From a virus: a DNA stretch of 59,057 nucleotides. Below are positions 1 to 59,057 of the stretch, one piece after another; within the stretch, counting starts at the first letter, position 1, and each line of letters begins with the position of its first letter. A model generated the notes under the pieces. The model saw only the letters and a program-made list of their open reading frames with translations, did not search any database and was not told the origin of the DNA. A program made the translations under genes and the position numbers. The stretch is from positions 1 through 59,057 of IMG/VR virus record IMGVR_UViG_3300033183_000090; one strand, written 5' to 3'.

Positions 1-2
1 AT

Positions 3-77
3 ACCACAGCGCAGTTCTTTGTGACTTAGCTATGGTGTGTGTCCGAAAGGGGGGTTTTGCGACCCCCCTTTCTTTTT
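3..77 (+). ncRNA. Candidate trans-acting small RNA (left copy)
   Basis: On the + strand, a segment containing ATGGTGTGTGTCC (32-44) is directly followed by a 10-bp perfect GC-rich stem (45-54 with 63-72, loop TTTTGCGA) and TTTTT. This is the usual form of a bacterial small RNA: an unpaired seed plus an intrinsic terminator. The seed is the exact reverse complement of GGACACACACCAT in the ribosome-binding leader of the ATPase gene starting at 5899, and nearly so for several other early genes. No + strand gene lies upstream for the terminator to serve. The start is uncertain: a weak promoter (TGGACT, 17 bp, TACAGT) is visible only beside the right-hand copy, near 58874-58902. The alternative is a decayed leader next to an ordinary terminator. 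Confidence 0.45.
45..77 (+). terminator. Rho-independent terminator (left copy)
   Basis: GAAAGGGGGG pairs perfectly with CCCCCCTTTC across an 8-base loop and is followed by TTTTT on the + strand. On the minus strand the hairpin is followed by TTTCGG only, so it would stop the leftward 141-residue gene less well. It is identical in both terminal copies. Confidence 0.85.
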
Positions 78-78
78 G

Positions 79-504
79 TCATGCCTGCAAATAATGGCGC
101 GACGCCTCATAGAAATTATCGAATTGGGTAAGCACGACATTCTCAACATTCTCACCCAGTACGGTTGCACTAGCGCCAGACTTGATTTGACCCGCCACAT
201 AGCCACGATCACCACCGATGTTGTACGAGCCGAACACCCACTCGCCGTTGGCGTAGCCGCCAGACTTGAGTCGCTTGCTGTCGACCCACTCGCCCTCAAC
301 GCCATACATATTCGTCGCGTTCGCTTTGATCGTTGGCGCTATCTTCAGCTTCACACCAGACCTGCGACTAAAACCACCCTTAGTCTTCGCTCTGGCCGCC
401 GCCGGGTTACCACCCAGTAGCTTCAGCCCGTGGTCGACTACGGCTTTCACTTCGTCTTTCGACATACCGCTCATCACGGTGCAAACTGTATCAACGGTAC
501 TCAT
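79..504 (-). CDS. Conserved hypothetical protein, 141 aa
   Basis: I do not recognise this basic protein. It is mixed alpha/beta, with a lysine/arginine-rich stretch near residues 38-55 and a glycine/tyrosine-rich middle, and has no signal peptide or membrane segment. The start is supported by GAGGAGAACGGAC before ATG. It is the last gene of the leftward early operon and overlaps the preceding gene by 14 bp. The right end of the window carries a second, diverged version of its C-terminus in which five of six codon changes are silent and one is Glu to Asp. That pattern of purifying selection shows the gene is really translated. Confidence 0.75.
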   Translation of the reverse strand: MSTVDTVCTVMSGMSKDEVKAVVDHGLKLLGGNPAAARAKTKGGFSRRSGVKLKIAPTIKANATNMYGVEGEWVDSKRLKSGGYANGEWVFGSYNIGGDRGYVAGQIKSGASATVLGENVENVVLTQFDNFYEASRHYLQA

Positions 505-745
505 GTCCGTTCTCCTCTAGTATTTGACAAACTTTGTCCCTCGCACGACGCATGACTTTCTCTCGCCACTCGTCGTTCTGACAGGCCCACATGACTGCGA
601 ACGCAAGCAGGTGTGTCTTGGTGATGACCTTGTCTACCGCCATGCCAATCTCCACACTCACACCTGCCTCGCTCGTATCGTCTGGCCGAAAGACAAGGAC
701 GACATCGTCCTTGTCCACCTTGATAGTCTTGCGTTCCTCGCTCAC
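491..745 (-). CDS. Hypothetical protein, 84 aa, GTG start
   Basis: This small acidic-then-basic protein begins with a beta-rich half containing the motif DDVVLVFRPDD and ends in an amphipathic helical half. No family is recognised. The GTG start overlaps the stop of the preceding gene in a GTGA arrangement, which implies translational coupling. Its end overlaps the next gene by 14 bp, typical of a compact phage operon. No signal peptide or transmembrane segment is visible. Confidence 0.65.
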   Translation of the reverse strand: MSEERKTIKVDKDDVVLVFRPDDTSEAGVSVEIGMAVDKVITKTHLLAFAVMWACQNDEWREKVMRRARDKVCQILEENGHEYR

Positions 746-1329
746 TCGCCATCCACCTTGATGACATAGTTGCGACCAGTCTCGTCACGGTACACGCCAT
801 TGGCCTTGATGAAGTCAGCGATGTGGTTGACCAACTCGCCACGCTCCAACGACCACTCGTGACCCGAGCGCCAGTACAAACCACGCGCATCCATGGCTTG
901 GCCTATGAACTGTGCGATGCACTGCGTGAACTCCGACCACTTCTCACGACTGATCTCTGCGTCAGCCTTGCCCTTCGCCATGCTGAAGTCAGAGCCGTCC
1001 ATCATGCGCATCAACTGTGCGTAACGAACACCGAGCTTCAACTCCTGCGTCTCAAGCGGGGTGTGCTTGCCCTTAGTCGCAGTGCGGGTAGGCTTGGTCT
1101 CCTTGACTCGGATGTACGAGCCTTCGTATTCCACGATGCCAGTCGTGGTGCGGCGCTTCTCGTTCGGATAGCTGATGTACTTGCGCATCTCGCCATCGAG
1201 CAGTGATTGTTGCTTGGGTGCATGTGTCGGGCAGGGCTTGGCAACCTTAGTCTTGCGCTTGCCCACGCCCAACTTCTCAAGTTCGCCAGATACAACAGCG
1301 TCAACGATTTGTGTGTTTGAATTTTCCAT
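742..1329 (-). CDS. Hypothetical protein, 195 aa
   Basis: The likely start is the ATG preceded by GAGGACACACATC, a member of the leader family shared by this operon. The extra upstream codons of the open frame run through non-coding-like sequence and were discarded. The protein has a basic linker near residues 20-40, a central beta-rich segment containing GIVEYEGSYIRV, and a helical C-terminal half with several Trp residues. The family is not recognised. The leader differs from the fully complementary form by one C-to-T change, which would still pair with the candidate small RNA as a G-U wobble. Confidence 0.7.
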   Translation of the reverse strand: MENSNTQIVDAVVSGELEKLGVGKRKTKVAKPCPTHAPKQQSLLDGEMRKYISYPNEKRRTTTGIVEYEGSYIRVKETKPTRTATKGKHTPLETQELKLGVRYAQLMRMMDGSDFSMAKGKADAEISREKWSEFTQCIAQFIGQAMDARGLYWRSGHEWSLERGELVNHIADFIKANGVYRDETGRNYVIKVDGE

Positions 1330-1342
1330 GATGTGTGTCCTC
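1327..1342 (-). promoter_or_regulatory. Shared translation leader GAGGACACACATCATG
   Basis: The Shine-Dalgarno sequence is joined to an ACACACA spacer before the ATG. It pairs over 13 bases with the candidate small RNA seed if one G-U pair is allowed. Confidence 0.5.
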
Positions 1343-1343
1343 A

Positions 1344-1586
1344 TCAGTTTGTTGAAATGTGCGAGACGCGAATCACGAACTCGCAAGCGGTTACGACTGT
1401 TTCGACTGGCGTGTGCATGACGCACAACCCTTCGCCAACTGCGCAGTCAATTACATCCTTGACCTCGGTGCCATCCGACAGGGTGACATCAACATCAAGG
1501 TCACGAACAGGCAGGTTGCCCTGCCTTGCTTCGTCAAAGAACCGAGCAAGGTACTCGGCTGTACAGTACGCATGATTGTTGCTCAT
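1344..1586 (-). CDS. Hypothetical protein, 80 aa
   Basis: The start chosen is the internal ATG preceded by GGAGCAAATAGC. It lies about 45 bp downstream of a well-formed promoter and operator (1626-1661), so this is probably the first gene of its transcript. The protein is acidic. A short helical N-terminus (AEYLARFFDEAR) is followed by beta-strands with repeated valines (DLDVDVTLSDG). No known domain is recognised and no membrane segment is seen. It is cotranscribed with the three genes to its left. Confidence 0.65.
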   Translation of the reverse strand: MSNNHAYCTAEYLARFFDEARQGNLPVRDLDVDVTLSDGTEVKDVIDCAVGEGLCVMHTPVETVVTACEFVIRVSHISTN

Positions 1587-1587
1587 G

Positions 1588-1812
1588 CTATTTGCTCCTT
1601 TCCAAATGTTTGAGTACGGAAGATATGTCACGATTATGTGACAGATGCAAGTCTAATTCAACTGCGACACCTCGCACACCCCCAACATCGTGTTTCTTAA
1701 TCTTGCGAGCGCGGCAGATGTGGTAGACCGCAACCCAAAAGACGACAGGCTTACGAGGCATGAGGGGATACCAGTACGCAGGGATGTGTGCAGACTTGGT
1801 ACGCTTAGGCAA
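1588..1812 (-). CDS. Doubtful small ORF, 74 aa, TTG start
   Basis: This frame overlaps the stop of the VWA gene and would start at TTG with only a weak ribosome-binding sequence. A shorter version could start at an internal ATG (MPRKPVV). The middle is hydrophobic (VVFWVAVYHICRA) and the rest is basic. Its 3' part coincides with a strong promoter and palindromic operator for the next gene. That makes it as likely to be a regulatory intergenic region as a gene. No family is recognised. Confidence 0.3.
   Translation of the reverse strand: MPKRTKSAHIPAYWYPLMPRKPVVFWVAVYHICRARKIKKHDVGGVRGVAVELDLHLSHNRDISSVLKHLERSK
1626..1661 (-). promoter_or_regulatory. Promoter overlapped by TGTC-N10-GACA operator
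   Basis: On the minus strand, TTGAAT (1656-1661) and CATAAT (1633-1638) are separated by 17 bp. The -10 box lies inside TGTCACATAATCGTGACA (1626-1643), which has perfect six-base arms (TGTCAC/GTGACA). This is one of five promoter regions in the window with operators of this form. A protein bound there would block RNA polymerase at the promoter of the gene starting at 1586. Confidence 0.7.
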
Positions 1813-3922
1813 GTTTCGTACCCTTGCGCACGTTAGTCTGCATCAACTCGCTGTCACGACCATCAGGATCAACCAACAACTTGGCGACCTGATCCACATA
1901 AGTCGTGGCGAACTCTGCGATGTTGTTGATTACGATGTACTCAGGGTAGTAACGACGAACGCTGTCATCGAGGATGCCCAAGCCTACGATGCGGATGCCA
2001 TTGGCACGGCACCACTCGACGCAGTCTCGTGTGTGCTGATGCTCGCACTTAGTCTCCGACGAGTACGCAGGTGAGCCGTCACTCAGCACGAGCATGACCT
2101 TGCGTTCCTCACGTCGATCAAGCAGGCGCTTGGCCGCCATCATAATTGCGTCGCCGTCAGCGTTGGCACCATACGAGTAGTAGGGGATGGCACCCAGTGC
2201 AGAGCGGCAGATGCTCAGCGTGTCATCGTAGCCCTTGAAGATAGGCATCTTGATGTTCTGCAAGCGACCATACTTGGGATCGTAGTTCTCACGATTGGCG
2301 TGCGCTTGCTGTGTCTTCTGCGTCAGGCATGTGTGATGGCCCGAAATCTCAAGCGGTACACCCACGGGATCGAGCGCCTCGGCAATGGCGATGCTTGCCT
2401 GTGCGGACAACTGCAACTTGTCACCCTCCATCGAGCCAGACAAGTCGATCAGGATCGAGAGCGCAGTGTTGACAGCAGTCTCCTCGGTGCGACGACGGAA
2501 GACATTGCCACCGAACTGTACGATGCGTGCGGCGTTACGTCTGACATCCAGTCGACCCGAACGCTTGCCGTTCTCCCAGTAAGTCTGCGCTTGCGCAGTC
2601 AACACACGCTCTAACTTGCGTCGGCATGTACCCAACTGCGAGGACATCATCTTCTTGAGTTCGCCATACTGCTGTGCGAAGCGCTTGGCGTGGTGCTTGA
2701 TGCGCTTGTCGTCACGCCAGTGAACGATGCGATCCTCGCCGGGGGCGAAGACTATGTAGCGTGAAGACTTAGGTCGGTTGGCGTTGATCTCAGCACTGAC
2801 CTGACGGATGACCTGATCTAAGTCTGGGTTCAGCGGTTCAGGCTCGGTGATCTCCGCCTCGCCGTCACCCTCGGTGCCTGACCCACGAGCATTGCCATCG
2901 CCACGGTCATCGTCTGACTGTTGCTCGCCTATCTCTTGACTGTTTGAATAGGACGATGCCTGTTCTTGGTCGCCCTCATTTCCTTGAACATCTCCTTGGT
3001 CACCGTCGCCGGATACGCGAACCCGCCCTGCGCCACCCATATCGTCACCGTTTCCTGACTGGGTTGGCTGTCCGTCTCCACTGCATTGGTTGGCGTCGTC
3101 GCCTTGTCCTTGGCCTTGCTGTCCGTTGCCTTGTCCTTGTTCGGCACTCTTCGCCTCCTGCTCCTGTTGCTGTTGCTTGCGCAACTTGTTCATGTGCTGG
3201 CGCACCACACGCTCGGCTAACTTGGCCGCCTCGATGGAACCATCAAGCGCCTTGGTGCGATTGACCTGACCCATGCCTGCGACACCGTGGTCGAGCGCCA
3301 TGGTTGCGTCCACGATCTTCTCGACTTGCTTGCGGATGTCCTTGGGTAGTAAGTCCAACGCCTCGGTGAGCGACGAGTCGGGGTAGCCTAGTCTGCGACG
3401 GCCTTCCCATGTCACTGCGACTGGCCCGATCTTGCCGAAGTCCTCGACGATGCTCGGGTCTTGCGGGTAAATCTTGTCGATGAACTCGCGGTTGACCTCA
3501 CGAGAAGTCTTGTCGATGGCCTTGGGCATGCCATTGTAAAGAACCTGACCGCCATGCTCAATGCGAACATCCTCGATAGCGTTTGCCATAGCCTTGGTCA
3601 GGTGTCGTCCCTCACGGTGCCATCTACGCATGCGAGGCTTGAGCCTGTCGAAGTCGGTCATCAACTTGTGCAGTGTCTCGTGGTTGGCATAGCCACCCAC
3701 GACTAACGCTTGCCGACGTGTGACCTTGGCGTCGCCGTCGATGGTAGGCAGGATGACGCTGTCGCCATCCGTAGCCGCACCCTCACCAGCGAACGTCACG
3801 TCCGTGTTGTGGTCTCGTGCAATGGTGCGCACGACCGTAGTCGTGGCATCCATCAACTCATTGCCTGTCATAACCTCTGCGTTGAGGTCACCAGACTCAG
3901 GTATGTATGTGACTTTGCGCAT
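1805..3922 (-). CDS. VWA-domain protein, CobT-like partner of AAA+ ATPase
   Basis: This 705-residue protein has a helical N-terminal region, a long Gln/Gly/Asp-rich low-complexity linker (about residues 235-360), and a C-terminal von Willebrand A domain. The metal-binding MIDAS motif DLSGSM lies near residue 492, with a later VLSDGS strand. The order matches CobT-type proteins, the VWA subunits that work with MoxR/CobS-type AAA+ ATPases. It starts 12 bp after the ATPase gene, with leader AAGGAGACACACACATG. No other cobalt-chelatase or cobalamin gene is present, so a role in cobalamin synthesis is unlikely. It more likely remodels or loads a metal or cofactor onto a phage or host target. The function is inferred from fold and pairing only. 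Confidence 0.85.
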   Translation of the reverse strand: MRKVTYIPESGDLNAEVMTGNELMDATTTVVRTIARDHNTDVTFAGEGAATDGDSVILPTIDGDAKVTRRQALVVGGYANHETLHKLMTDFDRLKPRMRRWHREGRHLTKAMANAIEDVRIEHGGQVLYNGMPKAIDKTSREVNREFIDKIYPQDPSIVEDFGKIGPVAVTWEGRRRLGYPDSSLTEALDLLPKDIRKQVEKIVDATMALDHGVAGMGQVNRTKALDGSIEAAKLAERVVRQHMNKLRKQQQQEQEAKSAEQGQGNGQQGQGQGDDANQCSGDGQPTQSGNGDDMGGAGRVRVSGDGDQGDVQGNEGDQEQASSYSNSQEIGEQQSDDDRGDGNARGSGTEGDGEAEITEPEPLNPDLDQVIRQVSAEINANRPKSSRYIVFAPGEDRIVHWRDDKRIKHHAKRFAQQYGELKKMMSSQLGTCRRKLERVLTAQAQTYWENGKRSGRLDVRRNAARIVQFGGNVFRRRTEETAVNTALSILIDLSGSMEGDKLQLSAQASIAIAEALDPVGVPLEISGHHTCLTQKTQQAHANRENYDPKYGRLQNIKMPIFKGYDDTLSICRSALGAIPYYSYGANADGDAIMMAAKRLLDRREERKVMLVLSDGSPAYSSETKCEHQHTRDCVEWCRANGIRIVGLGILDDSVRRYYPEYIVINNIAEFATTYVDQVAKLLVDPDGRDSELMQTNVRKGTKLA

Positions 3923-3934
3923 GTGTGTGTCTCC

Positions 3935-5899
3935 TTATGCAAATACGCGAGATGAAATCTCAAGGATGCGTTGCGTGCAATCCGCAGGTGCGGCGTCGGT
4001 AACCGTAGTCTGCACGGCTTCCTCCATGGCACGCTTGTCACCCATGAGGGGCTTGAAGTGTAGGAAGTACATCGCCATCGCATGCAGGTTACGAGGCGAC
4101 ATGGTCTGGCTGATCTCACCACCAGTGAACGCATTGCGTATCTCGGTAGCGAACTGTGCCATCTCCTTGACCTGACCAGCAGACAGGGCAGGGTACGACT
4201 TAGATAGCAGGCGCTCCTCGTCGTCTTGGTCAAGGTAAGGCACCTCGATGAAGGCACCGAATCGGTTGAGCATCGCAAGGTTCATGGGACGCACGCCCTG
4301 ATACCAACCATGCTCGTCACCCTGACCACGGCTGTTGGCCGTAGCGACGAAGCGGAACAACTCGTGAGGCTTGACCGTGCGACCACCATCCTCGGTCAGT
4401 GTCAGACCCTTGCGCTCAAGCGCCCGCTGAATCACGAACAACACGTCGGGGCGACCCGCATCAATCTCGTCAAGCACGAAGATGCAAGGCTGTTGCATGG
4501 CACGGGGCAGGATACCCTCACGGAACTTAGTCTTGGGCGAACCACCATCGACCGTGATCTCTACACCACCCACGATGTCAGCACGTTCGAGGTTGCTGTC
4601 GAGGTTAAGTCGCTCGATGGGGAAGCCAATGCGTGCGGCGATCTGCTCGGCAAGCGTAGTCTTACCAGTGCCAGTGTGACCGTGAAGCCAGATGTTCTGG
4701 CCGAACTGGATGGCAGACATGAACTTGATGAGGTGACGCAGTCTGAACTGGTACGCAGGGTCAACGTCAGGGCAGTCAGGGTGTTGCACCACATTACCTT
4801 GGTCATCCTTCCACACCAGTGTTGCCACGTCAAAGTCCAACTCCTTGGCAAGCGAACCGTCGGGCTTGGGGAACAGCGTGTTGGCACGCACATGCTTGAC
4901 CTCGTAGGTGAGGGTGCTTGCGTCCACGGTGACCGTGCCAGACTGTGCGACTGGTGCGAACACGGGTGCCGCATTGCGTAGTCGGTCAAGTTCTGCCTGA
5001 AGATCGGCGACGGCAGTCTTGCTAGACACCATCTCGTCGATGAGTGTGTTGATGTCAGACACCTTGCCCTTAGTCGCTTGGCCTAGCAGTGCGTTGACCG
5101 CAGGCAGTAGCGATGCGTCGACGCTCACACCCTGACTGACTGCCGGGGTTGGCTTAGTCTGCTCCGGGGATGGCTCCGGGTCACCAGTTAGCGCACTGAT
5201 GATGTTCTCGACCGCACGACCCTCGCTCGATGGCATGGCCTCGTGATCGGGGATCGAGTTGCCAGACTGGATGTGCAAGTCTACGCCTGCACGCACGGCC
5301 TGTATCTCTGACTCGGTCAGTCGCTCGACTCGGTCAGAATACAACTCAGCCATACGCTTGACGATGTGAGTGCCAATGGTCACCTCATTGCGTGACTCAC
5401 GCACGATGTCAGCGGCTACGAGTACGACGTTGATTGCAGTATCTAGTTGCATGTTAGTTCCTTGTGCTTGGGTTGGTGTGTTGTTGACGATGGCGTCGAG
5501 GTCGGTTGCGATGCGGTTTGGTTGAGTGCAATGCAGGTGATAGCCACGAGCCTTGCCCGAGCCGCGCTCTTTGTTGCAACACTTGCTGTCGTCATTCATG
5601 GCCTCGGTTAGTCGCTCGATGGCCGCCTCTTGGTGACGTGCGTCGTTGTACTCCGCAGACATCAGGATGCCGTGCGCAATGTCAGCGAGTGCATTGCGAT
5701 GGATCATGTCGAGTGTGCGGTTGACGCTGAGACCGACGGCGCTTTGGTACGCCGACCTGTCCTTGTTCTCGAAGACGCCGTTCACCAAGTCACGAGTGTG
5801 CGACTTGATGTGCTTGCGTGCCTCGTTGCCTGACTCTCCGATGACAGCCAGTAGATATTTGGCAAGTGTTTGCGCACTCGCCTTGTCATGTATTCGCAT
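3935..5899 (-). CDS. MoxR/CobS-like AAA+ ATPase, 654 aa
   Basis: The AAA+ module occupies about residues 380-620. Walker A is GHTGTGKT (near 405), Walker B is IFVLDEIDA (near 473), the sensor-like strand is FVATANSRG (near 518), and the Arg-containing segment is MLNRFGAF (near 541). The first 380 residues are helical and not recognised. The gene starts at an ATG with the leader GGAGGACACACACCATG, an exact match to the reverse complement of the candidate small RNA seed. An internal in-frame ATG at 5452, preceded by AAGGAACTAAC, could yield a second product of 505 residues that keeps the ATPase. It is paired with the downstream VWA gene, as in chaperone-like MoxR-VWA systems. Confidence 0.88.
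   Translation of the reverse strand: MRIHDKASAQTLAKYLLAVIGESGNEARKHIKSHTRDLVNGVFENKDRSAYQSAVGLSVNRTLDMIHRNALADIAHGILMSAEYNDARHQEAAIERLTEAMNDDSKCCNKERGSGKARGYHLHCTQPNRIATDLDAIVNNTPTQAQGTNMQLDTAINVVLVAADIVRESRNEVTIGTHIVKRMAELYSDRVERLTESEIQAVRAGVDLHIQSGNSIPDHEAMPSSEGRAVENIISALTGDPEPSPEQTKPTPAVSQGVSVDASLLPAVNALLGQATKGKVSDINTLIDEMVSSKTAVADLQAELDRLRNAAPVFAPVAQSGTVTVDASTLTYEVKHVRANTLFPKPDGSLAKELDFDVATLVWKDDQGNVVQHPDCPDVDPAYQFRLRHLIKFMSAIQFGQNIWLHGHTGTGKTTLAEQIAARIGFPIERLNLDSNLERADIVGGVEITVDGGSPKTKFREGILPRAMQQPCIFVLDEIDAGRPDVLFVIQRALERKGLTLTEDGGRTVKPHELFRFVATANSRGQGDEHGWYQGVRPMNLAMLNRFGAFIEVPYLDQDDEERLLSKSYPALSAGQVKEMAQFATEIRNAFTGGEISQTMSPRNLHAMAMYFLHFKPLMGDKRAMEEAVQTTVTDAAPADCTQRILEISSRVFA
5450..5465 (-). 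promoter_or_regulatory. Possible internal ribosome-binding site and start in ATPase gene
   Basis: AAGGAACTAACATG occurs in frame within the ATPase gene, with good Shine-Dalgarno spacing. Initiation here would give a form lacking about 149 N-terminal residues but retaining the AAA+ domain. Confidence 0.4.
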
Positions 5900-5914
5900 G
5901 GTGTGTGTCCTCCA
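5898..5914 (-). promoter_or_regulatory. Shared translation leader, full match to small RNA seed
   Basis: The leader reads GGAGGACACACACCATG on the minus strand. Thirteen consecutive bases (GGACACACACCAT), covering part of the Shine-Dalgarno and the AU of the start codon, are complementary to the candidate small RNA encoded at the contig junction. Confidence 0.6.
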
Positions 5915-5954
5915 TTTGCGATGATTTGAAAGTTGATCGAACTGATCGCCGAAC

Positions 5955-5987
5955 TTTCCCCCCCAATCCCCCCTTCGGGGGGATAGT
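5955..5987. other. GC-rich hairpin, twin of one at 8700-8731
   Basis: A CCCCCC-TTC-GGGGGG hairpin is preceded on the + strand by AACTTTCC and CCCCAAT. It lies between two leftward early genes. No T-tract follows in either direction, so it is not a standard terminator. It could protect or partition the mRNA just upstream of the ATPase leader. Confidence 0.5.
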
Positions 5988-6199
5988 TAATCCCCTTCCT
6001 GATTGTCATTGCCGAACATGTCAGCGGTTGGTGGTATGTCGTCGACCATACGGATCGACCACGACTTGAACCTGCCATCGCTCAGTGCGCATTGGCGTGA
6101 GGCGATTGCCTCTGCCTCCTCGTAGTTGAGCGTGTTGACAGTGCCGATGACGACTGGCTCGTCGCCCTCGTGTTCATGCAGGCAGAGTGTGTACCTCAT
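5987..6199 (-). CDS. Hypothetical protein, 70 aa
   Basis: The start chosen is an ATG that overlaps the stop of the preceding zinc-ribbon gene. The beta-alpha-beta pattern includes EEAEAIASRQC and an acidic C-terminus ending in NDNQEGD. It resembles small DUF-type phage proteins of the early region, but I do not recognise the family. The gene is followed by a strong GC hairpin before the ATPase gene. Confidence 0.6.
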   Translation of the reverse strand: MRYTLCLHEHEGDEPVVIGTVNTLNYEEAEAIASRQCALSDGRFKSWSIRMVDDIPPTADMFGNDNQEGD

Positions 6200-6405
6200 G
6201 TGTGGTTCACTCCCTTCTTGCCGAAGTGCGCAATGATGCGCTCGGGTATGACATGGACATCGTTGCATGTGTCGCAACAGCGTCCCTCGGATAGCGGCTG
6301 TGCGTTGTGGCCCCAACCTGAGTAGGTGCATCCGCACAGGATGCAGATTTCTGCCTTGGCTTCCTGCTCACGCAGGGCTTCGGCGGCTTCGTGTAGATCG
6401 CTCAT
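6196..6405 (-). CDS. Small zinc-ribbon protein, 69 aa
   Basis: After a short helical N-terminus the protein has CILCGCTYSGWG and, about 17 residues later, CCDTCN. This gives two CxxC-type pairs suited to binding one zinc ion. Proteins with this LCGC...GRCCDxCN pattern ending in VIPERI are common in phage early regions, and their function is unknown. The start is the ATG with GGAGAAAGCC. The reading frame continues upstream but without a ribosome-binding site. The stop overlaps the next start. Confidence 0.7.
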   Translation of the reverse strand: MSDLHEAAEALREQEAKAEICILCGCTYSGWGHNAQPLSEGRCCDTCNDVHVIPERIIAHFGKKGVNHT

Positions 6406-6415
6406 GGCTTTCTCC

Positions 6416-6928
6416 TTAGTGAAACCAGTGTGGTACTGGCGTGTTAGTCCATTGCATGGACATGACATGCGCTTTGTGGTCACGCATGTAGGTGCGGTAG
6501 GCAGTGACAGGCCAAGTTTCGCTCGTCTTGTACTCGTCTGGCATGCACTGCGGGTGGTCGGTTAAGTCGTGATGCTCGAACATGTCCTCGAAGGCTGTGC
6601 TGTTCACGATGTACCGAAACACGACGCGCAACTTGGTGTCAGTCAGGTGTGTCTTGCGAAACCTGCGCTGATACTCGTCGCACATGGCACTGAACAGCGT
6701 GTAGGCGAAGCGATAGTTCTCGGAACTTAGCCCTGCCCACAGCGTGCATGGGTGCTTGGCGTGTGTTGGTTTGTACAGGTCACCGATGGCGGTGTGTACG
6801 CTTGGCGCGATGTTGTGTATCGCAGTCGAGAGCATCTGAGCCTCCTCGATAATCATCTTGCGCAGGTGCTTATCGCAGAGGTCAGTCGCGCACTCGTCGA
6901 CTACATCTGATGTGATGAAACGGTTCAT
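6416..6928 (-). CDS. Conserved phage protein of the CDKH-KM-AQ family, 170 aa
   Basis: The N-terminus carries the pattern LCDKHLRKMIIEEAQMLSTA, followed by the HPCTLWAG and NYRF segments and a C-terminal CMPDEYKTSE...AYRTYMRD. This set of motifs belongs to a widespread phage family of unknown function. Some annotators call it pyrimidine-dimer glycosylase-like, which I cannot confirm from sequence alone. The conserved charged and His residues suggest an enzyme acting on nucleic acid or nucleotides. The start is MNRFI, with GGAGCCAACCA upstream. It overlaps the preceding gene by 4 bp. Confidence 0.75.
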   Translation of the reverse strand: MNRFITSDVVDECATDLCDKHLRKMIIEEAQMLSTAIHNIAPSVHTAIGDLYKPTHAKHPCTLWAGLSSENYRFAYTLFSAMCDEYQRRFRKTHLTDTKLRVVFRYIVNSTAFEDMFEHHDLTDHPQCMPDEYKTSETWPVTAYRTYMRDHKAHVMSMQWTNTPVPHWFH

Positions 6929-7158
6929 TGGTTGGCTCCGCATGTGCATTGGCATGTGCATGTGGCGGCTGGCTTGACTTCGATGCCAGTCACCTCGAAT
7001 GTGGCGTCCTCAAGCCACCACCCGTCAGCAGTTTCGGGGTCTTCGAGTTCGTGGATTTTCTCTGCGTATTTGTGCGCGTCGTCGACGCACTCGAAGTCGC
7101 CTTCGTATTGCCAGTAATGGGTCACCTCTACGGTGAGCAGATACTTGGATTTAGCCAT
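6925..7158 (-). CDS. Hypothetical protein, 77 aa, Cys-rich tail
   Basis: The protein begins with a beta-strand/helix pattern rich in aromatic and acidic residues (HYWQYEGDFECVDDAHKYAE) and ends in CTCQCTCG. The cluster of four cysteines could bind a metal. No family is recognised. The start is fixed by the shared leader GGAGGACACACATCATG. The next gene overlaps it by 4 bp in an ATGA-like arrangement, so the two are probably translated together. Confidence 0.7.
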   Translation of the reverse strand: MAKSKYLLTVEVTHYWQYEGDFECVDDAHKYAEKIHELEDPETADGWWLEDATFEVTGIEVKPAATCTCQCTCGANQ

Positions 7159-7172
7159 GATGTGTGTCCTCC
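7156..7172 (-). promoter_or_regulatory. Shared translation leader GGAGGACACACATCATG
   Basis: This is the same leader as at 1327-1342. It can pair with the candidate small RNA over 13 bases with one G-U wobble. Confidence 0.5.
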
Positions 7173-7177
7173 ATGGG

Positions 7178-7306
7178 TTAGTCTGCGGTTAGGTTGCGTA
7201 AGATGTTCTCGGCCTCACGGCGTGTGCGGCACTTGAACTCGATGTATCCGTCAAGGATGTTGCGGATGGCGTAGCCACGCTTGAGCGTGATGATCTGGTA
7301 CTTCAT
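7178..7306 (-). CDS. Very small protein, 42 aa
   Basis: The start MKYQI overlaps the stop of the preceding gene (GCATGA), indicating coupling. The protein is basic, with a beta-strand-rich first half and the helix RTRREAENILRNLTA at the end. This arrangement is frequent in small phage modulators, but no specific family is recognised. The longer upstream frame is Arg/His-rich, lies antisense-like within the preceding gene and was not used. Confidence 0.55.
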   Translation of the reverse strand: MKYQIITLKRGYAIRNILDGYIEFKCRTRREAENILRNLTAD

Positions 7307-7629
7307 GCCTGCATATCCTCCTCGGTGATGAACTCGATGGTCACGCTGGCGATGCGCTTGCCAAGGACAGGGTCGTCGATGATGTTTGCGACTACGGGAT
7401 ACATGCCGTCGCCGAACCCAGTCGTGACGCAAACGCCTAGACCCTCGTGGCCCATGGCGTAGTAAAACTGTTGCGAGAGTTGACCACGCATGCCTGCGCA
7501 GAAGATGTCCCAGTCGTTGACCTCGCTACGCTCAGACGCATCGTCTGGCAGGACATAGCAAGGGTCGCCGATCCAACACAGACCTGCGTCAACACCGATG
7601 TGGCCGATGATTTGAGTTGTCGTGCGCAT
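7303..7629 (-). CDS. Conserved hypothetical protein, 108 aa (GDPCYV motif)
   Basis: The segment VDAGLCWIGDPCYVLPDD near the N-terminus, together with a central FYYAMGHEGLGVCV, is typical of a phage protein family of unknown function with a conserved DPCYV core. The remainder is beta-rich and acidic. The ATG start overlaps the stop of the preceding membrane protein (TAATG), and the stop overlaps the next gene, so three genes are coupled. No membrane segment or signal peptide is seen. Confidence 0.65.
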   Translation of the reverse strand: MRTTTQIIGHIGVDAGLCWIGDPCYVLPDDASERSEVNDWDIFCAGMRGQLSQQFYYAMGHEGLGVCVTTGFGDGMYPVVANIIDDPVLGKRIASVTIEFITEEDMQA

Positions 7630-7871
7630 TACCATGTACCCCGCTCGATCTTGTTGTCTTGGAATACGCACTGGTTGGTTTGCCATGTGTGGTCGGCGTA
7701 GTAAGTCACCTCGCCACAGCCTGCGAGCCACTCGATGGCGACGACTGCGAAGACGATGGCGATTAGTAGCGTTACGCATGCACCGCCAACGAATGACCAG
7801 ACTTTTGCCCAGACTTGGGCGCGTGCCTCTGCTTCGAGGCGGGATTGGTATGAACGAATACGAGTAGCCAT
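7629..7871 (-). CDS. Small single-pass membrane protein, 80 aa
   Basis: A basic amphipathic N-terminus (SYQSRLEAEARAQ) precedes one hydrophobic segment (about residues 25-48, GACVTLLIAIVFAVVAIEWLAG), then a polar tail with two cysteines. The pattern suggests an inner-membrane protein with a cytoplasmic N-terminus. The start follows the leader AGGAGGACACACCATG. It is the first gene after the promoter-operator at 7971-8007, so it is probably under direct repressor control. The function is unknown. Confidence 0.65.
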   Translation of the reverse strand: MATRIRSYQSRLEAEARAQVWAKVWSFVGGACVTLLIAIVFAVVAIEWLAGCGEVTYYADHTWQTNQCVFQDNKIERGTW

Positions 7872-7970
7872 GGTGTGTCCTCCTGTTAGGCTAGGGTGCA
7901 TCGGGTGGTCTGCGTTGAGACCTGCGATGTGTGTGTCATCTCACGAGAGCGCACCACGATGCGTTGGATA

Positions 7971-8007
7971 TGTCACAGATATTAGACAGCGTCGTCTTCG
8001 ATGTCAA
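7971..8007 (-). promoter_or_regulatory. Promoter overlapped by TGTC-N10-GACA operator
   Basis: The minus strand shows TTGACA (8002-8007), a 17-bp spacer and TAATAT (7979-7984), close to the ideal sigma-70 form. The -10 box sits inside TGTCTAATATCTGTGACA (7971-7988). A second, degenerate half-site begins at the -35. Transcription would run into the gene starting at 7871. The -10 and operator overlap the end of the upstream gene. Confidence 0.8.
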
Positions 8008-8206
8008 CGAACACAGCGAGGCCGATGTCGTTGGTGAAGTCGCGCAGTTCGCGGGTTCCGATGCCGACTTGCACGAAGCCGAACATCTCGAAGTCGTCAG
8101 CGTGTTGCGACGCGGACTTGTCGCCGTGGAAGCGCAAGGTGTTGCGCACGGCTGATTTCACGTTAGGGCGAGTGTTGCCATACTGGCGGTTGATGATAGT
8201 TGCCAT
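7982..8206 (-). CDS. Hypothetical protein, 74 aa
   Basis: The start is MATII, after the shared leader GGAGGACACACCCATG. The protein has a basic N-terminal half (NVKSAVRNTLRFHGDKSA) and a beta-rich acidic C-terminus. No family is recognised. Its stop codon lies inside the operator that controls the next gene, so the end of this gene and the following promoter have evolved together. Confidence 0.6.
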   Translation of the reverse strand: MATIINRQYGNTRPNVKSAVRNTLRFHGDKSASQHADDFEMFGFVQVGIGTRELRDFTNDIGLAVFVDIEDDAV

Positions 8207-8227
8207 GGGTGTGTCCTCCGTTTGGGC

Positions 8228-8254
8228 AAAAAAAAGCCCCGCACTAGGCGGGGC
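8228..8254 (-). terminator. Rho-independent terminator
   Basis: In the leftward direction, GCCCCGC and GCGGGGC form a 7-bp stem followed by eight T. It ends the transcript of the gene just upstream (8269-8625). The next gene therefore needs readthrough or its own promoter. Confidence 0.85.
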
Positions 8255-8268
8255 GTTGAGCGCTGTCA

Positions 8269-8625
8269 TTACGCAGACAGCATTGCGATGAGTTGAGCCT
8301 TGGTCATGCGCTTGAGTTTCGCTTCGCTAGGCAGTGCAGGCTCAGCCGAAGGCTGTGCAGGTGCGGCTTGGGTCATCGGGAAGATGGTGAAGCCGAAGGC
8401 TTTCAGCACATCGAAGGCTTTGGCCGAAGACTTGCGGGACGCGACCTTGCGTGTGGCGTCGTCACGGCGAGCCTTGATGGCGACCAGAGCATTGCGAAGC
8501 AATGTGCGGTTGTCGTCGGACGCAGTGTCGCCGATGGTCTTGCAGACGAAGTCTACGACTTCGGTTGAGGTGAAGCCAGCGATGTTGCCAGCGTTGATGG
8601 TGTCTACAGTAAGTACATTTGCCAT
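8269..8625 (-). CDS. Hypothetical protein, 118 aa
   Basis: The first half is predicted helical (FVCKTIGDTASDDNRTLLRN), followed by a basic segment (RRDDATRKVASRKSS), a Pro/Ala-rich linker, and a C-terminal KMTKAQLIAML-like helix resembling a SAP/Rho-N-type end. That end suggests nucleic-acid binding, but this is only an inference. The start is MANVLT, with GGAGAAACTATC upstream. It is the first leftward gene after the divergent control region and has its own terminator, so it may be expressed strongly and alone. Confidence 0.6.
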   Translation of the reverse strand: MANVLTVDTINAGNIAGFTSTEVVDFVCKTIGDTASDDNRTLLRNALVAIKARRDDATRKVASRKSSAKAFDVLKAFGFTIFPMTQAAPAQPSAEPALPSEAKLKRMTKAQLIAMLSA

Positions 8626-9043
8626 GATAGTTTCTCCTTGCATAGCAGTGGTAGGGAAGGTTCCCTGTGAACCCCGACGACCGCCGCCGAGGCTCGGCCA
8701 ACTTTCCACCCCAACCCCTCCTTCGGAGGGGGACGACTAGTTCTCTAAGTCTGTGAAATGATTAGAGGTAGGTCTCTCAACACCAGTAGACTGGAGACAT
8801 CTCACCACTGTTGGGAAACGAGAGAGGTCTCAGTACCAAGAAACATCCCTATGAGGGAGATGAAACGCTAGGAAATTCAATGGGTTACGAGACTCAACGG
8901 ACACAACCTGACCAAACACAAGGGCTGTTTCGAGGGATGGGGGCCGTAGGGGGGTATCCCGCCGTCGGCTTTTCGTGATCGCCATGTCCGGCCCCTCGAA
9001 ATTTCGCGGCAAAATTTGAAAATGACTGTTACGGAAATAAGAC
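8626..9043. other. Non-coding divergent region beside terminase genes
   Basis: No convincing gene is present here. The region holds a TTC-loop GC hairpin (8700-8731) preceded by AACTTTCCACCCCAA, a GGGACGAC motif (8730-8737), and copies of GGTCTC/GAGAGA-type sequence around 8769-8832. The long gap between divergent operons, next to the small terminase gene, is a natural place for divergent promoters and a packaging (pac or cos) site. No consensus confirms either. Confidence 0.5.
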
Positions 9044-9451
9044 ATGCCTAAGTACCGCAAAGACGCAAACCCAGAAAAAGGATCAGGGGGGCTGGCACCA
9101 GTTACACCAATGCAAGTCGATCGCGTGCGTCGATCTGTACTGGATGTTGTACGGAAGAACATTCCAGAGGTGAGGGAGGTGTTGGCTGGTACGCGCAAGT
9201 GGGACGCTCAGCAGACAAGACTATTCACTGTTCTACTAAACAAAGTCATGCCAGACCTGCATCACTCGTTCAACGAACACACCATCGAGAACAAGCCGAC
9301 CCACGAGCTAACCATCCAAGAGCTTGAGGCCATTGCCGCGCAGGCACAGCGGGACGACCCACAGGACAATATCGACGATACTACTGAAGAAATCAGCGAC
9401 GCTGAAATTATCGAGATGATTGACGAGGCAGAAGATGGGAAGCAGACTTAG
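9044..9451 (+). CDS. Putative terminase small subunit
   Basis: This 135-residue protein has a basic N-terminus, a helical core with VRRSVLDVVRKNIPEVREVL and a very acidic C-terminal tail. That is the usual shape of small terminases, where a DNA-binding helical core precedes a tail that contacts the large subunit. It is the first rightward gene and lies two genes upstream of the large terminase. It would recognise phage DNA at the start of packaging. The family is not certain. The ATG follows ACGGAAATAAG. Confidence 0.6.
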   Translation: MPKYRKDANPEKGSGGLAPVTPMQVDRVRRSVLDVVRKNIPEVREVLAGTRKWDAQQTRLFTVLLNKVMPDLHHSFNEHTIENKPTHELTIQELEAIAAQAQRDDPQDNIDDTTEEISDAEIIEMIDEAEDGKQT

Positions 9452-10163
9452 CGACGCTATTGGCGAAGTGGACTGGCTGGGGCCAATCGAGGGCGAGGGC
9501 GCACTCCATATCACGCCACAAACTGCCGCCGTTGCACGCGGCGTAGTCGACCCCGGCGGTGGGGCCATCAGTCTGCGCGGTGACGTAGCCCTAGAGTCCC
9601 ACATGGACAACGGCGCGTTCGTTGGCGCTGGTGTGCGTGGTCATGGCGGACTAGCCAATGGTCGCATCCATTACGGTGGAAACCCGTACCTCACAATCAA
9701 CAACCCAGTCTCTGCCATTCCCGCCGAACATTGGATACGCCGCGACGGTGCAGACCATCGCAACTTCATGCCCGGCGAAACCTCTATGGGTATCAACGGC
9801 AACAACATGGGCGTCCACTACAGTCGCACAGACGAGGCAGACTACCAGCCACAGATCGACCATATCCGCCTGATGTTCAACCAAGCCCTGAAGAGCGGCA
9901 TGCTCGAAGGCTACATCGAGAAGGTGCGCACTGGCGACTTCAACGGCTGGGATGGCTCAACAGAAACAGGCGCTGGCGTCAGTTACCGTGGCGATCACTT
10001 CGGTGCCAGATACGACACCCGCCGCCACGGCGACGGCACTCGCTCTCACTCCGTTGGGGCAGACTATGCAAAGGGCGGCTTCAGCGCTGGCATATCCGCC
10101 GACCAGTACGGCAATGAACGCCCAAGCGTAAACGCTGGGATCAGATACGAGGTACAGTTCTAA
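9435..10163 (+). CDS. Glycine-rich beta-repeat protein, outer-membrane-protein-like C-terminus
   Basis: The start is the ATG with GAGGCAGAAG upstream, overlapping the previous gene. The C-terminal 70 residues alternate aromatic/hydrophobic and polar residues in GxxYxxG-like hairpins (GAGVSYRGDHFGARYD, FSAGISADQYGNERP) and end in YEVQF. That resembles the last strands and terminal Phe of bacterial outer-membrane beta-barrels. No signal peptide is present, so export by the normal route is doubtful. It could be a virion-associated beta structure. The function is unknown. Confidence 0.65.
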   Translation: MGSRLSDAIGEVDWLGPIEGEGALHITPQTAAVARGVVDPGGGAISLRGDVALESHMDNGAFVGAGVRGHGGLANGRIHYGGNPYLTINNPVSAIPAEHWIRRDGADHRNFMPGETSMGINGNNMGVHYSRTDEADYQPQIDHIRLMFNQALKSGMLEGYIEKVRTGDFNGWDGSTETGAGVSYRGDHFGARYDTRRHGDGTRSHSVGADYAKGGFSAGISADQYGNERPSVNAGIRYEVQF

Positions 10164-10483
10164 TGTCAGAAAACTTCCACAACAAAATCTATTACCACCA
10201 AACAGACCGTCCCCGCGACGAAGTCACCCACTACGCTGGCAACACCCAGCAGAAACCACTAACCCGCACACCAGACGGCGGCCAGCAGATGGGCGACCAA
10301 CGCGCTTGGCTCCATGTGGCTAACTCGCTGAGAGCGGAATACGACCACTACGGCCCTGAAGAGTTTGAGCGCCGCCACGGTGTCTCGTGGGAAGAGGTTT
10401 CAAAGATGGTTACGGACGCACTGGACAATGCTCCGACATCCCCTTTCTACATGGCACCTCCACGAAACATGCGCGACAGGTAA
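10163..10483 (+). CDS. Hypothetical protein, 106 aa
   Basis: This polar protein is rich in His, Arg and aromatic residues and has the helical segment EEFERRHGVSWEEVSKMV, suggestive of a helix-turn-helix. It lies between the first packaging genes and the large terminase, with a start overlapping the preceding stop (TAATG). It may assist packaging, but I do not recognise the family. No membrane segment is seen. Confidence 0.6.
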   Translation: MSENFHNKIYYHQTDRPRDEVTHYAGNTQQKPLTRTPDGGQQMGDQRAWLHVANSLRAEYDHYGPEEFERRHGVSWEEVSKMVTDALDNAPTSPFYMAPPRNMRDR

Positions 10484-10490
10484 CCCCTTA

Positions 10491-12110
10491 ATGTCACTAT
10501 CACCCCAAGAAGCCGCTCAATATCTACTGCGCCTCAAGAAGGCGCAATCATCGTTTAAGGAGTTCGTAAGTGCGCTATACCCGAATTTTGAACTGGCAGA
10601 TTTTCAACTCGAACTCATTGAGACGTTGGATGCTCTTGAGCGCGGTACGCTTGGATGTCAGCGTTTGCTTATTACGATGCCGCCTCGCCACGGCAAATCT
10701 TGGATCGCGTCGACGCTCTTCCCGGTTTACTACCTTGCTCGAAAGCCTAATCGAAACGTACTTGCAACCTCTTACAACCAAGACTTGGCGAAAACTTTCG
10801 GGCGTCAAACGCGAGACCACGCCAGAGAGCCGCTCGTAAGCCAAGCCTTTCCAGACTTCCGCATGTCAGACGAGTCTAAAGCCGTCGACGACTGGCGCAC
10901 GACTCTGGGCGGTTCTTACTACGCAACAGGTATGGGCGGCTCCACAACTGGCCGCGCCGCAACATTACTCTTAGTCGACGACCCTATTAAAGCCCGCGAA
11001 GAAGCGGACTCAGCAACTCAACGTAATAAAACTTGGAGCTACTATGTCTCTGCACTCACTACTCGTAAACAGCCAGAACCTGATGGCACAAAGCCTATCG
11101 AAATCGTTATCCTTACTCGGTGGCATCCTGCCGATCTGGCAGGTCAAATTATGGATACAGACGACTGGAAAGAAGGAGCATGGCACCACGTCAACTTCCC
11201 AGCCATCCGAAGAGTTAAGGGAACCATCAAGCAATCCGTCGCCAGCCTCCCCGAAGACGACCCGCGCTACATCCCGCAAGGCGAACTCAGCAAAGTCGCC
11301 CCCGGCAAACGGCACTACTACCCGGAAGAGGAAGCCGCGCTCTGGCCCGAACGCTTCCCGCTCGAAGAACTCAAGAAGCGCGAAAGACTAGACGCCCGAG
11401 AGTTTGCGTCTCTCTACCAGCAGTCGCCATACATCCAAGGCGGTAACCTGATCCGCCAGCAGTGGTGGCGTCAGTACAAGGTAGACGAAACGCCATACTG
11501 CCCGACCGTCATCATCGCTTGCGACACAGCCTTCAAGAAGACTGAGACCGCAGACTACAGTGTGATGATGACGCTGGGCATGGATCAGTCTGGCGACATC
11601 TTCATCCTCGACATCCTCCGCGACAAGCTCGACTTTCCCGAACTCAAGCGAGCCGCAGTCGCACAGAACGCAAAATGGCGAGGACGCGGCCTTCGTGGCT
11701 TCTACATCGAGGACAAAGCGTCAGGCCAATCCCTAATCCAAGAACTCCGCAACCAGTCTGGCATCGCAGTCATTCCAGTAAAGATCGGTAGCGACAAAGT
11801 GTCCCGCGTCAACGCCGTACTGCCTCTTATCGAAGGGGGACGAGTTTTTGTTCCAGATCAGGCAGAATGGCTGGACAAGTTTATGGATGAGGCACAGACG
11901 TTCCCGAGTGGTGCGCATGACGACATGGTCGACGCCTTATCTATTGGACTTGACGCAATTTCACGGATGGGCGGCCAAGTGTCTGAAATGCTTAGCGGCC
12001 CGATCCATGTAGGGAACTCGTTGAACGCCCAGATGAAAACCACGGGCGGCAAATGGTGGGAAAAAGAGATGAAAGTCGAGCCACAATTCAAAGGTTGGGG
12101 AGAGGTATAA
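10491..12110 (+). CDS. terL: Terminase large subunit
   Basis: This 539-residue packaging motor has an N-terminal ATPase with Walker A MPPRHGKS (near residue 63) and Walker B LLLVDDPI (near 160). The C-terminal RNase H-like nuclease has the acidic residues of IIACDTAF (near 345) and HDDMVDAL (near 477). It pumps DNA into the prohead and cuts concatemers. The start MSLSP was chosen because it follows the previous stop and leaves the family's normal N-terminus. The longer frame overlaps another gene without a ribosome-binding site. Length and motifs look intact. Confidence 0.96.
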   Translation: MSLSPQEAAQYLLRLKKAQSSFKEFVSALYPNFELADFQLELIETLDALERGTLGCQRLLITMPPRHGKSWIASTLFPVYYLARKPNRNVLATSYNQDLAKTFGRQTRDHAREPLVSQAFPDFRMSDESKAVDDWRTTLGGSYYATGMGGSTTGRAATLLLVDDPIKAREEADSATQRNKTWSYYVSALTTRKQPEPDGTKPIEIVILTRWHPADLAGQIMDTDDWKEGAWHHVNFPAIRRVKGTIKQSVASLPEDDPRYIPQGELSKVAPGKRHYYPEEEAALWPERFPLEELKKRERLDAREFASLYQQSPYIQGGNLIRQQWWRQYKVDETPYCPTVIIACDTAFKKTETADYSVMMTLGMDQSGDIFILDILRDKLDFPELKRAAVAQNAKWRGRGLRGFYIEDKASGQSLIQELRNQSGIAVIPVKIGSDKVSRVNAVLPLIEGGRVFVPDQAEWLDKFMDEAQTFPSGAHDDMVDALSIGLDAISRMGGQVSEMLSGPIHVGNSLNAQMKTTGGKWWEKEMKVEPQFKGWGEV

Positions 12111-13997
12111 ATGGATTACAAAAGTGATTTGACGATCCCCCAACGTGACGTAGTCGTCGACTTGTCGAACTTAGCTGAGAAGCTAATGAACTATGACGAC
12201 ATCTCGGACATGCTCTCGGAAGAACAAGAGCAGAAGCTAATCAACTACGTCCACTCAATCTCGAAGATGTCGCATGACCGCATCTCACGCCGCTACGACC
12301 ACTGGCGCGATGCAGACCGTGCGCACGACGTATGGGTGCCTGCTGACAGTACAAAGTTCCGAGAGAAGATCGTAGTCGCGGACACACGCGCAATCGCCGA
12401 CACAGTCCTCACTTACCTCATGGCGGCCCTCACGGGCCGCAACCCTATGTTCCAACTGGAAGGCTTGAACCGCAAGTCTCGCCAGTCGTCCATGATCCTT
12501 GAGCGTCTGCTACACCAGCACATGCGCCGCACAGCAGGCGAGGCACGCATCGCGCAACTCCTGCTCGACTCGATCCGCTACGGCTTTGCTCCTACAAAAG
12601 TAGTATGGAACCCGCAGACTAAGACTAACGACATCGTGAACTTCGACCCACGTCGCTGTTTCCCTGACCCTCGTGTCAACTGGGGCGACTGGGATCGCAT
12701 GCAGTTCATCGTCTACAGCGACCACATGTCGACTGGCGCTCTCATCGGTTCGGGCCTTTACCCGAAGGTAAGCAAGTACCCAGCGCTCCGCCGCAAGATG
12801 CCAATGCGCCACGCATGGGAATCACACGGTTGGTTCAAAGAGGAGGGCCGTGGCCTCAACCTCAACCCAGAAGACCCAATCGCTACAGCAAACAACGGCT
12901 CGTACTTCTCGCTAGACAGTTCCCGTATCGTCGACGAGGCGTGGATACGCTTCAACGGCTACGAGTTGAACATCCCGCAAGTCGAGCAAATCTGGATGCT
13001 TGTCACCGTCCTCGACGAACAAGTCGTAATCCGCGCACAGCTAAACCCTTATGGCCGTCAGTTCCCGACGGTCATTGGCGGCCTGTACCATGACAGCCAC
13101 AAGACTTACGCCCAGTCGCTATATGATCTTCTCCTCCCACTCCACGAGATCAGTACTTGGCTCCTCCGCAGTCGCGTGGACAACGTGCAGGCCGCCCTCA
13201 ACAACCTGATCTTCGTCGACCCGACCTCTGTGTCTGTACCCGACCTGATCGACCGCAATCCTTGGGGTCTCGTTCGCACATTGCCGGGTACCAAGCCCGG
13301 TGACGGTGTGTTCATCGCCGAGGTGCCAGACGTAACTCGCGGCCACTGGAACGACATCGGTGCGATGTCTGAACTGAAGCAACGTGTGTCTGCCGCCTCA
13401 GACGCCCAGCAGGGCATGCCAACCAGTGACGGTATCCGTACCGCCACCGAGATTGCGCGACTAACCCAGCTTGGCTCGCAACGCCTTGGCGTTATCGCCC
13501 GTATCATGTCGTCCACCACCATCCGCCCACTTGTGCGCATGATGGTTGGCAACCTGCAAGACGCGCTCGAATACGAAGGCTCACTCCGCATCCTTGCTGA
13601 CGACAGCCCCGGACAACTGAGCGGCCTCATCAAGGACGACTATCTCGACTTCGACGTAGGCATGCTTCAGGGCGACATCGACTACCTAGTCGTAGACGGC
13701 ACACTGCCAATCGAACCAACGCGGAACGCAGAGACATGGATGAACATCCTGCAAGTGATGAACGGCGCTGGTCTGAACATGGAATACAAGGTTGGCAAGA
13801 TCGCCGAAGAAGCCATCCGCTCGATGGGCGTCAGCGACCTTGACCAGTTCAAGATCAGTTCCCAAGAGCGCCAGCAAGGCATGACCCCATCACAGCAGAT
13901 GTCGATGATGGAGCGTATGCGTGGCGCGAACGTGATGCCTCAAGAGCAGATGCAGAACGAAATCCAAAAAGGCAACCTGAAGAGATTGGGGGAGTAA
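12111..13997 (+). CDS. Portal protein (head-tail connector)
   Basis: This 628-residue protein follows the terminase directly and is acidic at the start. Its middle contains DTRAIADTVLTYLMAALTG and a basic FDPRRCFPDPRV segment, typical of podovirus-type portals. The C-terminus is Gln/Met-rich (QQGMTPSQQMSMMERMRG). Portals form the dodecameric ring through which DNA passes and to which the tail adaptor binds. The identification rests on position, size and overall pattern. The start codon directly follows the terminase stop. Confidence 0.85.
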   Translation: MDYKSDLTIPQRDVVVDLSNLAEKLMNYDDISDMLSEEQEQKLINYVHSISKMSHDRISRRYDHWRDADRAHDVWVPADSTKFREKIVVADTRAIADTVLTYLMAALTGRNPMFQLEGLNRKSRQSSMILERLLHQHMRRTAGEARIAQLLLDSIRYGFAPTKVVWNPQTKTNDIVNFDPRRCFPDPRVNWGDWDRMQFIVYSDHMSTGALIGSGLYPKVSKYPALRRKMPMRHAWESHGWFKEEGRGLNLNPEDPIATANNGSYFSLDSSRIVDEAWIRFNGYELNIPQVEQIWMLVTVLDEQVVIRAQLNPYGRQFPTVIGGLYHDSHKTYAQSLYDLLLPLHEISTWLLRSRVDNVQAALNNLIFVDPTSVSVPDLIDRNPWGLVRTLPGTKPGDGVFIAEVPDVTRGHWNDIGAMSELKQRVSAASDAQQGMPTSDGIRTATEIARLTQLGSQRLGVIARIMSSTTIRPLVRMMVGNLQDALEYEGSLRILADDSPGQLSGLIKDDYLDFDVGMLQGDIDYLVVDGTLPIEPTRNAETWMNILQVMNGAGLNMEYKVGKIAEEAIRSMGVSDLDQFKISSQERQQGMTPSQQMSMMERMRGANVMPQEQMQNEIQKGNLKRLGE

Positions 13998-14294
13998 ATG
14001 GCTACACCTAAAGCGGCGCAACTAGAACAAGCCACAGGCTTCACTCCCAACCAAAAGGCTTGGGTGAAAGCACTTGTGTCTGAAGCAGTGAGCGCGACAA
14101 CCACAGCACTGCAAGCGGAAATCCGCGCAGAGATCGCCAAAGCACACAGCGGCAGTCAGGCGACCGCCTCGACTGGCACAAAAGTGTTGGAAGATCGTAT
14201 TGAATCCCTCGCTCAAAGGTTCGAGGAGGACGACAAGTATAGCCTTACCAAGGCAAAATTGGTTCGTCTAATGAAGCAGATGGGGATTGACTGA
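13998..14294 (+). CDS. Small coiled-coil protein, 98 aa
   Basis: The sequence is Ala/Lys/Glu-rich with long predicted helices (LVSEAVSATTTALQAEIRAEIAKA) and a basic C-terminal helix (KAKLVRLMKQMGID). It follows the portal gene directly and overlaps the next start by one base. A structural or assembly role in a virion appendage is plausible from its place at the head of the fibre-type gene block. No family is recognised. Confidence 0.65.
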   Translation: MATPKAAQLEQATGFTPNQKAWVKALVSEAVSATTTALQAEIRAEIAKAHSGSQATASTGTKVLEDRIESLAQRFEEDDKYSLTKAKLVRLMKQMGID

Positions 14295-15331
14295 TGGCAA
14301 TCACGTCACCAACCACAGAGCAACTACGATTTCGCTCTTCTAAAACAGGTATTCACAACCTCGACGCCTATTTAGAGGCCGCCGAGAAAGGTGGCCGTGA
14401 GCTTCCCGATCTGCTTGATGACCTCTTCGATGCCAACGGTGACATCGACCCCAACCTGTTTCAGTTCCGCGTAAACAGTTCGACCTATAAACTTCAGGTT
14501 CGTGTAGGCCAGTTTGGCACCTCAAACGCTGGCTATGTAGATGTGCCGGACGGCACGTTCTTCCGCCCAACTGGTGCGTTCATTACTGGCACCTCATACG
14601 AAATCCACGACTTGTTTGAGGACGGCGGTAACCTTTACATGGTCACCGTCGCTCACGTCGGCGGCGCTATTCCTGACGTAACGAAGACACAGATTGTTCT
14701 GCGCGGCGGTGCGGGCGCTGTCCCCTCAACAACCACTCGTCTCGCGGGTCACAAAGGCCACTTCTTGCAAGTGGACTCAACCCAGTCTGGGTACAACCTA
14801 GTTCCATTTGCTGACAGCAACATTTTTTACGGCATCAGCGTGAACGCCAGCAACGAGTTCGAGATGACTGTTGTAGGCAAGACGCTTCAGTTGGCAGAGG
14901 CCGCAGTCATTACAAGTCTGCAAAACTATGTCACTGGCGACATGACTGATCCTTTAGTCGCAGTCGGATTCTGGGATGAATACTATGTCTACAACGGCAC
15001 GCAACGCCGGATGTTCGACGTAAACAACGACGGCGCGACCGTACCAGACTTGGACGACGTGATCGACTTAGCAAAGGTAATCGCTGGTATCACGACTAGC
15101 GGCGTCGCTTACGACGCATACGCTCTGCACATTAAGCCGACGCTCGTATCACGCGAAGCCGCGTACTCTAACTACGACGTGAATACAGGCGTAGACGTTG
15201 AGAAACTATTCAACTGGGCGCTTGATCCATCTCCTAACGCCGTCAATCCCAAAGACTACGACGCCTATTTCATCGGCAACGGTAGCGCCGACTTATCAGT
15301 CGTAAACAACGAATTGGTGCTAACGCTATGA
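14294..15331 (+). CDS. Fibre-type structural protein, 345 aa
   Basis: Residues about 33-85 (LFDANGDIDPNLFQFRV...LQVRVG) resemble the N-terminal part of the tail-fibre protein encoded at 24744. In both, a short helix is followed by FRV/LQxRVG strands and a G-Y/W-x-D/N turn. The rest is beta-rich with Gly/Asn/Thr repeats, as in phage fibres. It is followed by two RCC1 propeller genes, so this is probably a base or connector piece of a receptor-binding appendage. The ATG overlaps the previous stop. Confidence 0.65.
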   Translation: MAITSPTTEQLRFRSSKTGIHNLDAYLEAAEKGGRELPDLLDDLFDANGDIDPNLFQFRVNSSTYKLQVRVGQFGTSNAGYVDVPDGTFFRPTGAFITGTSYEIHDLFEDGGNLYMVTVAHVGGAIPDVTKTQIVLRGGAGAVPSTTTRLAGHKGHFLQVDSTQSGYNLVPFADSNIFYGISVNASNEFEMTVVGKTLQLAEAAVITSLQNYVTGDMTDPLVAVGFWDEYYVYNGTQRRMFDVNNDGATVPDLDDVIDLAKVIAGITTSGVAYDAYALHIKPTLVSREAAYSNYDVNTGVDVEKLFNWALDPSPNAVNPKDYDAYFIGNGSADLSVVNNELVLTL

Positions 15332-17049
15332 CAATAGATATATCGAATCTCGGACAGAAATGGCGTGGGCTTTACTCAGACAGCGCCGAGTACAAGAAAG
15401 GCGATGTCGTCCGCAAGGACGGCCACCCGCAGGTGTACAACGGAACCAACTGGTCTAAGATCGGCGTCAGCCAACTCAATGCCACGACTAAGGGCGAAAT
15501 TCTTTCGCCGGGGGCTACGCGCTCTATCAACGGCGTTAGCGGGCAAGAGCTAGTCGTTGGATCGGGCGGCGTCATTCAATTCGCGTACAAAGAAGGCCGC
15601 CACGGCAACACAGTCTACAAACTGGCACGCACTCAGCACCGCGCCGCAGAAGGCGAAGTATGGAACAAGGGCATTAGCAGTTCCTTGTACGGTCTTCCAC
15701 ATCAGAACTTCGGCTTCATTATGACTGACGGCTCCGTCCGCATGATTGGCCGATCAGACAACGGGACACTAGGCACTGGCAACACAAACGACATCAGCCG
15801 CGCCTTCCCGGTAACCGCCGCTTTCCCTCCGGGAACAGCGCCAATCGTTGACCTTGTCATGGGGCCACACGCCGCAACAACAGCCGCGATTGACGCAGAC
15901 GGTCAACTTTGGATGTGGGGCGAGAACAACTACGGCCAATGCGGTGTTGGCAACACAACAGACGTGCGCGTCCCAACGCTAATCAATGGTCGAGGTCAGC
16001 TACCAGCAAACGCCAAAGTCACTTCTGTTGAGTTCGGCACTGCTCCTTGGTGGGGCTACCACTGCACAATGCTCCAGTGTGACGATGGCCGAATCTACGC
16101 TATGGGTTCCAACAGATATGGCGCTCTTGGTTTTGAAAACGGTAGCTCATCAGACACATATTCGCCGACTTTAGTTCCGATTAGTGAGCGACTGAACATT
16201 GTTCGCTACTATCCAACGGCACAATATCACCAGTCTACAGTCTGGATCACGGACGAAGGCCACGTCTACATGTGCGGCGAGTACAACTCGATTGGCCGCA
16301 CAGCCACAGACAACGCATCTTACAGCTACCCACGCTTGTGGGCGCAGTCGATTATCGACCCAATCAAACACTTCTCTAACGAGGAAAGTGACTCGCACGC
16401 TCGTACTGGCGACCAATACTACCGCCACTACACATTTACCTCATGGGCTGGGAACACTTACCGCTGGGGCCACACTCAGATTTATTCTGGCACAGGGCCG
16501 TCGTATCCTTCGGCTGAAGCATGGGTTCCTTGGCTAGATGACCGCCATGGACAGCAAGCCGCAGAATACTATGGCACTCAAGGCGATTACCCAACCAACA
16601 TGCTTCGCACAAAAGACGGGCGCATATACGGCATTGGGTACGGCGGCCACGGTGCCGCAACATTCGGTAACGGCAATCAAAGCCAGTGGCTCGAACTAAC
16701 CGATCTCGGAAGTGACAACAAATATCTGTGGCACGGCGGCGCTCGTTACGGCAAAGCCGCGCTAGTCTGGAAGAACGATGGACGTATTATTTATTGGGGC
16801 ATGGCTCGTAATGGTGTTGCTGGTATGGGAGCAGACTTTAGTGGCACAAACACAGAGCCAGTAAAGTTGAACAGGAAAATCGTAGATTTCCAAATTGCCG
16901 GGTATGGGTACGACGACACCGGGTACAACAGGTTATATTTCCTTGACGAGCATGGCGTGGCCTATGGGTGCGGCCAGAACAACTACAACGTACTAGGCTT
17001 CGATGATGACAATGAAAGCATCTACACGCCGACGACCGTGATCTTTTAA
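15328..17049 (+). CDS. RCC1-repeat beta-propeller protein 1 (putative receptor-binding)
   Basis: The N-terminal 50 residues contain WRGLYSDSAEYKKGDVV, a pattern like carbohydrate-binding modules of the CBM5/12 type. From about residue 128 to the end there are seven full RCC1-type repeats plus a closing strand, each with DG-x-(V/L/I)-x-x-(W/M)G and often N-x-Y-G. This predicts a seven-bladed propeller. The protein ends in TPTTVIF, like its neighbour. Propellers are well suited to bind surface glycans or proteins. The gene lies between portal and scaffold in a block of fibre-type genes. A virion role is inferred. Confidence 0.82.
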   Translation: MTIDISNLGQKWRGLYSDSAEYKKGDVVRKDGHPQVYNGTNWSKIGVSQLNATTKGEILSPGATRSINGVSGQELVVGSGGVIQFAYKEGRHGNTVYKLARTQHRAAEGEVWNKGISSSLYGLPHQNFGFIMTDGSVRMIGRSDNGTLGTGNTNDISRAFPVTAAFPPGTAPIVDLVMGPHAATTAAIDADGQLWMWGENNYGQCGVGNTTDVRVPTLINGRGQLPANAKVTSVEFGTAPWWGYHCTMLQCDDGRIYAMGSNRYGALGFENGSSSDTYSPTLVPISERLNIVRYYPTAQYHQSTVWITDEGHVYMCGEYNSIGRTATDNASYSYPRLWAQSIIDPIKHFSNEESDSHARTGDQYYRHYTFTSWAGNTYRWGHTQIYSGTGPSYPSAEAWVPWLDDRHGQQAAEYYGTQGDYPTNMLRTKDGRIYGIGYGGHGAATFGNGNQSQWLELTDLGSDNKYLWHGGARYGKAALVWKNDGRIIYWGMARNGVAGMGADFSGTNTEPVKLNRKIVDFQIAGYGYDDTGYNRLYFLDEHGVAYGCGQNNYNVLGFDDDNESIYTPTTVIF

Positions 17050-17061
17050 TGGAGAGACAGA

Positions 17062-19125
17062 ATGGCAACAGTTAATCTAGGGAAGGTATCCTTTAGTTGG
17101 AAGGGGGCATACGACGCAACTGCCACTTACAACGAACAGGACATCGTGAATTATGAAGGCTCGTCGTATGTCTGTACGACTGACCAGACCACTGGTGTTA
17201 CGCCTGTCTCCAATGTGTTCTACAACGTAAACCCGCAGACTATCTCCTATGTAGTCACGGTGGCGCAGGACGCTGGCGGGATTGACCGTCTGTTTATTGA
17301 TGGGACTCAACAGCAAGTTCTCACGCTTCAGCGCGGCAACACTTACATCTTCGATGTATCTGACCCCTCAAACGTAGGCCACCTGCTTGATTTCAATGAC
17401 GGCGGCGTCCAGTACACTGGTACGGGTGTTACCCGGAACGGCACTGTTGGCACTGCAAACGCGAATGTAACCTTTGTTCCGCCATTAACACTGGTCACAT
17501 CTAGCTTTGAATATGTTTGCGCCAACCACGCAGACGAAGGTGCTTCGATCACGATCAACTCAACAGCTTCAAACACTGGTTACATCGCCGCATCTAATTG
17601 GGATTTGTTCGCGCAGGGCGTTGAGGGCATCACTACTGACCCTAACGACATCCTGTACTACGACGGTAATCAACTACAGAAACTGTCCGCTGGTAACGTC
17701 GGCGACGTGCTTTCTATTGGCAATAACGGCCTCCCAGAGTGGAGCGCACACAAGGCTCGCACAGGCGTGCGCGTCACAGCAATCAACGACCATCGCACCA
17801 TGATGTATCGCAGAGGGTGCGCTGTTATGGATGATGGCTCTGTGCGCTGGTGGGGCAGGGGCGAAAACTGGATGTTAGGCCAAGGGTCTTACACCGCTGA
17901 CCGCTCATACCCAATCCGCACGGCGTTCCCGCATGACGCAAAAGCCATCAAGTACATCTGTGGTCAGTACGACTACCAGTCCATCGCTATCGACGTTGAT
18001 GGTGGCCTCTACGTCTGGGGACAGAACGATTATGGTGATTGCGGCACTGGCAACACATCAGATGTCTGGACGCCATACTACGCATCCGGCAACAACGCGA
18101 ACTCTATATACGGCAAAGTAGTGACAGACTACGCGCCGATGTGTTCAAACCAAAACTACAACTCGACTTTGGTTCTGTGCGACGACGGTACGGTACACGC
18201 TTCTGGGTACAACGGATACGGCCAACTGGGCGTTGGCGATACGACTAACCGCTCAAACTTCGTCGAGCTACAGCTACTCACTGATGCAAACAATAAGGTA
18301 GTCCAGATTGAGCGCGGCAACGAGCGCTACACTCACTGCTTGGCATTGCGCGAAGATGGCAATGTGTGGTCTTGGGGCTACAACACCAGTGGTCAGTTGG
18401 GTCATGGGAACACTACACAGCTAAACATCCCACAGCGCATCCAGTATTTCGTGACCAATAACATCACGATCAAGAAAATTGGGTGCGGCAACGGTACTTC
18501 GTGGGCAATCGACACCAACGACAACTTGTATGTCTGGGGCTATAACGGCTACGGCAACTTGGGCCACAACGGCACAACCACTAACGCTGTTACATACTCA
18601 CCAGTCCTAGTCCTGACGGATGTGGCTAACTGCTACATGTGCCAAGCCGACTACGACTTCACGATTGCTCGCAAGACAGATGGCACTATCTGGGCAACTG
18701 GCGACAATAGCTATGGATGCCTCGGCGTTGCGGCTGACACAACAGACCGCTCTGGCTTCACACAATGTTGCAGAAACGGAAGCACCACCGACTACATGCA
18801 AAACATTGTGAAAGTCGTACATGGCGGCACAGGGTCGTACAACTACGCAATCGCGCTAGACGCTGACGGTGTTGCTTGGTCTGTAGGCTATAGCGGCAAC
18901 GGCCAGTTGGGGCGTGGCACAAGCGACGCAACAAACTACTTCTATTACCCAGTCCTGCTTAACAAAACTATCGTCGATATTTGTTGTGTAGGAACAGGCT
19001 CCGAAGGCGGCACCTGCTTCCTTTGCGATGATGGCTCAATGTACCAGTGTGGTTACGCAGGCGAATCTCAGTTGCCTGAAGACGACGACGAGTACATTCA
19101 GACACCAATGCCTGTGATCTTCTGA
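17062..19125 (+). CDS. RCC1-repeat beta-propeller protein 2 with cupredoxin-like domain
   Basis: The N-terminus (FSWKGAYDATATYNEQDIV) matches the carbohydrate-binding-like start of the preceding protein. Residues about 66-175 form an extra domain with LQRGNTYIFDV, GHLLDF and YVCANHADEG. This resembles the Cys-x-x-His copper site of cupredoxin-like domains seen in marine phage virion proteins, although the usual Met ligand is absent. Residues from about 254 to the end hold seven RCC1 repeats plus a closing strand and finish in TPMPVIF. It is a paralogue of the upstream gene, 12 bp away. It is likely a second receptor-binding or decoration protein. Confidence 0.82.
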   Translation: MATVNLGKVSFSWKGAYDATATYNEQDIVNYEGSSYVCTTDQTTGVTPVSNVFYNVNPQTISYVVTVAQDAGGIDRLFIDGTQQQVLTLQRGNTYIFDVSDPSNVGHLLDFNDGGVQYTGTGVTRNGTVGTANANVTFVPPLTLVTSSFEYVCANHADEGASITINSTASNTGYIAASNWDLFAQGVEGITTDPNDILYYDGNQLQKLSAGNVGDVLSIGNNGLPEWSAHKARTGVRVTAINDHRTMMYRRGCAVMDDGSVRWWGRGENWMLGQGSYTADRSYPIRTAFPHDAKAIKYICGQYDYQSIAIDVDGGLYVWGQNDYGDCGTGNTSDVWTPYYASGNNANSIYGKVVTDYAPMCSNQNYNSTLVLCDDGTVHASGYNGYGQLGVGDTTNRSNFVELQLLTDANNKVVQIERGNERYTHCLALREDGNVWSWGYNTSGQLGHGNTTQLNIPQRIQYFVTNNITIKKIGCGNGTSWAIDTNDNLYVWGYNGYGNLGHNGTTTNAVTYSPVLVLTDVANCYMCQADYDFTIARKTDGTIWATGDNSYGCLGVAADTTDRSGFTQCCRNGSTTDYMQNIVKVVHGGTGSYNYAIALDADGVAWSVGYSGNGQLGRGTSDATNYFYYPVLLNKTIVDICCVGTGSEGGTCFLCDDGSMYQCGYAGESQLPEDDDEYIQTPMPVIF

Positions 19126-19136
19126 GGAACGGGAAA

Positions 19137-19394
19137 GTGACGGATACAGTGACCCTCTCACAAGCCGAACTAGAAGTCCTTCTCCAGCAAGCCGCGAAGC
19201 GGGGGGCGGAGGAGGCTCTAAACAAGCTCGGCCTGCATGATGACAACGCGGGCCACGACATCCGGGAACTCCGCCAGCTTATCGACAGTTGGCGGGAGGT
19301 AAAACTAACTGCGACTAAGACCCTAGTTAAGTGGCTTATGCTCGGTATCATCGGCATAATTTCGCTTGGCGCTTACCTTAACATTAAGCCGTAA
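19137..19394 (+). CDS. Small membrane protein, 85 aa, GTG start
   Basis: The GTG start is preceded by GGAACGGGAAA. The N-terminal helix (TLSQAELEVLLQQAAKRGAEEAL) is followed by a coil and one C-terminal transmembrane helix (KWLMLGIIGIISLGAYL). The pattern resembles small membrane proteins kept near head genes of alphaproteobacterial phages (DUF6127-like, from memory). The role is unknown; anchoring or lysis support is possible. Confidence 0.65.
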   Translation: MTDTVTLSQAELEVLLQQAAKRGAEEALNKLGLHDDNAGHDIRELRQLIDSWREVKLTATKTLVKWLMLGIIGIISLGAYLNIKP

Positions 19395-19396
19395 CC

Positions 19397-19690
19397 ATGA
19401 CGAACAAGCAAAAGTATGAACAACTTGAAAAACTACTGAAGACGCAAGGGTGGACAGTCCTCCAAGAGGAAATGCGCAAGTCTATCCTGCAAGCGGCTTT
19501 TCAACTGTCTGAGAAATCAGAGATGTCAGTTGATGAAATACACTTTCGACGCGGTGCCATGTGGGCCGCGAAGAAGTTTCTCGATCTGCCCGAAGCTGTT
19601 AAGGCGCTCCTTAACAATGAAATACTGATGGAAGCAGTGCAGAAAGGCGAGATCAAAACCGATGAGCGCTACGGCCCTCAAAACATGTAA
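19397..19690 (+). CDS. Hypothetical phage protein, 97 aa
   Basis: The protein is almost entirely helical and charged (YEQLEKLLKTQGWTVLQEEM, then MWAAKKFLDLPEAVKALL). Proteins of this size and composition often sit just before the scaffold gene in podovirus-like genomes, but their function is not known. It starts 3 bp after the previous stop. No membrane segment is seen. Confidence 0.65.
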   Translation: MTNKQKYEQLEKLLKTQGWTVLQEEMRKSILQAAFQLSEKSEMSVDEIHFRRGAMWAAKKFLDLPEAVKALLNNEILMEAVQKGEIKTDERYGPQNM

Positions 19691-19721
19691 CGTCCGCTAC
19701 GGCTGACAAAGGAGTAAGAAA

Positions 19722-20822
19722 ATGGCTACAGTAAATCCACAAATGGATCAGGCAATGATCCAAGATATGGCGGCTAAACAGTTGGGCGCTCCGGCCCCCG
19801 AAGGTGCAATGCCCCCTCAAGGACAGCCAGCGGCACCTCAAGCCGCACCACAGCAACCACAGCAAGACCCTCGCAAAATGGACAGCCCGCCGACTAATCA
19901 GGAGAAAGCGGCAGAGGCACTAGGCCCACAGACTGAAGGTGATCGCGCTCGTGAGGAAGCCTTTATCGAGGTCGATTTTGGCGACGGCAGAAAAGAAGTA
20001 ATGTCAGCCTCTCAGATTGCTGGCATGACAAGCAGGTACAAAGACCTAAACCACAAGAACGCTACCCGTTACAAACCGATGGAACCAGCCATTGGCTTGA
20101 TCGAGCAGATGATGAACAACGCCCGTGCGGCTGGGCATGAACCCAGTGGCAACGACGTTGCTCAATTCCTCGAAGCGGCTATCCGCGCTTACACGTCTAA
20201 CCCGACTATGGGTGACCAGCGCGACCCAACGCCAGATCGTCCGGGTAAGAACAACAGAGATTTCGACAGCCAAATCGAAGCAGAAATCGCTCAATGGGAA
20301 TCTGACAACGCAGTCAACCTCCCGCCAATGTACCGTCAGGGCATGAGCCTCATCCGCCAACTCCAAGCCGAGAACAACGAGATGAAGCAGATGATGTCTG
20401 GCTTCCTGCAACAAGCTCAAGGTGTGAACCAAGAAGCAATGCAGGCAGTTCAAGGTGCCAACCAGAACGCAGACAACGCCTATCGTCAGCGTGCGGCTAA
20501 CAACCTGAACGAAGCCCAGCGCAAGCTAAACCTGCCAGATGACGCAGAAGATGACTTCTTCGATTTCGCTTTTGGTCGTGGTTACACGGTCGAAGACTTT
20601 ATTGATCCAGACTTGACCATGAAGGTCATGTCGGATTTTGCCAACAACCGCGCTACTCCAGAAATGGAGCGGTTACGCGCACTCAACCAACGCCGCCAAG
20701 CGTTCACTGGTATCTCTGGGGCCACGCCTTCTATGGGCGGTCAGTCTCCAGCCGGAGACCCGAACTCAGACTTTATGAACAACGTCGCGGCACAGGCAAT
20801 GCGCAAGCGCGGATTGGCGTAA
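19722..20822 (+). CDS. Capsid scaffolding protein
   Basis: This 366-residue protein is acidic, Gln/Pro/Ala-rich at the N-terminus, and largely helical with coiled-coil character in the middle (MSLIRQLQAENNEMKQMMSG and poly-Gln stretches). It lies directly before the major capsid gene, the usual position of scaffolding proteins, which shape the prohead and then leave. The C-terminus ends in the basic AMRKRGLA, typical of the capsid-binding end. The start has AAGGAGTAAGAAA upstream. Confidence 0.82.
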   Translation: MATVNPQMDQAMIQDMAAKQLGAPAPEGAMPPQGQPAAPQAAPQQPQQDPRKMDSPPTNQEKAAEALGPQTEGDRAREEAFIEVDFGDGRKEVMSASQIAGMTSRYKDLNHKNATRYKPMEPAIGLIEQMMNNARAAGHEPSGNDVAQFLEAAIRAYTSNPTMGDQRDPTPDRPGKNNRDFDSQIEAEIAQWESDNAVNLPPMYRQGMSLIRQLQAENNEMKQMMSGFLQQAQGVNQEAMQAVQGANQNADNAYRQRAANNLNEAQRKLNLPDDAEDDFFDFAFGRGYTVEDFIDPDLTMKVMSDFANNRATPEMERLRALNQRRQAFTGISGATPSMGGQSPAGDPNSDFMNNVAAQAMRKRGLA

Positions 20823-21021
20823 AATAAATTTCAGGAACAGGGACGACAAATCACCTGTTCCTGACTTTTAATACAGGTAAGGAAGCACGAGTCGCTACGG
20901 CCACCCGCCTTTCTGTAAAAGGGAAATGCAAGTCTTCACTGTGGCTGGAGTCCAGAAGATGAGCAGTATGCCCAGCAAAACGCAACATGTTTAACCAATG
21001 CACGTCTGAAGGAGATTCGTT
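20823..21021 (+). promoter_or_regulatory. Untranslated region upstream of the capsid gene
   Basis: Apart from the hairpin at its left end, the 199 bp have no gene. The region may hold a capsid promoter, but no clear -10/-35 pair was found. GAAGGAGATTCGTT provides a strong ribosome-binding site for the capsid start. Confidence 0.45.
20831..20876 (+). terminator. Terminator or attenuator before the capsid gene
   Basis: CAGGAACAG pairs with CTGTTCCTG and is followed by ACTTTT. The loop contains GGGACGAC. It would partly reduce readthrough from scaffold to capsid, or mark an mRNA processing point. Confidence 0.6.
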
Positions 21022-22200
21022 ATGACTGCAATCACTGGTTTGCGTGGGACTGGTCAGTTTAGTGTTGACTTCCGCCCCACCAATTATCGAGAGTTGTTTA
21101 CTCTCTTGGAGCCTAACGGTACTGCACCTTTGCAAGCTCTGCTCGCAATGGCTGGTTCCGAGGCAACTGACGACCCTAAGTACAACCACTTCCGTGATGA
21201 ACTGCCTGATCGTAAGTTGACCGTCAACGGCGCAATCGCATCTACCTCTACTGGGGCAGTTGTGGTGAACTCGTCTGACGACCTTAACTTCGTCGTATCG
21301 GGTGCTGTCATTGTGAACGTAGACACTGGCGAAGTTATGCACGCCACTGCCAACGCAAACACTGGCACGAACACCATCACTGTAGACCGTAACATCGGCG
21401 GTACTTCACATCAGATCGCGGATGGCGCGAACCTGATTATCGCTGGCTTTGCGGACTCTGAAGGTGGTTCTAGCCCGACAGCTATCAGCTTCGATCCGAC
21501 CACTGACTACAACTACACGCAAATCTTTAAGACTGCGGTACAGGTCAGCGGCACCTTGCAGAACACTTATCTGCGCACTGGTGACAAGGAGCAGGAGCAA
21601 CTGACTAAGGCACTGAAACTTCACATGGGCGACATCGAACGCGCCATGTTCTTCGGTGTACGTCACGAAGCTAACGGCTCGTCTGCTTCGCCGACTCGTT
21701 ACACTGGCGGTCTGAAGAACCAGATCACTAACGTAACTGACGGTGCATCTTACGGCGCTACTGCTAACACCATCACTGAGAAAGAGTTTGACCGCCTGTT
21801 GATCGAAGACATCTTCGCTTACGGCGCAAACGAGAAAGTCGCTTTCTGTGGCGCTCGTGTCATCTCCAACTTGATGGAAATCGGCAAGAACCGCTGGCAA
21901 CCAACTCAGATCGACAACGCATACGGCGTATCGCTTTCGCGCTACACCACTTACGCTGGCGACCTGTTGGTTTACATGCACCCAATGTTCCGTCAGGTTC
22001 CGGGCATGGATCAGGAAATGATCGTTCTCGATATGGCAGAACTGAAGTACCGCTACATGCAGGGTCGTGACACCCAGCTTATCCGCGATATTCAGGCTCC
22101 TGACTTCGACGGCGTCAAGCACATGTACCAAACGGAGTGTGGTCTGGAAATGACCCAAGCCAAGGTACACCACCGCATCAAAGGCTGGGCGGCAGTCTAA
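21022..22200 (+). CDS. Major capsid protein, SU10/DUF5309-like
   Basis: This 392-residue protein lies directly after the scaffold. It has the segment YNYTQIFKTAVQVSGTLQNT followed by ALKLHMGDIERAMFFGVR, the pattern of the SU10-type major capsid family with an HK97 fold. The N-terminal arm holds LPDRKLTV, and an insertion of beta-rich Gly/Thr sequence occurs around residues 75-150. It is flanked by hairpins on both sides, consistent with high, separately regulated expression. The start has a strong GAAGGAG site. Confidence 0.9.
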   Translation: MTAITGLRGTGQFSVDFRPTNYRELFTLLEPNGTAPLQALLAMAGSEATDDPKYNHFRDELPDRKLTVNGAIASTSTGAVVVNSSDDLNFVVSGAVIVNVDTGEVMHATANANTGTNTITVDRNIGGTSHQIADGANLIIAGFADSEGGSSPTAISFDPTTDYNYTQIFKTAVQVSGTLQNTYLRTGDKEQEQLTKALKLHMGDIERAMFFGVRHEANGSSASPTRYTGGLKNQITNVTDGASYGATANTITEKEFDRLLIEDIFAYGANEKVAFCGARVISNLMEIGKNRWQPTQIDNAYGVSLSRYTTYAGDLLVYMHPMFRQVPGMDQEMIVLDMAELKYRYMQGRDTQLIRDIQAPDFDGVKHMYQTECGLEMTQAKVHHRIKGWAAV

Positions 22201-22241
22201 TCCCGATAGGGACGACTTCCAGAGCCTTGTGGCGATAAACT

Positions 22242-22268
22242 GGGGCAGGAGCAATCCTGCCCCTTTTT
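22242..22268 (+). terminator. Rho-independent terminator after the capsid gene
   Basis: GGGGCAGGA and TCCTGCCCC form a 9-bp stem with loop GCAA, followed by TTTTT. It lies between the capsid and the next gene, so it would make capsid transcripts more abundant than those downstream. Confidence 0.88.
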
Positions 22269-22285
22269 GTATGTAGGAGATAAGG

Positions 22286-22606
22286 ATGACCGAATCCGAA
22301 GTCGAAACCGTTACTGAAACTAAAGTTGACCGTAACAAGGAAAATACCAAGGCGGCTACGGCGGCCAAGAAGACTGCGGCTATGAAGACTGCGGCGACCG
22401 TCCCACCTAAGTCTGAGGTGGTTCTGTTTGTTTCTGCGGGCCAAGAAATCCGCCAATTTGACATCACCGTCGCAGGCCAGCGCATCGACGCTTTCTGGGA
22501 CGAGAAGCACGAACACCTATGCTGGCGCGTACCGACCGCACTGGCTGATCGGTTCGCAATGCACGAGTTTGTCGTGCGCGGACGCATCCTACGCGCAGAG
22601 GGCTAA
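22286..22606 (+). CDS. Hypothetical head-region protein, 106 aa
   Basis: A Lys/Ala/Thr-rich N-terminal third (KENTKAATAAKKTAAMKTAA) resembles a basic tail, and a compact beta-rich C-terminal domain (EVVLFVSAGQEIRQFDITVA) follows. It lies just after the capsid gene and before the adaptor. A capsid decoration or head-completion role is suggested by position only. GGAGATAAGG precedes the ATG. Confidence 0.6.
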   Translation: MTESEVETVTETKVDRNKENTKAATAAKKTAAMKTAATVPPKSEVVLFVSAGQEIRQFDITVAGQRIDAFWDEKHEHLCWRVPTALADRFAMHEFVVRGRILRAEG

Positions 22607-22609
22607 CCT

Positions 22610-23248
22610 ATGGCAACGGCACCAAGAACTTACCCACTCGCCTCGATTAGAGGCGACAAACCAAAGAATGACGACCCCCGTCACACTGGTAGCGACGGTA
22701 CGTCTCAGGTTGGTGCCATTGACCTCAAAGGCCCGACTAACGCAAACACTTCGCAGACTGCTGACAAAGCATGGCGCGAGAATGAGCAGGCTCGTGAGAA
22801 GCGTAACCGTTACTCGTCTAACAACCCGTATCTCAAGGAGCCTTACTCACCTCTCGAACCACTGGTAATGCAGGCGCTTCGTCGCTATGGCGACATGCAC
22901 CCCGGCACAGTGGACGGCGAAGTGATGATGATGTTTATCGAATTTGCGAACCTCATCATTGAAGACTTGCGTGCGCATCCATACTGGGACAACCCAGAAA
23001 TCGACTACTACACACACCCCACAGAGTGGCGGGCGATCCCAGATAACATCATTGTTTCTGGCCTCCTCTATCACTACGCGGTGCAACAGCAGTCGAACAA
23101 GATCGAAGCCTACGGCCCGATGTACTTCAAAATGATGAACCGTGTTCTGTACAACCGCAAATACGGCTCTGGCAAAATCGAGATGTCGCCTTGGGATAAG
23201 TCTCAGGCTCCGACTGGCTCGATGACATACGATCAGCGCAGGAGTTAG
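22610..23248 (+). CDS. Putative tail adaptor / head-completion protein
   Basis: This 212-residue protein has a disordered polar N-terminus. From about residue 75 a helical domain follows (EPLVMQALRRYGDMHPG, MMFIEFANLIIEDLR, IIVSGLLYHYAVQQQSN). The helical core fits podovirus adaptor (gp11-like) proteins that ring the portal and join it to the nozzle. Its position between capsid and nozzle gene supports this. No catalytic motif is seen. Confidence 0.65.
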   Translation: MATAPRTYPLASIRGDKPKNDDPRHTGSDGTSQVGAIDLKGPTNANTSQTADKAWRENEQAREKRNRYSSNNPYLKEPYSPLEPLVMQALRRYGDMHPGTVDGEVMMMFIEFANLIIEDLRAHPYWDNPEIDYYTHPTEWRAIPDNIIVSGLLYHYAVQQQSNKIEAYGPMYFKMMNRVLYNRKYGSGKIEMSPWDKSQAPTGSMTYDQRRS

Positions 23249-23251
23249 TGA

Positions 23252-24742
23252 ATGTCGACGACGTATGCTCCGTCAGGCGTAAACATCAAAGTCTACCCCT
23301 ACGAAGACTTTCAGGGGATTGATGCTTCGCGTGACAAAGGCGCACTCGACACAGGTCAGAAACAGCACCTAGTCGAAATCAAAGACGGCTTCGCAGACTG
23401 GCGTGGCGCATTGGTGCGCGATCCCGGAGCCTTGCCGCGCACAGAGGGCAACAAGTACATCAAGCGCGTCAGCTTCTTTGGCCGCGACTTAGCAGTATGG
23501 GCGCAAGTAGACGGCGGCGGTACAACGCTAAAGTCTGAGCGCGACCATGTACAGTATGAGGTTTACCCGAGAAACGCTGTCGTCACGTCAACTGTTTACA
23601 ACAGCAAAGTGATATTTGGTTCACGCGACTATCCAATGTACCAGTATGATGGCTTCTCATGGAAGGTTATCGACGCCAACTCTGATCCTCGCCCTGCTTA
23701 CATTGTGTCCATCCAGCGCAGACTAGCGATTGCCGGGATGCCCGGTAAGCGCACGATCATCGACTTTAGCCGCGTAGACGAAGAAAATGTTTTCACAGAT
23801 GATGAAGATGATACGAATGTGGCTGTCACCAAGGCCGCAGACATCGACGTTGCGAACATTATCGGCACGGCGGACGAGATCAAAGGACTTGGAGTATTTG
23901 AGAACAGCCGCCTTGCGGTTTTCACAAACGACCAGACTCTGGTCTACCAACTACACCCAGACTATTCACTTTGGCAGATCGACGACAAGGCCAACATCAA
24001 GATCGGAACCATCTCGCACAACACAATAGTGCAGGCTGGAACCGACCTGATGTTCTGTTCTCGGGACGGCGTACACTCCCTGCGCCGTTCCGAGACGAAC
24101 GGTATCACCATCTATACGGTGCCAATGTCCAACAAGATCGACTTGATCTACCGCGACCTTCTGCGCCAAGTCGACGACCTAGAAAAAATCAGCGCCTTCT
24201 ACGACCAAGACGAAGGCCAGTATCACATATTCTTCCCCGTCTCCACGCAGATCACAAAGAGACTTACTCTGTCCCTCAACCCTGTTCAGGGCGGCGAGTC
24301 AAAGTGGTCAAGTGGAGAGTTCCTCAATGCAACCTGTGGCGTCCAGCTAGGCGGTAAAACCCTGCTCGGCACTCCGGGTGGTATCTGGGAGCGCTTCCAA
24401 ATTGAAGACGAGGTTGAATTTAGCCCCGAGATGGTAGTTACCACGCCAATCCTTTGGCAGGGTGCCATCAACGACATCAAAGAAAGCTACAGCTTTATCT
24501 TGCAGGCAACTGGCAAAGGGGAACTGCAAGTCGAAGCATTTGACGAGAGGGGCCGATACTTATCAGCGATGCAGTTCCTGATCGAAGATGGCGGTGCGGA
24601 CGACAAGTTCCCCGATGTTCCGCTATCAAGGCAGTATGAGCGAAAGTTTGAACACCGCTACCGTGGTGTACAGTTTCGACTTACGACCCGAGGAAAGGGA
24701 TTGCTCAAGATTATCGGCTTCGCTGTGACTGTGAGGAGTTAA
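23252..24742 (+). CDS. Putative tail nozzle / tubular protein
   Basis: This 496-residue beta-rich protein begins with a segment around FQGIDASRDKGAL and has repeated strand-turn units (VSFFGRDLAVWAQ, VYNSKVIFGSRDYPMYQYDG) consistent with the propeller body of podovirus nozzle proteins (P22 gp10 or T7 gp12 type). The nozzle extends the DNA channel and carries the fibres. The gene follows the adaptor and precedes a fibre. The start has CAGGAG upstream. Confidence 0.75.
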   Translation: MSTTYAPSGVNIKVYPYEDFQGIDASRDKGALDTGQKQHLVEIKDGFADWRGALVRDPGALPRTEGNKYIKRVSFFGRDLAVWAQVDGGGTTLKSERDHVQYEVYPRNAVVTSTVYNSKVIFGSRDYPMYQYDGFSWKVIDANSDPRPAYIVSIQRRLAIAGMPGKRTIIDFSRVDEENVFTDDEDDTNVAVTKAADIDVANIIGTADEIKGLGVFENSRLAVFTNDQTLVYQLHPDYSLWQIDDKANIKIGTISHNTIVQAGTDLMFCSRDGVHSLRRSETNGITIYTVPMSNKIDLIYRDLLRQVDDLEKISAFYDQDEGQYHIFFPVSTQITKRLTLSLNPVQGGESKWSSGEFLNATCGVQLGGKTLLGTPGGIWERFQIEDEVEFSPEMVVTTPILWQGAINDIKESYSFILQATGKGELQVEAFDERGRYLSAMQFLIEDGGADDKFPDVPLSRQYERKFEHRYRGVQFRLTTRGKGLLKIIGFAVTVRS

Positions 24743-24743
24743 A

Positions 24744-26603
24744 ATGGCACGTCTAAGACAACAGCATCCCCAGAACTATGTGAACTCGGGGAACATTCAC
24801 ACGGATTTCGAGAACGTCATCCGTTACATCAACGCGGCAGAACTTGGCGACAAAACAGTCGGTGAGCTTTTTGCCATCCTGTTTAACGAGGAAGGTGTAT
24901 TCCGTGGCCCAGTCCAGATGCGCGTTGACTCTACCAACGGGCTTCAGTTCCGCGTCGGTATGTACGCAGGGGAAGATGAAGGCTGGCAAGACCTCGTCTC
25001 GATCACAGACTTGCGCGGCCCTTCTGGCTCCAACGCAGGCGTGGTCGAAGGCCCGTTCTTCTACAACCGCCAAGACTTCAACATCACCACGGGTGTCTCG
25101 GTAATCATCCTAGACCCTGCTGGCGGCGGCAGTCTTTACTCAGCGGTCGATAACCCGACGGTTTCTTTCTCCGCACCAGAAGACAGCAACGGCTCGGTTC
25201 CCACGGCAACCGCGACTATTGATCCTGTAGCAGGGACAGTAACAGCCATCACGGTGACATCTCCCGGCTCTGGCTACCTCAACGCGCCGACTGTTACCAT
25301 TAGTAACCCTGTGAACGCAGGCGGCACAGCCGCAACAGCAACAGCGACGCTGGCGGCTGTACCTGCAAGCGCGGCCACTATTGGTTACAACTTTGACGCC
25401 GACACCGACGATGTTGTTGTATATAAAAACGGCCTACTCCTCGCCGAACTAACAAACGCTGGCACAAGCGAGTACACAAAGAACTCTGCGGCTAATCAGA
25501 TCGTGATTGACCCAGCGGTAGGAGCGGCGCTCGCTGACAAGTTTACGATCTATTCTGTACGCTCGCAGTCAGTTACCAACTTCCGTCGTCAGGATACGGA
25601 TATTAACGGTGCTACTTCGACCGTCCCATTCGTACACACAGCAGAAGAGAAAATCCTAGTCTGGCGCAACGGTATCCTTCAGGAAGAAGGTGGCGCGGCT
25701 GACTACTTGGCTAACCCGAACTCAAACACCATCACCTTCCTCGACGCTGGCGGCCTAGTCGTGGGCGACAAGATCAGCGTCCTGACTGTTGAGAACCAAG
25801 CGCTCAAAACAGTTGGCGGCCTGATGTTTGAGGAGGAGTACACCGATGCTTCCGGCTTTATCAAATGGGCAAAGATCGCGGTGCTTGATGACGAGATTCC
25901 GCAATCGAAGGTATCTAACCTCTCTGGCTCTCTTGCGACTAAGGCAAACATTAAGTCGCAGTCGACCTCGCCAGCATCGCCGACTACTGGTGACTTGTGG
26001 CTGGATACTTCTCTTGCGCCTTCTATCCTGAAGTTCTACGACGGTACTCAGTGGCTCGAAACATCGCCTGAATCCTCACTGCCGACATTCGTTCAAACGA
26101 ACGCAAACCAGTACGTCCGTGTAAATGGTACTGGTACGGCACTTGAGTATGGCGACATCGACTTCTCAGCACTCGTTCCTAAAACCTACATGGGCGCGGC
26201 GAACGGGGTGGCTACTCTGGACACTGGCGGTAAGATGCCAGTCAGCCAGTTGCCTGAGACTTTCTCGACCACCACGATCCCGTTCTTCTCAGTACACGAA
26301 GACAGCGCGGCTGGCATTGGTAATAAGACTTACTTTGTTACACGCCTGTTCAAGCAGACTATCCGCATCGACGGCATCGCCTACAAACTGAACGCAGGCT
26401 CTTGCACGATACAGTTGTCTGTAGATGGTGTGCCTGTTGGCAACACTTACGCTGTAACGACTACTGAGCAAAGTGAGAACCTAGCTACGGTTATCGAGAT
26501 CGACTCCACCGCAAACAGTAAGCGTCTGGAGTTGGTGGTTACTAACAACAGCGGAGGCCAATCTCTTGAGGTGGCTATCGCGGCGGCAACGGTGAACGTC
26601 TAA
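24744..26603 (+). CDS. Tail fibre protein
   Basis: This 619-residue protein has an N-terminal virion-binding segment (residues about 1-90) shared with the protein at 14294. A Gly/Thr-rich region containing SPGSGYLNAPTVTIS comes next, then two similar beta domains (VVVYKNGLLLAELTNAG and ILVWRNGILQEEGG), and a linker TTGDLWLDTS. The C-terminal part is beta-rich and likely trimeric. It should attach to the nozzle and contact the host. Transcription continues into the core genes. The start follows GGAGTTAAA. Confidence 0.82.
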   Translation: MARLRQQHPQNYVNSGNIHTDFENVIRYINAAELGDKTVGELFAILFNEEGVFRGPVQMRVDSTNGLQFRVGMYAGEDEGWQDLVSITDLRGPSGSNAGVVEGPFFYNRQDFNITTGVSVIILDPAGGGSLYSAVDNPTVSFSAPEDSNGSVPTATATIDPVAGTVTAITVTSPGSGYLNAPTVTISNPVNAGGTAATATATLAAVPASAATIGYNFDADTDDVVVYKNGLLLAELTNAGTSEYTKNSAANQIVIDPAVGAALADKFTIYSVRSQSVTNFRRQDTDINGATSTVPFVHTAEEKILVWRNGILQEEGGAADYLANPNSNTITFLDAGGLVVGDKISVLTVENQALKTVGGLMFEEEYTDASGFIKWAKIAVLDDEIPQSKVSNLSGSLATKANIKSQSTSPASPTTGDLWLDTSLAPSILKFYDGTQWLETSPESSLPTFVQTNANQYVRVNGTGTALEYGDIDFSALVPKTYMGAANGVATLDTGGKMPVSQLPETFSTTTIPFFSVHEDSAAGIGNKTYFVTRLFKQTIRIDGIAYKLNAGSCTIQLSVDGVPVGNTYAVTTTEQSENLATVIEIDSTANSKRLELVVTNNSGGQSLEVAIAAATVNV

Positions 26604-27583
26604 TGGCTACAACTATCCCCGGAATGTCAGACTTAGTACCCCACCATCTAGCGATGGAAGGTGGGGATGACTCGCTAGTCTACGCAGAGACTGGCGAACT
26701 TGTTATCCCGCTCAAAGTCCAGAGAGAACACCCGGCTCTGGTTCTTGCGGCGATGCAAGCCATCCAGAAATCTGGGGGTAACCCATCCCAATACTTCGTT
26801 GGCTCTAAGCAGGGCAACTACAACGACAAGACTGGACAACAGCAATTCGGGTGGGAAGATTGGATTATCAACGGGGTCGACTGGCTGGCAGATTCTCGCG
26901 TCGGTCAATCAGTAGCAAGCGCGGCAGTAACTTACGGAACCTCAAAACTAACTGGTGCATCAAACAAGCAAGCCCTAGCCTCCGCCGCAGGCGCTGGCCT
27001 TGGCTATTACGCGGGCGATGCAATCGGACAGGGCTTTGAGAACCTGACCTACAACAGGGACAACAAAGACGCGATTACTGCTGGGACAATGGACGAGCGT
27101 GGCTTCTTTTACACACCAGAGGCCGCCGCACGAACAGCGCCATCTGGCGGGGTGGGCGATGCCTTCTTGAACTTGTACGAGAACATGTCGACTGCTGGTA
27201 TGACAGGCGCTGGCCTCGGCGCTTCTGCTGGCTACATGCTTGGCGCACCAAAGCCAAACATTCCAAAACTAGACCTGTCACCAGCCGATAGTGAACTGGA
27301 TAACATCCCAACCAGTACGCCGACTGAGACCATCGACACCTACTTCAATGACAATGAAGCGGCAAACCAGAGCGCGACTCTTCCGACTGCTTACCCTGTG
27401 GGGGCAATGACGCCATCAGGTTTAAGCGGAAATGTGAACTACAAAACCAAAGTAAAAGACCGCGATACTGGTCAATACAATTACGTTAATCTTGACAACA
27501 ACGACGCGGCGGCCTTCTCGCGCTCTTTGCAAAATGCAAACAGGCGTAGACGGATCGGCTTCGGGGACAGAATCATTATATGA
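26603..27583 (+). CDS. Internal core / tail-associated protein with glycine-rich membrane-like segments
   Basis: This 326-residue protein has Ala/Gly-rich stretches (SAAGAGLGYYAGDAIGQG, AGLGASAGYMLGAP) that could enter a membrane, as in ejection proteins. It ends in RRRRIGFGDRIII. A related C-terminus (RRRGIGDRLVG) closes the protein at 28468, suggesting a shared targeting or binding tag. The gene lies between fibre and GNAT genes. The role in ejection is inferred. Confidence 0.65.
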   Translation: MATTIPGMSDLVPHHLAMEGGDDSLVYAETGELVIPLKVQREHPALVLAAMQAIQKSGGNPSQYFVGSKQGNYNDKTGQQQFGWEDWIINGVDWLADSRVGQSVASAAVTYGTSKLTGASNKQALASAAGAGLGYYAGDAIGQGFENLTYNRDNKDAITAGTMDERGFFYTPEAAARTAPSGGVGDAFLNLYENMSTAGMTGAGLGASAGYMLGAPKPNIPKLDLSPADSELDNIPTSTPTETIDTYFNDNEAANQSATLPTAYPVGAMTPSGLSGNVNYKTKVKDRDTGQYNYVNLDNNDAAAFSRSLQNANRRRRIGFGDRIII

Positions 27584-28023
27584 TCCGACTTGCAACGCAT
27601 GACGATGTAGAAAAAAGTGTAGAAATAGGCATCAAGTTCGCACAGGACAGCTATTACGGCACGATGCCTATAGACCGCCAGAAGATGCTAGACATGGCAG
27701 ACTGGGCGGTAGAAGCACCCGACTGGTTATTCCTAGTCTCAGAAGAAGACGGGGAGCAGGTCGGGTTTTTTTCTGCCTACCTCGACACTTCGATGTTCGG
27801 CCCAGCCGTCATCGCCATGCAACACCTCATGTACATACTTCCAGAACACCGTCACGGCATGACTGCTGTAAGGTTTCTGAAAGAATTTGAGAAGTGGGCA
27901 AGGGAGGTAGGAGCAGACAATCTGTACTTTGCGACTAGCGCCTTCGTCGACAACAGGTTCCACGCCCTAGCGGAGCGAATGGGCTTCGACTACATCGGGC
28001 CACAATTCGGCAAGAAGTTATGA
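27580..28023 (+). CDS. GNAT-fold acetyltransferase-like protein 1
   Basis: The 147 residues follow the GNAT order: IRLATHDDVEKS start, central strands, then MYILPEHRHGMTAVRFLKEF, which is the region that binds acetyl-CoA pyrophosphate, and a final GFDYIG strand. The usual Q/R-x-x-G-x-G/A is present as RHGMTA. Similar proteins lie beside internal-core genes in T7-like phages (gp13 position). Whether it is catalytic or purely structural is unknown. It overlaps both neighbours by 4 bp. Confidence 0.8.
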   Translation: MIRLATHDDVEKSVEIGIKFAQDSYYGTMPIDRQKMLDMADWAVEAPDWLFLVSEEDGEQVGFFSAYLDTSMFGPAVIAMQHLMYILPEHRHGMTAVRFLKEFEKWAREVGADNLYFATSAFVDNRFHALAERMGFDYIGPQFGKKL

Positions 28024-28466
28024 TTAGACTGGCTAAGCCTTCGGACATAGAACAGTCAGTAGAGCTTGGTCGTCAAATGTACCAACAGAGCATCTACTCA
28101 AAGTACCCATGGGACAACGAGAAGGCCACCAACATGGCCCTTCGCTATGGGAAAGATTCTGACAAATTATTTCTTGTGAAAGAACACGACGACAGGATCG
28201 TCGGGTTTCTCCTTGCGAACATAGGCTACCACTTCTACGGGCCAGCCAAAGTCGCATACGAACAGTTGTTCTATATACACCCAATGCACCGTGGCGGCAG
28301 TACCGCTGTTCGCATGATGAAGAAGCTCGAACACTGGGCCAGATTTAACGAGTGCGACCTTATCTGCTTCGGACAATCTGCCGAAGGGGTGGACGACAGA
28401 TGGAACAAGTTTTGCCAAAATCTAGGCTACAGCCCTGTGGGGACAACTTTCTTTAAGGATTTGTGA
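28020..28466 (+). CDS. GNAT-fold acetyltransferase-like protein 2
   Basis: This 148-residue paralogue of the preceding gene has the same start (MIRLAKPSDIEQSVELG), the core LFYIHPMHRGGSTAVRMMKK, and the end NLGYSPVGTTF. The two are a tandem duplication that has diverged strongly. The CoA-binding loop is HRGGSTA. The start overlaps the upstream stop (ATGA). Two different copies may act on different partners or form a heterodimer. It precedes the core genes. Confidence 0.8.
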   Translation: MIRLAKPSDIEQSVELGRQMYQQSIYSKYPWDNEKATNMALRYGKDSDKLFLVKEHDDRIVGFLLANIGYHFYGPAKVAYEQLFYIHPMHRGGSTAVRMMKKLEHWARFNECDLICFGQSAEGVDDRWNKFCQNLGYSPVGTTFFKDL

Positions 28467-28467
28467 G

Positions 28468-30372
28468 ATGTGCGGAGAATCCGGCTCTGACAATAGCGGC
28501 AACAACGACAGCACCACAACTGGTGTAGGCTCGTCGCCGAATAACGTCACGAACGAAACCGAAGTCGGCAAATCCGGCGGCGTCACTTCGTCGTCTGGAG
28601 TTGGCTCACGCGCAGACTTGGAGTCTCAAGGCTTCGACATGACCACGTTTGAGGATGTGTGGGACGACCCAGACTGGGCTACCGCAGATACACCAGACGT
28701 AATCGGGTACGAACAGCGAGAGGCAAACCGCGCCGCTAACCCGTTCGACAGGGACGGCGACGGTTCGATGTTCACGTCGACCTCCCTATCCGGCGTCGTA
28801 ACTGGCCCGTTCGGAAACGTACAGTCTTACCCCGGCCCAGACACGCTCAACAACGGCGTAACTAAAGACCAGTTCGTCCAAGACGCTCTGACCGCCAAAG
28901 GGTTTAGCGATACCTATAAAGGTGTAAGTAGCGGCAGGAACGCAGATGGCTCTTACAACGCTGTCCTTGACGGCAACGGTAATCCTGTACGCTCCGGCTC
29001 ATACGCCGCGACAGAGGCGCAGGCCGCCGCAGAATACGATGCGATGGTGGGCTATCAAAACGCCCGCTCATACGCCGAGCAACAATGGAACATGGAGCAA
29101 GCCGCCGCAATTAGAGACGGCTTATTCATCAGCCAAGACCTGATTGACATGGCTACTGGCAAAGTAGCTGGCGCTACTCAGGCACAGATTGCCGCCGCAC
29201 AAAACGAGTTTGGCGACCTCTATGGCCGTGGCTACGCAGTGCAAGGCGGGACATTTGACGACCCGCTGGGTCAGTATATGGATTCCACGATTGCGTCTAT
29301 GAACGCATCGAACTTCCTTGGCTCTGACATCGGCGCGAACGCCTTCACCAACAATTTCATGCAAGGCTACAACGCCAGAACATCGAACAAAGACACTGGC
29401 GGTCTTAGGATGGAAGTCGACCAAGCAGGCAATGTAGGGTTCAGCACCCGAAGCCAGCGCTTTGGCGACGCCGCAGGTAACGTAGTTAAGAGCCTAATCG
29501 GCTCCTCGCTTGGCCCTGTCGGAGGTCTGCTTTTAGGTGGCGTGAACAACAACACCATGAACGCCTATGGCGCTAACGTCCCCGGCTATGGCCCAGTTAC
29601 AAGCACCATGTCGTTCGGCCCCGGCGAAGTCTTGGGTAACTTCTTGGGCGGCCAAATCGGCAACGCTGTTGCGCCCCAAGTCGCACAGGGCATTTACGGC
29701 CAAACTGGTAACGTAGACTTGGCGATAGCAGGCGGTGTAGCTACTGGCGTTGGTTCATCGGTCGGCGGCCAATACTTGGGCGGGTATGGTGCTAACCTTC
29801 TTGGCATGAAAGATTTCGTTATCGCTTCCGACGTTGGTTCTCCATACGCATCGCAGATGAACTCTGCCCTAGAGGCGCAAGGCTTAGACCGCAACGGGTT
29901 TAGCCAGAACCTCGGCGAGGAAAGCGGCAGTGGAACCCCAGCGCAAGCGGCGTCTGAAGGTGGTATTCTTCAAGTGCGAGATCAGAGCCTAGACGCCCCG
30001 CAAGATGGCGGTGGTCAACCTACTGGTCAACCAATCCAATATGTCGGCGCGTCTCAAAGCACAGACTTGGCGGCAGGAGATTTACCATCTGACGGGACAG
30101 AAAGCTATTTCGATGCCGACTACTGGCGTCAGATGCAACTCGCAGGGATGAACCCGAACGCCCAACAAGTAACGGCTTTGAACGGGACTTCATACGAAAC
30201 AGACCCAAATCCTCTGTTCAGCATGGGTACGCCCCAAGGCGTACAGTACGTCTCGAAGGGACGACAGAGGGACTATGGTAATGCTACATATAGCGTAGCA
30301 GAACCTTTACAACAATATCGCGGCGCTCGACGCCGAGGAATCGGCGACCGCTTGGTCGGGATCGTAGTCTAA
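28468..30372 (+). CDS. Large core / tail-associated protein, 634 aa
   Basis: The N-terminus MCGESGSDNSGNND is Ser/Asn/Gly-rich with Cys at position 2, like the next gene's MCGGGGSKSGSS. The body is Gly/Ala/Gln-rich. A segment around residues 340-470 (LGPVGGLLLGGVNN, GGQIGNAVAPQV, IAGGVATGVGSSVGG) has glycine-zipper-like hydrophobic repeats that could cross membranes during ejection. The C-terminus RRRGIGDRLVGIVV resembles that of the 326-residue protein upstream. No enzyme motif is seen. Confidence 0.65.
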   Translation: MCGESGSDNSGNNDSTTTGVGSSPNNVTNETEVGKSGGVTSSSGVGSRADLESQGFDMTTFEDVWDDPDWATADTPDVIGYEQREANRAANPFDRDGDGSMFTSTSLSGVVTGPFGNVQSYPGPDTLNNGVTKDQFVQDALTAKGFSDTYKGVSSGRNADGSYNAVLDGNGNPVRSGSYAATEAQAAAEYDAMVGYQNARSYAEQQWNMEQAAAIRDGLFISQDLIDMATGKVAGATQAQIAAAQNEFGDLYGRGYAVQGGTFDDPLGQYMDSTIASMNASNFLGSDIGANAFTNNFMQGYNARTSNKDTGGLRMEVDQAGNVGFSTRSQRFGDAAGNVVKSLIGSSLGPVGGLLLGGVNNNTMNAYGANVPGYGPVTSTMSFGPGEVLGNFLGGQIGNAVAPQVAQGIYGQTGNVDLAIAGGVATGVGSSVGGQYLGGYGANLLGMKDFVIASDVGSPYASQMNSALEAQGLDRNGFSQNLGEESGSGTPAQAASEGGILQVRDQSLDAPQDGGGQPTGQPIQYVGASQSTDLAAGDLPSDGTESYFDADYWRQMQLAGMNPNAQQVTALNGTSYETDPNPLFSMGTPQGVQYVSKGRQRDYGNATYSVAEPLQQYRGARRRGIGDRLVGIVV

Positions 30373-30384
30373 AAGGAGAACATC

Positions 30385-31245
30385 ATGTGTGGTGGCGGCG
30401 GTAGCAAGTCTGGAAGTAGCGCTCCAGTAGCACGAAACAATTCAGGTGGCGGCGGTGGCGGCGGTGGCGGTAACGCCCGTAGCACTCCAGCGGCAACCAG
30501 CGTAAGAGGCTCACAGCAGTTCGTCGATAATACGAGCAACGGCAATACTGGTGCGCAACTCCAGCGCCAAAACAGCAGGCCATCTTCTCCAGAAGCGAGC
30601 GGCGGTGGGGCTTCTTCGGCTGTACCCGGCGCATCTGCCGCACCGCAGACTTTCGTAGGCAATACAGGCGTCTCTGTCCGTGGCCCATCTATGACCGACA
30701 AGTCTTTGTCGTTCATTCCGGGTCAAGGTGAAGTCGGCGCTGATGCGGCGATGGAAGCGATCCTGCCTGAGAACGTAACAATGATGACTGGCCGTAGCCC
30801 ATTCGCTACGGGTCGCCGTCAGTATCTAGCCTCAGACTTCCAAGCAAACCCTGAAGTCCCCGGCGGCGACGCGACAGTTGGCGACCAGCAATTCGCTCCA
30901 GCAGTTGGCGGTGGTGAACCCGGTGTAGGTGTACAAGGCTTCGGCCAGCGTGCATTGGTCGGTGGCGAGGCACAAATCGCGCAAGCGGGCGGTGCTGAGT
31001 CGAACGCAATGGAGACTGGCCTACCAGCAGAAACTGCTCCGGCAGACTTGCAGGCAGACCCGAACTATGTAACTCCAGCGCCCGGTAAAATCTACATTGG
31101 CGATCAGCAATATAACCTGCCAGCAGGCGGTCAAAATATCGCGGCACTTATCCCGAACTCAAGGGAAGCAATGATGCGTGCAGTCGGCCCAATTTCTCGT
31201 GGCCTTATGTCTGCGCGTTCTGGGTTTGGCCGACGCTACAGTTAA
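30385..31245 (+). CDS. Glycine/alanine-rich virion-associated protein, 286 aa
   Basis: The protein starts MCGGGGSKSGSS, followed by a poly-Gly run near residues 20-29 encoded by GGT/GGC repeats. The middle is Pro/Ala/Gly-rich and mostly disordered, with a possible beta motif KIYIGDQQYNLPAG. It ends in SGFGRRYS, a shorter relative of the basic tails of two upstream proteins. A flexible component of the internal core is likely. The start has AAGGAGAACATC. Confidence 0.6.
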   Translation: MCGGGGSKSGSSAPVARNNSGGGGGGGGGNARSTPAATSVRGSQQFVDNTSNGNTGAQLQRQNSRPSSPEASGGGASSAVPGASAAPQTFVGNTGVSVRGPSMTDKSLSFIPGQGEVGADAAMEAILPENVTMMTGRSPFATGRRQYLASDFQANPEVPGGDATVGDQQFAPAVGGGEPGVGVQGFGQRALVGGEAQIAQAGGAESNAMETGLPAETAPADLQADPNYVTPAPGKIYIGDQQYNLPAGGQNIAALIPNSREAMMRAVGPISRGLMSARSGFGRRYS

Positions 31246-31257
31246 GGAGTCTGAGGC

Positions 31258-32157
31258 ATGGCTTACGGCGAAGCTATTGGGCGCATAGGGGGTAGCTTCT
31301 ATGAACCCGGCTCACAGGGACAAGCGAAATGGAACCTGATCGGCGGTGTCGCCGATCTGGGGCTTTCGTTTATCCAGAACAAAAGAGATCAGGACATGGC
31401 CGAAGCGGCCATGGCCTATCAAACACAGCTTGCCCAAGCACAGTACAACCTAGCCGCTAAGCAGGCCGCAGACGAAGCGGCAATTCGACAGCGCGTACTC
31501 CAACGCGCATCAGAGCTAGACTACGCAATGAAGACTGCGATGGCTAAGCTAGGCACACCAGCAATGGTGAACGCGGCTGACATCCAGCAGAACTACAACA
31601 CGTTCTACAACCAAGCCCGCGAGGACATGGATCGCACCGTAAGTCTGGTGGCTTCCAAAGGTCACGCCGATGCAATCCGCCGTGGCATGGATAACTCGAC
31701 CCAGCGTACAGACCAAGAGGCAGAGCTTGTTCGCAAGACTGCTCAGTCTATTCCGCAACTCCAGCAGGCCGCATGGGATGCCGCAATCGCTCGAAGCAAG
31801 GGTTATGCAGATACGCTCAACTATGGCCGCGATGCTGTTTACGACGACATCAGCACTGCATACGGCGCGGCGGCTAACCTTGAGAAGGGTATGCTGACCA
31901 ACAACGCTCCGTCTTACATGCAGACTGCGTACAACAACAGCGCAGACATTGCTAGTGGCGCGGCGGCTCGTGCGTCTGACTCTCAGACTTACCTCGGCAC
32001 AGCCGTTGGTAACTTTACTGAGCGTGTTGCTCCAAACGTAGGCTTCGCCCTGACAGGCAACGGATCGTTTGTCGATCCTAATGCCCAGCGCATACTAGAC
32101 TTAGAGCAAGAAAATGCACGCTTGCGTGGCGTTAGAGCAGGGACGACAACAGGATGA
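31258..32157 (+). CDS. Internal virion protein, helical, gp14-like position
   Basis: This 299-residue protein is almost all helix, with Ala/Gln-rich heptads (MAYQTQLAQAQYNLAAKQAA, RQRVLQRASELDYAMKTAM). Its size and place in front of two larger core genes match the small internal core protein of T7-type phages (gp14-like), which enters the outer membrane during ejection. The C-terminus has a short coiled coil (RILDLEQENARLRG). It is coupled to the next gene by a 4-bp overlap. Confidence 0.7.
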   Translation: MAYGEAIGRIGGSFYEPGSQGQAKWNLIGGVADLGLSFIQNKRDQDMAEAAMAYQTQLAQAQYNLAAKQAADEAAIRQRVLQRASELDYAMKTAMAKLGTPAMVNAADIQQNYNTFYNQAREDMDRTVSLVASKGHADAIRRGMDNSTQRTDQEAELVRKTAQSIPQLQQAAWDAAIARSKGYADTLNYGRDAVYDDISTAYGAAANLEKGMLTNNAPSYMQTAYNNSADIASGAAARASDSQTYLGTAVGNFTERVAPNVGFALTGNGSFVDPNAQRILDLEQENARLRGVRAGTTTG

Positions 32158-34925
32158 GACTAGAGTCTGGATTCTTCAAAGCCTACAACGAGGAGATCGA
32201 CAATCTCCGTAGACGCCGTGGTGAAAATGCACAGGCGTTTCAGGCTTTTGTCAATCTCAAGCAGGAGCGCGGCGAAAAGGTCACAGTCGAAGAACTGGAG
32301 CGCCTGCGTGCTGGTCTCGCAAATGGGGACATGTACTTCGGCGCAGTCCTGCCGCAGGGCGCTGAACTAAACGAGATTAAGAGACGCACTGATGCGTCGG
32401 CGGCGGCTAAAGTCGCCTCGGAATACTCGACTGTTCTGGCAAACCGCAACACAGAGCTTCAGCAAGTAAACAGCTTGGTTGGTCAGTTTGTCGACCAAGA
32501 CATCACGACTGAAGAAGGCCGTAAGACTGTGCGCGAGCAGTTCGAGCGAATGGGCATGGGCGCTCTATTTGAGCGCTACAGCCCCATGCTCGGCTCGATG
32601 CAACAGAACGCCCGCTTCCAACAGCTTCAAAATGCGAAGGACACAATCGGGTTCGATAACATCCGTAGCGAAGAAGAACTTGGCATCCAGATCGCCACAC
32701 TTCCAGCATGGATGCGCGAACCTCTTCGCGTTCAGTGGGGGCAGGCAGATGATGTACGGGTACGAGCATCACATCAAGCCGCCATCACTCAGCTTAACCT
32801 ATCTGAGATGGCAACCACCGCTCGCGGTGATCGCCCAACGATGATAACGCAGGCAACCAATAGATACCGAATCCTGCATGGACAGGAGCCTACACAAGAA
32901 GCCCGTATTGAAATCGAGCAACTGGTCGACGGCGCTATTGGTATGTACAACTCTGGCGTAACAACTCAAGCTCTGGCTGGATTTGTAAACACGATCCCAG
33001 AGGCAGACTTGATTGAAATGGTCTCGAACCCAGAACGTGCGCGTGAAGTCACACGCCAAGCTCTGCTGGCACAAGGTATGCCTGCAAGCGCCATCACACC
33101 TGCCATCCTAACCCAAGCGATGGCGCAGGCTAACCAAGCGGCCAATACCAAGTTCACACAAAACATTCGTTATCAGATTGCACCGACCATGCGTGAGGCG
33201 GTGAACAATATGACATACGAGGAGTTGAAGCTGATTGATAGCGACTTAGAGCTTGACCAGCAAGTCGAAGCTATCATGGCTAACTCGCTGATCCCATACG
33301 CGACTTGGCCTGTGACAGAGCAAAACCGTGTGCGTGCTGAGATCAGAGCGTCGCTTCGCCGTCGAGTAGACTTAGCCAATGAGCGCGAAGGCAACGAGGC
33401 TGAAGTCGCTCTCGATACTGAAGTATTCGGTCAGAATAGCCCGATCCTCCGTCGCATGAACCTTGCGTCTGTTGGCTCGCCCGGCGAGGGCGGCAGAAAA
33501 GAAATGGCCTTCCGTGAGTACAACCTGTTGCGTGAGCGCAGGGGTCTTCAGGCTATGTCGCAAGCAGACTTCGACACAAAAATCTGGCCTCGCCTTGAGA
33601 ACGCATCTTACGATGCCTCTGCTCAGCGTTACGAAAACTCTATTGCGGCGATCACGCAACAAGTTTCCAGCATTGTGGAAACCACCCTCAACGGGCAACA
33701 AGAAGCTCTTGAGGGGATGATGGCTAACGCCACCCCACAAGCGGTCGCACTGGCCCGCAATCTGTCGGCGCGTTACATGATCCCAGAGGAGTTACGCGCC
33801 CAAGCCACAGAGATTATCGCTTTGATGGCTGGAGATACGACCTTTGACCCGAACAATCAGCAAGCACTCAATGCGACCAGCGCTCTAATCGCTCAACGTC
33901 TACGACTGGTGAGTAGAGCGGATGCACCTCGGAGACTACGCGCCGAGTTGCTTGCAGAGGCGGACTTGATCCAGCCCGGAACGAACGCGACTAGGTTCTG
34001 GAGCGAACACACGCAGGCGACACTTGCAACGGAAGCCGCCGCATACGCCGCGACTATTGCATCAATCCCAAGCGACCGCCCAGAAGATGCGGCGGCAAAA
34101 GTCGAAGAGTACCGTCAATGGGCGCAACGCTGGCGCGATGCTATGTATGAAGATGTCCAAGACACCAAGTACATAACACTGCTTTCGGGCCACAACCCTG
34201 TAGCTATTCAGCAAATGATCGAGGCTCAGTTGGCTCAAGCCCTTGAGTCTGTGACTAATGCTCAGCCTCTTGGTAACCCATCCTACTTCTCGCAAGCTCA
34301 GAATGGCTACTTTGTGGTCATGTCTTCTAGCGGCCCAGATGCTGAACGCGCTCGTGCGGCAGGCATCATACCGAACCGCTACTACCAGAAGATCGTTGAC
34401 GCAAACGGCACTCGGTTCGAGCTTGTCAATCAGGTGATACCAGACGCAACGGGCGGCACAACTTCTGGAACTGGCCCGCGTCGCTATGGCATGGGCTACG
34501 ACAACGTCATTGATCCTGCGACTAACGCTCCGATCTTCCAGCAAATCAACATCACAACCGACAGGCCGGAAGACATTAGTCGAGCAAATGCCGAAAACCA
34601 TGAGCGCATGCTTACCGTCACCGCACAAATCATGCGTGACTTCATGCAGGCGTTGCCAGATAACCATAACCCAACCAAGGGCGGTCTCTTTGGGAATGGT
34701 CGTGGCATAGCAGGATGGGCAGACCCGTCTAATGAGGCTGTTCGTAGATCGGTTCAAGAACTCAGAAATTGGACAAGGATACAAAACCCCGGCGGGGCGG
34801 CCACGGTTCAGGCCATGGGTTCAGACGCTACAGACTACTTCACACGCAATCCCGGCCAGCTACTTGAGTTTAGAGCAGACCCTCTAGGCTGGTGGATGGC
34901 GAACGGCGCATCAGTCCAACGATAG
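32154..34925 (+). CDS. Internal virion protein, gp15-like position, 923 aa
   Basis: This long helical protein is rich in Ala, Gln, Arg and Glu, with no transmembrane segment and no recognised enzyme motif. Size, helicity and the order small core, large core, giant core match gp14-gp15-gp16 of podoviruses, which form a tube for DNA transfer. Around residues 690-790 a beta-rich island (YFVVMSSSGPDAERA, RYGMGYDNVI) interrupts the helices. The start ATG overlaps the previous stop. Confidence 0.75.
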   Translation: MRLESGFFKAYNEEIDNLRRRRGENAQAFQAFVNLKQERGEKVTVEELERLRAGLANGDMYFGAVLPQGAELNEIKRRTDASAAAKVASEYSTVLANRNTELQQVNSLVGQFVDQDITTEEGRKTVREQFERMGMGALFERYSPMLGSMQQNARFQQLQNAKDTIGFDNIRSEEELGIQIATLPAWMREPLRVQWGQADDVRVRASHQAAITQLNLSEMATTARGDRPTMITQATNRYRILHGQEPTQEARIEIEQLVDGAIGMYNSGVTTQALAGFVNTIPEADLIEMVSNPERAREVTRQALLAQGMPASAITPAILTQAMAQANQAANTKFTQNIRYQIAPTMREAVNNMTYEELKLIDSDLELDQQVEAIMANSLIPYATWPVTEQNRVRAEIRASLRRRVDLANEREGNEAEVALDTEVFGQNSPILRRMNLASVGSPGEGGRKEMAFREYNLLRERRGLQAMSQADFDTKIWPRLENASYDASAQRYENSIAAITQQVSSIVETTLNGQQEALEGMMANATPQAVALARNLSARYMIPEELRAQATEIIALMAGDTTFDPNNQQALNATSALIAQRLRLVSRADAPRRLRAELLAEADLIQPGTNATRFWSEHTQATLATEAAAYAATIASIPSDRPEDAAAKVEEYRQWAQRWRDAMYEDVQDTKYITLLSGHNPVAIQQMIEAQLAQALESVTNAQPLGNPSYFSQAQNGYFVVMSSSGPDAERARAAGIIPNRYYQKIVDANGTRFELVNQVIPDATGGTTSGTGPRRYGMGYDNVIDPATNAPIFQQINITTDRPEDISRANAENHERMLTVTAQIMRDFMQALPDNHNPTKGGLFGNGRGIAGWADPSNEAVRRSVQELRNWTRIQNPGGAATVQAMGSDATDYFTRNPGQLLEFRADPLGWWMANGASVQR

Positions 34926-34993
34926 GGACGACTACTATATAGCCACGGCGTTATTATTCCAGTGTCACCAATTACGGAAACTGGAGTACCGCC

Positions 34994-37900
34994 GTGGCTT
35001 TACGCTCTTCTCAGATTGCATCTACCCTTACTACGACCACTAATCCCGTACAGGAACAAGGGTCGCAGTCTCTTGGCTACGCCGCCAACCTAAACCCAGA
35101 AAACGTCCGCAACGTCCTGAATAGCCGCGAGTTTATTCAAGACATCATGGACTACTACGGCGAGCGGGATGGCCGCTCTTTCCAGAGTAACGCTGAAGCC
35201 ATCGACTACTTCATGTCCGACCGTCGTTGGAAGAACATGAACACCGTTTCCATGGCGAAGGAATTGATGAGTACGGGGGCCGACTCCAATGCTCAGAACG
35301 GTAGACTTGCACGTCTACAGACAGTCTTCGACGCCGCACCTAGCTTCTACGAAGAAGGTGGTGACGGCTTCGCTGGCTTTGCAGAGAACGCGGCGGCGGC
35401 AGTCCTTGACCCGATCAACCTGATCGGTTTCGGCTCTGGTGGAGCGGCGGCTAAAGCGGCGGCGGCAGGTGTCCGCGCACAAGCGGGTCATGCTCTTAGT
35501 CGTGAAGCCCTTAACGCAACTCGCCGAGAAGCAACCAGAGCGGGGCTGCGAGCAGGTATCGCAGGCGGTGCGCGTGCAGAGGGTCTCGCTGAAGGCTTCG
35601 TCTCTGGCACACAGAGCGCACTAACTCAGAACCGAAACATCAATATCGGTCTCCAAAACGAATTTAGCTACGGCCAGCTTGCCGCAGATACAGCCCTTGG
35701 CACTGTCATGGGTGGTGCGATTGGCGCTCCTATGGGTGCCGCTGGTGCTGTACTCCCGAATCCTCTGGTGCGCGGCGCGAATGGCGAACGCTTCACCATG
35801 GAAAACTCGATCACTCGCGGTATCCGTGAGGGGCAACAGCAAGTTCGAGCAGACCTGCGAGCAGGCCGTGAGGCAGATGCACTAGACGCAGAGGCTAACG
35901 CCACTCCGGCTCGCACTCCAGAAGAAGAAGAAGACGTAGCATTTAATGACACTGCCGCTCGCGCTCGCGCTCGCGCAGAACGTCTGACCTCTCAGGAGGC
36001 TGAAGCCGCCGCTGATGCACAAACTCGTGCGGCGGCTGAGTCTGACTCTACTCCTACTGTCGGCACTCCTGACCCCAATCAGCCACGTCCCGACAGCGAA
36101 GGTACACGCCTGCGCTTGTCCGCTCAGACTATGCTTGATGCCCGTCGTGCGGCAGTTGCTAAAGATGCGCAAGCGGCAAAGGCGGCAGAGTCTGGCGATG
36201 TAGCGAAGGCAAGCGAACTTCGTGCAGAGGCCGAAGCTCTTCGCCAAGGCTCGAATGACATCAAGCAGACCCTAGATATTCTCGACTCTGACGCTAACGC
36301 CAGAGAGAAGCAGGCGGCAATGGATGCGCTTGCAGAGAAGCAAAAAACTACTGTCCAACTTCTTTTGCCTGCGCCAGAAGCGCGTCAGGCATTGCCTGCG
36401 CCAGACCCGAACAACCCGATCCCATCGACTGGGCAAGTCTACGACGAGGCTGGCAACCCAATCATCCAGCTTCCTGATGGCTCTCCGGGTCGCAACTTAA
36501 ACGAAGACGAACTGCTTCGTAAGCGTGCGATCATGCCCGAGGTTAAAGTCGACGGCCAGCCGATGCGCACCAACGAGGCAGGTGCCGCCGCAATTCAGGC
36601 AGAAGCTGACGCGGCTCAAGCTCAGCGTGACCTTGAACTGGGTGTCCAGCAGGGCGAACGCCCCGGAACATCTCGACCAGATATGGTTGAAGAAGCTCGT
36701 CTCGAACAAGAGATTGCCACAGACAAAGACGCCTTAGTCGCGGCTGACCAGTCTATTCAAGAAATCAATGCTCGATTTGAGGCAGAGCCTGACCCAGAGA
36801 AGAAGCCTGCAATACAGGCCGAACTGGATCAGGCACTGGCAAGCCGCCAAGAAATTGCAAGTCGCATCAACACCAACGAGTTGCGCACTGCCCAGATTAA
36901 AGCAGAGCGCATCCAGAACGGCGCTGAAAGACAGAAGGCTCTCGACGCTGTCGCAAGCCAAGAGGATGCGCTGGCAACAGAGGCAAGCACCGATGGCACC
37001 CGCGTCGAGGCTGGCGCAGAGGATGGCGACGCACCAACCGTTGAGTTCACCGATGCGGACATCACACCAGAAGCCATAGCTGATGCGACTGGCACTAACA
37101 CCAATACATTGTTGGATGTTCTGGAGTCACTGGGTCACAACCGTAACTACGAACAGCGCGTCCTCAAAGGGCTTGGCGATGCACGCACAACTGCGGGCAA
37201 GACTAAGCGCCGCGAGTATCTAGTCGACAGACTAAAGCGGGCGAAGGCACGCGAAGTTACAGCGTCAAACCTGAAACTTCTGACTATCGACAACAAGTTC
37301 AACCGCAATATTGTTGAAGCCATGCTTGAAACGGCTGGCTTGGATGATGCCGAACTCGCTCATGCTATCGACATTTACGACAAGTTCTTGGAGCGTGCCG
37401 GATACAGCCTATTCCTTGAGAAGATGGCAGACCTTGGCCCGCTTGGAACACCAAGTCGCGTCCTGTCTGTGTTGCGCGAGACTGTTGGGCCAGATGCTGT
37501 TGCGGCTGTTGAGAAAGCAATCGCAAGTCGTGGCGCACTGCATGCAGAAATCCCACGCGATCAGTTGGTCGGCATCTACAAGTTGCTGTCGCCTGAACAA
37601 AAAGCGAAGATGACGCAGTTCAAAGCCATCTACCTCAAGAACATCAAGATGGATAACCCCGGCATCTCAGAAGCAGATGCCGAGCGCATGGCGAAACACG
37701 CCGTCGAACAACTCGTAAAAGTCCAGCTTCAGCGTACCATCGGACAAGACCCTAAAGCGGCTACCGCATTGGGCTTGGGGCAGGACATCGTTGACGACAT
37801 TCTCAGCCGTACCGAAGGCGTCCACATGGGCAAGCAGGTACGCGCAGGTTCTGGCTACTACAACCAGAATGGCCGCCTAGTTAAGGGCGGTGATGTTGTA

Positions 37901-40900
37901 AACAAAGCCCAGCGCATGCTTCAAAGCGCAAACAGCAAAGGCTACATCGGCAAGCTGATTATCCAAGGCCGTAAGCGCGACGCAGGTGGCAACACCATTC
38001 GCACCAGCGCTGGCTTCACAGCCCTAGATCAGTTGCTCGACGCGGCAATCCAGCGTGCGACTAACCGTGGTGGCGAGGCTGACCCGATCAAACGCGCTCG
38101 CGCAGTTGAGCAGGCTAAAAAGAATAACAACGACGCCATGAACCCAGAGGTTCTGGAGCCAATCGCCAAGGAATTGAACCTTGCGAATGGCATGCTTAAC
38201 CGCTGGCTGAAGGCGCAGGAAAATTACGATGGCCCAGTTGAGGGCGCTGAGATCGCCAAGATCGAGGGCAAAATCGACGAAGCGCGTATCCGGCTGGGTG
38301 ATGCTATTGTTGCCGCTCAACAAATTCTTGGGGCGAAGGGTGGCGAACATGCAGACGGCATACTGAAGGCGCTTCGTGAGCGCATCTCGATGCTCACTAA
38401 GTCTACTGGCAAAGAAGCCGCCGGAAACCGCAAAGAAAAAGCGATGGCCGAGTCGGCTCGTTCGATGATTACAGTCGAACTCAATGCCCGTCGTGCAGAG
38501 CTTGGCGCTAAGATTCGCCGTCACAACCAGCAAGTCGCAAGCGGTCAGAAGACTGATATGAGCGATGCGCAGGTTGCCGCACTGCAAGAGCAGATCGTGC
38601 AACTTGGCAAAGACCTAGACCAAGCCATCTCCAAGGTGGGCGTGGCAGAGCGCCGCATCTTCAAAGAGATGAAGAAGACACTGGCGGCTGAGCGGATTGC
38701 TCAGAACAAACTCGACATCAACGCAGGTCAGATGACTGAGGCTGAAGCCCGCGCTTCAGACGAGGCATACGAAGCGTGGCTGATGGAAGGTCTTGATCGC
38801 CAAGAGGTCGAGACCATGGCGTCAGACATGGCCGACAATGTGAACCGTGTTGAGTCTGCAAACCGCCAGCACGCGAAAGTAGTCAACGAGGAAATTGCTC
38901 CAGACTACAACAAAATGACTAAGGCGGAGTTGATCTCTCGCCTCAAAGAAGCAGAAGCCAAGCGCCAGAAACGTCTAAGCGCTGTCTCAGACATCAACAC
39001 GATGCCTGCTGGCAAGCGTTATAAGCCTTTTATGGTGAGCGTTCGTGGTGTTGAAGTCGACGTACATAACGACTTCACATTCACAAAAGGCACCGATGGA
39101 ACCGTCGAAGTTCGGATGGCTGACTCTCAAGAAGTTCTTGGGAAAATCCAAACCATCGAAGGCCACGGCTTTGTGTTCCACAAAACAGCCGACGCGGCTG
39201 ACGCGCCGAAGACTTTGTTCACAACCAATGACGCACTGAAGCGCCAGCTTCCTGTCATGTTCGAGGCTCGCATCAAGAAGCTGAACGAAGACACCTCGAA
39301 CTTCGATGTGCGTGAGAACGAACCAGACCTCGTCTACTATGAGCCAGACTACAAGCAGTCTGAGACTTATGCTGATGCGCCAGTGCGTGAGATCACTGAA
39401 GCAGACATCGTCGATCCAATCGCTCAGCCCCGCGTAGTCGGCGACCCAAGTAATCCTCTGTCAATGACAGAGGATAACTTCGATGTCCCAGCAGGACGCA
39501 AGTTGGCCGTTCAGATCATCGACCCTGAGTCTGGCAAGTCGTTCAAGTCTGTCCGGGTTTTGAGCTACAAGGGCAACCAGTCTATTGGCGATGTTCTCAA
39601 GACATCCGCCAAGTACAAGTACGTCGTCGGCCACGTTGAGGCACCATATAAGTCTGGCTCTATCGGTGCAGAAGAAACCTTCCGCCCGCTCGATCCTGAA
39701 GACGCCTTCTACCCAGCCAACGCGACTGAGCCAGTGCTTGGTGCTGAGTACGCACCGACTAGCGGAAACGACCGTAGTTCTCGCCGCATGCGCAAGAACC
39801 GTCCGCACAAGCTGGAAGATTTAGCTGGCAAGGCGATCATTGGCGCACCAGAGTTCTACGCTGATGCTGGCATCCGCAGTGTCGCAGACCTAGTCCAATA
39901 CGTCGCAAACCTTGAGATGATCCCTTGGGCGCAACTCAAGGACAAAGCCAACTACGACTTGTTCGTACAGCGCCGCATCGAGGCAGGCCAACTCCTTCAG
40001 CGCAATGCGCCTAATGGTATTGACCGTCCAGTTGCTGACGCCCGTGTAGCAGTAAACCAGTTGCGCGAAGTGTTTGCTGGCGCGGCTGACGATGAGATCG
40101 TAGCGGCAGAAGCGTTCATCATGCGTCTGGCATCGAAAAACCAAGGTCAAGCTCCGCTTATCAAGGGCGGCCTTGAGAGCCAGTACATGCCGAACACGCT
40201 TGGCGCACCGGGCGCTGAGCGTAACCGCATCTCGATTGGCGACCAAACACTGCGCGTAGACGAAGACGGCAAGCGTTACCGCCCAGCCGTTGGTGATCTT
40301 GTGCATGAAGTCGGTCACTGGATTTACATGAACCTGATGACCGAGTCCGAGAAGTTGCAGTTCTGGGATTCTGTCGGCAAGTACATGACAGAAGACGGCT
40401 TTATGATTGACCACATCCAGCGCCGTGTCGTGGATGGCATCTATTCAAACGCCATTGAGTCTCCTGCCGAGATGTTTGCCCACCAGTTCTCTGGTTGGGT
40501 TGTCGGCAACGGCATGATTAACAACACTTCGCTCTGGACTAAGATCGCTCGCAAAGCGCAGGCAATCATCAAGAAGTTCATCAAGCGCGAAGAGTTTGAA
40601 ATCGACCCAGACTTGGTGCCAATCTTCCAGAAGTACATGCCTGTACTTGAGATTGACCCAGTAACTGGTGCATCAAACGGTGGCGTTAGCCGCTTTGCAC
40701 ACCTCGAAGAGTTCGGTGCCAAGGTCGGCAAGAAAGAAGGTAAGGGTGCGGCACTCGCAGGTAAGCAACTGCGCGTACTAGACGAACGTCGCATCGAGCT
40801 TCTTGATGTACTCAACACTAGCTCAAGCGAAGCGACCGACTCACTCAGTCTGATTATGACTTTGGAGCGCGTGCAGAAAGCACTGTACGGCGACTACGGT

Positions 40901-43900
40901 GGCAAACAATACGCAAGCAACCACAAAGTCTACGACGGACAAGAGGGCAGTGGCTCTACACGCATCATGGCGTTGGACGGCAAGCCTGCGCTTAACAAGA
41001 TCATGCAGGCTCAGTACCAAGTACACGACTTCCTGCGTGACCTTCGTGCCGCTGGCGCATATCGCTACACAGATAGCGGTCTCGCTGGGGAACTGGACAT
41101 CGACGATGCAGGCCGCTCAGTTATTACCAAGTCTATTGCTGACCAGATGGAGGCGATGGATGCGGAGGCTGGCACCAATTCGTTTGAGGCACAAATTCGT
41201 GCGCTTCGTAACTCGAAAGCCGCATACGACGCACTGGACTGGGAGACAACAGCCCACCTGCATCGCCTTGCAAACAACTTAATCTTCGCCATGGAAGCGG
41301 GGATGAAGGAGTACAAGGCGATGTTTGTGCGCAATATGCCGAAGGACGCTCGTCAGGGCGGACTCGACATCGAGTTCGACACGGGCAAAGCCTTCCTGCG
41401 CAAGCCTTCAGCCAAGTCTTTGCAAGCGATGCGTCGTAACAAAGCCAAAGCAGAGCAAGAACTTCAGGAGATGGTCAACATCCAGACCCTGATCCGCGCA
41501 ATGAACGAGGCAGACATTGGCATCTACCTCGACGAAAACTCACTGGCAGACGTGAAACTGGACGTAGCTCCGGCCCGCATGTCTACCGCCGAGATCGTCA
41601 CCGAAGCCAGCGCACTGCCGAAAGATAATAAGCGCTATGTCGACTTGGCTAACGAGATGCGTAACCGCGAGAACACTCAAGGCCCATCAGCCGAAGAGCT
41701 TATCGCAGACTTGAGCGACGACGAGCGCTTGATCTTCGACACGATGGTCGACCGTGAGTCAGCCCAGCGCATCCTCGATCTGGCATCCAACGGTACTATT
41801 GCCAGCGGTAAGTTCCAGATCATTGCCGCAGACTACCTGCGCAAACTTGGCGTGGAGAACCCACTCAAGCCTACAAGCACCACAGTAAACAAGGCGATCA
41901 ATCGTCTGGTTGAGGTATCTGACGGGACTGACACTGGCAACGGTATCCCGCACGGCCTGCCTTCCTCCATGAAGGATCACATCGCTGGCCTGTCTCACCG
42001 CGAGAAGCGTGTTGAGCATAACCAGCGTTCGATCTTCACCAAGCTGATGCTGTTGATGGGTAAGAATGGTGACGACGAGATCATCAGCGAATACGATCTA
42101 GGCACGCTAGTCGGTCAACCCGGCGGCGACTTGGATGACACACTGCCGATCCCGACTAACCATCCACTTTACAACGATGTCCGTGACCGTATTCGCCTAG
42201 TCGCCCGCCTTGCAAAACAAGGCAAGCAAGATGAAGCGATCATCGAGGTTGCAGAGATTGCGTACCACATGATGTCAGGAAGCGAGCGCGACTTGCTTCG
42301 CCGAGTGGCTCGTGTCGACATCCCAATCGGCCCTAACGGCACGAAGATTGGTGGCCTCGATCCTAACGTGGAGGCAGATCAGGTTGCCCGCATCAAGGAA
42401 ATGGTTCTCGAAACCATGGAGAACGGTCAGCCGAACTGGATCGACATTGACCAAGTTCCTAAATTAGCAACTGCTAATAAGCTACTTCGGAACCTTGCTG
42501 AACACACCAGCTTCGTACTGAACGGCGTGTTTGATGGCGGCCCACAGAAACCTATGATGGCGGCGCATGGCGACATGCTTGCAGGCGCACGCAACAAGAC
42601 CCCGACCTTGTCGGCGGCTCGTGGCGTAGACGTTAAGAACATGCACCCAGCCGTGGCACCACGGGCTGTTCGTGAGTACATCAGTAACATTCCAGTGCGC
42701 ATCGAGACGGCGGTTCGCTCGTTCTTGGGTATCGACTCTGCATCGAAGTTGATCGACCACACATTCGTGAACGTGTCGAACAAGGCCAACGTGCGTGGCA
42801 TTACTGCAACAAACGAAGGCACATTCGGCTCCGGCATTTACATCCGTAGACTAAAGGATGCGGAAGCCGGGTACGATCCGCAGGCCACGAAGACCCAGCT
42901 AGAAGCTGAGATCGACAAGTCTAGCCTGTCCACCGAACAGCGTGGCGCGGCGACTGAAGTGGTTCAGGACATTCTCGGATTGCGTGAGCGCATCAAGTCT
43001 GCATCACAGGCAGGCTCGCCAAGTGCGCCAGCACTACCTGAGTTGCTACGTCGTGAGGCGCGTGCATGGTCGATCCTGAAGGACATGTTGCCAAGCATCA
43101 AACACAACAAGGTATCGCCTGTGTTTGCTCGCATCCGCAACCCGTTCCGCATGGATAGCCAGTCTAGCTACTCGCTTGTTTCGACAGACAGCAACAACAT
43201 TGGTTGGCTGATGGCTGAAGCGGCGAAACGCGGTCTGTTTAATGCAGAAGGCGCAACGAACCTACGACAAGCACTGCCACAGCAGTTCCACGGCGCAGAC
43301 CTGTTCAACGCATTGACCAGTGAAAACGGAATCATGGTTCGCCACGGCGAGGCGTCGTCATCTGCGGAAGCGAAAGACCAGTTGGCCTCCTTCTTGAGTG
43401 ACCAAGGCTTCGACTCACTTCAAGTCGACGACGGTTACATGATGTTCAATGAAGGCTCACTCCGTGAGCTTCAGGGTCAGTGGGCTGAGTCTGACATCAC
43501 AATGCACGGCGGCGAAAAGATTGGCGGCGATCTAAAGATCGGCGCACAAGTCGCAGAGGAGATGGTTGCTACAGGCGAAGTCCTAGACCAGAACATGTTT
43601 GTCGGCCTAGTTGCGCAAGCACAAAAAGCTGGCATGCCAGACGCGGCTATCCGTCCACTTCGCCGCATGGCGAAAGGCAGAGAGCTTGGGCCAAGCGACG
43701 TTGAGCGCGTTGGCCTCTTCTCATCTGTCCTGAACTACTTCAGTGAGAACTCGAAGTATTTCAGAACGATTGGTGCTAACTGGTTCGGTGACAAGATTAA
43801 GCCAGCCAACGGTACGGGCATCTACGAGATGCACGATGTTGAGCTTAATAACATCCTGTCTCCAATCTTCCTTGGTCGCAATCGTCAAGACGCATCGCTG

Positions 43901-46255
43901 AACAACCTACCTGATAGCAAGCAAGGCTTCGGGCGTTGGATGAACAAAAACCGTGGCCTATTGATGCAGGACATCAAACAGCCAGAAAGCCACATGCGCA
44001 TCCTCCAAGCACTGCGTCGTGGCCGCGCATACGTCAACAGACTTAACCCGCAAGAACGTGCAGTTGCTCTGAAGATTGCCCGTGCTTTCGAGCTTGAACT
44101 CAACAAGATGCGCGAACTTGGTATCCAAGTCGGCGACACTCGCAAGTACGGCATGGACTTCTACGTTCCACAAGTCTGGAACACAGATGCTATCCGGGCC
44201 AACCCGGCGAAGTTCGAGGAGGCGATGGTCAGGTTCTTGGCACGCGAACAGCGTAGCCCTGAGTTCTTGGGCAACGTCCTCAACGAGGCTGAGTTGCGAG
44301 CCAAGGCTAAGCGGCTGTTCTACACAATGTCTGGCGACGAAGGCATCCTAGACTTGGTGGGTGATGAGGTATCCAAGGCGGTGTCCGATCCATTCCACCA
44401 GCGTATGTTGCGCCTGTCGCCTGAAGACTACCCTGAACTTGAGGGCTTCTTGCAGAACGACCTCCAAGCACTGATGGCTAAATACTTCGACCGTACCGTT
44501 CGCAAGCGCATGCTTACCAAGAACTTCGGCGTAGAAGGTCACGCTCTGGAGGCTTACAAGGCAGTGGCTCGCGGCGGTCGTGACGCGGCGGTAGAAATCT
44601 TGTCTAGCCCGCGCATCCAAGTAATCGAGTACGACACGATCCTTGGTAAAGCTGGCAGTGAAAACATGATTGTGCCTCGCCTTCCGGGCGGTCGTGAGAC
44701 CATTATGAAGGTGGTTGCTGACATCGACCGTGTTCTAGGTACTGATCCTAATAAGCGTACCCTGAACAAACAGGCGGCGATGAACGTCATCATCAACGCT
44801 CAAGAAGCGGCGTTCCGCACAGACCCCAACTTCCTGCTCCGCGCAGAGGCTGTGGTCAACGCTATGGTCGACTTCCAGAAACCAGCGCGACTAAGCGTTA
44901 TTCAGGACATCGACAAGTTCAACGCTGTTCTCAACAAGCGCCCAATCGACGGTAGCTCTGGTCACGAGATGAAGCACAAGTTCAGCCGTGGCGTCCGTTC
45001 GTTCAACTCAGTCTCACTACTGGCTTACACCACGCTTTCGTCTATCCCTGACTTGGCGCTACCGCTCATCCGCAGTGGCAACATGACAGCGTTTGCGAAG
45101 GCTTGGTCGAAGTACGCATCAGACCCAGACTATCGCCACATGGCGAAGCGCATGGGTACTGGTATCGAGAACCTGATCCACGACCGCATGGTGCAGATGG
45201 CAGGCCAAGGCGAACAGAAGTTCACCAACGCCTTCTTTAACTTCACCCTGCTGACAGACTGGACAAACATGAACCGCGAAGTGGCGGCCATGGTGGGGTT
45301 CGAGGCGTTCAAGACTGAGATCGACCGCGCATCCCGCCTTCGTCGTGAAGGCCGCATGGACAGCATGGCATACCGCAAAGCAGTTCGCTTCCTAGAGCGT
45401 TACGGCCTGACTGGCCCCAACGCTGAGCATGACTTCTTGCACAAGAACAGCTTCGCGCTGGACTCATTGCCTCAAGATGAAGTCATCCAGAACCAGCTTA
45501 AAGCGGCGATGTTGCGCTTCACAAACGAAGCCATCTTTACGCCTAATCCGAATGACGTACCGATGTGGGCGCAAACCCCATACGGCGCGATCATCTTCCA
45601 GCTGAAGTCGTTCCCGCTGATGATGTCCAGACTTTCCAAGGACATCCTCAAGGAAGCCTTTGTACACGGCAACATGAAGCCGCTGATGTACATGGCAACG
45701 GCTGGCGTTGGTCTGGGTATGGTTTCGCTTGGCCTCAAAGACTTCGTGCAATCTCGCGGCGGCGAAGATGAGAAGTCTAGGGCGCTACGTCTACGCGACA
45801 GCGGCAAACTCGGCGAGCTTATCGGCGTCGAAGAGGGTGGCGATGTTGATGCACGACTTGGCTGGTATCTCGAAGGCTTGCTCGCAATGGGTGGTCTCGG
45901 TCTGTTCGCTGAGATGATGTACAACACATCTGCTCAGTTGGATAACGGAGCCTACGGCCAGATGCGCACAATGAGTGCGGTGTTTGGCCCAACGGTCGGC
46001 CTGATGCAACAAGGTCTGACAGTCGCGGCTGGCGCTCAAGAGGCCGCGTTCGGCGACCCAGACAAGAACTACAAAGAACGTGCCGCAGTACGCGAAGCGG
46101 CTCGCCGCATACCAATCGCTGGTGGATACCGTCCATTCGTGGAAGGCACCACAGACTTGGTGGCCGGGGAGCGTGGAGGTGACGGCGATGCACCGACTAA
46201 CAACTGGCGCAGGTCAAGCACAAGCGCTTGGTCAAAAAGGGATAGCAACTGGTGA
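34994..46255 (+). CDS. Giant polyvalent internal virion protein, 3753 aa
   Basis: The GTG start follows CTGGAGTACCGCC. The N-terminal 260 residues end in a glycine-zipper-like stretch (GTVMGGAIGAPMGAAGAVL). Long Ala/Glu/Arg coiled-coil regions follow (about 290-730 and 1080-1330). A zinc-peptidase motif VHEVGHW lies at 1770-1776 with a possible third ligand at E1822 or E1826. Around 2590-2835, FGSGIYI, PVFARIRNPF and GFDSLQ...MMFNEGSLREL match the layout of phage ADP-ribosyltransferase (ART-PolyVal) domains. The C-terminal third resembles large phage ejection proteins and has hydrophobic segments near the end (MYMATAGVGLGMVSLGL). It is likely ejected with the DNA and may modify host proteins. 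Catalysis is inferred. Confidence 0.85.
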   Translation: MALRSSQIASTLTTTTNPVQEQGSQSLGYAANLNPENVRNVLNSREFIQDIMDYYGERDGRSFQSNAEAIDYFMSDRRWKNMNTVSMAKELMSTGADSNAQNGRLARLQTVFDAAPSFYEEGGDGFAGFAENAAAAVLDPINLIGFGSGGAAAKAAAAGVRAQAGHALSREALNATRREATRAGLRAGIAGGARAEGLAEGFVSGTQSALTQNRNINIGLQNEFSYGQLAADTALGTVMGGAIGAPMGAAGAVLPNPLVRGANGERFTMENSITRGIREGQQQVRADLRAGREADALDAEANATPARTPEEEEDVAFNDTAARARARAERLTSQEAEAAADAQTRAAAESDSTPTVGTPDPNQPRPDSEGTRLRLSAQTMLDARRAAVAKDAQAAKAAESGDVAKASELRAEAEALRQGSNDIKQTLDILDSDANAREKQAAMDALAEKQKTTVQLLLPAPEARQALPAPDPNNPIPSTGQVYDEAGNPIIQLPDGSPGRNLNEDELLRKRAIMPEVKVDGQPMRTNEAGAAAIQAEADAAQAQRDLELGVQQGERPGTSRPDMVEEARLEQEIATDKDALVAADQSIQEINARFEAEPDPEKKPAIQAELDQALASRQEIASRINTNELRTAQIKAERIQNGAERQKALDAVASQEDALATEASTDGTRVEAGAEDGDAPTVEFTDADITPEAIADATGTNTNTLLDVLESLGHNRNYEQRVLKGLGDARTTAGKTKRREYLVDRLKRAKAREVTASNLKLLTIDNKFNRNIVEAMLETAGLDDAELAHAIDIYDKFLERAGYSLFLEKMADLGPLGTPSRVLSVLRETVGPDAVAAVEKAIASRGALHAEIPRDQLVGIYKLLSPEQKAKMTQFKAIYLKNIKMDNPGISEADAERMAKHAVEQLVKVQLQRTIGQDPKAATALGLGQDIVDDILSRTEGVHMGKQVRAGSGYYNQNGRLVKGGDVVNKAQRMLQSANSKGYIGKLIIQGRKRDAGGNTIRTSAGFTALDQLLDAAIQRATNRGGEADPIKRARAVEQAKKNNNDAMNPEVLEPIAKELNLANGMLNRWLKAQENYDGPVEGAEIAKIEGKIDEARIRLGDAIVAAQQILGAKGGEHADGILKALRERISMLTKSTGKEAAGNRKEKAMAESARSMITVELNARRAELGAKIRRHNQQVASGQKTDMSDAQVAALQEQIVQLGKDLDQAISKVGVAERRIFKEMKKTLAAERIAQNKLDINAGQMTEAEARASDEAYEAWLMEGLDRQEVETMASDMADNVNRVESANRQHAKVVNEEIAPDYNKMTKAELISRLKEAEAKRQKRLSAVSDINTMPAGKRYKPFMVSVRGVEVDVHNDFTFTKGTDGTVEVRMADSQEVLGKIQTIEGHGFVFHKTADAADAPKTLFTTNDALKRQLPVMFEARIKKLNEDTSNFDVRENEPDLVYYEPDYKQSETYADAPVREITEADIVDPIAQPRVVGDPSNPLSMTEDNFDVPAGRKLAVQIIDPESGKSFKSVRVLSYKGNQSIGDVLKTSAKYKYVVGHVEAPYKSGSIGAEETFRPLDPEDAFYPANATEPVLGAEYAPTSGNDRSSRRMRKNRPHKLEDLAGKAIIGAPEFYADAGIRSVADLVQYVANLEMIPWAQLKDKANYDLFVQRRIEAGQLLQRNAPNGIDRPVADARVAVNQLREVFAGAADDEIVAAEAFIMRLASKNQGQAPLIKGGLESQYMPNTLGAPGAERNRISIGDQTLRVDEDGKRYRPAVGDLVHEVGHWIYMNLMTESEKLQFWDSVGKYMTEDGFMIDHIQRRVVDGIYSNAIESPAEMFAHQFSGWVVGNGMINNTSLWTKIARKAQAIIKKFIKREEFEIDPDLVPIFQKYMPVLEIDPVTGASNGGVSRFAHLEEFGAKVGKKEGKGAALAGKQLRVLDERRIELLDVLNTSSSEATDSLSLIMTLERVQKALYGDYGGKQYASNHKVYDGQEGSGSTRIMALDGKPALNKIMQAQYQVHDFLRDLRAAGAYRYTDSGLAGELDIDDAGRSVITKSIADQMEAMDAEAGTNSFEAQIRALRNSKAAYDALDWETTAHLHRLANNLIFAMEAGMKEYKAMFVRNMPKDARQGGLDIEFDTGKAFLRKPSAKSLQAMRRNKAKAEQELQEMVNIQTLIRAMNEADIGIYLDENSLADVKLDVAPARMSTAEIVTEASALPKDNKRYVDLANEMRNRENTQGPSAEELIADLSDDERLIFDTMVDRESAQRILDLASNGTIASGKFQIIAADYLRKLGVENPLKPTSTTVNKAINRLVEVSDGTDTGNGIPHGLPSSMKDHIAGLSHREKRVEHNQRSIFTKLMLLMGKNGDDEIISEYDLGTLVGQPGGDLDDTLPIPTNHPLYNDVRDRIRLVARLAKQGKQDEAIIEVAEIAYHMMSGSERDLLRRVARVDIPIGPNGTKIGGLDPNVEADQVARIKEMVLETMENGQPNWIDIDQVPKLATANKLLRNLAEHTSFVLNGVFDGGPQKPMMAAHGDMLAGARNKTPTLSAARGVDVKNMHPAVAPRAVREYISNIPVRIETAVRSFLGIDSASKLIDHTFVNVSNKANVRGITATNEGTFGSGIYIRRLKDAEAGYDPQATKTQLEAEIDKSSLSTEQRGAATEVVQDILGLRERIKSASQAGSPSAPALPELLRREARAWSILKDMLPSIKHNKVSPVFARIRNPFRMDSQSSYSLVSTDSNNIGWLMAEAAKRGLFNAEGATNLRQALPQQFHGADLFNALTSENGIMVRHGEASSSAEAKDQLASFLSDQGFDSLQVDDGYMMFNEGSLRELQGQWAESDITMHGGEKIGGDLKIGAQVAEEMVATGEVLDQNMFVGLVAQAQKAGMPDAAIRPLRRMAKGRELGPSDVERVGLFSSVLNYFSENSKYFRTIGANWFGDKIKPANGTGIYEMHDVELNNILSPIFLGRNRQDASLNNLPDSKQGFGRWMNKNRGLLMQDIKQPESHMRILQALRRGRAYVNRLNPQERAVALKIARAFELELNKMRELGIQVGDTRKYGMDFYVPQVWNTDAIRANPAKFEEAMVRFLAREQRSPEFLGNVLNEAELRAKAKRLFYTMSGDEGILDLVGDEVSKAVSDPFHQRMLRLSPEDYPELEGFLQNDLQALMAKYFDRTVRKRMLTKNFGVEGHALEAYKAVARGGRDAAVEILSSPRIQVIEYDTILGKAGSENMIVPRLPGGRETIMKVVADIDRVLGTDPNKRTLNKQAAMNVIINAQEAAFRTDPNFLLRAEAVVNAMVDFQKPARLSVIQDIDKFNAVLNKRPIDGSSGHEMKHKFSRGVRSFNSVSLLAYTTLSSIPDLALPLIRSGNMTAFAKAWSKYASDPDYRHMAKRMGTGIENLIHDRMVQMAGQGEQKFTNAFFNFTLLTDWTNMNREVAAMVGFEAFKTEIDRASRLRREGRMDSMAYRKAVRFLERYGLTGPNAEHDFLHKNSFALDSLPQDEVIQNQLKAAMLRFTNEAIFTPNPNDVPMWAQTPYGAIIFQLKSFPLMMSRLSKDILKEAFVHGNMKPLMYMATAGVGLGMVSLGLKDFVQSRGGEDEKSRALRLRDSGKLGELIGVEEGGDVDARLGWYLEGLLAMGGLGLFAEMMYNTSAQLDNGAYGQMRTMSAVFGPTVGLMQQGLTVAAGAQEAAFGDPDKNYKERAAVREAARRIPIAGGYRPFVEGTTDLVAGERGGDGDAPTNNWRRSSTSAWSKRDSNW

Positions 46256-46452
46256 CGCTTAAAGAAGTTCTAGCTCAGAAACTTATCCCCCGAGGCATGA
46301 TGATCGCTATGACCATCATGTCTTGGCGGGTAGTCGAGTGGTTTATGACCCTCTCTGACCCAAGCCCGTCTCAGGCGGGCTTGGTTTCTGTCGTAACTGG
46401 CGCAATGACAGGCGCATTTGCCGTGTGGCTTAACCATGAAAAGGACAAATAA
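46252..46452 (+). CDS. Small two-helix membrane protein, candidate holin
   Basis: The GTG start overlaps the previous stop. Two hydrophobic segments (MMIAMTIMSWRVVEWFM and AGLVSVVTGAMTGAFAVWL), separated by a Pro/Ser turn and followed by the charged tail NHEKDK, fit a class II holin topology. Its place at the head of the lysis cassette supports a holin or antiholin role. The next gene encodes another holin-like protein. The stop and next start overlap (TAATG). Confidence 0.7.
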   Translation: MTLKEVLAQKLIPRGMMIAMTIMSWRVVEWFMTLSDPSPSQAGLVSVVTGAMTGAFAVWLNHEKDK

Positions 46453-46847
46453 TGTTATCAGCACTCATAGGCCCAGTGACTGGGCTACTAGATAAGTTCA
46501 TCCCTGATGCGGACGAGAAGGCAAAACTCGCCCACGAAATCGCAACACTTGCGACTAAGCAGGCCCACGAAATTAGTCTCGCCCAGATCGAGGTCAACAA
46601 AGCGGAAGCGGCTTCTGGCTCAGTCTTCAAGGGCGGATGGCGTCCTTTTATTGGTTGGACGTGCGGAGTGGCCTTTGCTTACCATTTTGTTATTCAGCCT
46701 CTGCTGGTGTTTGGCGTCGCTATTTCTGGCGTTACTGTCCCTGATCTTCCGGCTTTTGACATGAGTTCTCTTTTAACTGTACTTGGCGGGCTACTTGGCC
46801 TCGGCTCTTTGCGCACGTTTGAAAAGTACAAGGGGGTCACGAAGTAG
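46452..46847 (+). CDS. Holin of the GTA/3TM type
   Basis: This 131-residue protein has a charged helical N-terminal half (DADEKAKLAHEIATLATKQA) followed by GGWRPFIGWTCGVAFAYHFV and further hydrophobic segments ending near LLGLGSLRTFEKYKGV. The order and the GGWRPFIGW motif match three-helix holins found in gene transfer agents and alphaproteobacterial phages. It should form the membrane lesion that releases the endolysin. Its neighbours are a second small holin-like gene and an M15 peptidase. Confidence 0.87.
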   Translation: MLSALIGPVTGLLDKFIPDADEKAKLAHEIATLATKQAHEISLAQIEVNKAEAASGSVFKGGWRPFIGWTCGVAFAYHFVIQPLLVFGVAISGVTVPDLPAFDMSSLLTVLGGLLGLGSLRTFEKYKGVTK

Positions 46848-46848
46848 C

Positions 46849-47322
46849 ATGGACATCGACAGCGTCAAAACGTATATCGGTATTGCGACTGCCGCTGTTG
46901 GACTAGCGGCTGGCGGCTATCAGGCCGCTGACAAAATCGGGTGGCTACAAAAGCCCATTCTTGAGTGGTATCCCGAGCATTTCAGCATCACTAGCGGGCC
47001 AGCAAACGAGCCGTTCAAGGTGGTAGTCGCACGAGAAAAGCTACGCGACGACTGCACAGTTGAGAACTTCATACTCGATGTGCGCGACAGCGAGCTACTG
47101 GTGCATCAAACAACACCATCTATTACTACATTCATGGGGCCAGCGAACCACAAAGTGGATACGTTTGCCTACACCTTCACCTTCAATGAACCAGAGAAAG
47201 TAAGCGAGGGCGTGGCAACGCTTATCGCCTACATCCACTACGGCTGTCCCGAAGGGCCAGTTGTGGTGCAATACCCAGACCACCCAAACCTTACCTTTAA
47301 CGTAGAAGGAATCTCACAATGA
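46849..47322 (+). CDS. Membrane-anchored lysis-cassette protein, possible spanin-like
   Basis: The start chosen is MDIDSV, just after the holin stop. Upstream codons belong to the holin frame. The N-terminus has one hydrophobic segment (YIGIATAAVGLAAGGYQAA), then a predicted periplasmic beta-rich domain of about 120 residues with no lipobox. It lies between holin and endolysin. A function in the last lysis step, or in anchoring the endolysin, is suggested by position only. Four bases overlap the next gene. Confidence 0.55.
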   Translation: MDIDSVKTYIGIATAAVGLAAGGYQAADKIGWLQKPILEWYPEHFSITSGPANEPFKVVVAREKLRDDCTVENFILDVRDSELLVHQTTPSITTFMGPANHKVDTFAYTFTFNEPEKVSEGVATLIAYIHYGCPEGPVVVQYPDHPNLTFNVEGISQ

Positions 47323-47774
47323 GTTTCAAACTTTCACAGCGCAGTCTCGATAAACTGGAGGGCGTCGACGAGCGATTAGTCGAAACTGTTAAGCGTGCAA
47401 TCGAGATCACCACCGTAGACTTTGGAGTCATCCAAGGCTTGCGAACTCTCGAAGAGCAGAAGGAACTTGTTGCTAAAGGGGCGAGTCAGACTATGAAGTC
47501 GCGCCACCTCGAAGGCATGGCCGTAGACTTAATGGGCTACTTGTCCGGGCGGGCCTGCTGGGAAATCACAATTTACGACGACATCGCAGATGCCATGAGA
47601 CTGGCGGCACTGGAGACAGATACCCCGATCCGTTGGGGTGGGTGCTGGATAGTCGAGGACATCCGCGATTGGAAGCAACCAATGTCAGAAGCCTACAACT
47701 ACTACGTCGATACTCGACGCAAGCAGGGTCGACGACCATTTATTGATGGGCCGCACTTCGAGATACCCGGCTAG
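47319..47774 (+). CDS. Endolysin, M15-type peptidase
   Basis: The 151 residues carry the VanY-like zinc motifs SRHLEGMAVDLMG (His and Asp ligands) and, near the end, GPHFEI (third His), along with GLRTLEEQ near the N-terminus. M15 phage enzymes cut peptidoglycan cross-links (L-Ala-D-Glu or D,D specificity). There is no signal peptide, so release through the upstream holin is expected. Its end overlaps the convergent kinase gene by 35 bp, leaving no room for a terminator between the two transcripts. Confidence 0.9.
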   Translation: MSFKLSQRSLDKLEGVDERLVETVKRAIEITTVDFGVIQGLRTLEEQKELVAKGASQTMKSRHLEGMAVDLMGYLSGRACWEITIYDDIADAMRLAALETDTPIRWGGCWIVEDIRDWKQPMSEAYNYYVDTRRKQGRRPFIDGPHFEIPG

Positions 47775-48291
47775 TCACGCCCCAAATTAAGTCTAGTTGC
47801 ATGGCAAGCTCACGCTGGCCCATGCTGTTGTGCAGGATAAGATTAGGTTCGGATGGTATCGACTCCGAGCAATGCTCCCCGCCGTCCATTCCCGGACGCT
47901 GAATTAGAACCAGCGTTCCCCCCATCTTCCTGACCCTCTCCGCTTCGTTTGGAAAGCGACAGTCGTCGACTACGACGGGGGTCTGGTCGTTCAACAGGGC
48001 CAGCACCTCGGACTGCCATAGATCGCCCCAAAGATTTTCGTGGATTAAGGTTCGACCCCATTCCGTTCCCAAAGTTTGCATCGCCCATCTTGGTGTTGCT
48101 CCATTCAATAATGCGCAGGGCTGTTCTTTGAGGTCACCCTCTAGCTCGCGCTCAGTTAAACCCAAAGTTCGCAACATGTCCTTGAGTGGCTTGGCGAACT
48201 TGACTTTAGTGTATCCGAAATTCTCGACTAAGTAGTCCGCACAGAAAGACTTGCCACTACCCATGTACCCACAGAAAGCCACGAGCTTCAT
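47740..48291 (-). CDS. Deoxynucleoside monophosphate kinase
   Basis: This 183-residue P-loop kinase has GYMGSGKS at the N-terminus, followed by FAKPLKDMLRTLGL and MQTLGTEWGR, and a later VVDDCRFPNEAE strand. These are the motifs of phage dNMP kinases (T4 gp1-like family), which phosphorylate dNMPs for DNA synthesis. It is the last gene of the leftward recombination operon and converges on the endolysin gene. The length is typical. Confidence 0.9.
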   Translation of the reverse strand: MKLVAFCGYMGSGKSFCADYLVENFGYTKVKFAKPLKDMLRTLGLTERELEGDLKEQPCALLNGATPRWAMQTLGTEWGRTLIHENLWGDLWQSEVLALLNDQTPVVVDDCRFPNEAERVRKMGGTLVLIQRPGMDGGEHCSESIPSEPNLILHNSMGQRELAMQLDLIWGVTSRVSRSAAHQ

Positions 48292-48293
48292 TG

Positions 48294-48503
48294 TTATTCC
48301 ATTTCTTTGAGCTTCAACTCAACGTCCAGTATCTCGGCCTTGATGTACTTCTGCTTGTCCATCGCCTTGAACCTGTCATCAATAAGGTTGCCCCGCTTAT
48401 CGCCGTACTGCTCAATGTTCCATTCGATGTCGCGGATGCGTTCTTTGATGCTCTGCTCTTGGTGTCTGAGTTCGAGCAACTTTAATTCAAGTTCCTTCTT
48501 CAT
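48294..48503 (-). CDS. Small coiled-coil protein, 69 aa
   Basis: The entire protein is predicted helical and highly charged (MKKELELKLLELRHQEQSIKERI). It lies between exonuclease-associated genes and the nucleotide kinase, with a 17-bp overlap upstream and 2 bp before the kinase start. No family is recognised. It may be an adaptor for a replication or recombination protein. Confidence 0.6.
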   Translation of the reverse strand: MKKELELKLLELRHQEQSIKERIRDIEWNIEQYGDKRGNLIDDRFKAMDKQKYIKAEILDVELKLKEME

Positions 48504-48714
48504 TCTCTGCCTCTAAGTCTTTGGCCCACCTGACCAAGTCGTTGTACCTTTTGTTGATCTCCTGAACCTTGCGCATCCTGAGTTCTTTGCTACGCAATTT
48601 CTTCGCTTTGACTGCGTCGTCGATCAGCTTCTTGTGTTGATCTCTGACGCCTTGTTTAGTCGCCCTGATTAGAACCGGGTCAACGCGACTAAGAACCTCG
48701 AATAATTCCATCAT
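48487..48714 (-). CDS. Small basic helical protein, 75 aa
   Basis: The start MMELFEV overlaps the stop of the exonuclease (ATGA), which indicates coupled translation. The protein is basic and helical (ATKQGVRDQHKKLIDDAVKAKK, LRSKELRMRKVQEINKRY). It may assist the exonuclease or bind nucleic acid. No family is recognised. Confidence 0.6.
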   Translation of the reverse strand: MMELFEVLSRVDPVLIRATKQGVRDQHKKLIDDAVKAKKLRSKELRMRKVQEINKRYNDLVRWAKDLEAENEEGT

Positions 48715-49505
48715 CCCCTCGGCTTGGGTACATACGCTGTCCAGTCGGCACAAGTCGTGCCGTCGCATTTGTCACAGCGCATCTTCCCGTCATTTGTTGC
48801 GTATGAATTGCCGCAAGTGCGGACACTCCGCTCGTCTGGCAGTGCGCCATTCCAGCATGCGTCGAACTTGAAGCACCCACGACAGCGCCAATCGCTCTCG
48901 TCTTCAGAACATTTAGCCGCATCGTTCACCAGAACGCGCTCAACCTTGGCAGTCAGGTAAGCAAACCTGAACTCGTCGTAGTCGATGTACTCATGGTGGT
49001 ATGCGGAAGTGTTCTTGTTGTAGGCCACCATCACAAACTTCTTAATGCCAGATAGGCCCATCATAAATTGCATCTGGTCGTAGTAGTGTGCGTGACTAGA
49101 CTTGATGCCCTTCTTAACAAACTCTTTGTGCTTGGCATCGTTCATTGATTTGATTTCAACGCCTATAGTATCTGGCCCGACTTCCATCAGACCGTCGGCG
49201 TTACCCATAACCAAGCCGCCGTAGCCTTCAAATCGCCACTGCTTGCCCGACATTGGGTCTTTCTCCATGACATGCAGACCAGCCTTACGCATGTCCTTGA
49301 TGACCACGTCTTCAATGCGGTGGCCGTCTCTGAAAATTCTTTTGAGTCTTGAGTCTGGCGGGGTGTCTGGATAACCCCTAAAAGAAAACGCTATCGAAGC
49401 GTCACATGATTGCCCGATGCCTGACGCACCGATGTACTGCCGAGCCTTCTCGCGCTTCTCTTTGTCGAAAGCATCTTCGATAAGTTGGGTTATGTCTGGC
49501 GTCAT
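48711..49505 (-). CDS. PD-(D/E)XK exonuclease, RecB/Cas4-like
   Basis: This 264-residue protein has an N-terminal QSCDASIAFSFRGYP segment, nuclease motifs around GNADGLMEVGPDTIGVEIKSMND (acidic residues and the E-x-K signature), and three C-terminal Cys pairs (CRGCFKFDAC, CGN, CDKCDG). It would degrade a DNA strand to give a tail for the annealing/recombinase proteins encoded upstream. A Cas4-like iron-sulfur site is possible but not shown. A strong hairpin separates it from the preceding gene. Confidence 0.85.
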   Translation of the reverse strand: MTPDITQLIEDAFDKEKREKARQYIGASGIGQSCDASIAFSFRGYPDTPPDSRLKRIFRDGHRIEDVVIKDMRKAGLHVMEKDPMSGKQWRFEGYGGLVMGNADGLMEVGPDTIGVEIKSMNDAKHKEFVKKGIKSSHAHYYDQMQFMMGLSGIKKFVMVAYNKNTSAYHHEYIDYDEFRFAYLTAKVERVLVNDAAKCSEDESDWRCRGCFKFDACWNGALPDERSVRTCGNSYATNDGKMRCDKCDGTTCADWTAYVPKPRG

Positions 49506-49522
49506 TCTTCATCTTCACAATA

Positions 49523-49550
49523 AGTTAAGGGGGCTTTAGCCCCCTTAACT
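49523..49550. other. Perfect 12-bp hairpin between recombination genes
   Basis: AGTTAAGGGGGC pairs perfectly with GCCCCCTTAACT across a TTTA loop. A short mixed T-rich stretch follows in the leftward direction. It may be a weak terminator or mRNA stabiliser that sets the ratio of exonuclease to the DUF669-type protein. Confidence 0.7.
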
Positions 49551-49557
49551 CTACTTC

Positions 49558-50037
49558 TTAGAACGGTATATCGTCGTCCATATCGTTGTCAGGCTTGTCA
49601 TCACCCTTTTTCTGGGCAGACTTGCCGATCTCCGCAGGATCAAAGTAACCCTTCACACCTGATCCGGTGCGCTCTTCGCCATCCTTAGTGTACGTCTGGG
49701 AGACAACAGACACACCCGGCATGAGTCCTTTCAGACTAGCAATATCCCCCGGCTTGTCAGGATTTTTATGACCGCCGAAAGTGAGGAGAGCTTTCAACTG
49801 CTCCCGACCGATCCGAGTTGCTTGCTCGGAAGAGGGGACATGGACATTGATCCAGTGGCGTATTTGACCACCAGTGCCTACATCCTCAAGGGTTACCTCG
49901 ACTTGCTTCCCGCCCGAGCGCGTATCTCGTAACTGTGCGCTTACCACTTTGCACTGGTAACGACCGGGTTGCAGTGTGTTGCTGGAACCAGATGCTTCGA
50001 TCCCAGACAGGTTAAGTTCATTGAATGAAAACGCCAT
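49558..50037 (-). CDS. DUF669-type recombination-associated protein
   Basis: The start MAFSFNEL overlaps the stop of the ATPase (TAATG). The core LQPGRYQCKVVSAQLRDT, the strand KQVEVTLEDVG, and the acidic C-terminal tail (KGDDKPDNDMDDDIPF) are the marks of DUF669-type proteins, which act as phage single-strand DNA-binding partners of Sak4-like ATPases. The tail ending in DDDIPF resembles bacterial SSB tails that recruit other replication proteins. It would protect resected DNA. Confidence 0.85.
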   Translation of the reverse strand: MAFSFNELNLSGIEASGSSNTLQPGRYQCKVVSAQLRDTRSGGKQVEVTLEDVGTGGQIRHWINVHVPSSEQATRIGREQLKALLTFGGHKNPDKPGDIASLKGLMPGVSVVSQTYTKDGEERTGSGVKGYFDPAEIGKSAQKKGDDKPDNDMDDDIPF

Positions 50038-50852
50038 TATTTGGACTCCTCTTGATGTGCGTCTTGCCATTTCTGGTACTCGTCGTCGTCCATATCCATA
50101 CGCTTGAACAACTCGACGATGTTCCCAGTCTTCTCAACTGCCTTGAGGCGACGATTTTCATCGCGCACCTTGCCTTTCCAGCCACGGACTTCTTCGGTCA
50201 CGACGTAGCGCACGACTTGCTGGCCGCTGTCACGGTCACCAGATGTGCTACGAACACCGCAGAAGACGCAGTCGAAAATGCCGGGCAGTTGTTGCATTGT
50301 CGCTTTACCGCCCACCATGGGCCAGTATTCGACATTGCCATTGTCGTCTTGGTTTTCTTTGGCGAGTGCCGTTACCAAGACGTGCATAGGCATATCCCTG
50401 ATAGCCTTGCATGCACCTATCAACTGGCTTGCGTGGCTCGACCATACTTCAAAGCCGTTCACGTTTTTGCCAGTCTTCTTAGCGTTCGCCTCTGCTTCCG
50501 CTTCTGCGGCTCGCATTGAGTGATCGCTGAGTTCTGTCAGTGAGTCGATGCCAACCCACTTGTAACCCTTCGACTTGAAGTCATCAGTGCGCATCCACTT
50601 GAAGATGTCGACGAAAGAGTATTCGTCTTTGTCTGGGTTGGACGCGCCACTCCAAGATGTGAAGGGCAGGTAGTCAATGCCAGCGGAGCGGACAGACGAT
50701 AGGCCAGACTCACCAGAAATGATGAACCCGTCGCCGTAATGCTCTTGGTAATAGATGAACTGGGTAGTCTTACCCCACCCGTGGTGTCCATACAACATGC
50801 ACTTGCGGTATGACGTTGTGTGGTCACGGGTGTTCCTCGGTGTGAACCCCAT
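50037..50852 (-). CDS. Sak4-like RecA-fold ATPase (single-strand annealing)
   Basis: The 271 residues include Walker A LYGHHGWGKTT (near 22-30) and a Walker B-like WVGIDSLTEL strand, followed by a His/Gln switch region (HVLVTALAKENQDD). This is the family of phage Sak4 recombinases, which use ATP to anneal complementary single strands. The neighbouring DUF669-type protein and exonuclease complete the recombination set. It starts at an ATG overlapping the previous stop (TAATG). Confidence 0.88.
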   Translation of the reverse strand: MGFTPRNTRDHTTSYRKCMLYGHHGWGKTTQFIYYQEHYGDGFIISGESGLSSVRSAGIDYLPFTSWSGASNPDKDEYSFVDIFKWMRTDDFKSKGYKWVGIDSLTELSDHSMRAAEAEAEANAKKTGKNVNGFEVWSSHASQLIGACKAIRDMPMHVLVTALAKENQDDNGNVEYWPMVGGKATMQQLPGIFDCVFCGVRSTSGDRDSGQQVVRYVVTEEVRGWKGKVRDENRRLKAVEKTGNIVELFKRMDMDDDEYQKWQDAHQEESK

Positions 50853-51256
50853 TAGCTAGTCTCCTTTACTGAAATTTTTGCTGGCCCCGGCTTACGAGTA
50901 AGTGCGGGTAGCAAGAGGCGCTTATCTTCGTCGTCAAGCGTTTGAAATCTGCGCTTGTCTACGGTGAGGCGCTTTTTGACATGCGTCGGCAGGTCATCCT
51001 GATTGCCGAACAAGTCGTCCAGCATCTCAGCGTCCCAAGTCCAACGCTCTTGGCGGTTTACAGTGATCGCATAGTGATCTGCGACCATGGTCTGCTCACC
51101 ACTTTCCTCTGAAAACTCTGCAAGTATCTTGTCATGCAGTGCTTCGATCTTTGCTTGGAGTTCCTCCTGCTGTCTTGTCAGCGCTTGGTACTCTTGTGCC
51201 GCTTCAGCTAACCCAGAGTTGGGCGCGGCAGTCTGGTATGTGTCCCAATCAGACAT
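50852..51256 (-). CDS. Hypothetical protein at head of recombination operon, 134 aa
   Basis: After a polar start the protein has a coiled coil (YQALTRQQEELQAKIEALHDK) followed by a small beta/alpha region with VADHYAITVNRQERWTWDAEM. It leads the Sak4 operon and lies directly downstream of the operator region at 51300-51346. Similar proteins often accompany Sak4 genes in phages, but their function is not known. A start-proximal ribosome-binding site (GGAGACCGTT) is present. Confidence 0.65.
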   Translation of the reverse strand: MSDWDTYQTAAPNSGLAEAAQEYQALTRQQEELQAKIEALHDKILAEFSEESGEQTMVADHYAITVNRQERWTWDAEMLDDLFGNQDDLPTHVKKRLTVDKRRFQTLDDEDKRLLLPALTRKPGPAKISVKETS

Positions 51257-51299
51257 AACGGTCTCCGTAAAAGTAATGTTCAGACCATCACATTATCTC

Positions 51300-51346
51300 A
51301 GTCACACATCTTAGACAACTGTATTTCATGTCAGGAATATGTCACA
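51300..51346. promoter_or_regulatory. Divergent control region with two TGTC-N10-GACA-type operators
   Basis: Sites AGTC-N10-GACA (51300-51317) and TGTC-N10-CACA (51329-51346) have centres 29 bp apart. A third, partial TGTCACAGATGT follows from 51340. They lie between the leftward recombination operon and the rightward regulator/primase operon. The leftward promoter (CTGACA, 15 bp, TAAGAT) is sub-optimal, so it may need help. Each site has one mismatch from the consensus. Confidence 0.6.
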
Positions 51347-51413
51347 GATGTTTACGATGTGTCTCGTTTTCGGTACATACTATACCTGTTTCCACAGAAT
51401 AGGAGTGAAACCA

Positions 51414-51635
51414 ATGCTGAAATTTAATGCCGCACGTTTGGTCGAGGACTGCGGCGGGGTTTCCGCTGTCGCGCAGACCCTTGGTAAGACGCGCACAGCG
51501 CCTTATCGCATGCTCAAGACGGGCTACATGGGTACGCCCGTCCTCGCCAAGCTACTAGAGAAATACCCAGACCTTAACCTTAACAATTACTTTGAGGAAG
51601 TAACCGCGAATGGACACACACATCAGCAAGGATGA
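51414..51635 (+). CDS. Cro-like small DNA-binding protein
   Basis: The start chosen is the ATG with AGGAGTGAAACC. The 73 residues contain AARLVEDCGGVSAVAQTLGKTRTAPYRMLKTG, a helix-turn-helix with the turn around GKTRTAP. It is the first gene rightward of the operators at 51300-51346 and probably controls the switch between the two operons. The gene overlaps the primase by 26 bp. It is the best candidate for the protein that binds TGTC-N10-GACA, but this is an inference. Confidence 0.75.
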   Translation: MLKFNAARLVEDCGGVSAVAQTLGKTRTAPYRMLKTGYMGTPVLAKLLEKYPDLNLNNYFEEVTANGHTHQQG

Positions 51636-53616
51636 GTGGTTTTCTACCCTCTACGACGAAGCCATTGAGGCAGTCGAAAGAGGGTGGAACATCATCCCCA
51701 TATCAGTCGCAAGCAAGAAACCGCTAATCAAGTGGGCCGAGTATCAGACTAGAGCCATCGACAGGGAAACCGTCGACGACTGGTTCGAGAACGGTGTGCC
51801 GAATGATTACGGCCAGAGAATTAAGCCTTTCAATATAGGCTTGGTCACTGGTGCGATCAGTGGTTTGTGCGTGGTGGACTGCGACAATGAGGACGCAGTC
51901 CTGTACGCCATGAACAAGAACATCAAGTCTCCGTTCTCAGTCAGGACGACTAGAGGGCGGCACTATTATTTCCGGCACCCCGGACATGGTGCGAAGTTCG
52001 CCAACAAGGTGGGCGGCACTGGTAGGGATTGGCCCAATGTGGAGGGCTTAGACTTTCGTGGTGACGGCGGCTATGTATTGATGCCGCCTAGCGTGAAGAT
52101 GGTCGATGGCGAAATCGCTCACATGTATCAGTGGGAGATCGGGATCGGCTTAGACTGGGATGACCTTGACGACTTCCCATGGAAGGGAGCGCCGACCGAG
52201 GTCGAGATGCCAGTCGAGGGTGAGTTCAGCTTTGGCTCACTAAATCTTGAGGGCGTCCGCGTCCACAACCCAGATGAAGGGATGCCTATCTGGGATCAGA
52301 CTAAGATGCGCGTCGCACACCTTGGGCGCAAGCTCGGGGCTGGCGATGGCACGGACGCTCTCATGGTTCGCTACTGCGGGCAGAAAGTTCGTCAGGGTTT
52401 ACTCGGAGAAGACCTAGCCAAGTCGGTGATGCAGTATCACGACGAGTTCTTCGATGACTCAGGATATACCCCGGAAGAAACGAAGCGCTGGCTCGAAGAG
52501 AAGATCAGGTCGGCAATCGACATGGATCGCCGCAACTATCGTGAAGACTACGACAGCGACGGCAACCGCATCCAGAAGAGTGCCGAGCAGAAGAAGGTCG
52601 ACCTTGGCAGGCTTGTGCCGATTGTCAGTGGCGACGTTCAACGGTTGATCGACACGCTGGGTGACACAGACTATTGGGCTGACCCGCTAATCCCAGCCGA
52701 GACAATCACGCAGGTGGTTGGCTACAACGGTCACGGTAAGTCTTTCTTCTTAGCCGCACTGCTAACTTCGATGGCCGCAGGCAAGAATTACTTCGGCCCA
52801 TACGAGACAGCAAAGCCAGCGAAAGTCTTTTACTTAGACTACGACAACCCAGCCCGCACAGTTCTGTACCGCTTCCGTGGTTTTATGAACATGTTCGGCG
52901 ACTGCGGAACCAACTTCAACCTTTGGTCACCAACGCTTATCAGTTCTGAGAATGGCGGGGAGATGAACCTCGCAACTGAGGAGGGCTTTCGTCTGCTCGG
53001 CGAGTGGCTGGAAGTCGTGAAGCCTGACATTGTTGTGATCGACACCGTGCGTAACGCCTTTGGCGGCATGGAAGAAGCCAGTGCCAGCGAGTGGTTTAAG
53101 GTCAACCACGTCGCCAAGTCTATCCGCACGAAGTTCAAGGCGTCAGTCGTGCTGGTTCACCACAGAAACAAGCCGGGGGAGCATGGCCTTGGCCGGGAAG
53201 CCGGGTCGACTGCTCAGCTTACGGACATCGACACGCAGATTATGGTGACCCAAGTCTTGCGTGAGAAGCAGGAAGCTAAGTCTAAGGCTGGCCTGCTGGA
53301 CGGCGAGCTAACGATCTACGACTTGAACGAGAAAGAGTGGACGCCGTTCGGCTACCTCGAACAGAGACTTGAGCCGGACTCTCGACTTAAAATGGTATCT
53401 CAGATTTCTTTCGGCAAAGTCCGTATGCAAACCGAGATGCACAAGACGCACTACATTGGGTGGGCTGAGCGCCTTCTCGATGGCAGTCAGTATGTGGTCA
53501 GCACTGCGTCGCCTAAACAGAAGGCGCTGTACTACCATAACCAAGGGATGTCAGCGGAGGATGTCTCGCGGCAACTGTCTCTACCTGTATATGAGGTTCG
53601 GCAGTGGCTGGGTTAA
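51610..53616 (+). CDS. Primase-helicase (AEP primase-polymerase plus RecA-fold ATPase)
   Basis: The N-terminal half is a primase-polymerase: PLIKWAEYQ, then LCVVDCDNED with the metal-binding Asp pair, VRTTRGRHYYFRHP and LDFRGDGGYVLMPPS. The C-terminal half is a RecA-fold ATPase/helicase with Walker A GYNGHGKSF (near residue 372), VFYLDYDNPAR and VVIDTVRNAFGG. A small helix-turn-helix (AEDVSRQLSLPVYEVRQWLG) ends the protein. This combination starts phage DNA replication. It overlaps the regulator gene and the small gene at 53604. Confidence 0.9.
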   Translation: MDTHISKDEWFSTLYDEAIEAVERGWNIIPISVASKKPLIKWAEYQTRAIDRETVDDWFENGVPNDYGQRIKPFNIGLVTGAISGLCVVDCDNEDAVLYAMNKNIKSPFSVRTTRGRHYYFRHPGHGAKFANKVGGTGRDWPNVEGLDFRGDGGYVLMPPSVKMVDGEIAHMYQWEIGIGLDWDDLDDFPWKGAPTEVEMPVEGEFSFGSLNLEGVRVHNPDEGMPIWDQTKMRVAHLGRKLGAGDGTDALMVRYCGQKVRQGLLGEDLAKSVMQYHDEFFDDSGYTPEETKRWLEEKIRSAIDMDRRNYREDYDSDGNRIQKSAEQKKVDLGRLVPIVSGDVQRLIDTLGDTDYWADPLIPAETITQVVGYNGHGKSFFLAALLTSMAAGKNYFGPYETAKPAKVFYLDYDNPARTVLYRFRGFMNMFGDCGTNFNLWSPTLISSENGGEMNLATEEGFRLLGEWLEVVKPDIVVIDTVRNAFGGMEEASASEWFKVNHVAKSIRTKFKASVVLVHHRNKPGEHGLGREAGSTAQLTDIDTQIMVTQVLREKQEAKSKAGLLDGELTIYDLNEKEWTPFGYLEQRLEPDSRLKMVSQISFGKVRMQTEMHKTHYIGWAERLLDGSQYVVSTASPKQKALYYHNQGMSAEDVSRQLSLPVYEVRQWLG

Positions 53617-53771
53617 TAGATGTATTAGCTAATTTAGCTACTTACGACAAAACCGAACGGCCTCAAGGAGGCCAGTTCGGCTCTTTGGGTAATTCCTCTA
53701 TTAACTATTATATGGCAGGGCGTCCGAAGGGCGTCAAGGACATTCATGTCAGTAACAAAAACCCCCGTTGA
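53604..53771 (+). CDS. Small protein, 55 aa, GTG start, ending inside a terminator
   Basis: The frame starts at GTG, six bases after GAGG near the end of the primase gene, and overlaps that gene by 13 bp. The sequence ends in YYMAGRPKGVKDIHVSNKNPR-like codons, of which MAGRPKGV resembles starts of phage DNA-binding proteins. The stop lies in the loop of the following terminator. The middle contains an imperfect hairpin (CCGAAC...GTTCGG). Whether it is translated, or only leader sequence, is uncertain. Confidence 0.45.
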   Translation: MAGLIDVLANLATYDKTERPQGGQFGSLGNSSINYYMAGRPKGVKDIHVSNKNPR

Positions 53772-53783
53772 TGGGGGTTTTTT
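53757..53783 (+). terminator. Rho-independent terminator
   Basis: AAAAACCCCC-GTTGAT-GGGGGTTTTTT is a short strong hairpin followed by a T-tract, directly after the primase transcript. Genes to the right need readthrough or an unseen promoter. Confidence 0.9.
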
Positions 53784-53803
53784 CTTTGTCGAAAGGAGGA
53801 CAC

Positions 53804-54136
53804 ATGAGCAACCGCAAGCCACTTACTAAACAACAACTCAAGCGGCTTCGGTACATGCTAGAAAACGAATACACTTACCGCGCCATGGCAGTCTATGTCG
53901 GCGTATGCACGGACACACTTAAACGAATACTGGTACGAGAAGGCATGGCCGAGTTTGACGGCGCTAAGTACGCTGTCAGCCCTTACAAGTCATTGCAACA
54001 AACATGGGTGCGCCCCTGCCTCAAGTGCAGGGACGATGCCCCTCGACCTAAGTGGCAATATATATGTGACAAGTGCAAAGCGTCGACCGACGTAGCGGGC
54101 TTGCCAGACAACTGGTTGGAATTTGGCGATGAGTAG
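53804..54136 (+). CDS. HTH and zinc-ribbon protein, 110 aa
   Basis: The start follows AAAGGAGGACACATG, a + strand form of the early leader. The N-terminal half has a helix-turn-helix (YTYRAMAVYVGVCTDTLKRIL). The C-terminal half has CLKC and CDKC pairs separated by about 18 residues, suited to bind zinc. It probably binds DNA in the replication/recombination operon. Its stop overlaps the resolvase start. Confidence 0.7.
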   Translation: MSNRKPLTKQQLKRLRYMLENEYTYRAMAVYVGVCTDTLKRILVREGMAEFDGAKYAVSPYKSLQQTWVRPCLKCRDDAPRPKWQYICDKCKASTDVAGLPDNWLEFGDE

Positions 54137-54629
54137 ACAAAAAAGAAAAGGGGACGGGTACGAGCGAGAGTTAGCCAAGTGGCTAGACTGGATGCTCTTC
54201 CGAGGAACCGAACGCATCACGCGCATGCCCCTATCTGGGGGCGGCGCACATGTCGGGGGCGGGGGCAAGGCAGACTTGAACGGCACCCCCACCATCTGGG
54301 TGGAAGCCAAGCGCACCGAGCGCTTCACACCTTACGCCGCAATGGAGCAGGCGGAGAAGGGCATCAGCGCATCCAAGTCTGACGACATGCCAGTCGTCAT
54401 CACCCGGCGGAACCGAATGACAACCGAGCAATCTCTAGTCGTGATGCGGCTGGAAGACTGGGCCAACATGTACTCGTCATGGCTAGGCGAGTGCGGCTAC
54501 GACGTGTGGACAATCGAGGACGAACTCAACGAGATAGTCGAAGAGGTGCGTGGGGACGACAAAACCGCTGAGATTGTGCAATTATTCAAGCCAAGATCAG
54601 GAGATTCCGATGGCGAAGAAACCGATTAA
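54129..54629 (+). CDS. Holliday-junction resolvase-like nuclease
   Basis: The start chosen is MSRQKRKGDGYERELAKWL. A TTG two codons upstream is possible but less likely. The motifs YERELAKWL (Glu), GGGKADLNG (Asp) and WVEAKRTERF (E-x-K) form the PD-(D/E)XK catalytic set of Hjc/VRR-NUC-like enzymes. It would resolve branched DNA after recombination. Its neighbours are small genes of the same operon. The acidic C-terminus is common in such enzymes. Confidence 0.85.
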   Translation: MSRQKRKGDGYERELAKWLDWMLFRGTERITRMPLSGGGAHVGGGGKADLNGTPTIWVEAKRTERFTPYAAMEQAEKGISASKSDDMPVVITRRNRMTTEQSLVVMRLEDWANMYSSWLGECGYDVWTIEDELNEIVEEVRGDDKTAEIVQLFKPRSGDSDGEETD

Positions 54630-54864
54630 CAAAGCAAAGATGGCCTGTAACAAACCCAAGCGGGATGTTCAGGGCGGCAAGAAGTCAGTCGTGAAGGCTT
54701 GCGCCAACGGCAAAGAGAAGATCATCAGGTTCGGCGATGCCAACATGACGATCAAGAAGTCTGACCCAGAGCGTCGCAAGAACTTCCGCGCCCGTCACGG
54801 GTGCGACAAGGCGGGCGCAAAGAACAAACTGACCGCAAAGTATTGGTCGTGCAAGGCTTGGTAA
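54610..54864 (+). CDS. DUF6321-like conserved virus protein, 84 aa
   Basis: The start is MAKKPINK, with AGGAGATTCCG upstream, overlapping the resolvase by 20 bp. The core VVKACANGKEKIIRFGDANM...FRARHGCDKAG...YWSCKAW, with conserved Cys and basic residues, is found in many marine phages and large viruses (DUF6321, from memory). Its function is not known. The basic charge and the Cys residues suggest a nucleic-acid or metal-binding protein. Confidence 0.75.
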   Translation: MAKKPINKAKMACNKPKRDVQGGKKSVVKACANGKEKIIRFGDANMTIKKSDPERRKNFRARHGCDKAGAKNKLTAKYWSCKAW

Positions 54865-54865
54865 C

Positions 54866-55018
54866 ATGTCAAAAAAGAAAGGCTTGTACGCCAACATCCA
54901 CGCAAAGCGTAAGCGCATAGCCGGAGGCTCCGGGGAGAAGATGAGGAAGCCGGGAGCTAAAGGAGCGCCGACTAAGAAAGACTTCAAGGCCGCCGCTAAG
55001 ACGGCCAAGAAAAAATAG
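54866..55018 (+). CDS. Small basic protein, 50 aa
   Basis: The sequence MSKKKGLYANIHAKRKRI, then SGEKMRKPGAKGAP and a lysine-rich end, is a small conserved phage protein. It is very basic (about a third Lys/Arg) and likely disordered or RNA/DNA-associated. It starts 1 bp after the previous stop. Its size put it below common gene-finding limits, but the codon pattern is clearly protein-like. Confidence 0.75.
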   Translation: MSKKKGLYANIHAKRKRIAGGSGEKMRKPGAKGAPTKKDFKAAAKTAKKK

Positions 55019-55028
55019 GGGATGAGAT

Positions 55029-55241
55029 ATGTGGGTGTTGTACGTCATCATAGTCGCGGCACCCTTCTCCGAGAACGTCGTATTCCACGGCAAGTACACG
55101 CAGGAATACAGAACAGAACAAGATTGCAGAGCAGTAGCCGTACCACTGGCTACCGAAATGCTTGAGATGATGCAGACACAAGCGCCCTACCTGCCTATGA
55201 GGGCGGGCTGGCGGTGCCAGAAAGAAGGGGAACAGACATGA
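55029..55241 (+). CDS. Small protein with hydrophobic N-terminus, 70 aa
   Basis: The first residues (MWVLYVIIVAAPFSENVVF) are hydrophobic and could serve as a short signal or membrane anchor. The rest is polar with two Cys. GGGGATGAGAT precedes the start. It overlaps the next gene by 4 bp. No family is recognised. Confidence 0.55.
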   Translation: MWVLYVIIVAAPFSENVVFHGKYTQEYRTEQDCRAVAVPLATEMLEMMQTQAPYLPMRAGWRCQKEGEQT

Positions 55242-55417
55242 GTTGCGGACACGGGTGTGCCACACCCCACACATGCGAGAAGACTGGCTGTCAGATGGGC
55301 CGTGACCCTCGCCACATAGCAGAGAAGATCATGGGTCAGAAGATGATTGCCACGCGCCAAGGCATACAGAAGAAGCGCGTTATCAAGATCGGCGCAACAG
55401 GCAAGAAGCGAAAATAA
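55238..55417 (+). CDS. Small cysteine-rich basic protein, 59 aa
   Basis: The start MSCGHGCATPHTCEKTGC gives a cluster of Cys/His residues suitable for zinc. A basic helical region (KKRVIKIGATGKKRK) follows. The start has GGGGAACAG upstream and overlaps the previous stop. It is likely a small nucleic-acid-binding protein of unknown function. Confidence 0.6.
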   Translation: MSCGHGCATPHTCEKTGCQMGRDPRHIAEKIMGQKMIATRQGIQKKRVIKIGATGKKRK

Positions 55418-55420
55418 TAA

Positions 55421-55918
55421 ATGGCAGAGGCGAGCAAGACCTGCTCGCTCTGCAAAAAAGACTTACCCTTACATCACTTCTACAAATACAAACGACCGTG
55501 GAAAGACGGGACACCCAAATACTACTCACGTTGCAATGACTGCAAAGTTCTTTCGCGCAGAGCGTCATTCACTAGCGACCCTGAGAAGTTCATCAAGGTA
55601 GTCGTATCCCAACTCAAATACTCACGACGTAGGCGTGGCGGCATTGAGTGCGACTTGGACGCGCAAGACATCATTAACATGTATTATGAACAGAAAGGGC
55701 GGTGCGCTCTTTCGGGTGTGCGCATGACACACTATCGAGACGGACGAGGGAAATGCTTTACCAACATATCCATTGATCGGATCGAGCCGGAACAGGAGTA
55801 CACTCTCGACAACATCCAGCTAGTCTGCGCTGGCATCAACATGATGAAGGGTACTCTAAATGACGACGAGTTCATCCAAGCCTGCAAAGAAGTCGCCGAC
55901 CACGACGGAAGAGATTAG
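55421..55918 (+). CDS. HNH endonuclease-like protein
   Basis: The 165 residues have an N-terminal CxxC (CSLCKKDL) and CNDCKV zinc pair. The nuclease core is CALSGVRM...NISIDRIEPEQEYTLDNIQLVCAGINMMKG, with the HNH pattern of Asp and Asn, although the first His is replaced in this stretch. The family is known from phages as homing or packaging endonucleases. The isolated position in the replication operon suggests a homing or helper nuclease. Confidence 0.8.
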   Translation: MAEASKTCSLCKKDLPLHHFYKYKRPWKDGTPKYYSRCNDCKVLSRRASFTSDPEKFIKVVVSQLKYSRRRRGGIECDLDAQDIINMYYEQKGRCALSGVRMTHYRDGRGKCFTNISIDRIEPEQEYTLDNIQLVCAGINMMKGTLNDDEFIQACKEVADHDGRD

Positions 55919-55934
55919 GCACACGGAGACTAAT

Positions 55935-56126
55935 GTGTCATGCGACCGCATGATGCTTGGCATAACTCCAGACTTCAACGTCATGGTTACCCTGTCACCA
56001 GACGACAAGTCTTTCTACTTCATTGAGATGGATTACGAGGGCGCTTGCGAGGTTGCGGAGATGCTTGAGGAGGCGCTTGAGCAGTACGCTGAGTTGATGT
56101 CGCGTCCTGACATGACGATGCACTAG
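55935..56126 (+). CDS. Small acidic protein, 63 aa, GTG start
   Basis: The GTG start has GGAGAC four bases upstream. The longer frame would overlap the HNH gene heavily and is not preferred. The core FYFIEMDYEGACEVAEMLEEALEQ is an acidic beta-alpha unit, and the end DMTMH is short. It is the last gene before a strong terminator. No family is recognised. Confidence 0.6.
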   Translation: MSCDRMMLGITPDFNVMVTLSPDDKSFYFIEMDYEGACEVAEMLEEALEQYAELMSRPDMTMH

Positions 56127-56295
56127 AAAAGGGGGGCTTTGTGGCCCCCCTTTTTTTTGTCGTGACATGTTCACTGGTGTTAAACCGATGCAGGTTGCCA
56201 CATTCGTAGCGCCTATAGACGCTGTTGTTAAGTCGAGACCTAGTTTCTAGTACCTGCGCCCAAGCCCCGCACGTCGGACATTTAATGTTCGCCAA
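56020..56295 (-). CDS. Ogr/NrdR-like zinc-ribbon protein, TTG start, uncertain C-terminus
   Basis: From a TTG overlapping the end of the XRE gene, the frame encodes MANIKCPTCGAWAQVLETRS...VYRRYECGNLHRF, the zinc-ribbon seen in Ogr/Delta-like phage activators and at the start of NrdR. After about 55 residues the frame runs through the opposite terminator and its run of eight A, and on into the converging gene. The native end may therefore be earlier or frameshifted. It is likely a small transcription activator. Confidence 0.6.
   Translation of the reverse strand: MANIKCPTCGAWAQVLETRSRLNNSVYRRYECGNLHRFNTSEHVTTKKRGATKPPFSSASSCQDATSTQRTAQAPPQASPQPRKRPRNPSQ
56127..56158 (+). terminator. Rho-independent terminator
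   Basis: AAAAGGGGGGC-TTTGTG-GCCCCCC is followed by eight T. It ends the rightward replication operon just after the last stop codon. Confidence 0.92.
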
Positions 56296-56524
56296 AGTCT
56301 GTCTTCTTGAAAGCCAACTCATAGCCGACCACCATAAGACACGCAGAAAAAGTACCAAGGTTCGGCATCGTTCTCTTGCGCCACCGAACAATCGTCTCTG
56401 GCGATACACCCGCCAACGCACCTAGTTGTTCATAGGTCAGCCCACTGGCATCGAGTTTATCAAAGAACTCTTTCACCAGTGGATCGACCTTCAACTCCGC
56501 AGTCTTAGACCTTGGTCTTGGCAT
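56282..56524 (-). CDS. XRE-family HTH regulator, 80 aa
   Basis: The start MPRPRSK follows GGAGTCC. The core DKLDASGLTYEQLGALAGVSPETIVRWRKR is a standard XRE/lambda-Cro helix-turn-helix. The C-terminus is short, with no protease or dimer domain, so it is not a classical LexA/CI repressor. It lies in an operon with the HTH gene upstream, under the double-operator promoter at 57010-57058. It is a second candidate for binding TGTC-N10-GACA. Confidence 0.8.
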   Translation of the reverse strand: MPRPRSKTAELKVDPLVKEFFDKLDASGLTYEQLGALAGVSPETIVRWRKRTMPNLGTFSACLMVVGYELAFKKTDFGEH

Positions 56525-56921
56525 GAATGGACTCCATGCCAATGTCTAACGCCATGGCTACTAGGTCTTCAACGATTTGCTCCTTGGTCTTCTCGTACAC
56601 AAGCGCCATCCCGTAGATGTAATTGCGCGTAGTCTTAGAAGTTTCCTGCAAGCTGAGAATACCATCCATCAACTGAGGCGCAGTCACTATGTGTGGGTTG
56701 GCGTCAATCGCGTGGCTGTTCGTGCCGATGTACTCAGGCTCTGGCTGTTTTATCTCTGCCGCCTTGGACTTGTAGCGGTAGAACGTCCCCGTTGCGATGG
56801 AATACTTGCGCATGATTTCATCACGCGAAAGTTCGCCATCGTTTATGTCGCGCATGAGTGCGCGTTGGCGTGACTTAGGTAAGTGGGTACGGATTCTTAC
56901 AACATTACTTTGCTGTTCCAT
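56505..56921 (-). CDS. HTH-type early regulator, 138 aa
   Basis: The N-terminus (RALMRDINDGELSRDEIMRKYSIATGTFYRYKS) holds a recruited homeodomain-like HTH, followed by a polar linker and a helical C-terminus (LVYEKTKEQIVEDLVAMAL). It is the first gene after the double operator, with the leader GAGGACACACTCTCATG. It may act as a regulator or DNA-binding accessory. It overlaps the XRE gene by 20 bp. Confidence 0.65.
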   Translation of the reverse strand: MEQQSNVVRIRTHLPKSRQRALMRDINDGELSRDEIMRKYSIATGTFYRYKSKAAEIKQPEPEYIGTNSHAIDANPHIVTAPQLMDGILSLQETSKTTRNYIYGMALVYEKTKEQIVEDLVAMALDIGMESIHAKTKV

Positions 56922-57009
56922 GAGAGTGTGTCCTCTGTCGGTTGCCGCCTTGGTCTATGCAAGGAGAATTGCTGGGCCTACCAAGGCGGCGGTAAAACAA
57001 TGTGGCCCA

Positions 57010-57058
57010 TGTCTGGAATATAAGACACATCTTTGACATCTGTCAACTATCTGTCACA
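57010..57058 (-). promoter_or_regulatory. Promoter with operators on both -10 and -35
   Basis: TTGACA (57041-57046), a 17-bp spacer and TTATAT (57018-57023) form a strong promoter for the regulator operon starting at 56921. TGTC-N10-GACA (57010-57027) covers the -10, and TGTC-N10-CACA (57041-57058) covers the -35. Centres are 31 bp apart, about three helical turns, which favours cooperative binding on one face. Confidence 0.82.
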
Positions 57059-57162
57059 ACTTTTTGTGGGTAATATTTTTGACCATAGATGTGTCACCGC
57101 TATGAGAGCGGAGCCATTTATGCCTGATGCCGAGCCGAGCGTAACCCAAGGTGGAAGCCAAA

Positions 57163-57190
57163 AAAAAAGAGAGACCGAAGTCTCTCTCAA
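57163..57190 (-). terminator. Rho-independent terminator behind integrase and attP
   Basis: On the minus strand GAGAGAC-TTCG-GTCTCTC is followed by a run of T. It ends the luxR-integrase transcript. It sits right after the tRNA-like sequence, as a host tRNA terminator would. Confidence 0.9.
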
Positions 57191-57192
57191 AG

Positions 57193-57219
57193 AATGGCTC
57201 CCCGGGACGGGGCCACCAG
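57193..57219 (-). other. Candidate attP core (tRNA-Asn 3' end-like)
   Basis: The minus strand reads GTCCCGGGGAGCCATTC. CCGGGGA would be the 3' acceptor strand, G the discriminator and CCA the end, as in tRNA-Asn (TCC...GGA-G-CCA). A terminator follows. It lies between the integrase stop and that terminator, the usual attP position. No complete tRNA is formed. Integration into a tRNA gene would restore its 3' end. Confidence 0.5.
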
Positions 57220-57255
57220 ACTAGGGCAACTGCATAGCCCACAACAAATACTGTA

Positions 57256-58332
57256 TCACACATGGCCGGAAGTCTGGCCGCTCACGTCTGCGTCACGTCT
57301 TGCACGTCCCACAAAAGTCCTTGCCCTGCTTTGAATAAAGCCCCGATAGCGCATGGTCATTCCTATGTCCTCATGCCCAAGCAGGTACTGCAAGTCACCC
57401 AAATCTGCACCCGCTTTCGCTGTCAGGTAGGCGAACGTGTGCCGCAGATCATGCACTCGCATTGCCTCTTCACCCTCACTCGGCAGACCGATGGCACCAC
57501 AACCCATCTTTAATACGCTATTGAGCGTCGCTGACGCGCTGTTGCTGTCTCGCCATGGGTCACCACCCTTTGCGACGAAGAGCGCCTCTGTGGGCTTCCT
57601 ACGGGCCATAACGTGGGACAGTCTACCCATCTCCTCGCTCAGTGGTATGTCCCTCGTGACCGTCTTGCCCGTCCGAGCAAGCCGACGACGCACCCGAAGC
57701 ACATCGTTCGAGAAGTTCGTCGACCGCAGACTCAGTAACTCGTTGAGCCGCACCCCAGTATCAATCAGCGTGACGAAGTGGGGGTAGTACATAGGGTATT
57801 CGCCTATGACCCAAGCAAGAAACGCATTGGCCTCGGCCTCGTCGAAGTGTACGTCTCGCGCATCCTTCACGGTTGGCATCTGTATCTCGACACCCGCAAA
57901 CCCCTCGACGTTGCGACGAGCGTGGTTAAGTATGGCGCGAAACGTGTTGAGATACCGACGAACCGATCCCGGTTTCAACCCGGTCAACTCATGCGTGACC
58001 CAAGTCTGCACCGCACCAGACGTAATGTCTGTAAGTTTCACGTCAGCCCAGAACGTGTTGAACCTGTCGACGTGTCGGAACATATCCTTGCTAGTCTTGC
58101 GCTCAATCTTCTTCCAGTCCAAGTAAGCCTTGGCCGCATCGCCGAATGTCTCCTGCGTGACACGGCCTCGCTTACCCTCGATGATTTCCTGCTCGATCTT
58201 GAGCCGCTCTTTCTCGGCAAGCCCTCGATACACAGCAGTGTCGGGCAGTCTAGTCGACTGCCTGACCCGCATACCCATGACACGTCCTTCGACGTGCCAT
58301 ACGCCATTACGCTTAACTAATTTCAGCGCCAT
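57256..58332 (-). CDS. int: Tyrosine-recombinase integrase
   Basis: The 358 residues have an N-terminal arm-binding and core-binding half (YLDWKKIERKTSKDMFRH, SVRRYLNTFRAILNHARR). The C-terminal catalytic domain has Arg in DTGVRLNELLSL (near 190), HDLRHTF (near 292), LGHEDIG and Tyr329 in MRYRGF. All expected residues are present. It would insert phage DNA into a host attB. It starts 4 bp after the LuxR-type gene, so both are cotranscribed from the double-operator promoter at 58822-58869. Confidence 0.95.
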   Translation of the reverse strand: MALKLVKRNGVWHVEGRVMGMRVRQSTRLPDTAVYRGLAEKERLKIEQEIIEGKRGRVTQETFGDAAKAYLDWKKIERKTSKDMFRHVDRFNTFWADVKLTDITSGAVQTWVTHELTGLKPGSVRRYLNTFRAILNHARRNVEGFAGVEIQMPTVKDARDVHFDEAEANAFLAWVIGEYPMYYPHFVTLIDTGVRLNELLSLRSTNFSNDVLRVRRRLARTGKTVTRDIPLSEEMGRLSHVMARRKPTEALFVAKGGDPWRDSNSASATLNSVLKMGCGAIGLPSEGEEAMRVHDLRHTFAYLTAKAGADLGDLQYLLGHEDIGMTMRYRGFIQSRARTFVGRARRDADVSGQTSGHV

Positions 58333-58336
58333 TGTG

Positions 58337-58783
58337 TTACCTCACTTTCGTTCTCAGCATTTTGGTGGTGTCCTTGTAGTCGTCTGGCCTCTCGCACCAG
58401 TCTTTCGGTATGCCTGACGTGCGTCTGTACTCCTCGTCGCTCATCTCCCGCATACATCTCTCGGCCTTCATAGCGATCTGCGCCCTAGTTTTTAGACTAG
58501 CCCTGCGCATCACGCCCTTGATGTGTACCTTGACGGTGGCCTCACTCACCATGAGCATCTCTGCCATCGCCTCGGTACTAAACCCTTGCCATATCATCTG
58601 AATGACTGCGTGTTGTTTCGGTGTAAATTCACGCATCAACGTGCAGTCATCCACACTCATTTGTCTCTGCGTCTGCGTCTGCTTATCGCCTCGAATCATC
58701 TGAGTAATTAACTCTAATTTAGCTTCTAATCCAATTACCTTTGCCTCAAGGCTGGCGACCTTAAAATGTAGGTCGTCAGTCAT
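58337..58783 (-). CDS. LuxR-type HTH regulator, 148 aa
   Basis: The start chosen is MTDDLHF after AAAGGAGACGTAAG, downstream of the promoter. The longer frame begins inside the operators. The N-terminus is a short coiled coil (LEAKVIGLEAKLELITQMI). Residues about 53-110 are a LuxR/GerE HTH (FTPKQHAVIQMIWQGFSTEA...SEATVKVHIKGVM). There is no autoinducer or response-regulator domain. Coupled with the integrase, it may time integration or excision. A direct role in quorum sensing is not supported. Confidence 0.87.
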   Translation of the reverse strand: MTDDLHFKVASLEAKVIGLEAKLELITQMIRGDKQTQTQRQMSVDDCTLMREFTPKQHAVIQMIWQGFSTEAMAEMLMVSEATVKVHIKGVMRRASLKTRAQIAMKAERCMREMSDEEYRRTSGIPKDWCERPDDYKDTTKMLRTKVR

Positions 58784-58821
58784 CTTACGTCTCCTTTGTT
58801 GTGTTATGGTTGGCTTAATTA

Positions 58822-58869
58822 TGTCACAGATATAAGACAACATGTAATCTTTGTCAATAATCCGTGACA
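58822..58869 (-). promoter_or_regulatory. Promoter with double operator for luxR-type gene and integrase
   Basis: TTGACA (58852-58857), a 17-bp spacer and TATATC form the promoter (or a 16-bp spacer and TTATAT). Two perfect TGTC-N10-GACA sites, 58822-58839 and 58852-58869, overlap the -10 and the -35. Centres are 30 bp apart. The arrangement matches that at 57010-57058. Confidence 0.85.
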
Positions 58870-58908
58870 ACTATGGACTGCGAACCTCGGCTCGGTTACA
58901 GTATAAAT

Positions 58909-58983
58909 ACTACAGAGCAGTTCTTTGTGACTTAGCTATGGTGTGTGTCCGAAAGGGGGGTTTTGCGACCCCCCTTTCTTTTT
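58909..58983 (+). ncRNA. Candidate trans-acting small RNA (right copy)
   Basis: This copy shows the upstream context that the left one lacks: a weak promoter (TGGACT 58874-58879, 17 bp, TACAGT 58897-58902) or a TATAAA box at 58902. The seed ATGGTGTGTGTCC is at 58938-58950, followed by the hairpin and T-tract to 58983. The predicted RNA is about 70-75 nt. The block with seed and terminator has no differences from the left copy, whereas the adjoining coding region has eight. The promoter call is weak. Confidence 0.45.
58951..58983 (+). terminator. Rho-independent terminator (right copy)
   Basis: This is the same 10-bp stem and TTTTT as at 45-77. It is the predicted 3' end of the small RNA. Confidence 0.85.
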
Positions 58984-58984
58984 G

Positions 58985-59057
58985 TCATGCCTGTAAATAG
59001 TGGCGTGACGCATCATAGAAATTATCGAATTGAGTAAGCACCACATTCTCAACAACC
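58985..59057 (-). CDS. C-terminal fragment of a variant of the 141-aa protein
   Basis: The window ends inside this reading frame, so only about 24 codons are seen. They encode the same C-terminus as the gene at 79-504, with one Glu-to-Asp change and otherwise silent differences. It is the strain variant at the contig junction, not a separate full gene here. Confidence 0.7.
   Translation of the reverse strand, partial: VVENVVLTQFDNFYDASRHYLQA

Follow-up and report, generated by a model that had tools for sequence, protein, structure and literature searches.

The window, that is, the whole 59,057-base IMG/VR virus record analyzed here, comes from an uncultured marine phage whose nearest isolate is Roseobacter phage CRP-810. 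At one end lie a tyrosine integrase and a LuxR-type regulator, at the other an early operon with CobT-like and CobS-like genes, and the same short element is found at both ends. On the + strand, this element consists of a G/U-rich stretch with an intrinsic terminator directly behind it; on the - strand, GGACACACACCATAGCTAA stands just beyond the hairpin, with no Shine-Dalgarno sequence and with ATA where ATG would be expected. The region comprises the following features:

1 to 148, + strand: second copy of the junction, from the other strain variant; contig-end overlap, 95% identical to 58907 to 59054
79 to 504, - strand: final early gene ahead of the element; most differences between the variants at its 3' end are synonymous
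1805 to 5899, - strand: CobT-like (1805 to 3922) and CobS-like (3935 to 5899) early genes
57256 to 58332, - strand: tyrosine integrase
58337 to 58783, - strand: LuxR-type (GerE) regulator gene adjoining the element
58829 to 58857, - strand: likely LuxR promoter, TTGACA-17-TATATC (2 of 200 shuffles as good)
58908 to 58983, + strand: putative small RNA of about 70 to 76 nt, seed region plus intrinsic terminator (from terminator scan, fold, and sequence; the RNA start is a guess)
58917 to 58993 (= 11 to 87): 77-nt block identical in both variants, covering motif and terminator, with diverged flanks
58938 to 58950, + strand: candidate seed AUGGUGUGUGUCC, antisense to early leaders (from match counts and fold)
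58951 to 58983, + strand: intrinsic terminator, stem GAAAGGGGGG/CCCCCCTTTC with a TTTTT tail (from terminator scan; no U-tract on the - strand)

An earlier note on this DNA placed the motif at both window ends; it is present at both, but the two copies are not independent. The ends overlap over 148 nt, and in CRP-810, L006/L007, L010, and L008, the order CobS, CobT, small genes, LuxR, integrase runs unbroken through the junction, showing that the ends join where the CobS/CobT early operon meets the LuxR-integrase genes. Taken together, the unbroken order in relatives and the 95% identity of the ends imply that the window ends are one junction in two strain variants. The record, classed as "linear," closes on itself. 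Duplication of prophage attachment sites (attL/attR) was ruled out as an explanation because the relatives' gene order crosses the junction and the differences are mostly synonymous. That motif and terminator remained constant while their neighbors changed points to selection, although the comparison involves one pair of sequences at the end of a contig, where an assembler may favor identical stretches. No close relatives of the junction were found in IMG/VR or among isolated phages, and a search for prophage relatives through the integrase in 84,980 species genomes yielded no integrase above 28% identity over any long stretch, all hits being distant. Elsewhere in the window, the structural gene region holds a single open reading frame of 3753 codons (34994 to 46255).

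The motif ATGGTGTGTGTCC occurs twice on the + strand (32 to 44 and 58938 to 58950), with the stem GAAAGGGGGG-TTTTGCGA-CCCCCCTTTC and then TTTTT immediately 3' of it; coordinates and terminator scan thus bear out the original description of a motif directly 5' of a strong + strand intrinsic terminator at both ends. That no + strand gene precedes the motif holds for ordinary gene sizes, none of which lies on the antisense strand between LuxR and the hairpin, but a 20-codon + strand open reading frame (58873 to 58935), lacking a Shine-Dalgarno sequence, stops just 5' of motif and terminator, 2 nt upstream of the motif. The window had no match to any described RNA family in Rfam at gathering thresholds, and a tRNA search of the window found none. 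Another strong hairpin, AAAAGGGGGGC...GCCCCCCTTTTTTTT (56127 to 56160), apparently two-way, lies between convergent genes.

The weak point conceded at the outset, that no strong promoter is seen, persists: scans of the antisense (+) strand found no promoter above chance in any of seven phages. On the - strand, three promoter-like sites (58829 to 58857, 7979 to 8007, and 57017 to 57046) share TTGACA, a spacing of 17 to 18 nt, and TATAT/TAATAT preceded by TGTCT. TGTCA/TGACA repeats surround these sites, which, judging from their sequence, could possibly be a common early promoter with an operator.

Matches to the reverse complement of the motif, or sequences related to it, fall in the following leaders:

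1328 to 1344, - strand: leader of the gene at 1329, GAGGACACACATC-ATG
3920 to 3937, - strand: leader of the CobT-like gene, AAGGAGACACACAC-ATG (variant)
5898 to 5914, - strand: leader of the CobS-like ATPase gene, GGAGGACACACACC-ATG; exact seed complement
7157 to 7173, - strand: start of the gene at 7158 with its leader, GGACACACATCATGGCTAAATC; the best of the predicted targets
7870 to 7886, - strand: leader of the gene at 7871, AGGAGGACACACC-ATG
8205 to 8221, - strand: leader of the gene at 8206, GGAGGACACACCC-ATG
53795 to 53807, + strand: leader of a + strand gene, GGAGGACACATG
56919 to 56937, - strand: leader of the gene at 56921 (weak helix-turn-helix match), AGAGGACACACTCTC-ATG

The reverse complement of ATGGTGTGTGTCC is exact at 5898 to 5910, in the ribosome-binding site of the ATPase gene starting at 5899, and differs by one change at 1328 and at 7157, as had been reported for these three leaders. 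Among the others listed as related, GGACACA is present at 7871, 8206, 56921, and on the + strand at 53795 to 53807 (cited there as 53804), and the leader at 3922 carries the variant GGAGACACACACATG. Several early leaders on the - strand share the consensus AGGAGGACACAC(N0-4)ATG. Five sites complementary to the seed with at most one mismatch were observed where 0.14 would be expected, so that complementarity to the start regions of multiple mRNAs, a property of trans-acting base-pairing small RNAs, exceeds chance; with three mismatches allowed, 16 sites against 18.4 expected are not above chance. Predicted duplexes between the junction and the early leaders reach -40 kcal/mol, compared to a shuffled best of -25.0 (SD, 2.3), and none of 200 shuffles was as good. 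The leader and start at 7158 are matched over 19 nt by the - strand junction copy (GGACACACACCATAGCTAA against GGACACACATCATGGCTAA), and both differences permit G-U pairs. Sharing of one leader sequence type is common within a phage, and this type is not private to the window phage: 18 other IMG/VR contigs carry GGAGGACACACAYCATG, and on many of them it precedes an open frame in unrelated phages.

The junction was compared with those of nine other phages (L006, L008, L010, L041, L045, L048, L051, L145, and CRP-810; L045 and L048 are partial contigs). In all nine, a hairpin sits either at the end of the gene that precedes LuxR or shortly beyond that gene. Beyond the hairpin, the sense strand is C/A-rich in several relatives and ACAC-rich in the window, L041, L045, L145, and L051. 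The 35 nt past the hairpin resemble the phage's own leader in L006 (GAGACACGCACAGCAAAC against GAGACACGCATGGGAAAC), L010 (GAGCATCACCA), and L041 (ACACACACACGAAGAC against ACACACACATGAATAC). Hairpins and leaders were partly picked by eye, which makes the P values optimistic: with the window excluded, comparison with random stretches of the same phages gave a Fisher P of about 1e-5 (in a set that also held L044 and lacked L145), and similarity to own-phage over other-phage leaders gave a permutation P of 0.0003 to 0.0005, with every leave-one-out P at or below 0.0025. Controls for the latter test were negative (reverse complement, P = 0.99; following 35 nt, P = 0.83). A weaker own-leader signal also came from the sequence ahead of the hairpin (P = 0.012 without the window), and automatic gene starts overlapping that sequence may account for it.

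The earlier note had proposed a search for co-variation of seed and leader in related phages; its outcome is favorable but uneven. Own-phage leaders fit better than those of other phages, but the signal weakens once Shine-Dalgarno sequences and start codons are masked (P = 0.01 without the window, with the support from L051 vanishing). The ranking by duplex energy is also less clear, placing the own phage first in the window, L006, and L051, second in L010, and fifth or lower in six; and in four relatives (L008, L048, L045, and CRP-810) the own-leader match is slight or absent. In the window, L006, L010, L041, L051, and L145, the stretch matches a leader spacer no worse than the two most similar leaders match each other, helped slightly by being longer than a masked leader. 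Of the 10 phages, 3 (the window, at 58951 to 58983, L045, and L145) carry a U-tract after the hairpin on the antisense strand, and none carries one on the sense strand. These tracts fit a terminator for antisense transcripts, giving three phages a Rho-independent terminator such as a trans-acting small RNA would have; L006 and L010, among the best seed-leader matches, lack it. The L008-type sequence CACACACATGATGA was discounted as support, as it sits before the hairpin, inside the coding end of the preceding gene. L008 (15120 to 15160), L043, L044, and L048 carry ACACACACATGATGA followed by a small hairpin whose stem is changed on both sides between phages; it lies within the final coding part (HTHD tail) of the gene that precedes LuxR.

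As the best single reading, we tentatively favor a small RNA that would silence the C/A-rich translation-initiation regions of shared early leaders in a GcvB-like manner. Transcribed against the direction of the early operon, a short RNA would begin in the region upstream of LuxR and run to the + strand terminator (approximately 58908 to 58983). Its G/U-rich UUAGCUAUGGUGUGUGUCC would pair with six to eight early mRNAs (CobS, CobT, and the genes at 1329, 7158, 7871, 8206, and 56921) in the C/A-rich spacer that separates the Shine-Dalgarno sequence from the start codon. The start site would thereby be masked, along with the ACA repeats that enhance translation, and the early genes could be kept silent or delayed, for example, in a lysogen. 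The earlier note had proposed such an RNA, and its complementarity, location, and + strand terminator stand; constancy between the two variants and own-phage leader similarity in several relatives are further observations, but promoter signal is at chance and the U-tract is confined to the three phages named; transcription, pairing, repression, and timing are what the putative RNA would add to these observations.

The same - strand motif might instead be the decayed start of a lost early gene beside a terminator, with no regulatory RNA at all: GGACACACACC would have lost its ATG through a change to ATA, and the codons after it resemble GCT AAA. Similarity does extend past the seed into codons 2 and 3 of the gene at 7158, the leaders within one phage are often of one sequence type, and the L051 stretch looks like an ordinary Shine-Dalgarno sequence and ATG followed by a 4-codon frame. 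Several diverged phages would, however, need to carry such a relic in this one position right after the hairpin, and it would need to stay constant between two variants whose flanks have diverged; we consider this reading rather unlikely. The junction copies of the window, L006, L010, and L041 keep the spacer though they lack both Shine-Dalgarno sequence and ATG, and such copies are easier to reconcile with an antisense seed than with a functional gene start.

It is unlikely, too, that the element is simply the 3' end of the early operon, with the hairpin as terminator or 3' end protector, the C/A-rich, G-poor - strand tail serving Rho-dependent termination before a separate LuxR promoter, and the likeness to leaders compositional. 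The recurrence of the hairpin and of the ACAC-rich sense strand after it would agree with this, LuxR has a good promoter of its own downstream in the window, and the mutual similarity of the tails is mostly compositional (reached by 17 of 500 dinucleotide shuffles and by no simple shuffle). Yet composition should suit the C/A-rich leaders of other phages equally, whereas own leaders fit better, and the antisense U-tracts would be left unexplained. Finally, the terminator could belong to the 20-codon frame as a + strand micropeptide gene (MDCEPRLGYSINTTEQFFVT), whose stop codon lies 15 nt 5' of the terminator stem and in which one of the two variant differences is synonymous; with no Shine-Dalgarno sequence and no counterpart of the frame in relatives, this is highly improbable.

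The pairing region of GcvB is its G/U-rich R1, and the small RNA proposed here would be like it in that one RNA sets a G/U-rich region against C/A-rich ACA motifs close to where ribosomes bind on many mRNAs. Such ACA motifs or repeats near ribosome-binding sites are translation enhancers in enteric bacteria and are silenced by GcvB (PMC3879156). GcvB is chromosomal and acts in enteric bacteria on amino-acid uptake and metabolism genes, whereas the window element would target phage genes, is judged from sequence complementarity alone, and would pair in the spacer between Shine-Dalgarno sequence and AUG. Temperate phages also use short antisense RNAs on development genes, such as lambda OOP and P22 sar, the latter interfering with translation initiation of ant (reviewed in PMC12197685). 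Each has one named target in that review, in contrast to the window element, which could act in trans on six to eight leaders through a repeated motif. The start-associated sequences of cluster K mycobacteriophages, as described in the available part of PMC3203893, are likewise repeated at the ribosome-binding sites of several genes and conserved beyond Shine-Dalgarno pairing. The AGGAGGACACAC leaders share both properties; their sequence is different, and that part of PMC3203893 describes no complementary RNA element.

The CRP-810 family comprises temperate marine phages that carry cobS and cobT; most members have an integrase as well, and often there is a LuxR regulator that may control lysogeny, as suggested for CRP-810-type phages; the term "small RNA" is absent from that paper (PMC11288001). 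The window has the order of this type, cobS-cobT and then LuxR and integrase, the last two being present in many, not all, family members. CRP-810 itself differs in that its own junction hairpin has neither a leader match nor a U-tract on either strand. For this temperate marine family, it is possible, if doubtful, that a fast-evolving small RNA between the early operon and the lysogeny genes has a seed that co-evolves with a repeated C/A-rich leader, one RNA silencing the early set at translation as a post-transcriptional counterpart of a phage repressor. If so, one small RNA and a shared leader would control the whole early gene set of a temperate phage, seed and leader evolving together. 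Lysis-lysogeny control at the RNA level would then have a model open to direct testing, in a marine phage family that is distributed worldwide and includes one cultured member, CRP-810.
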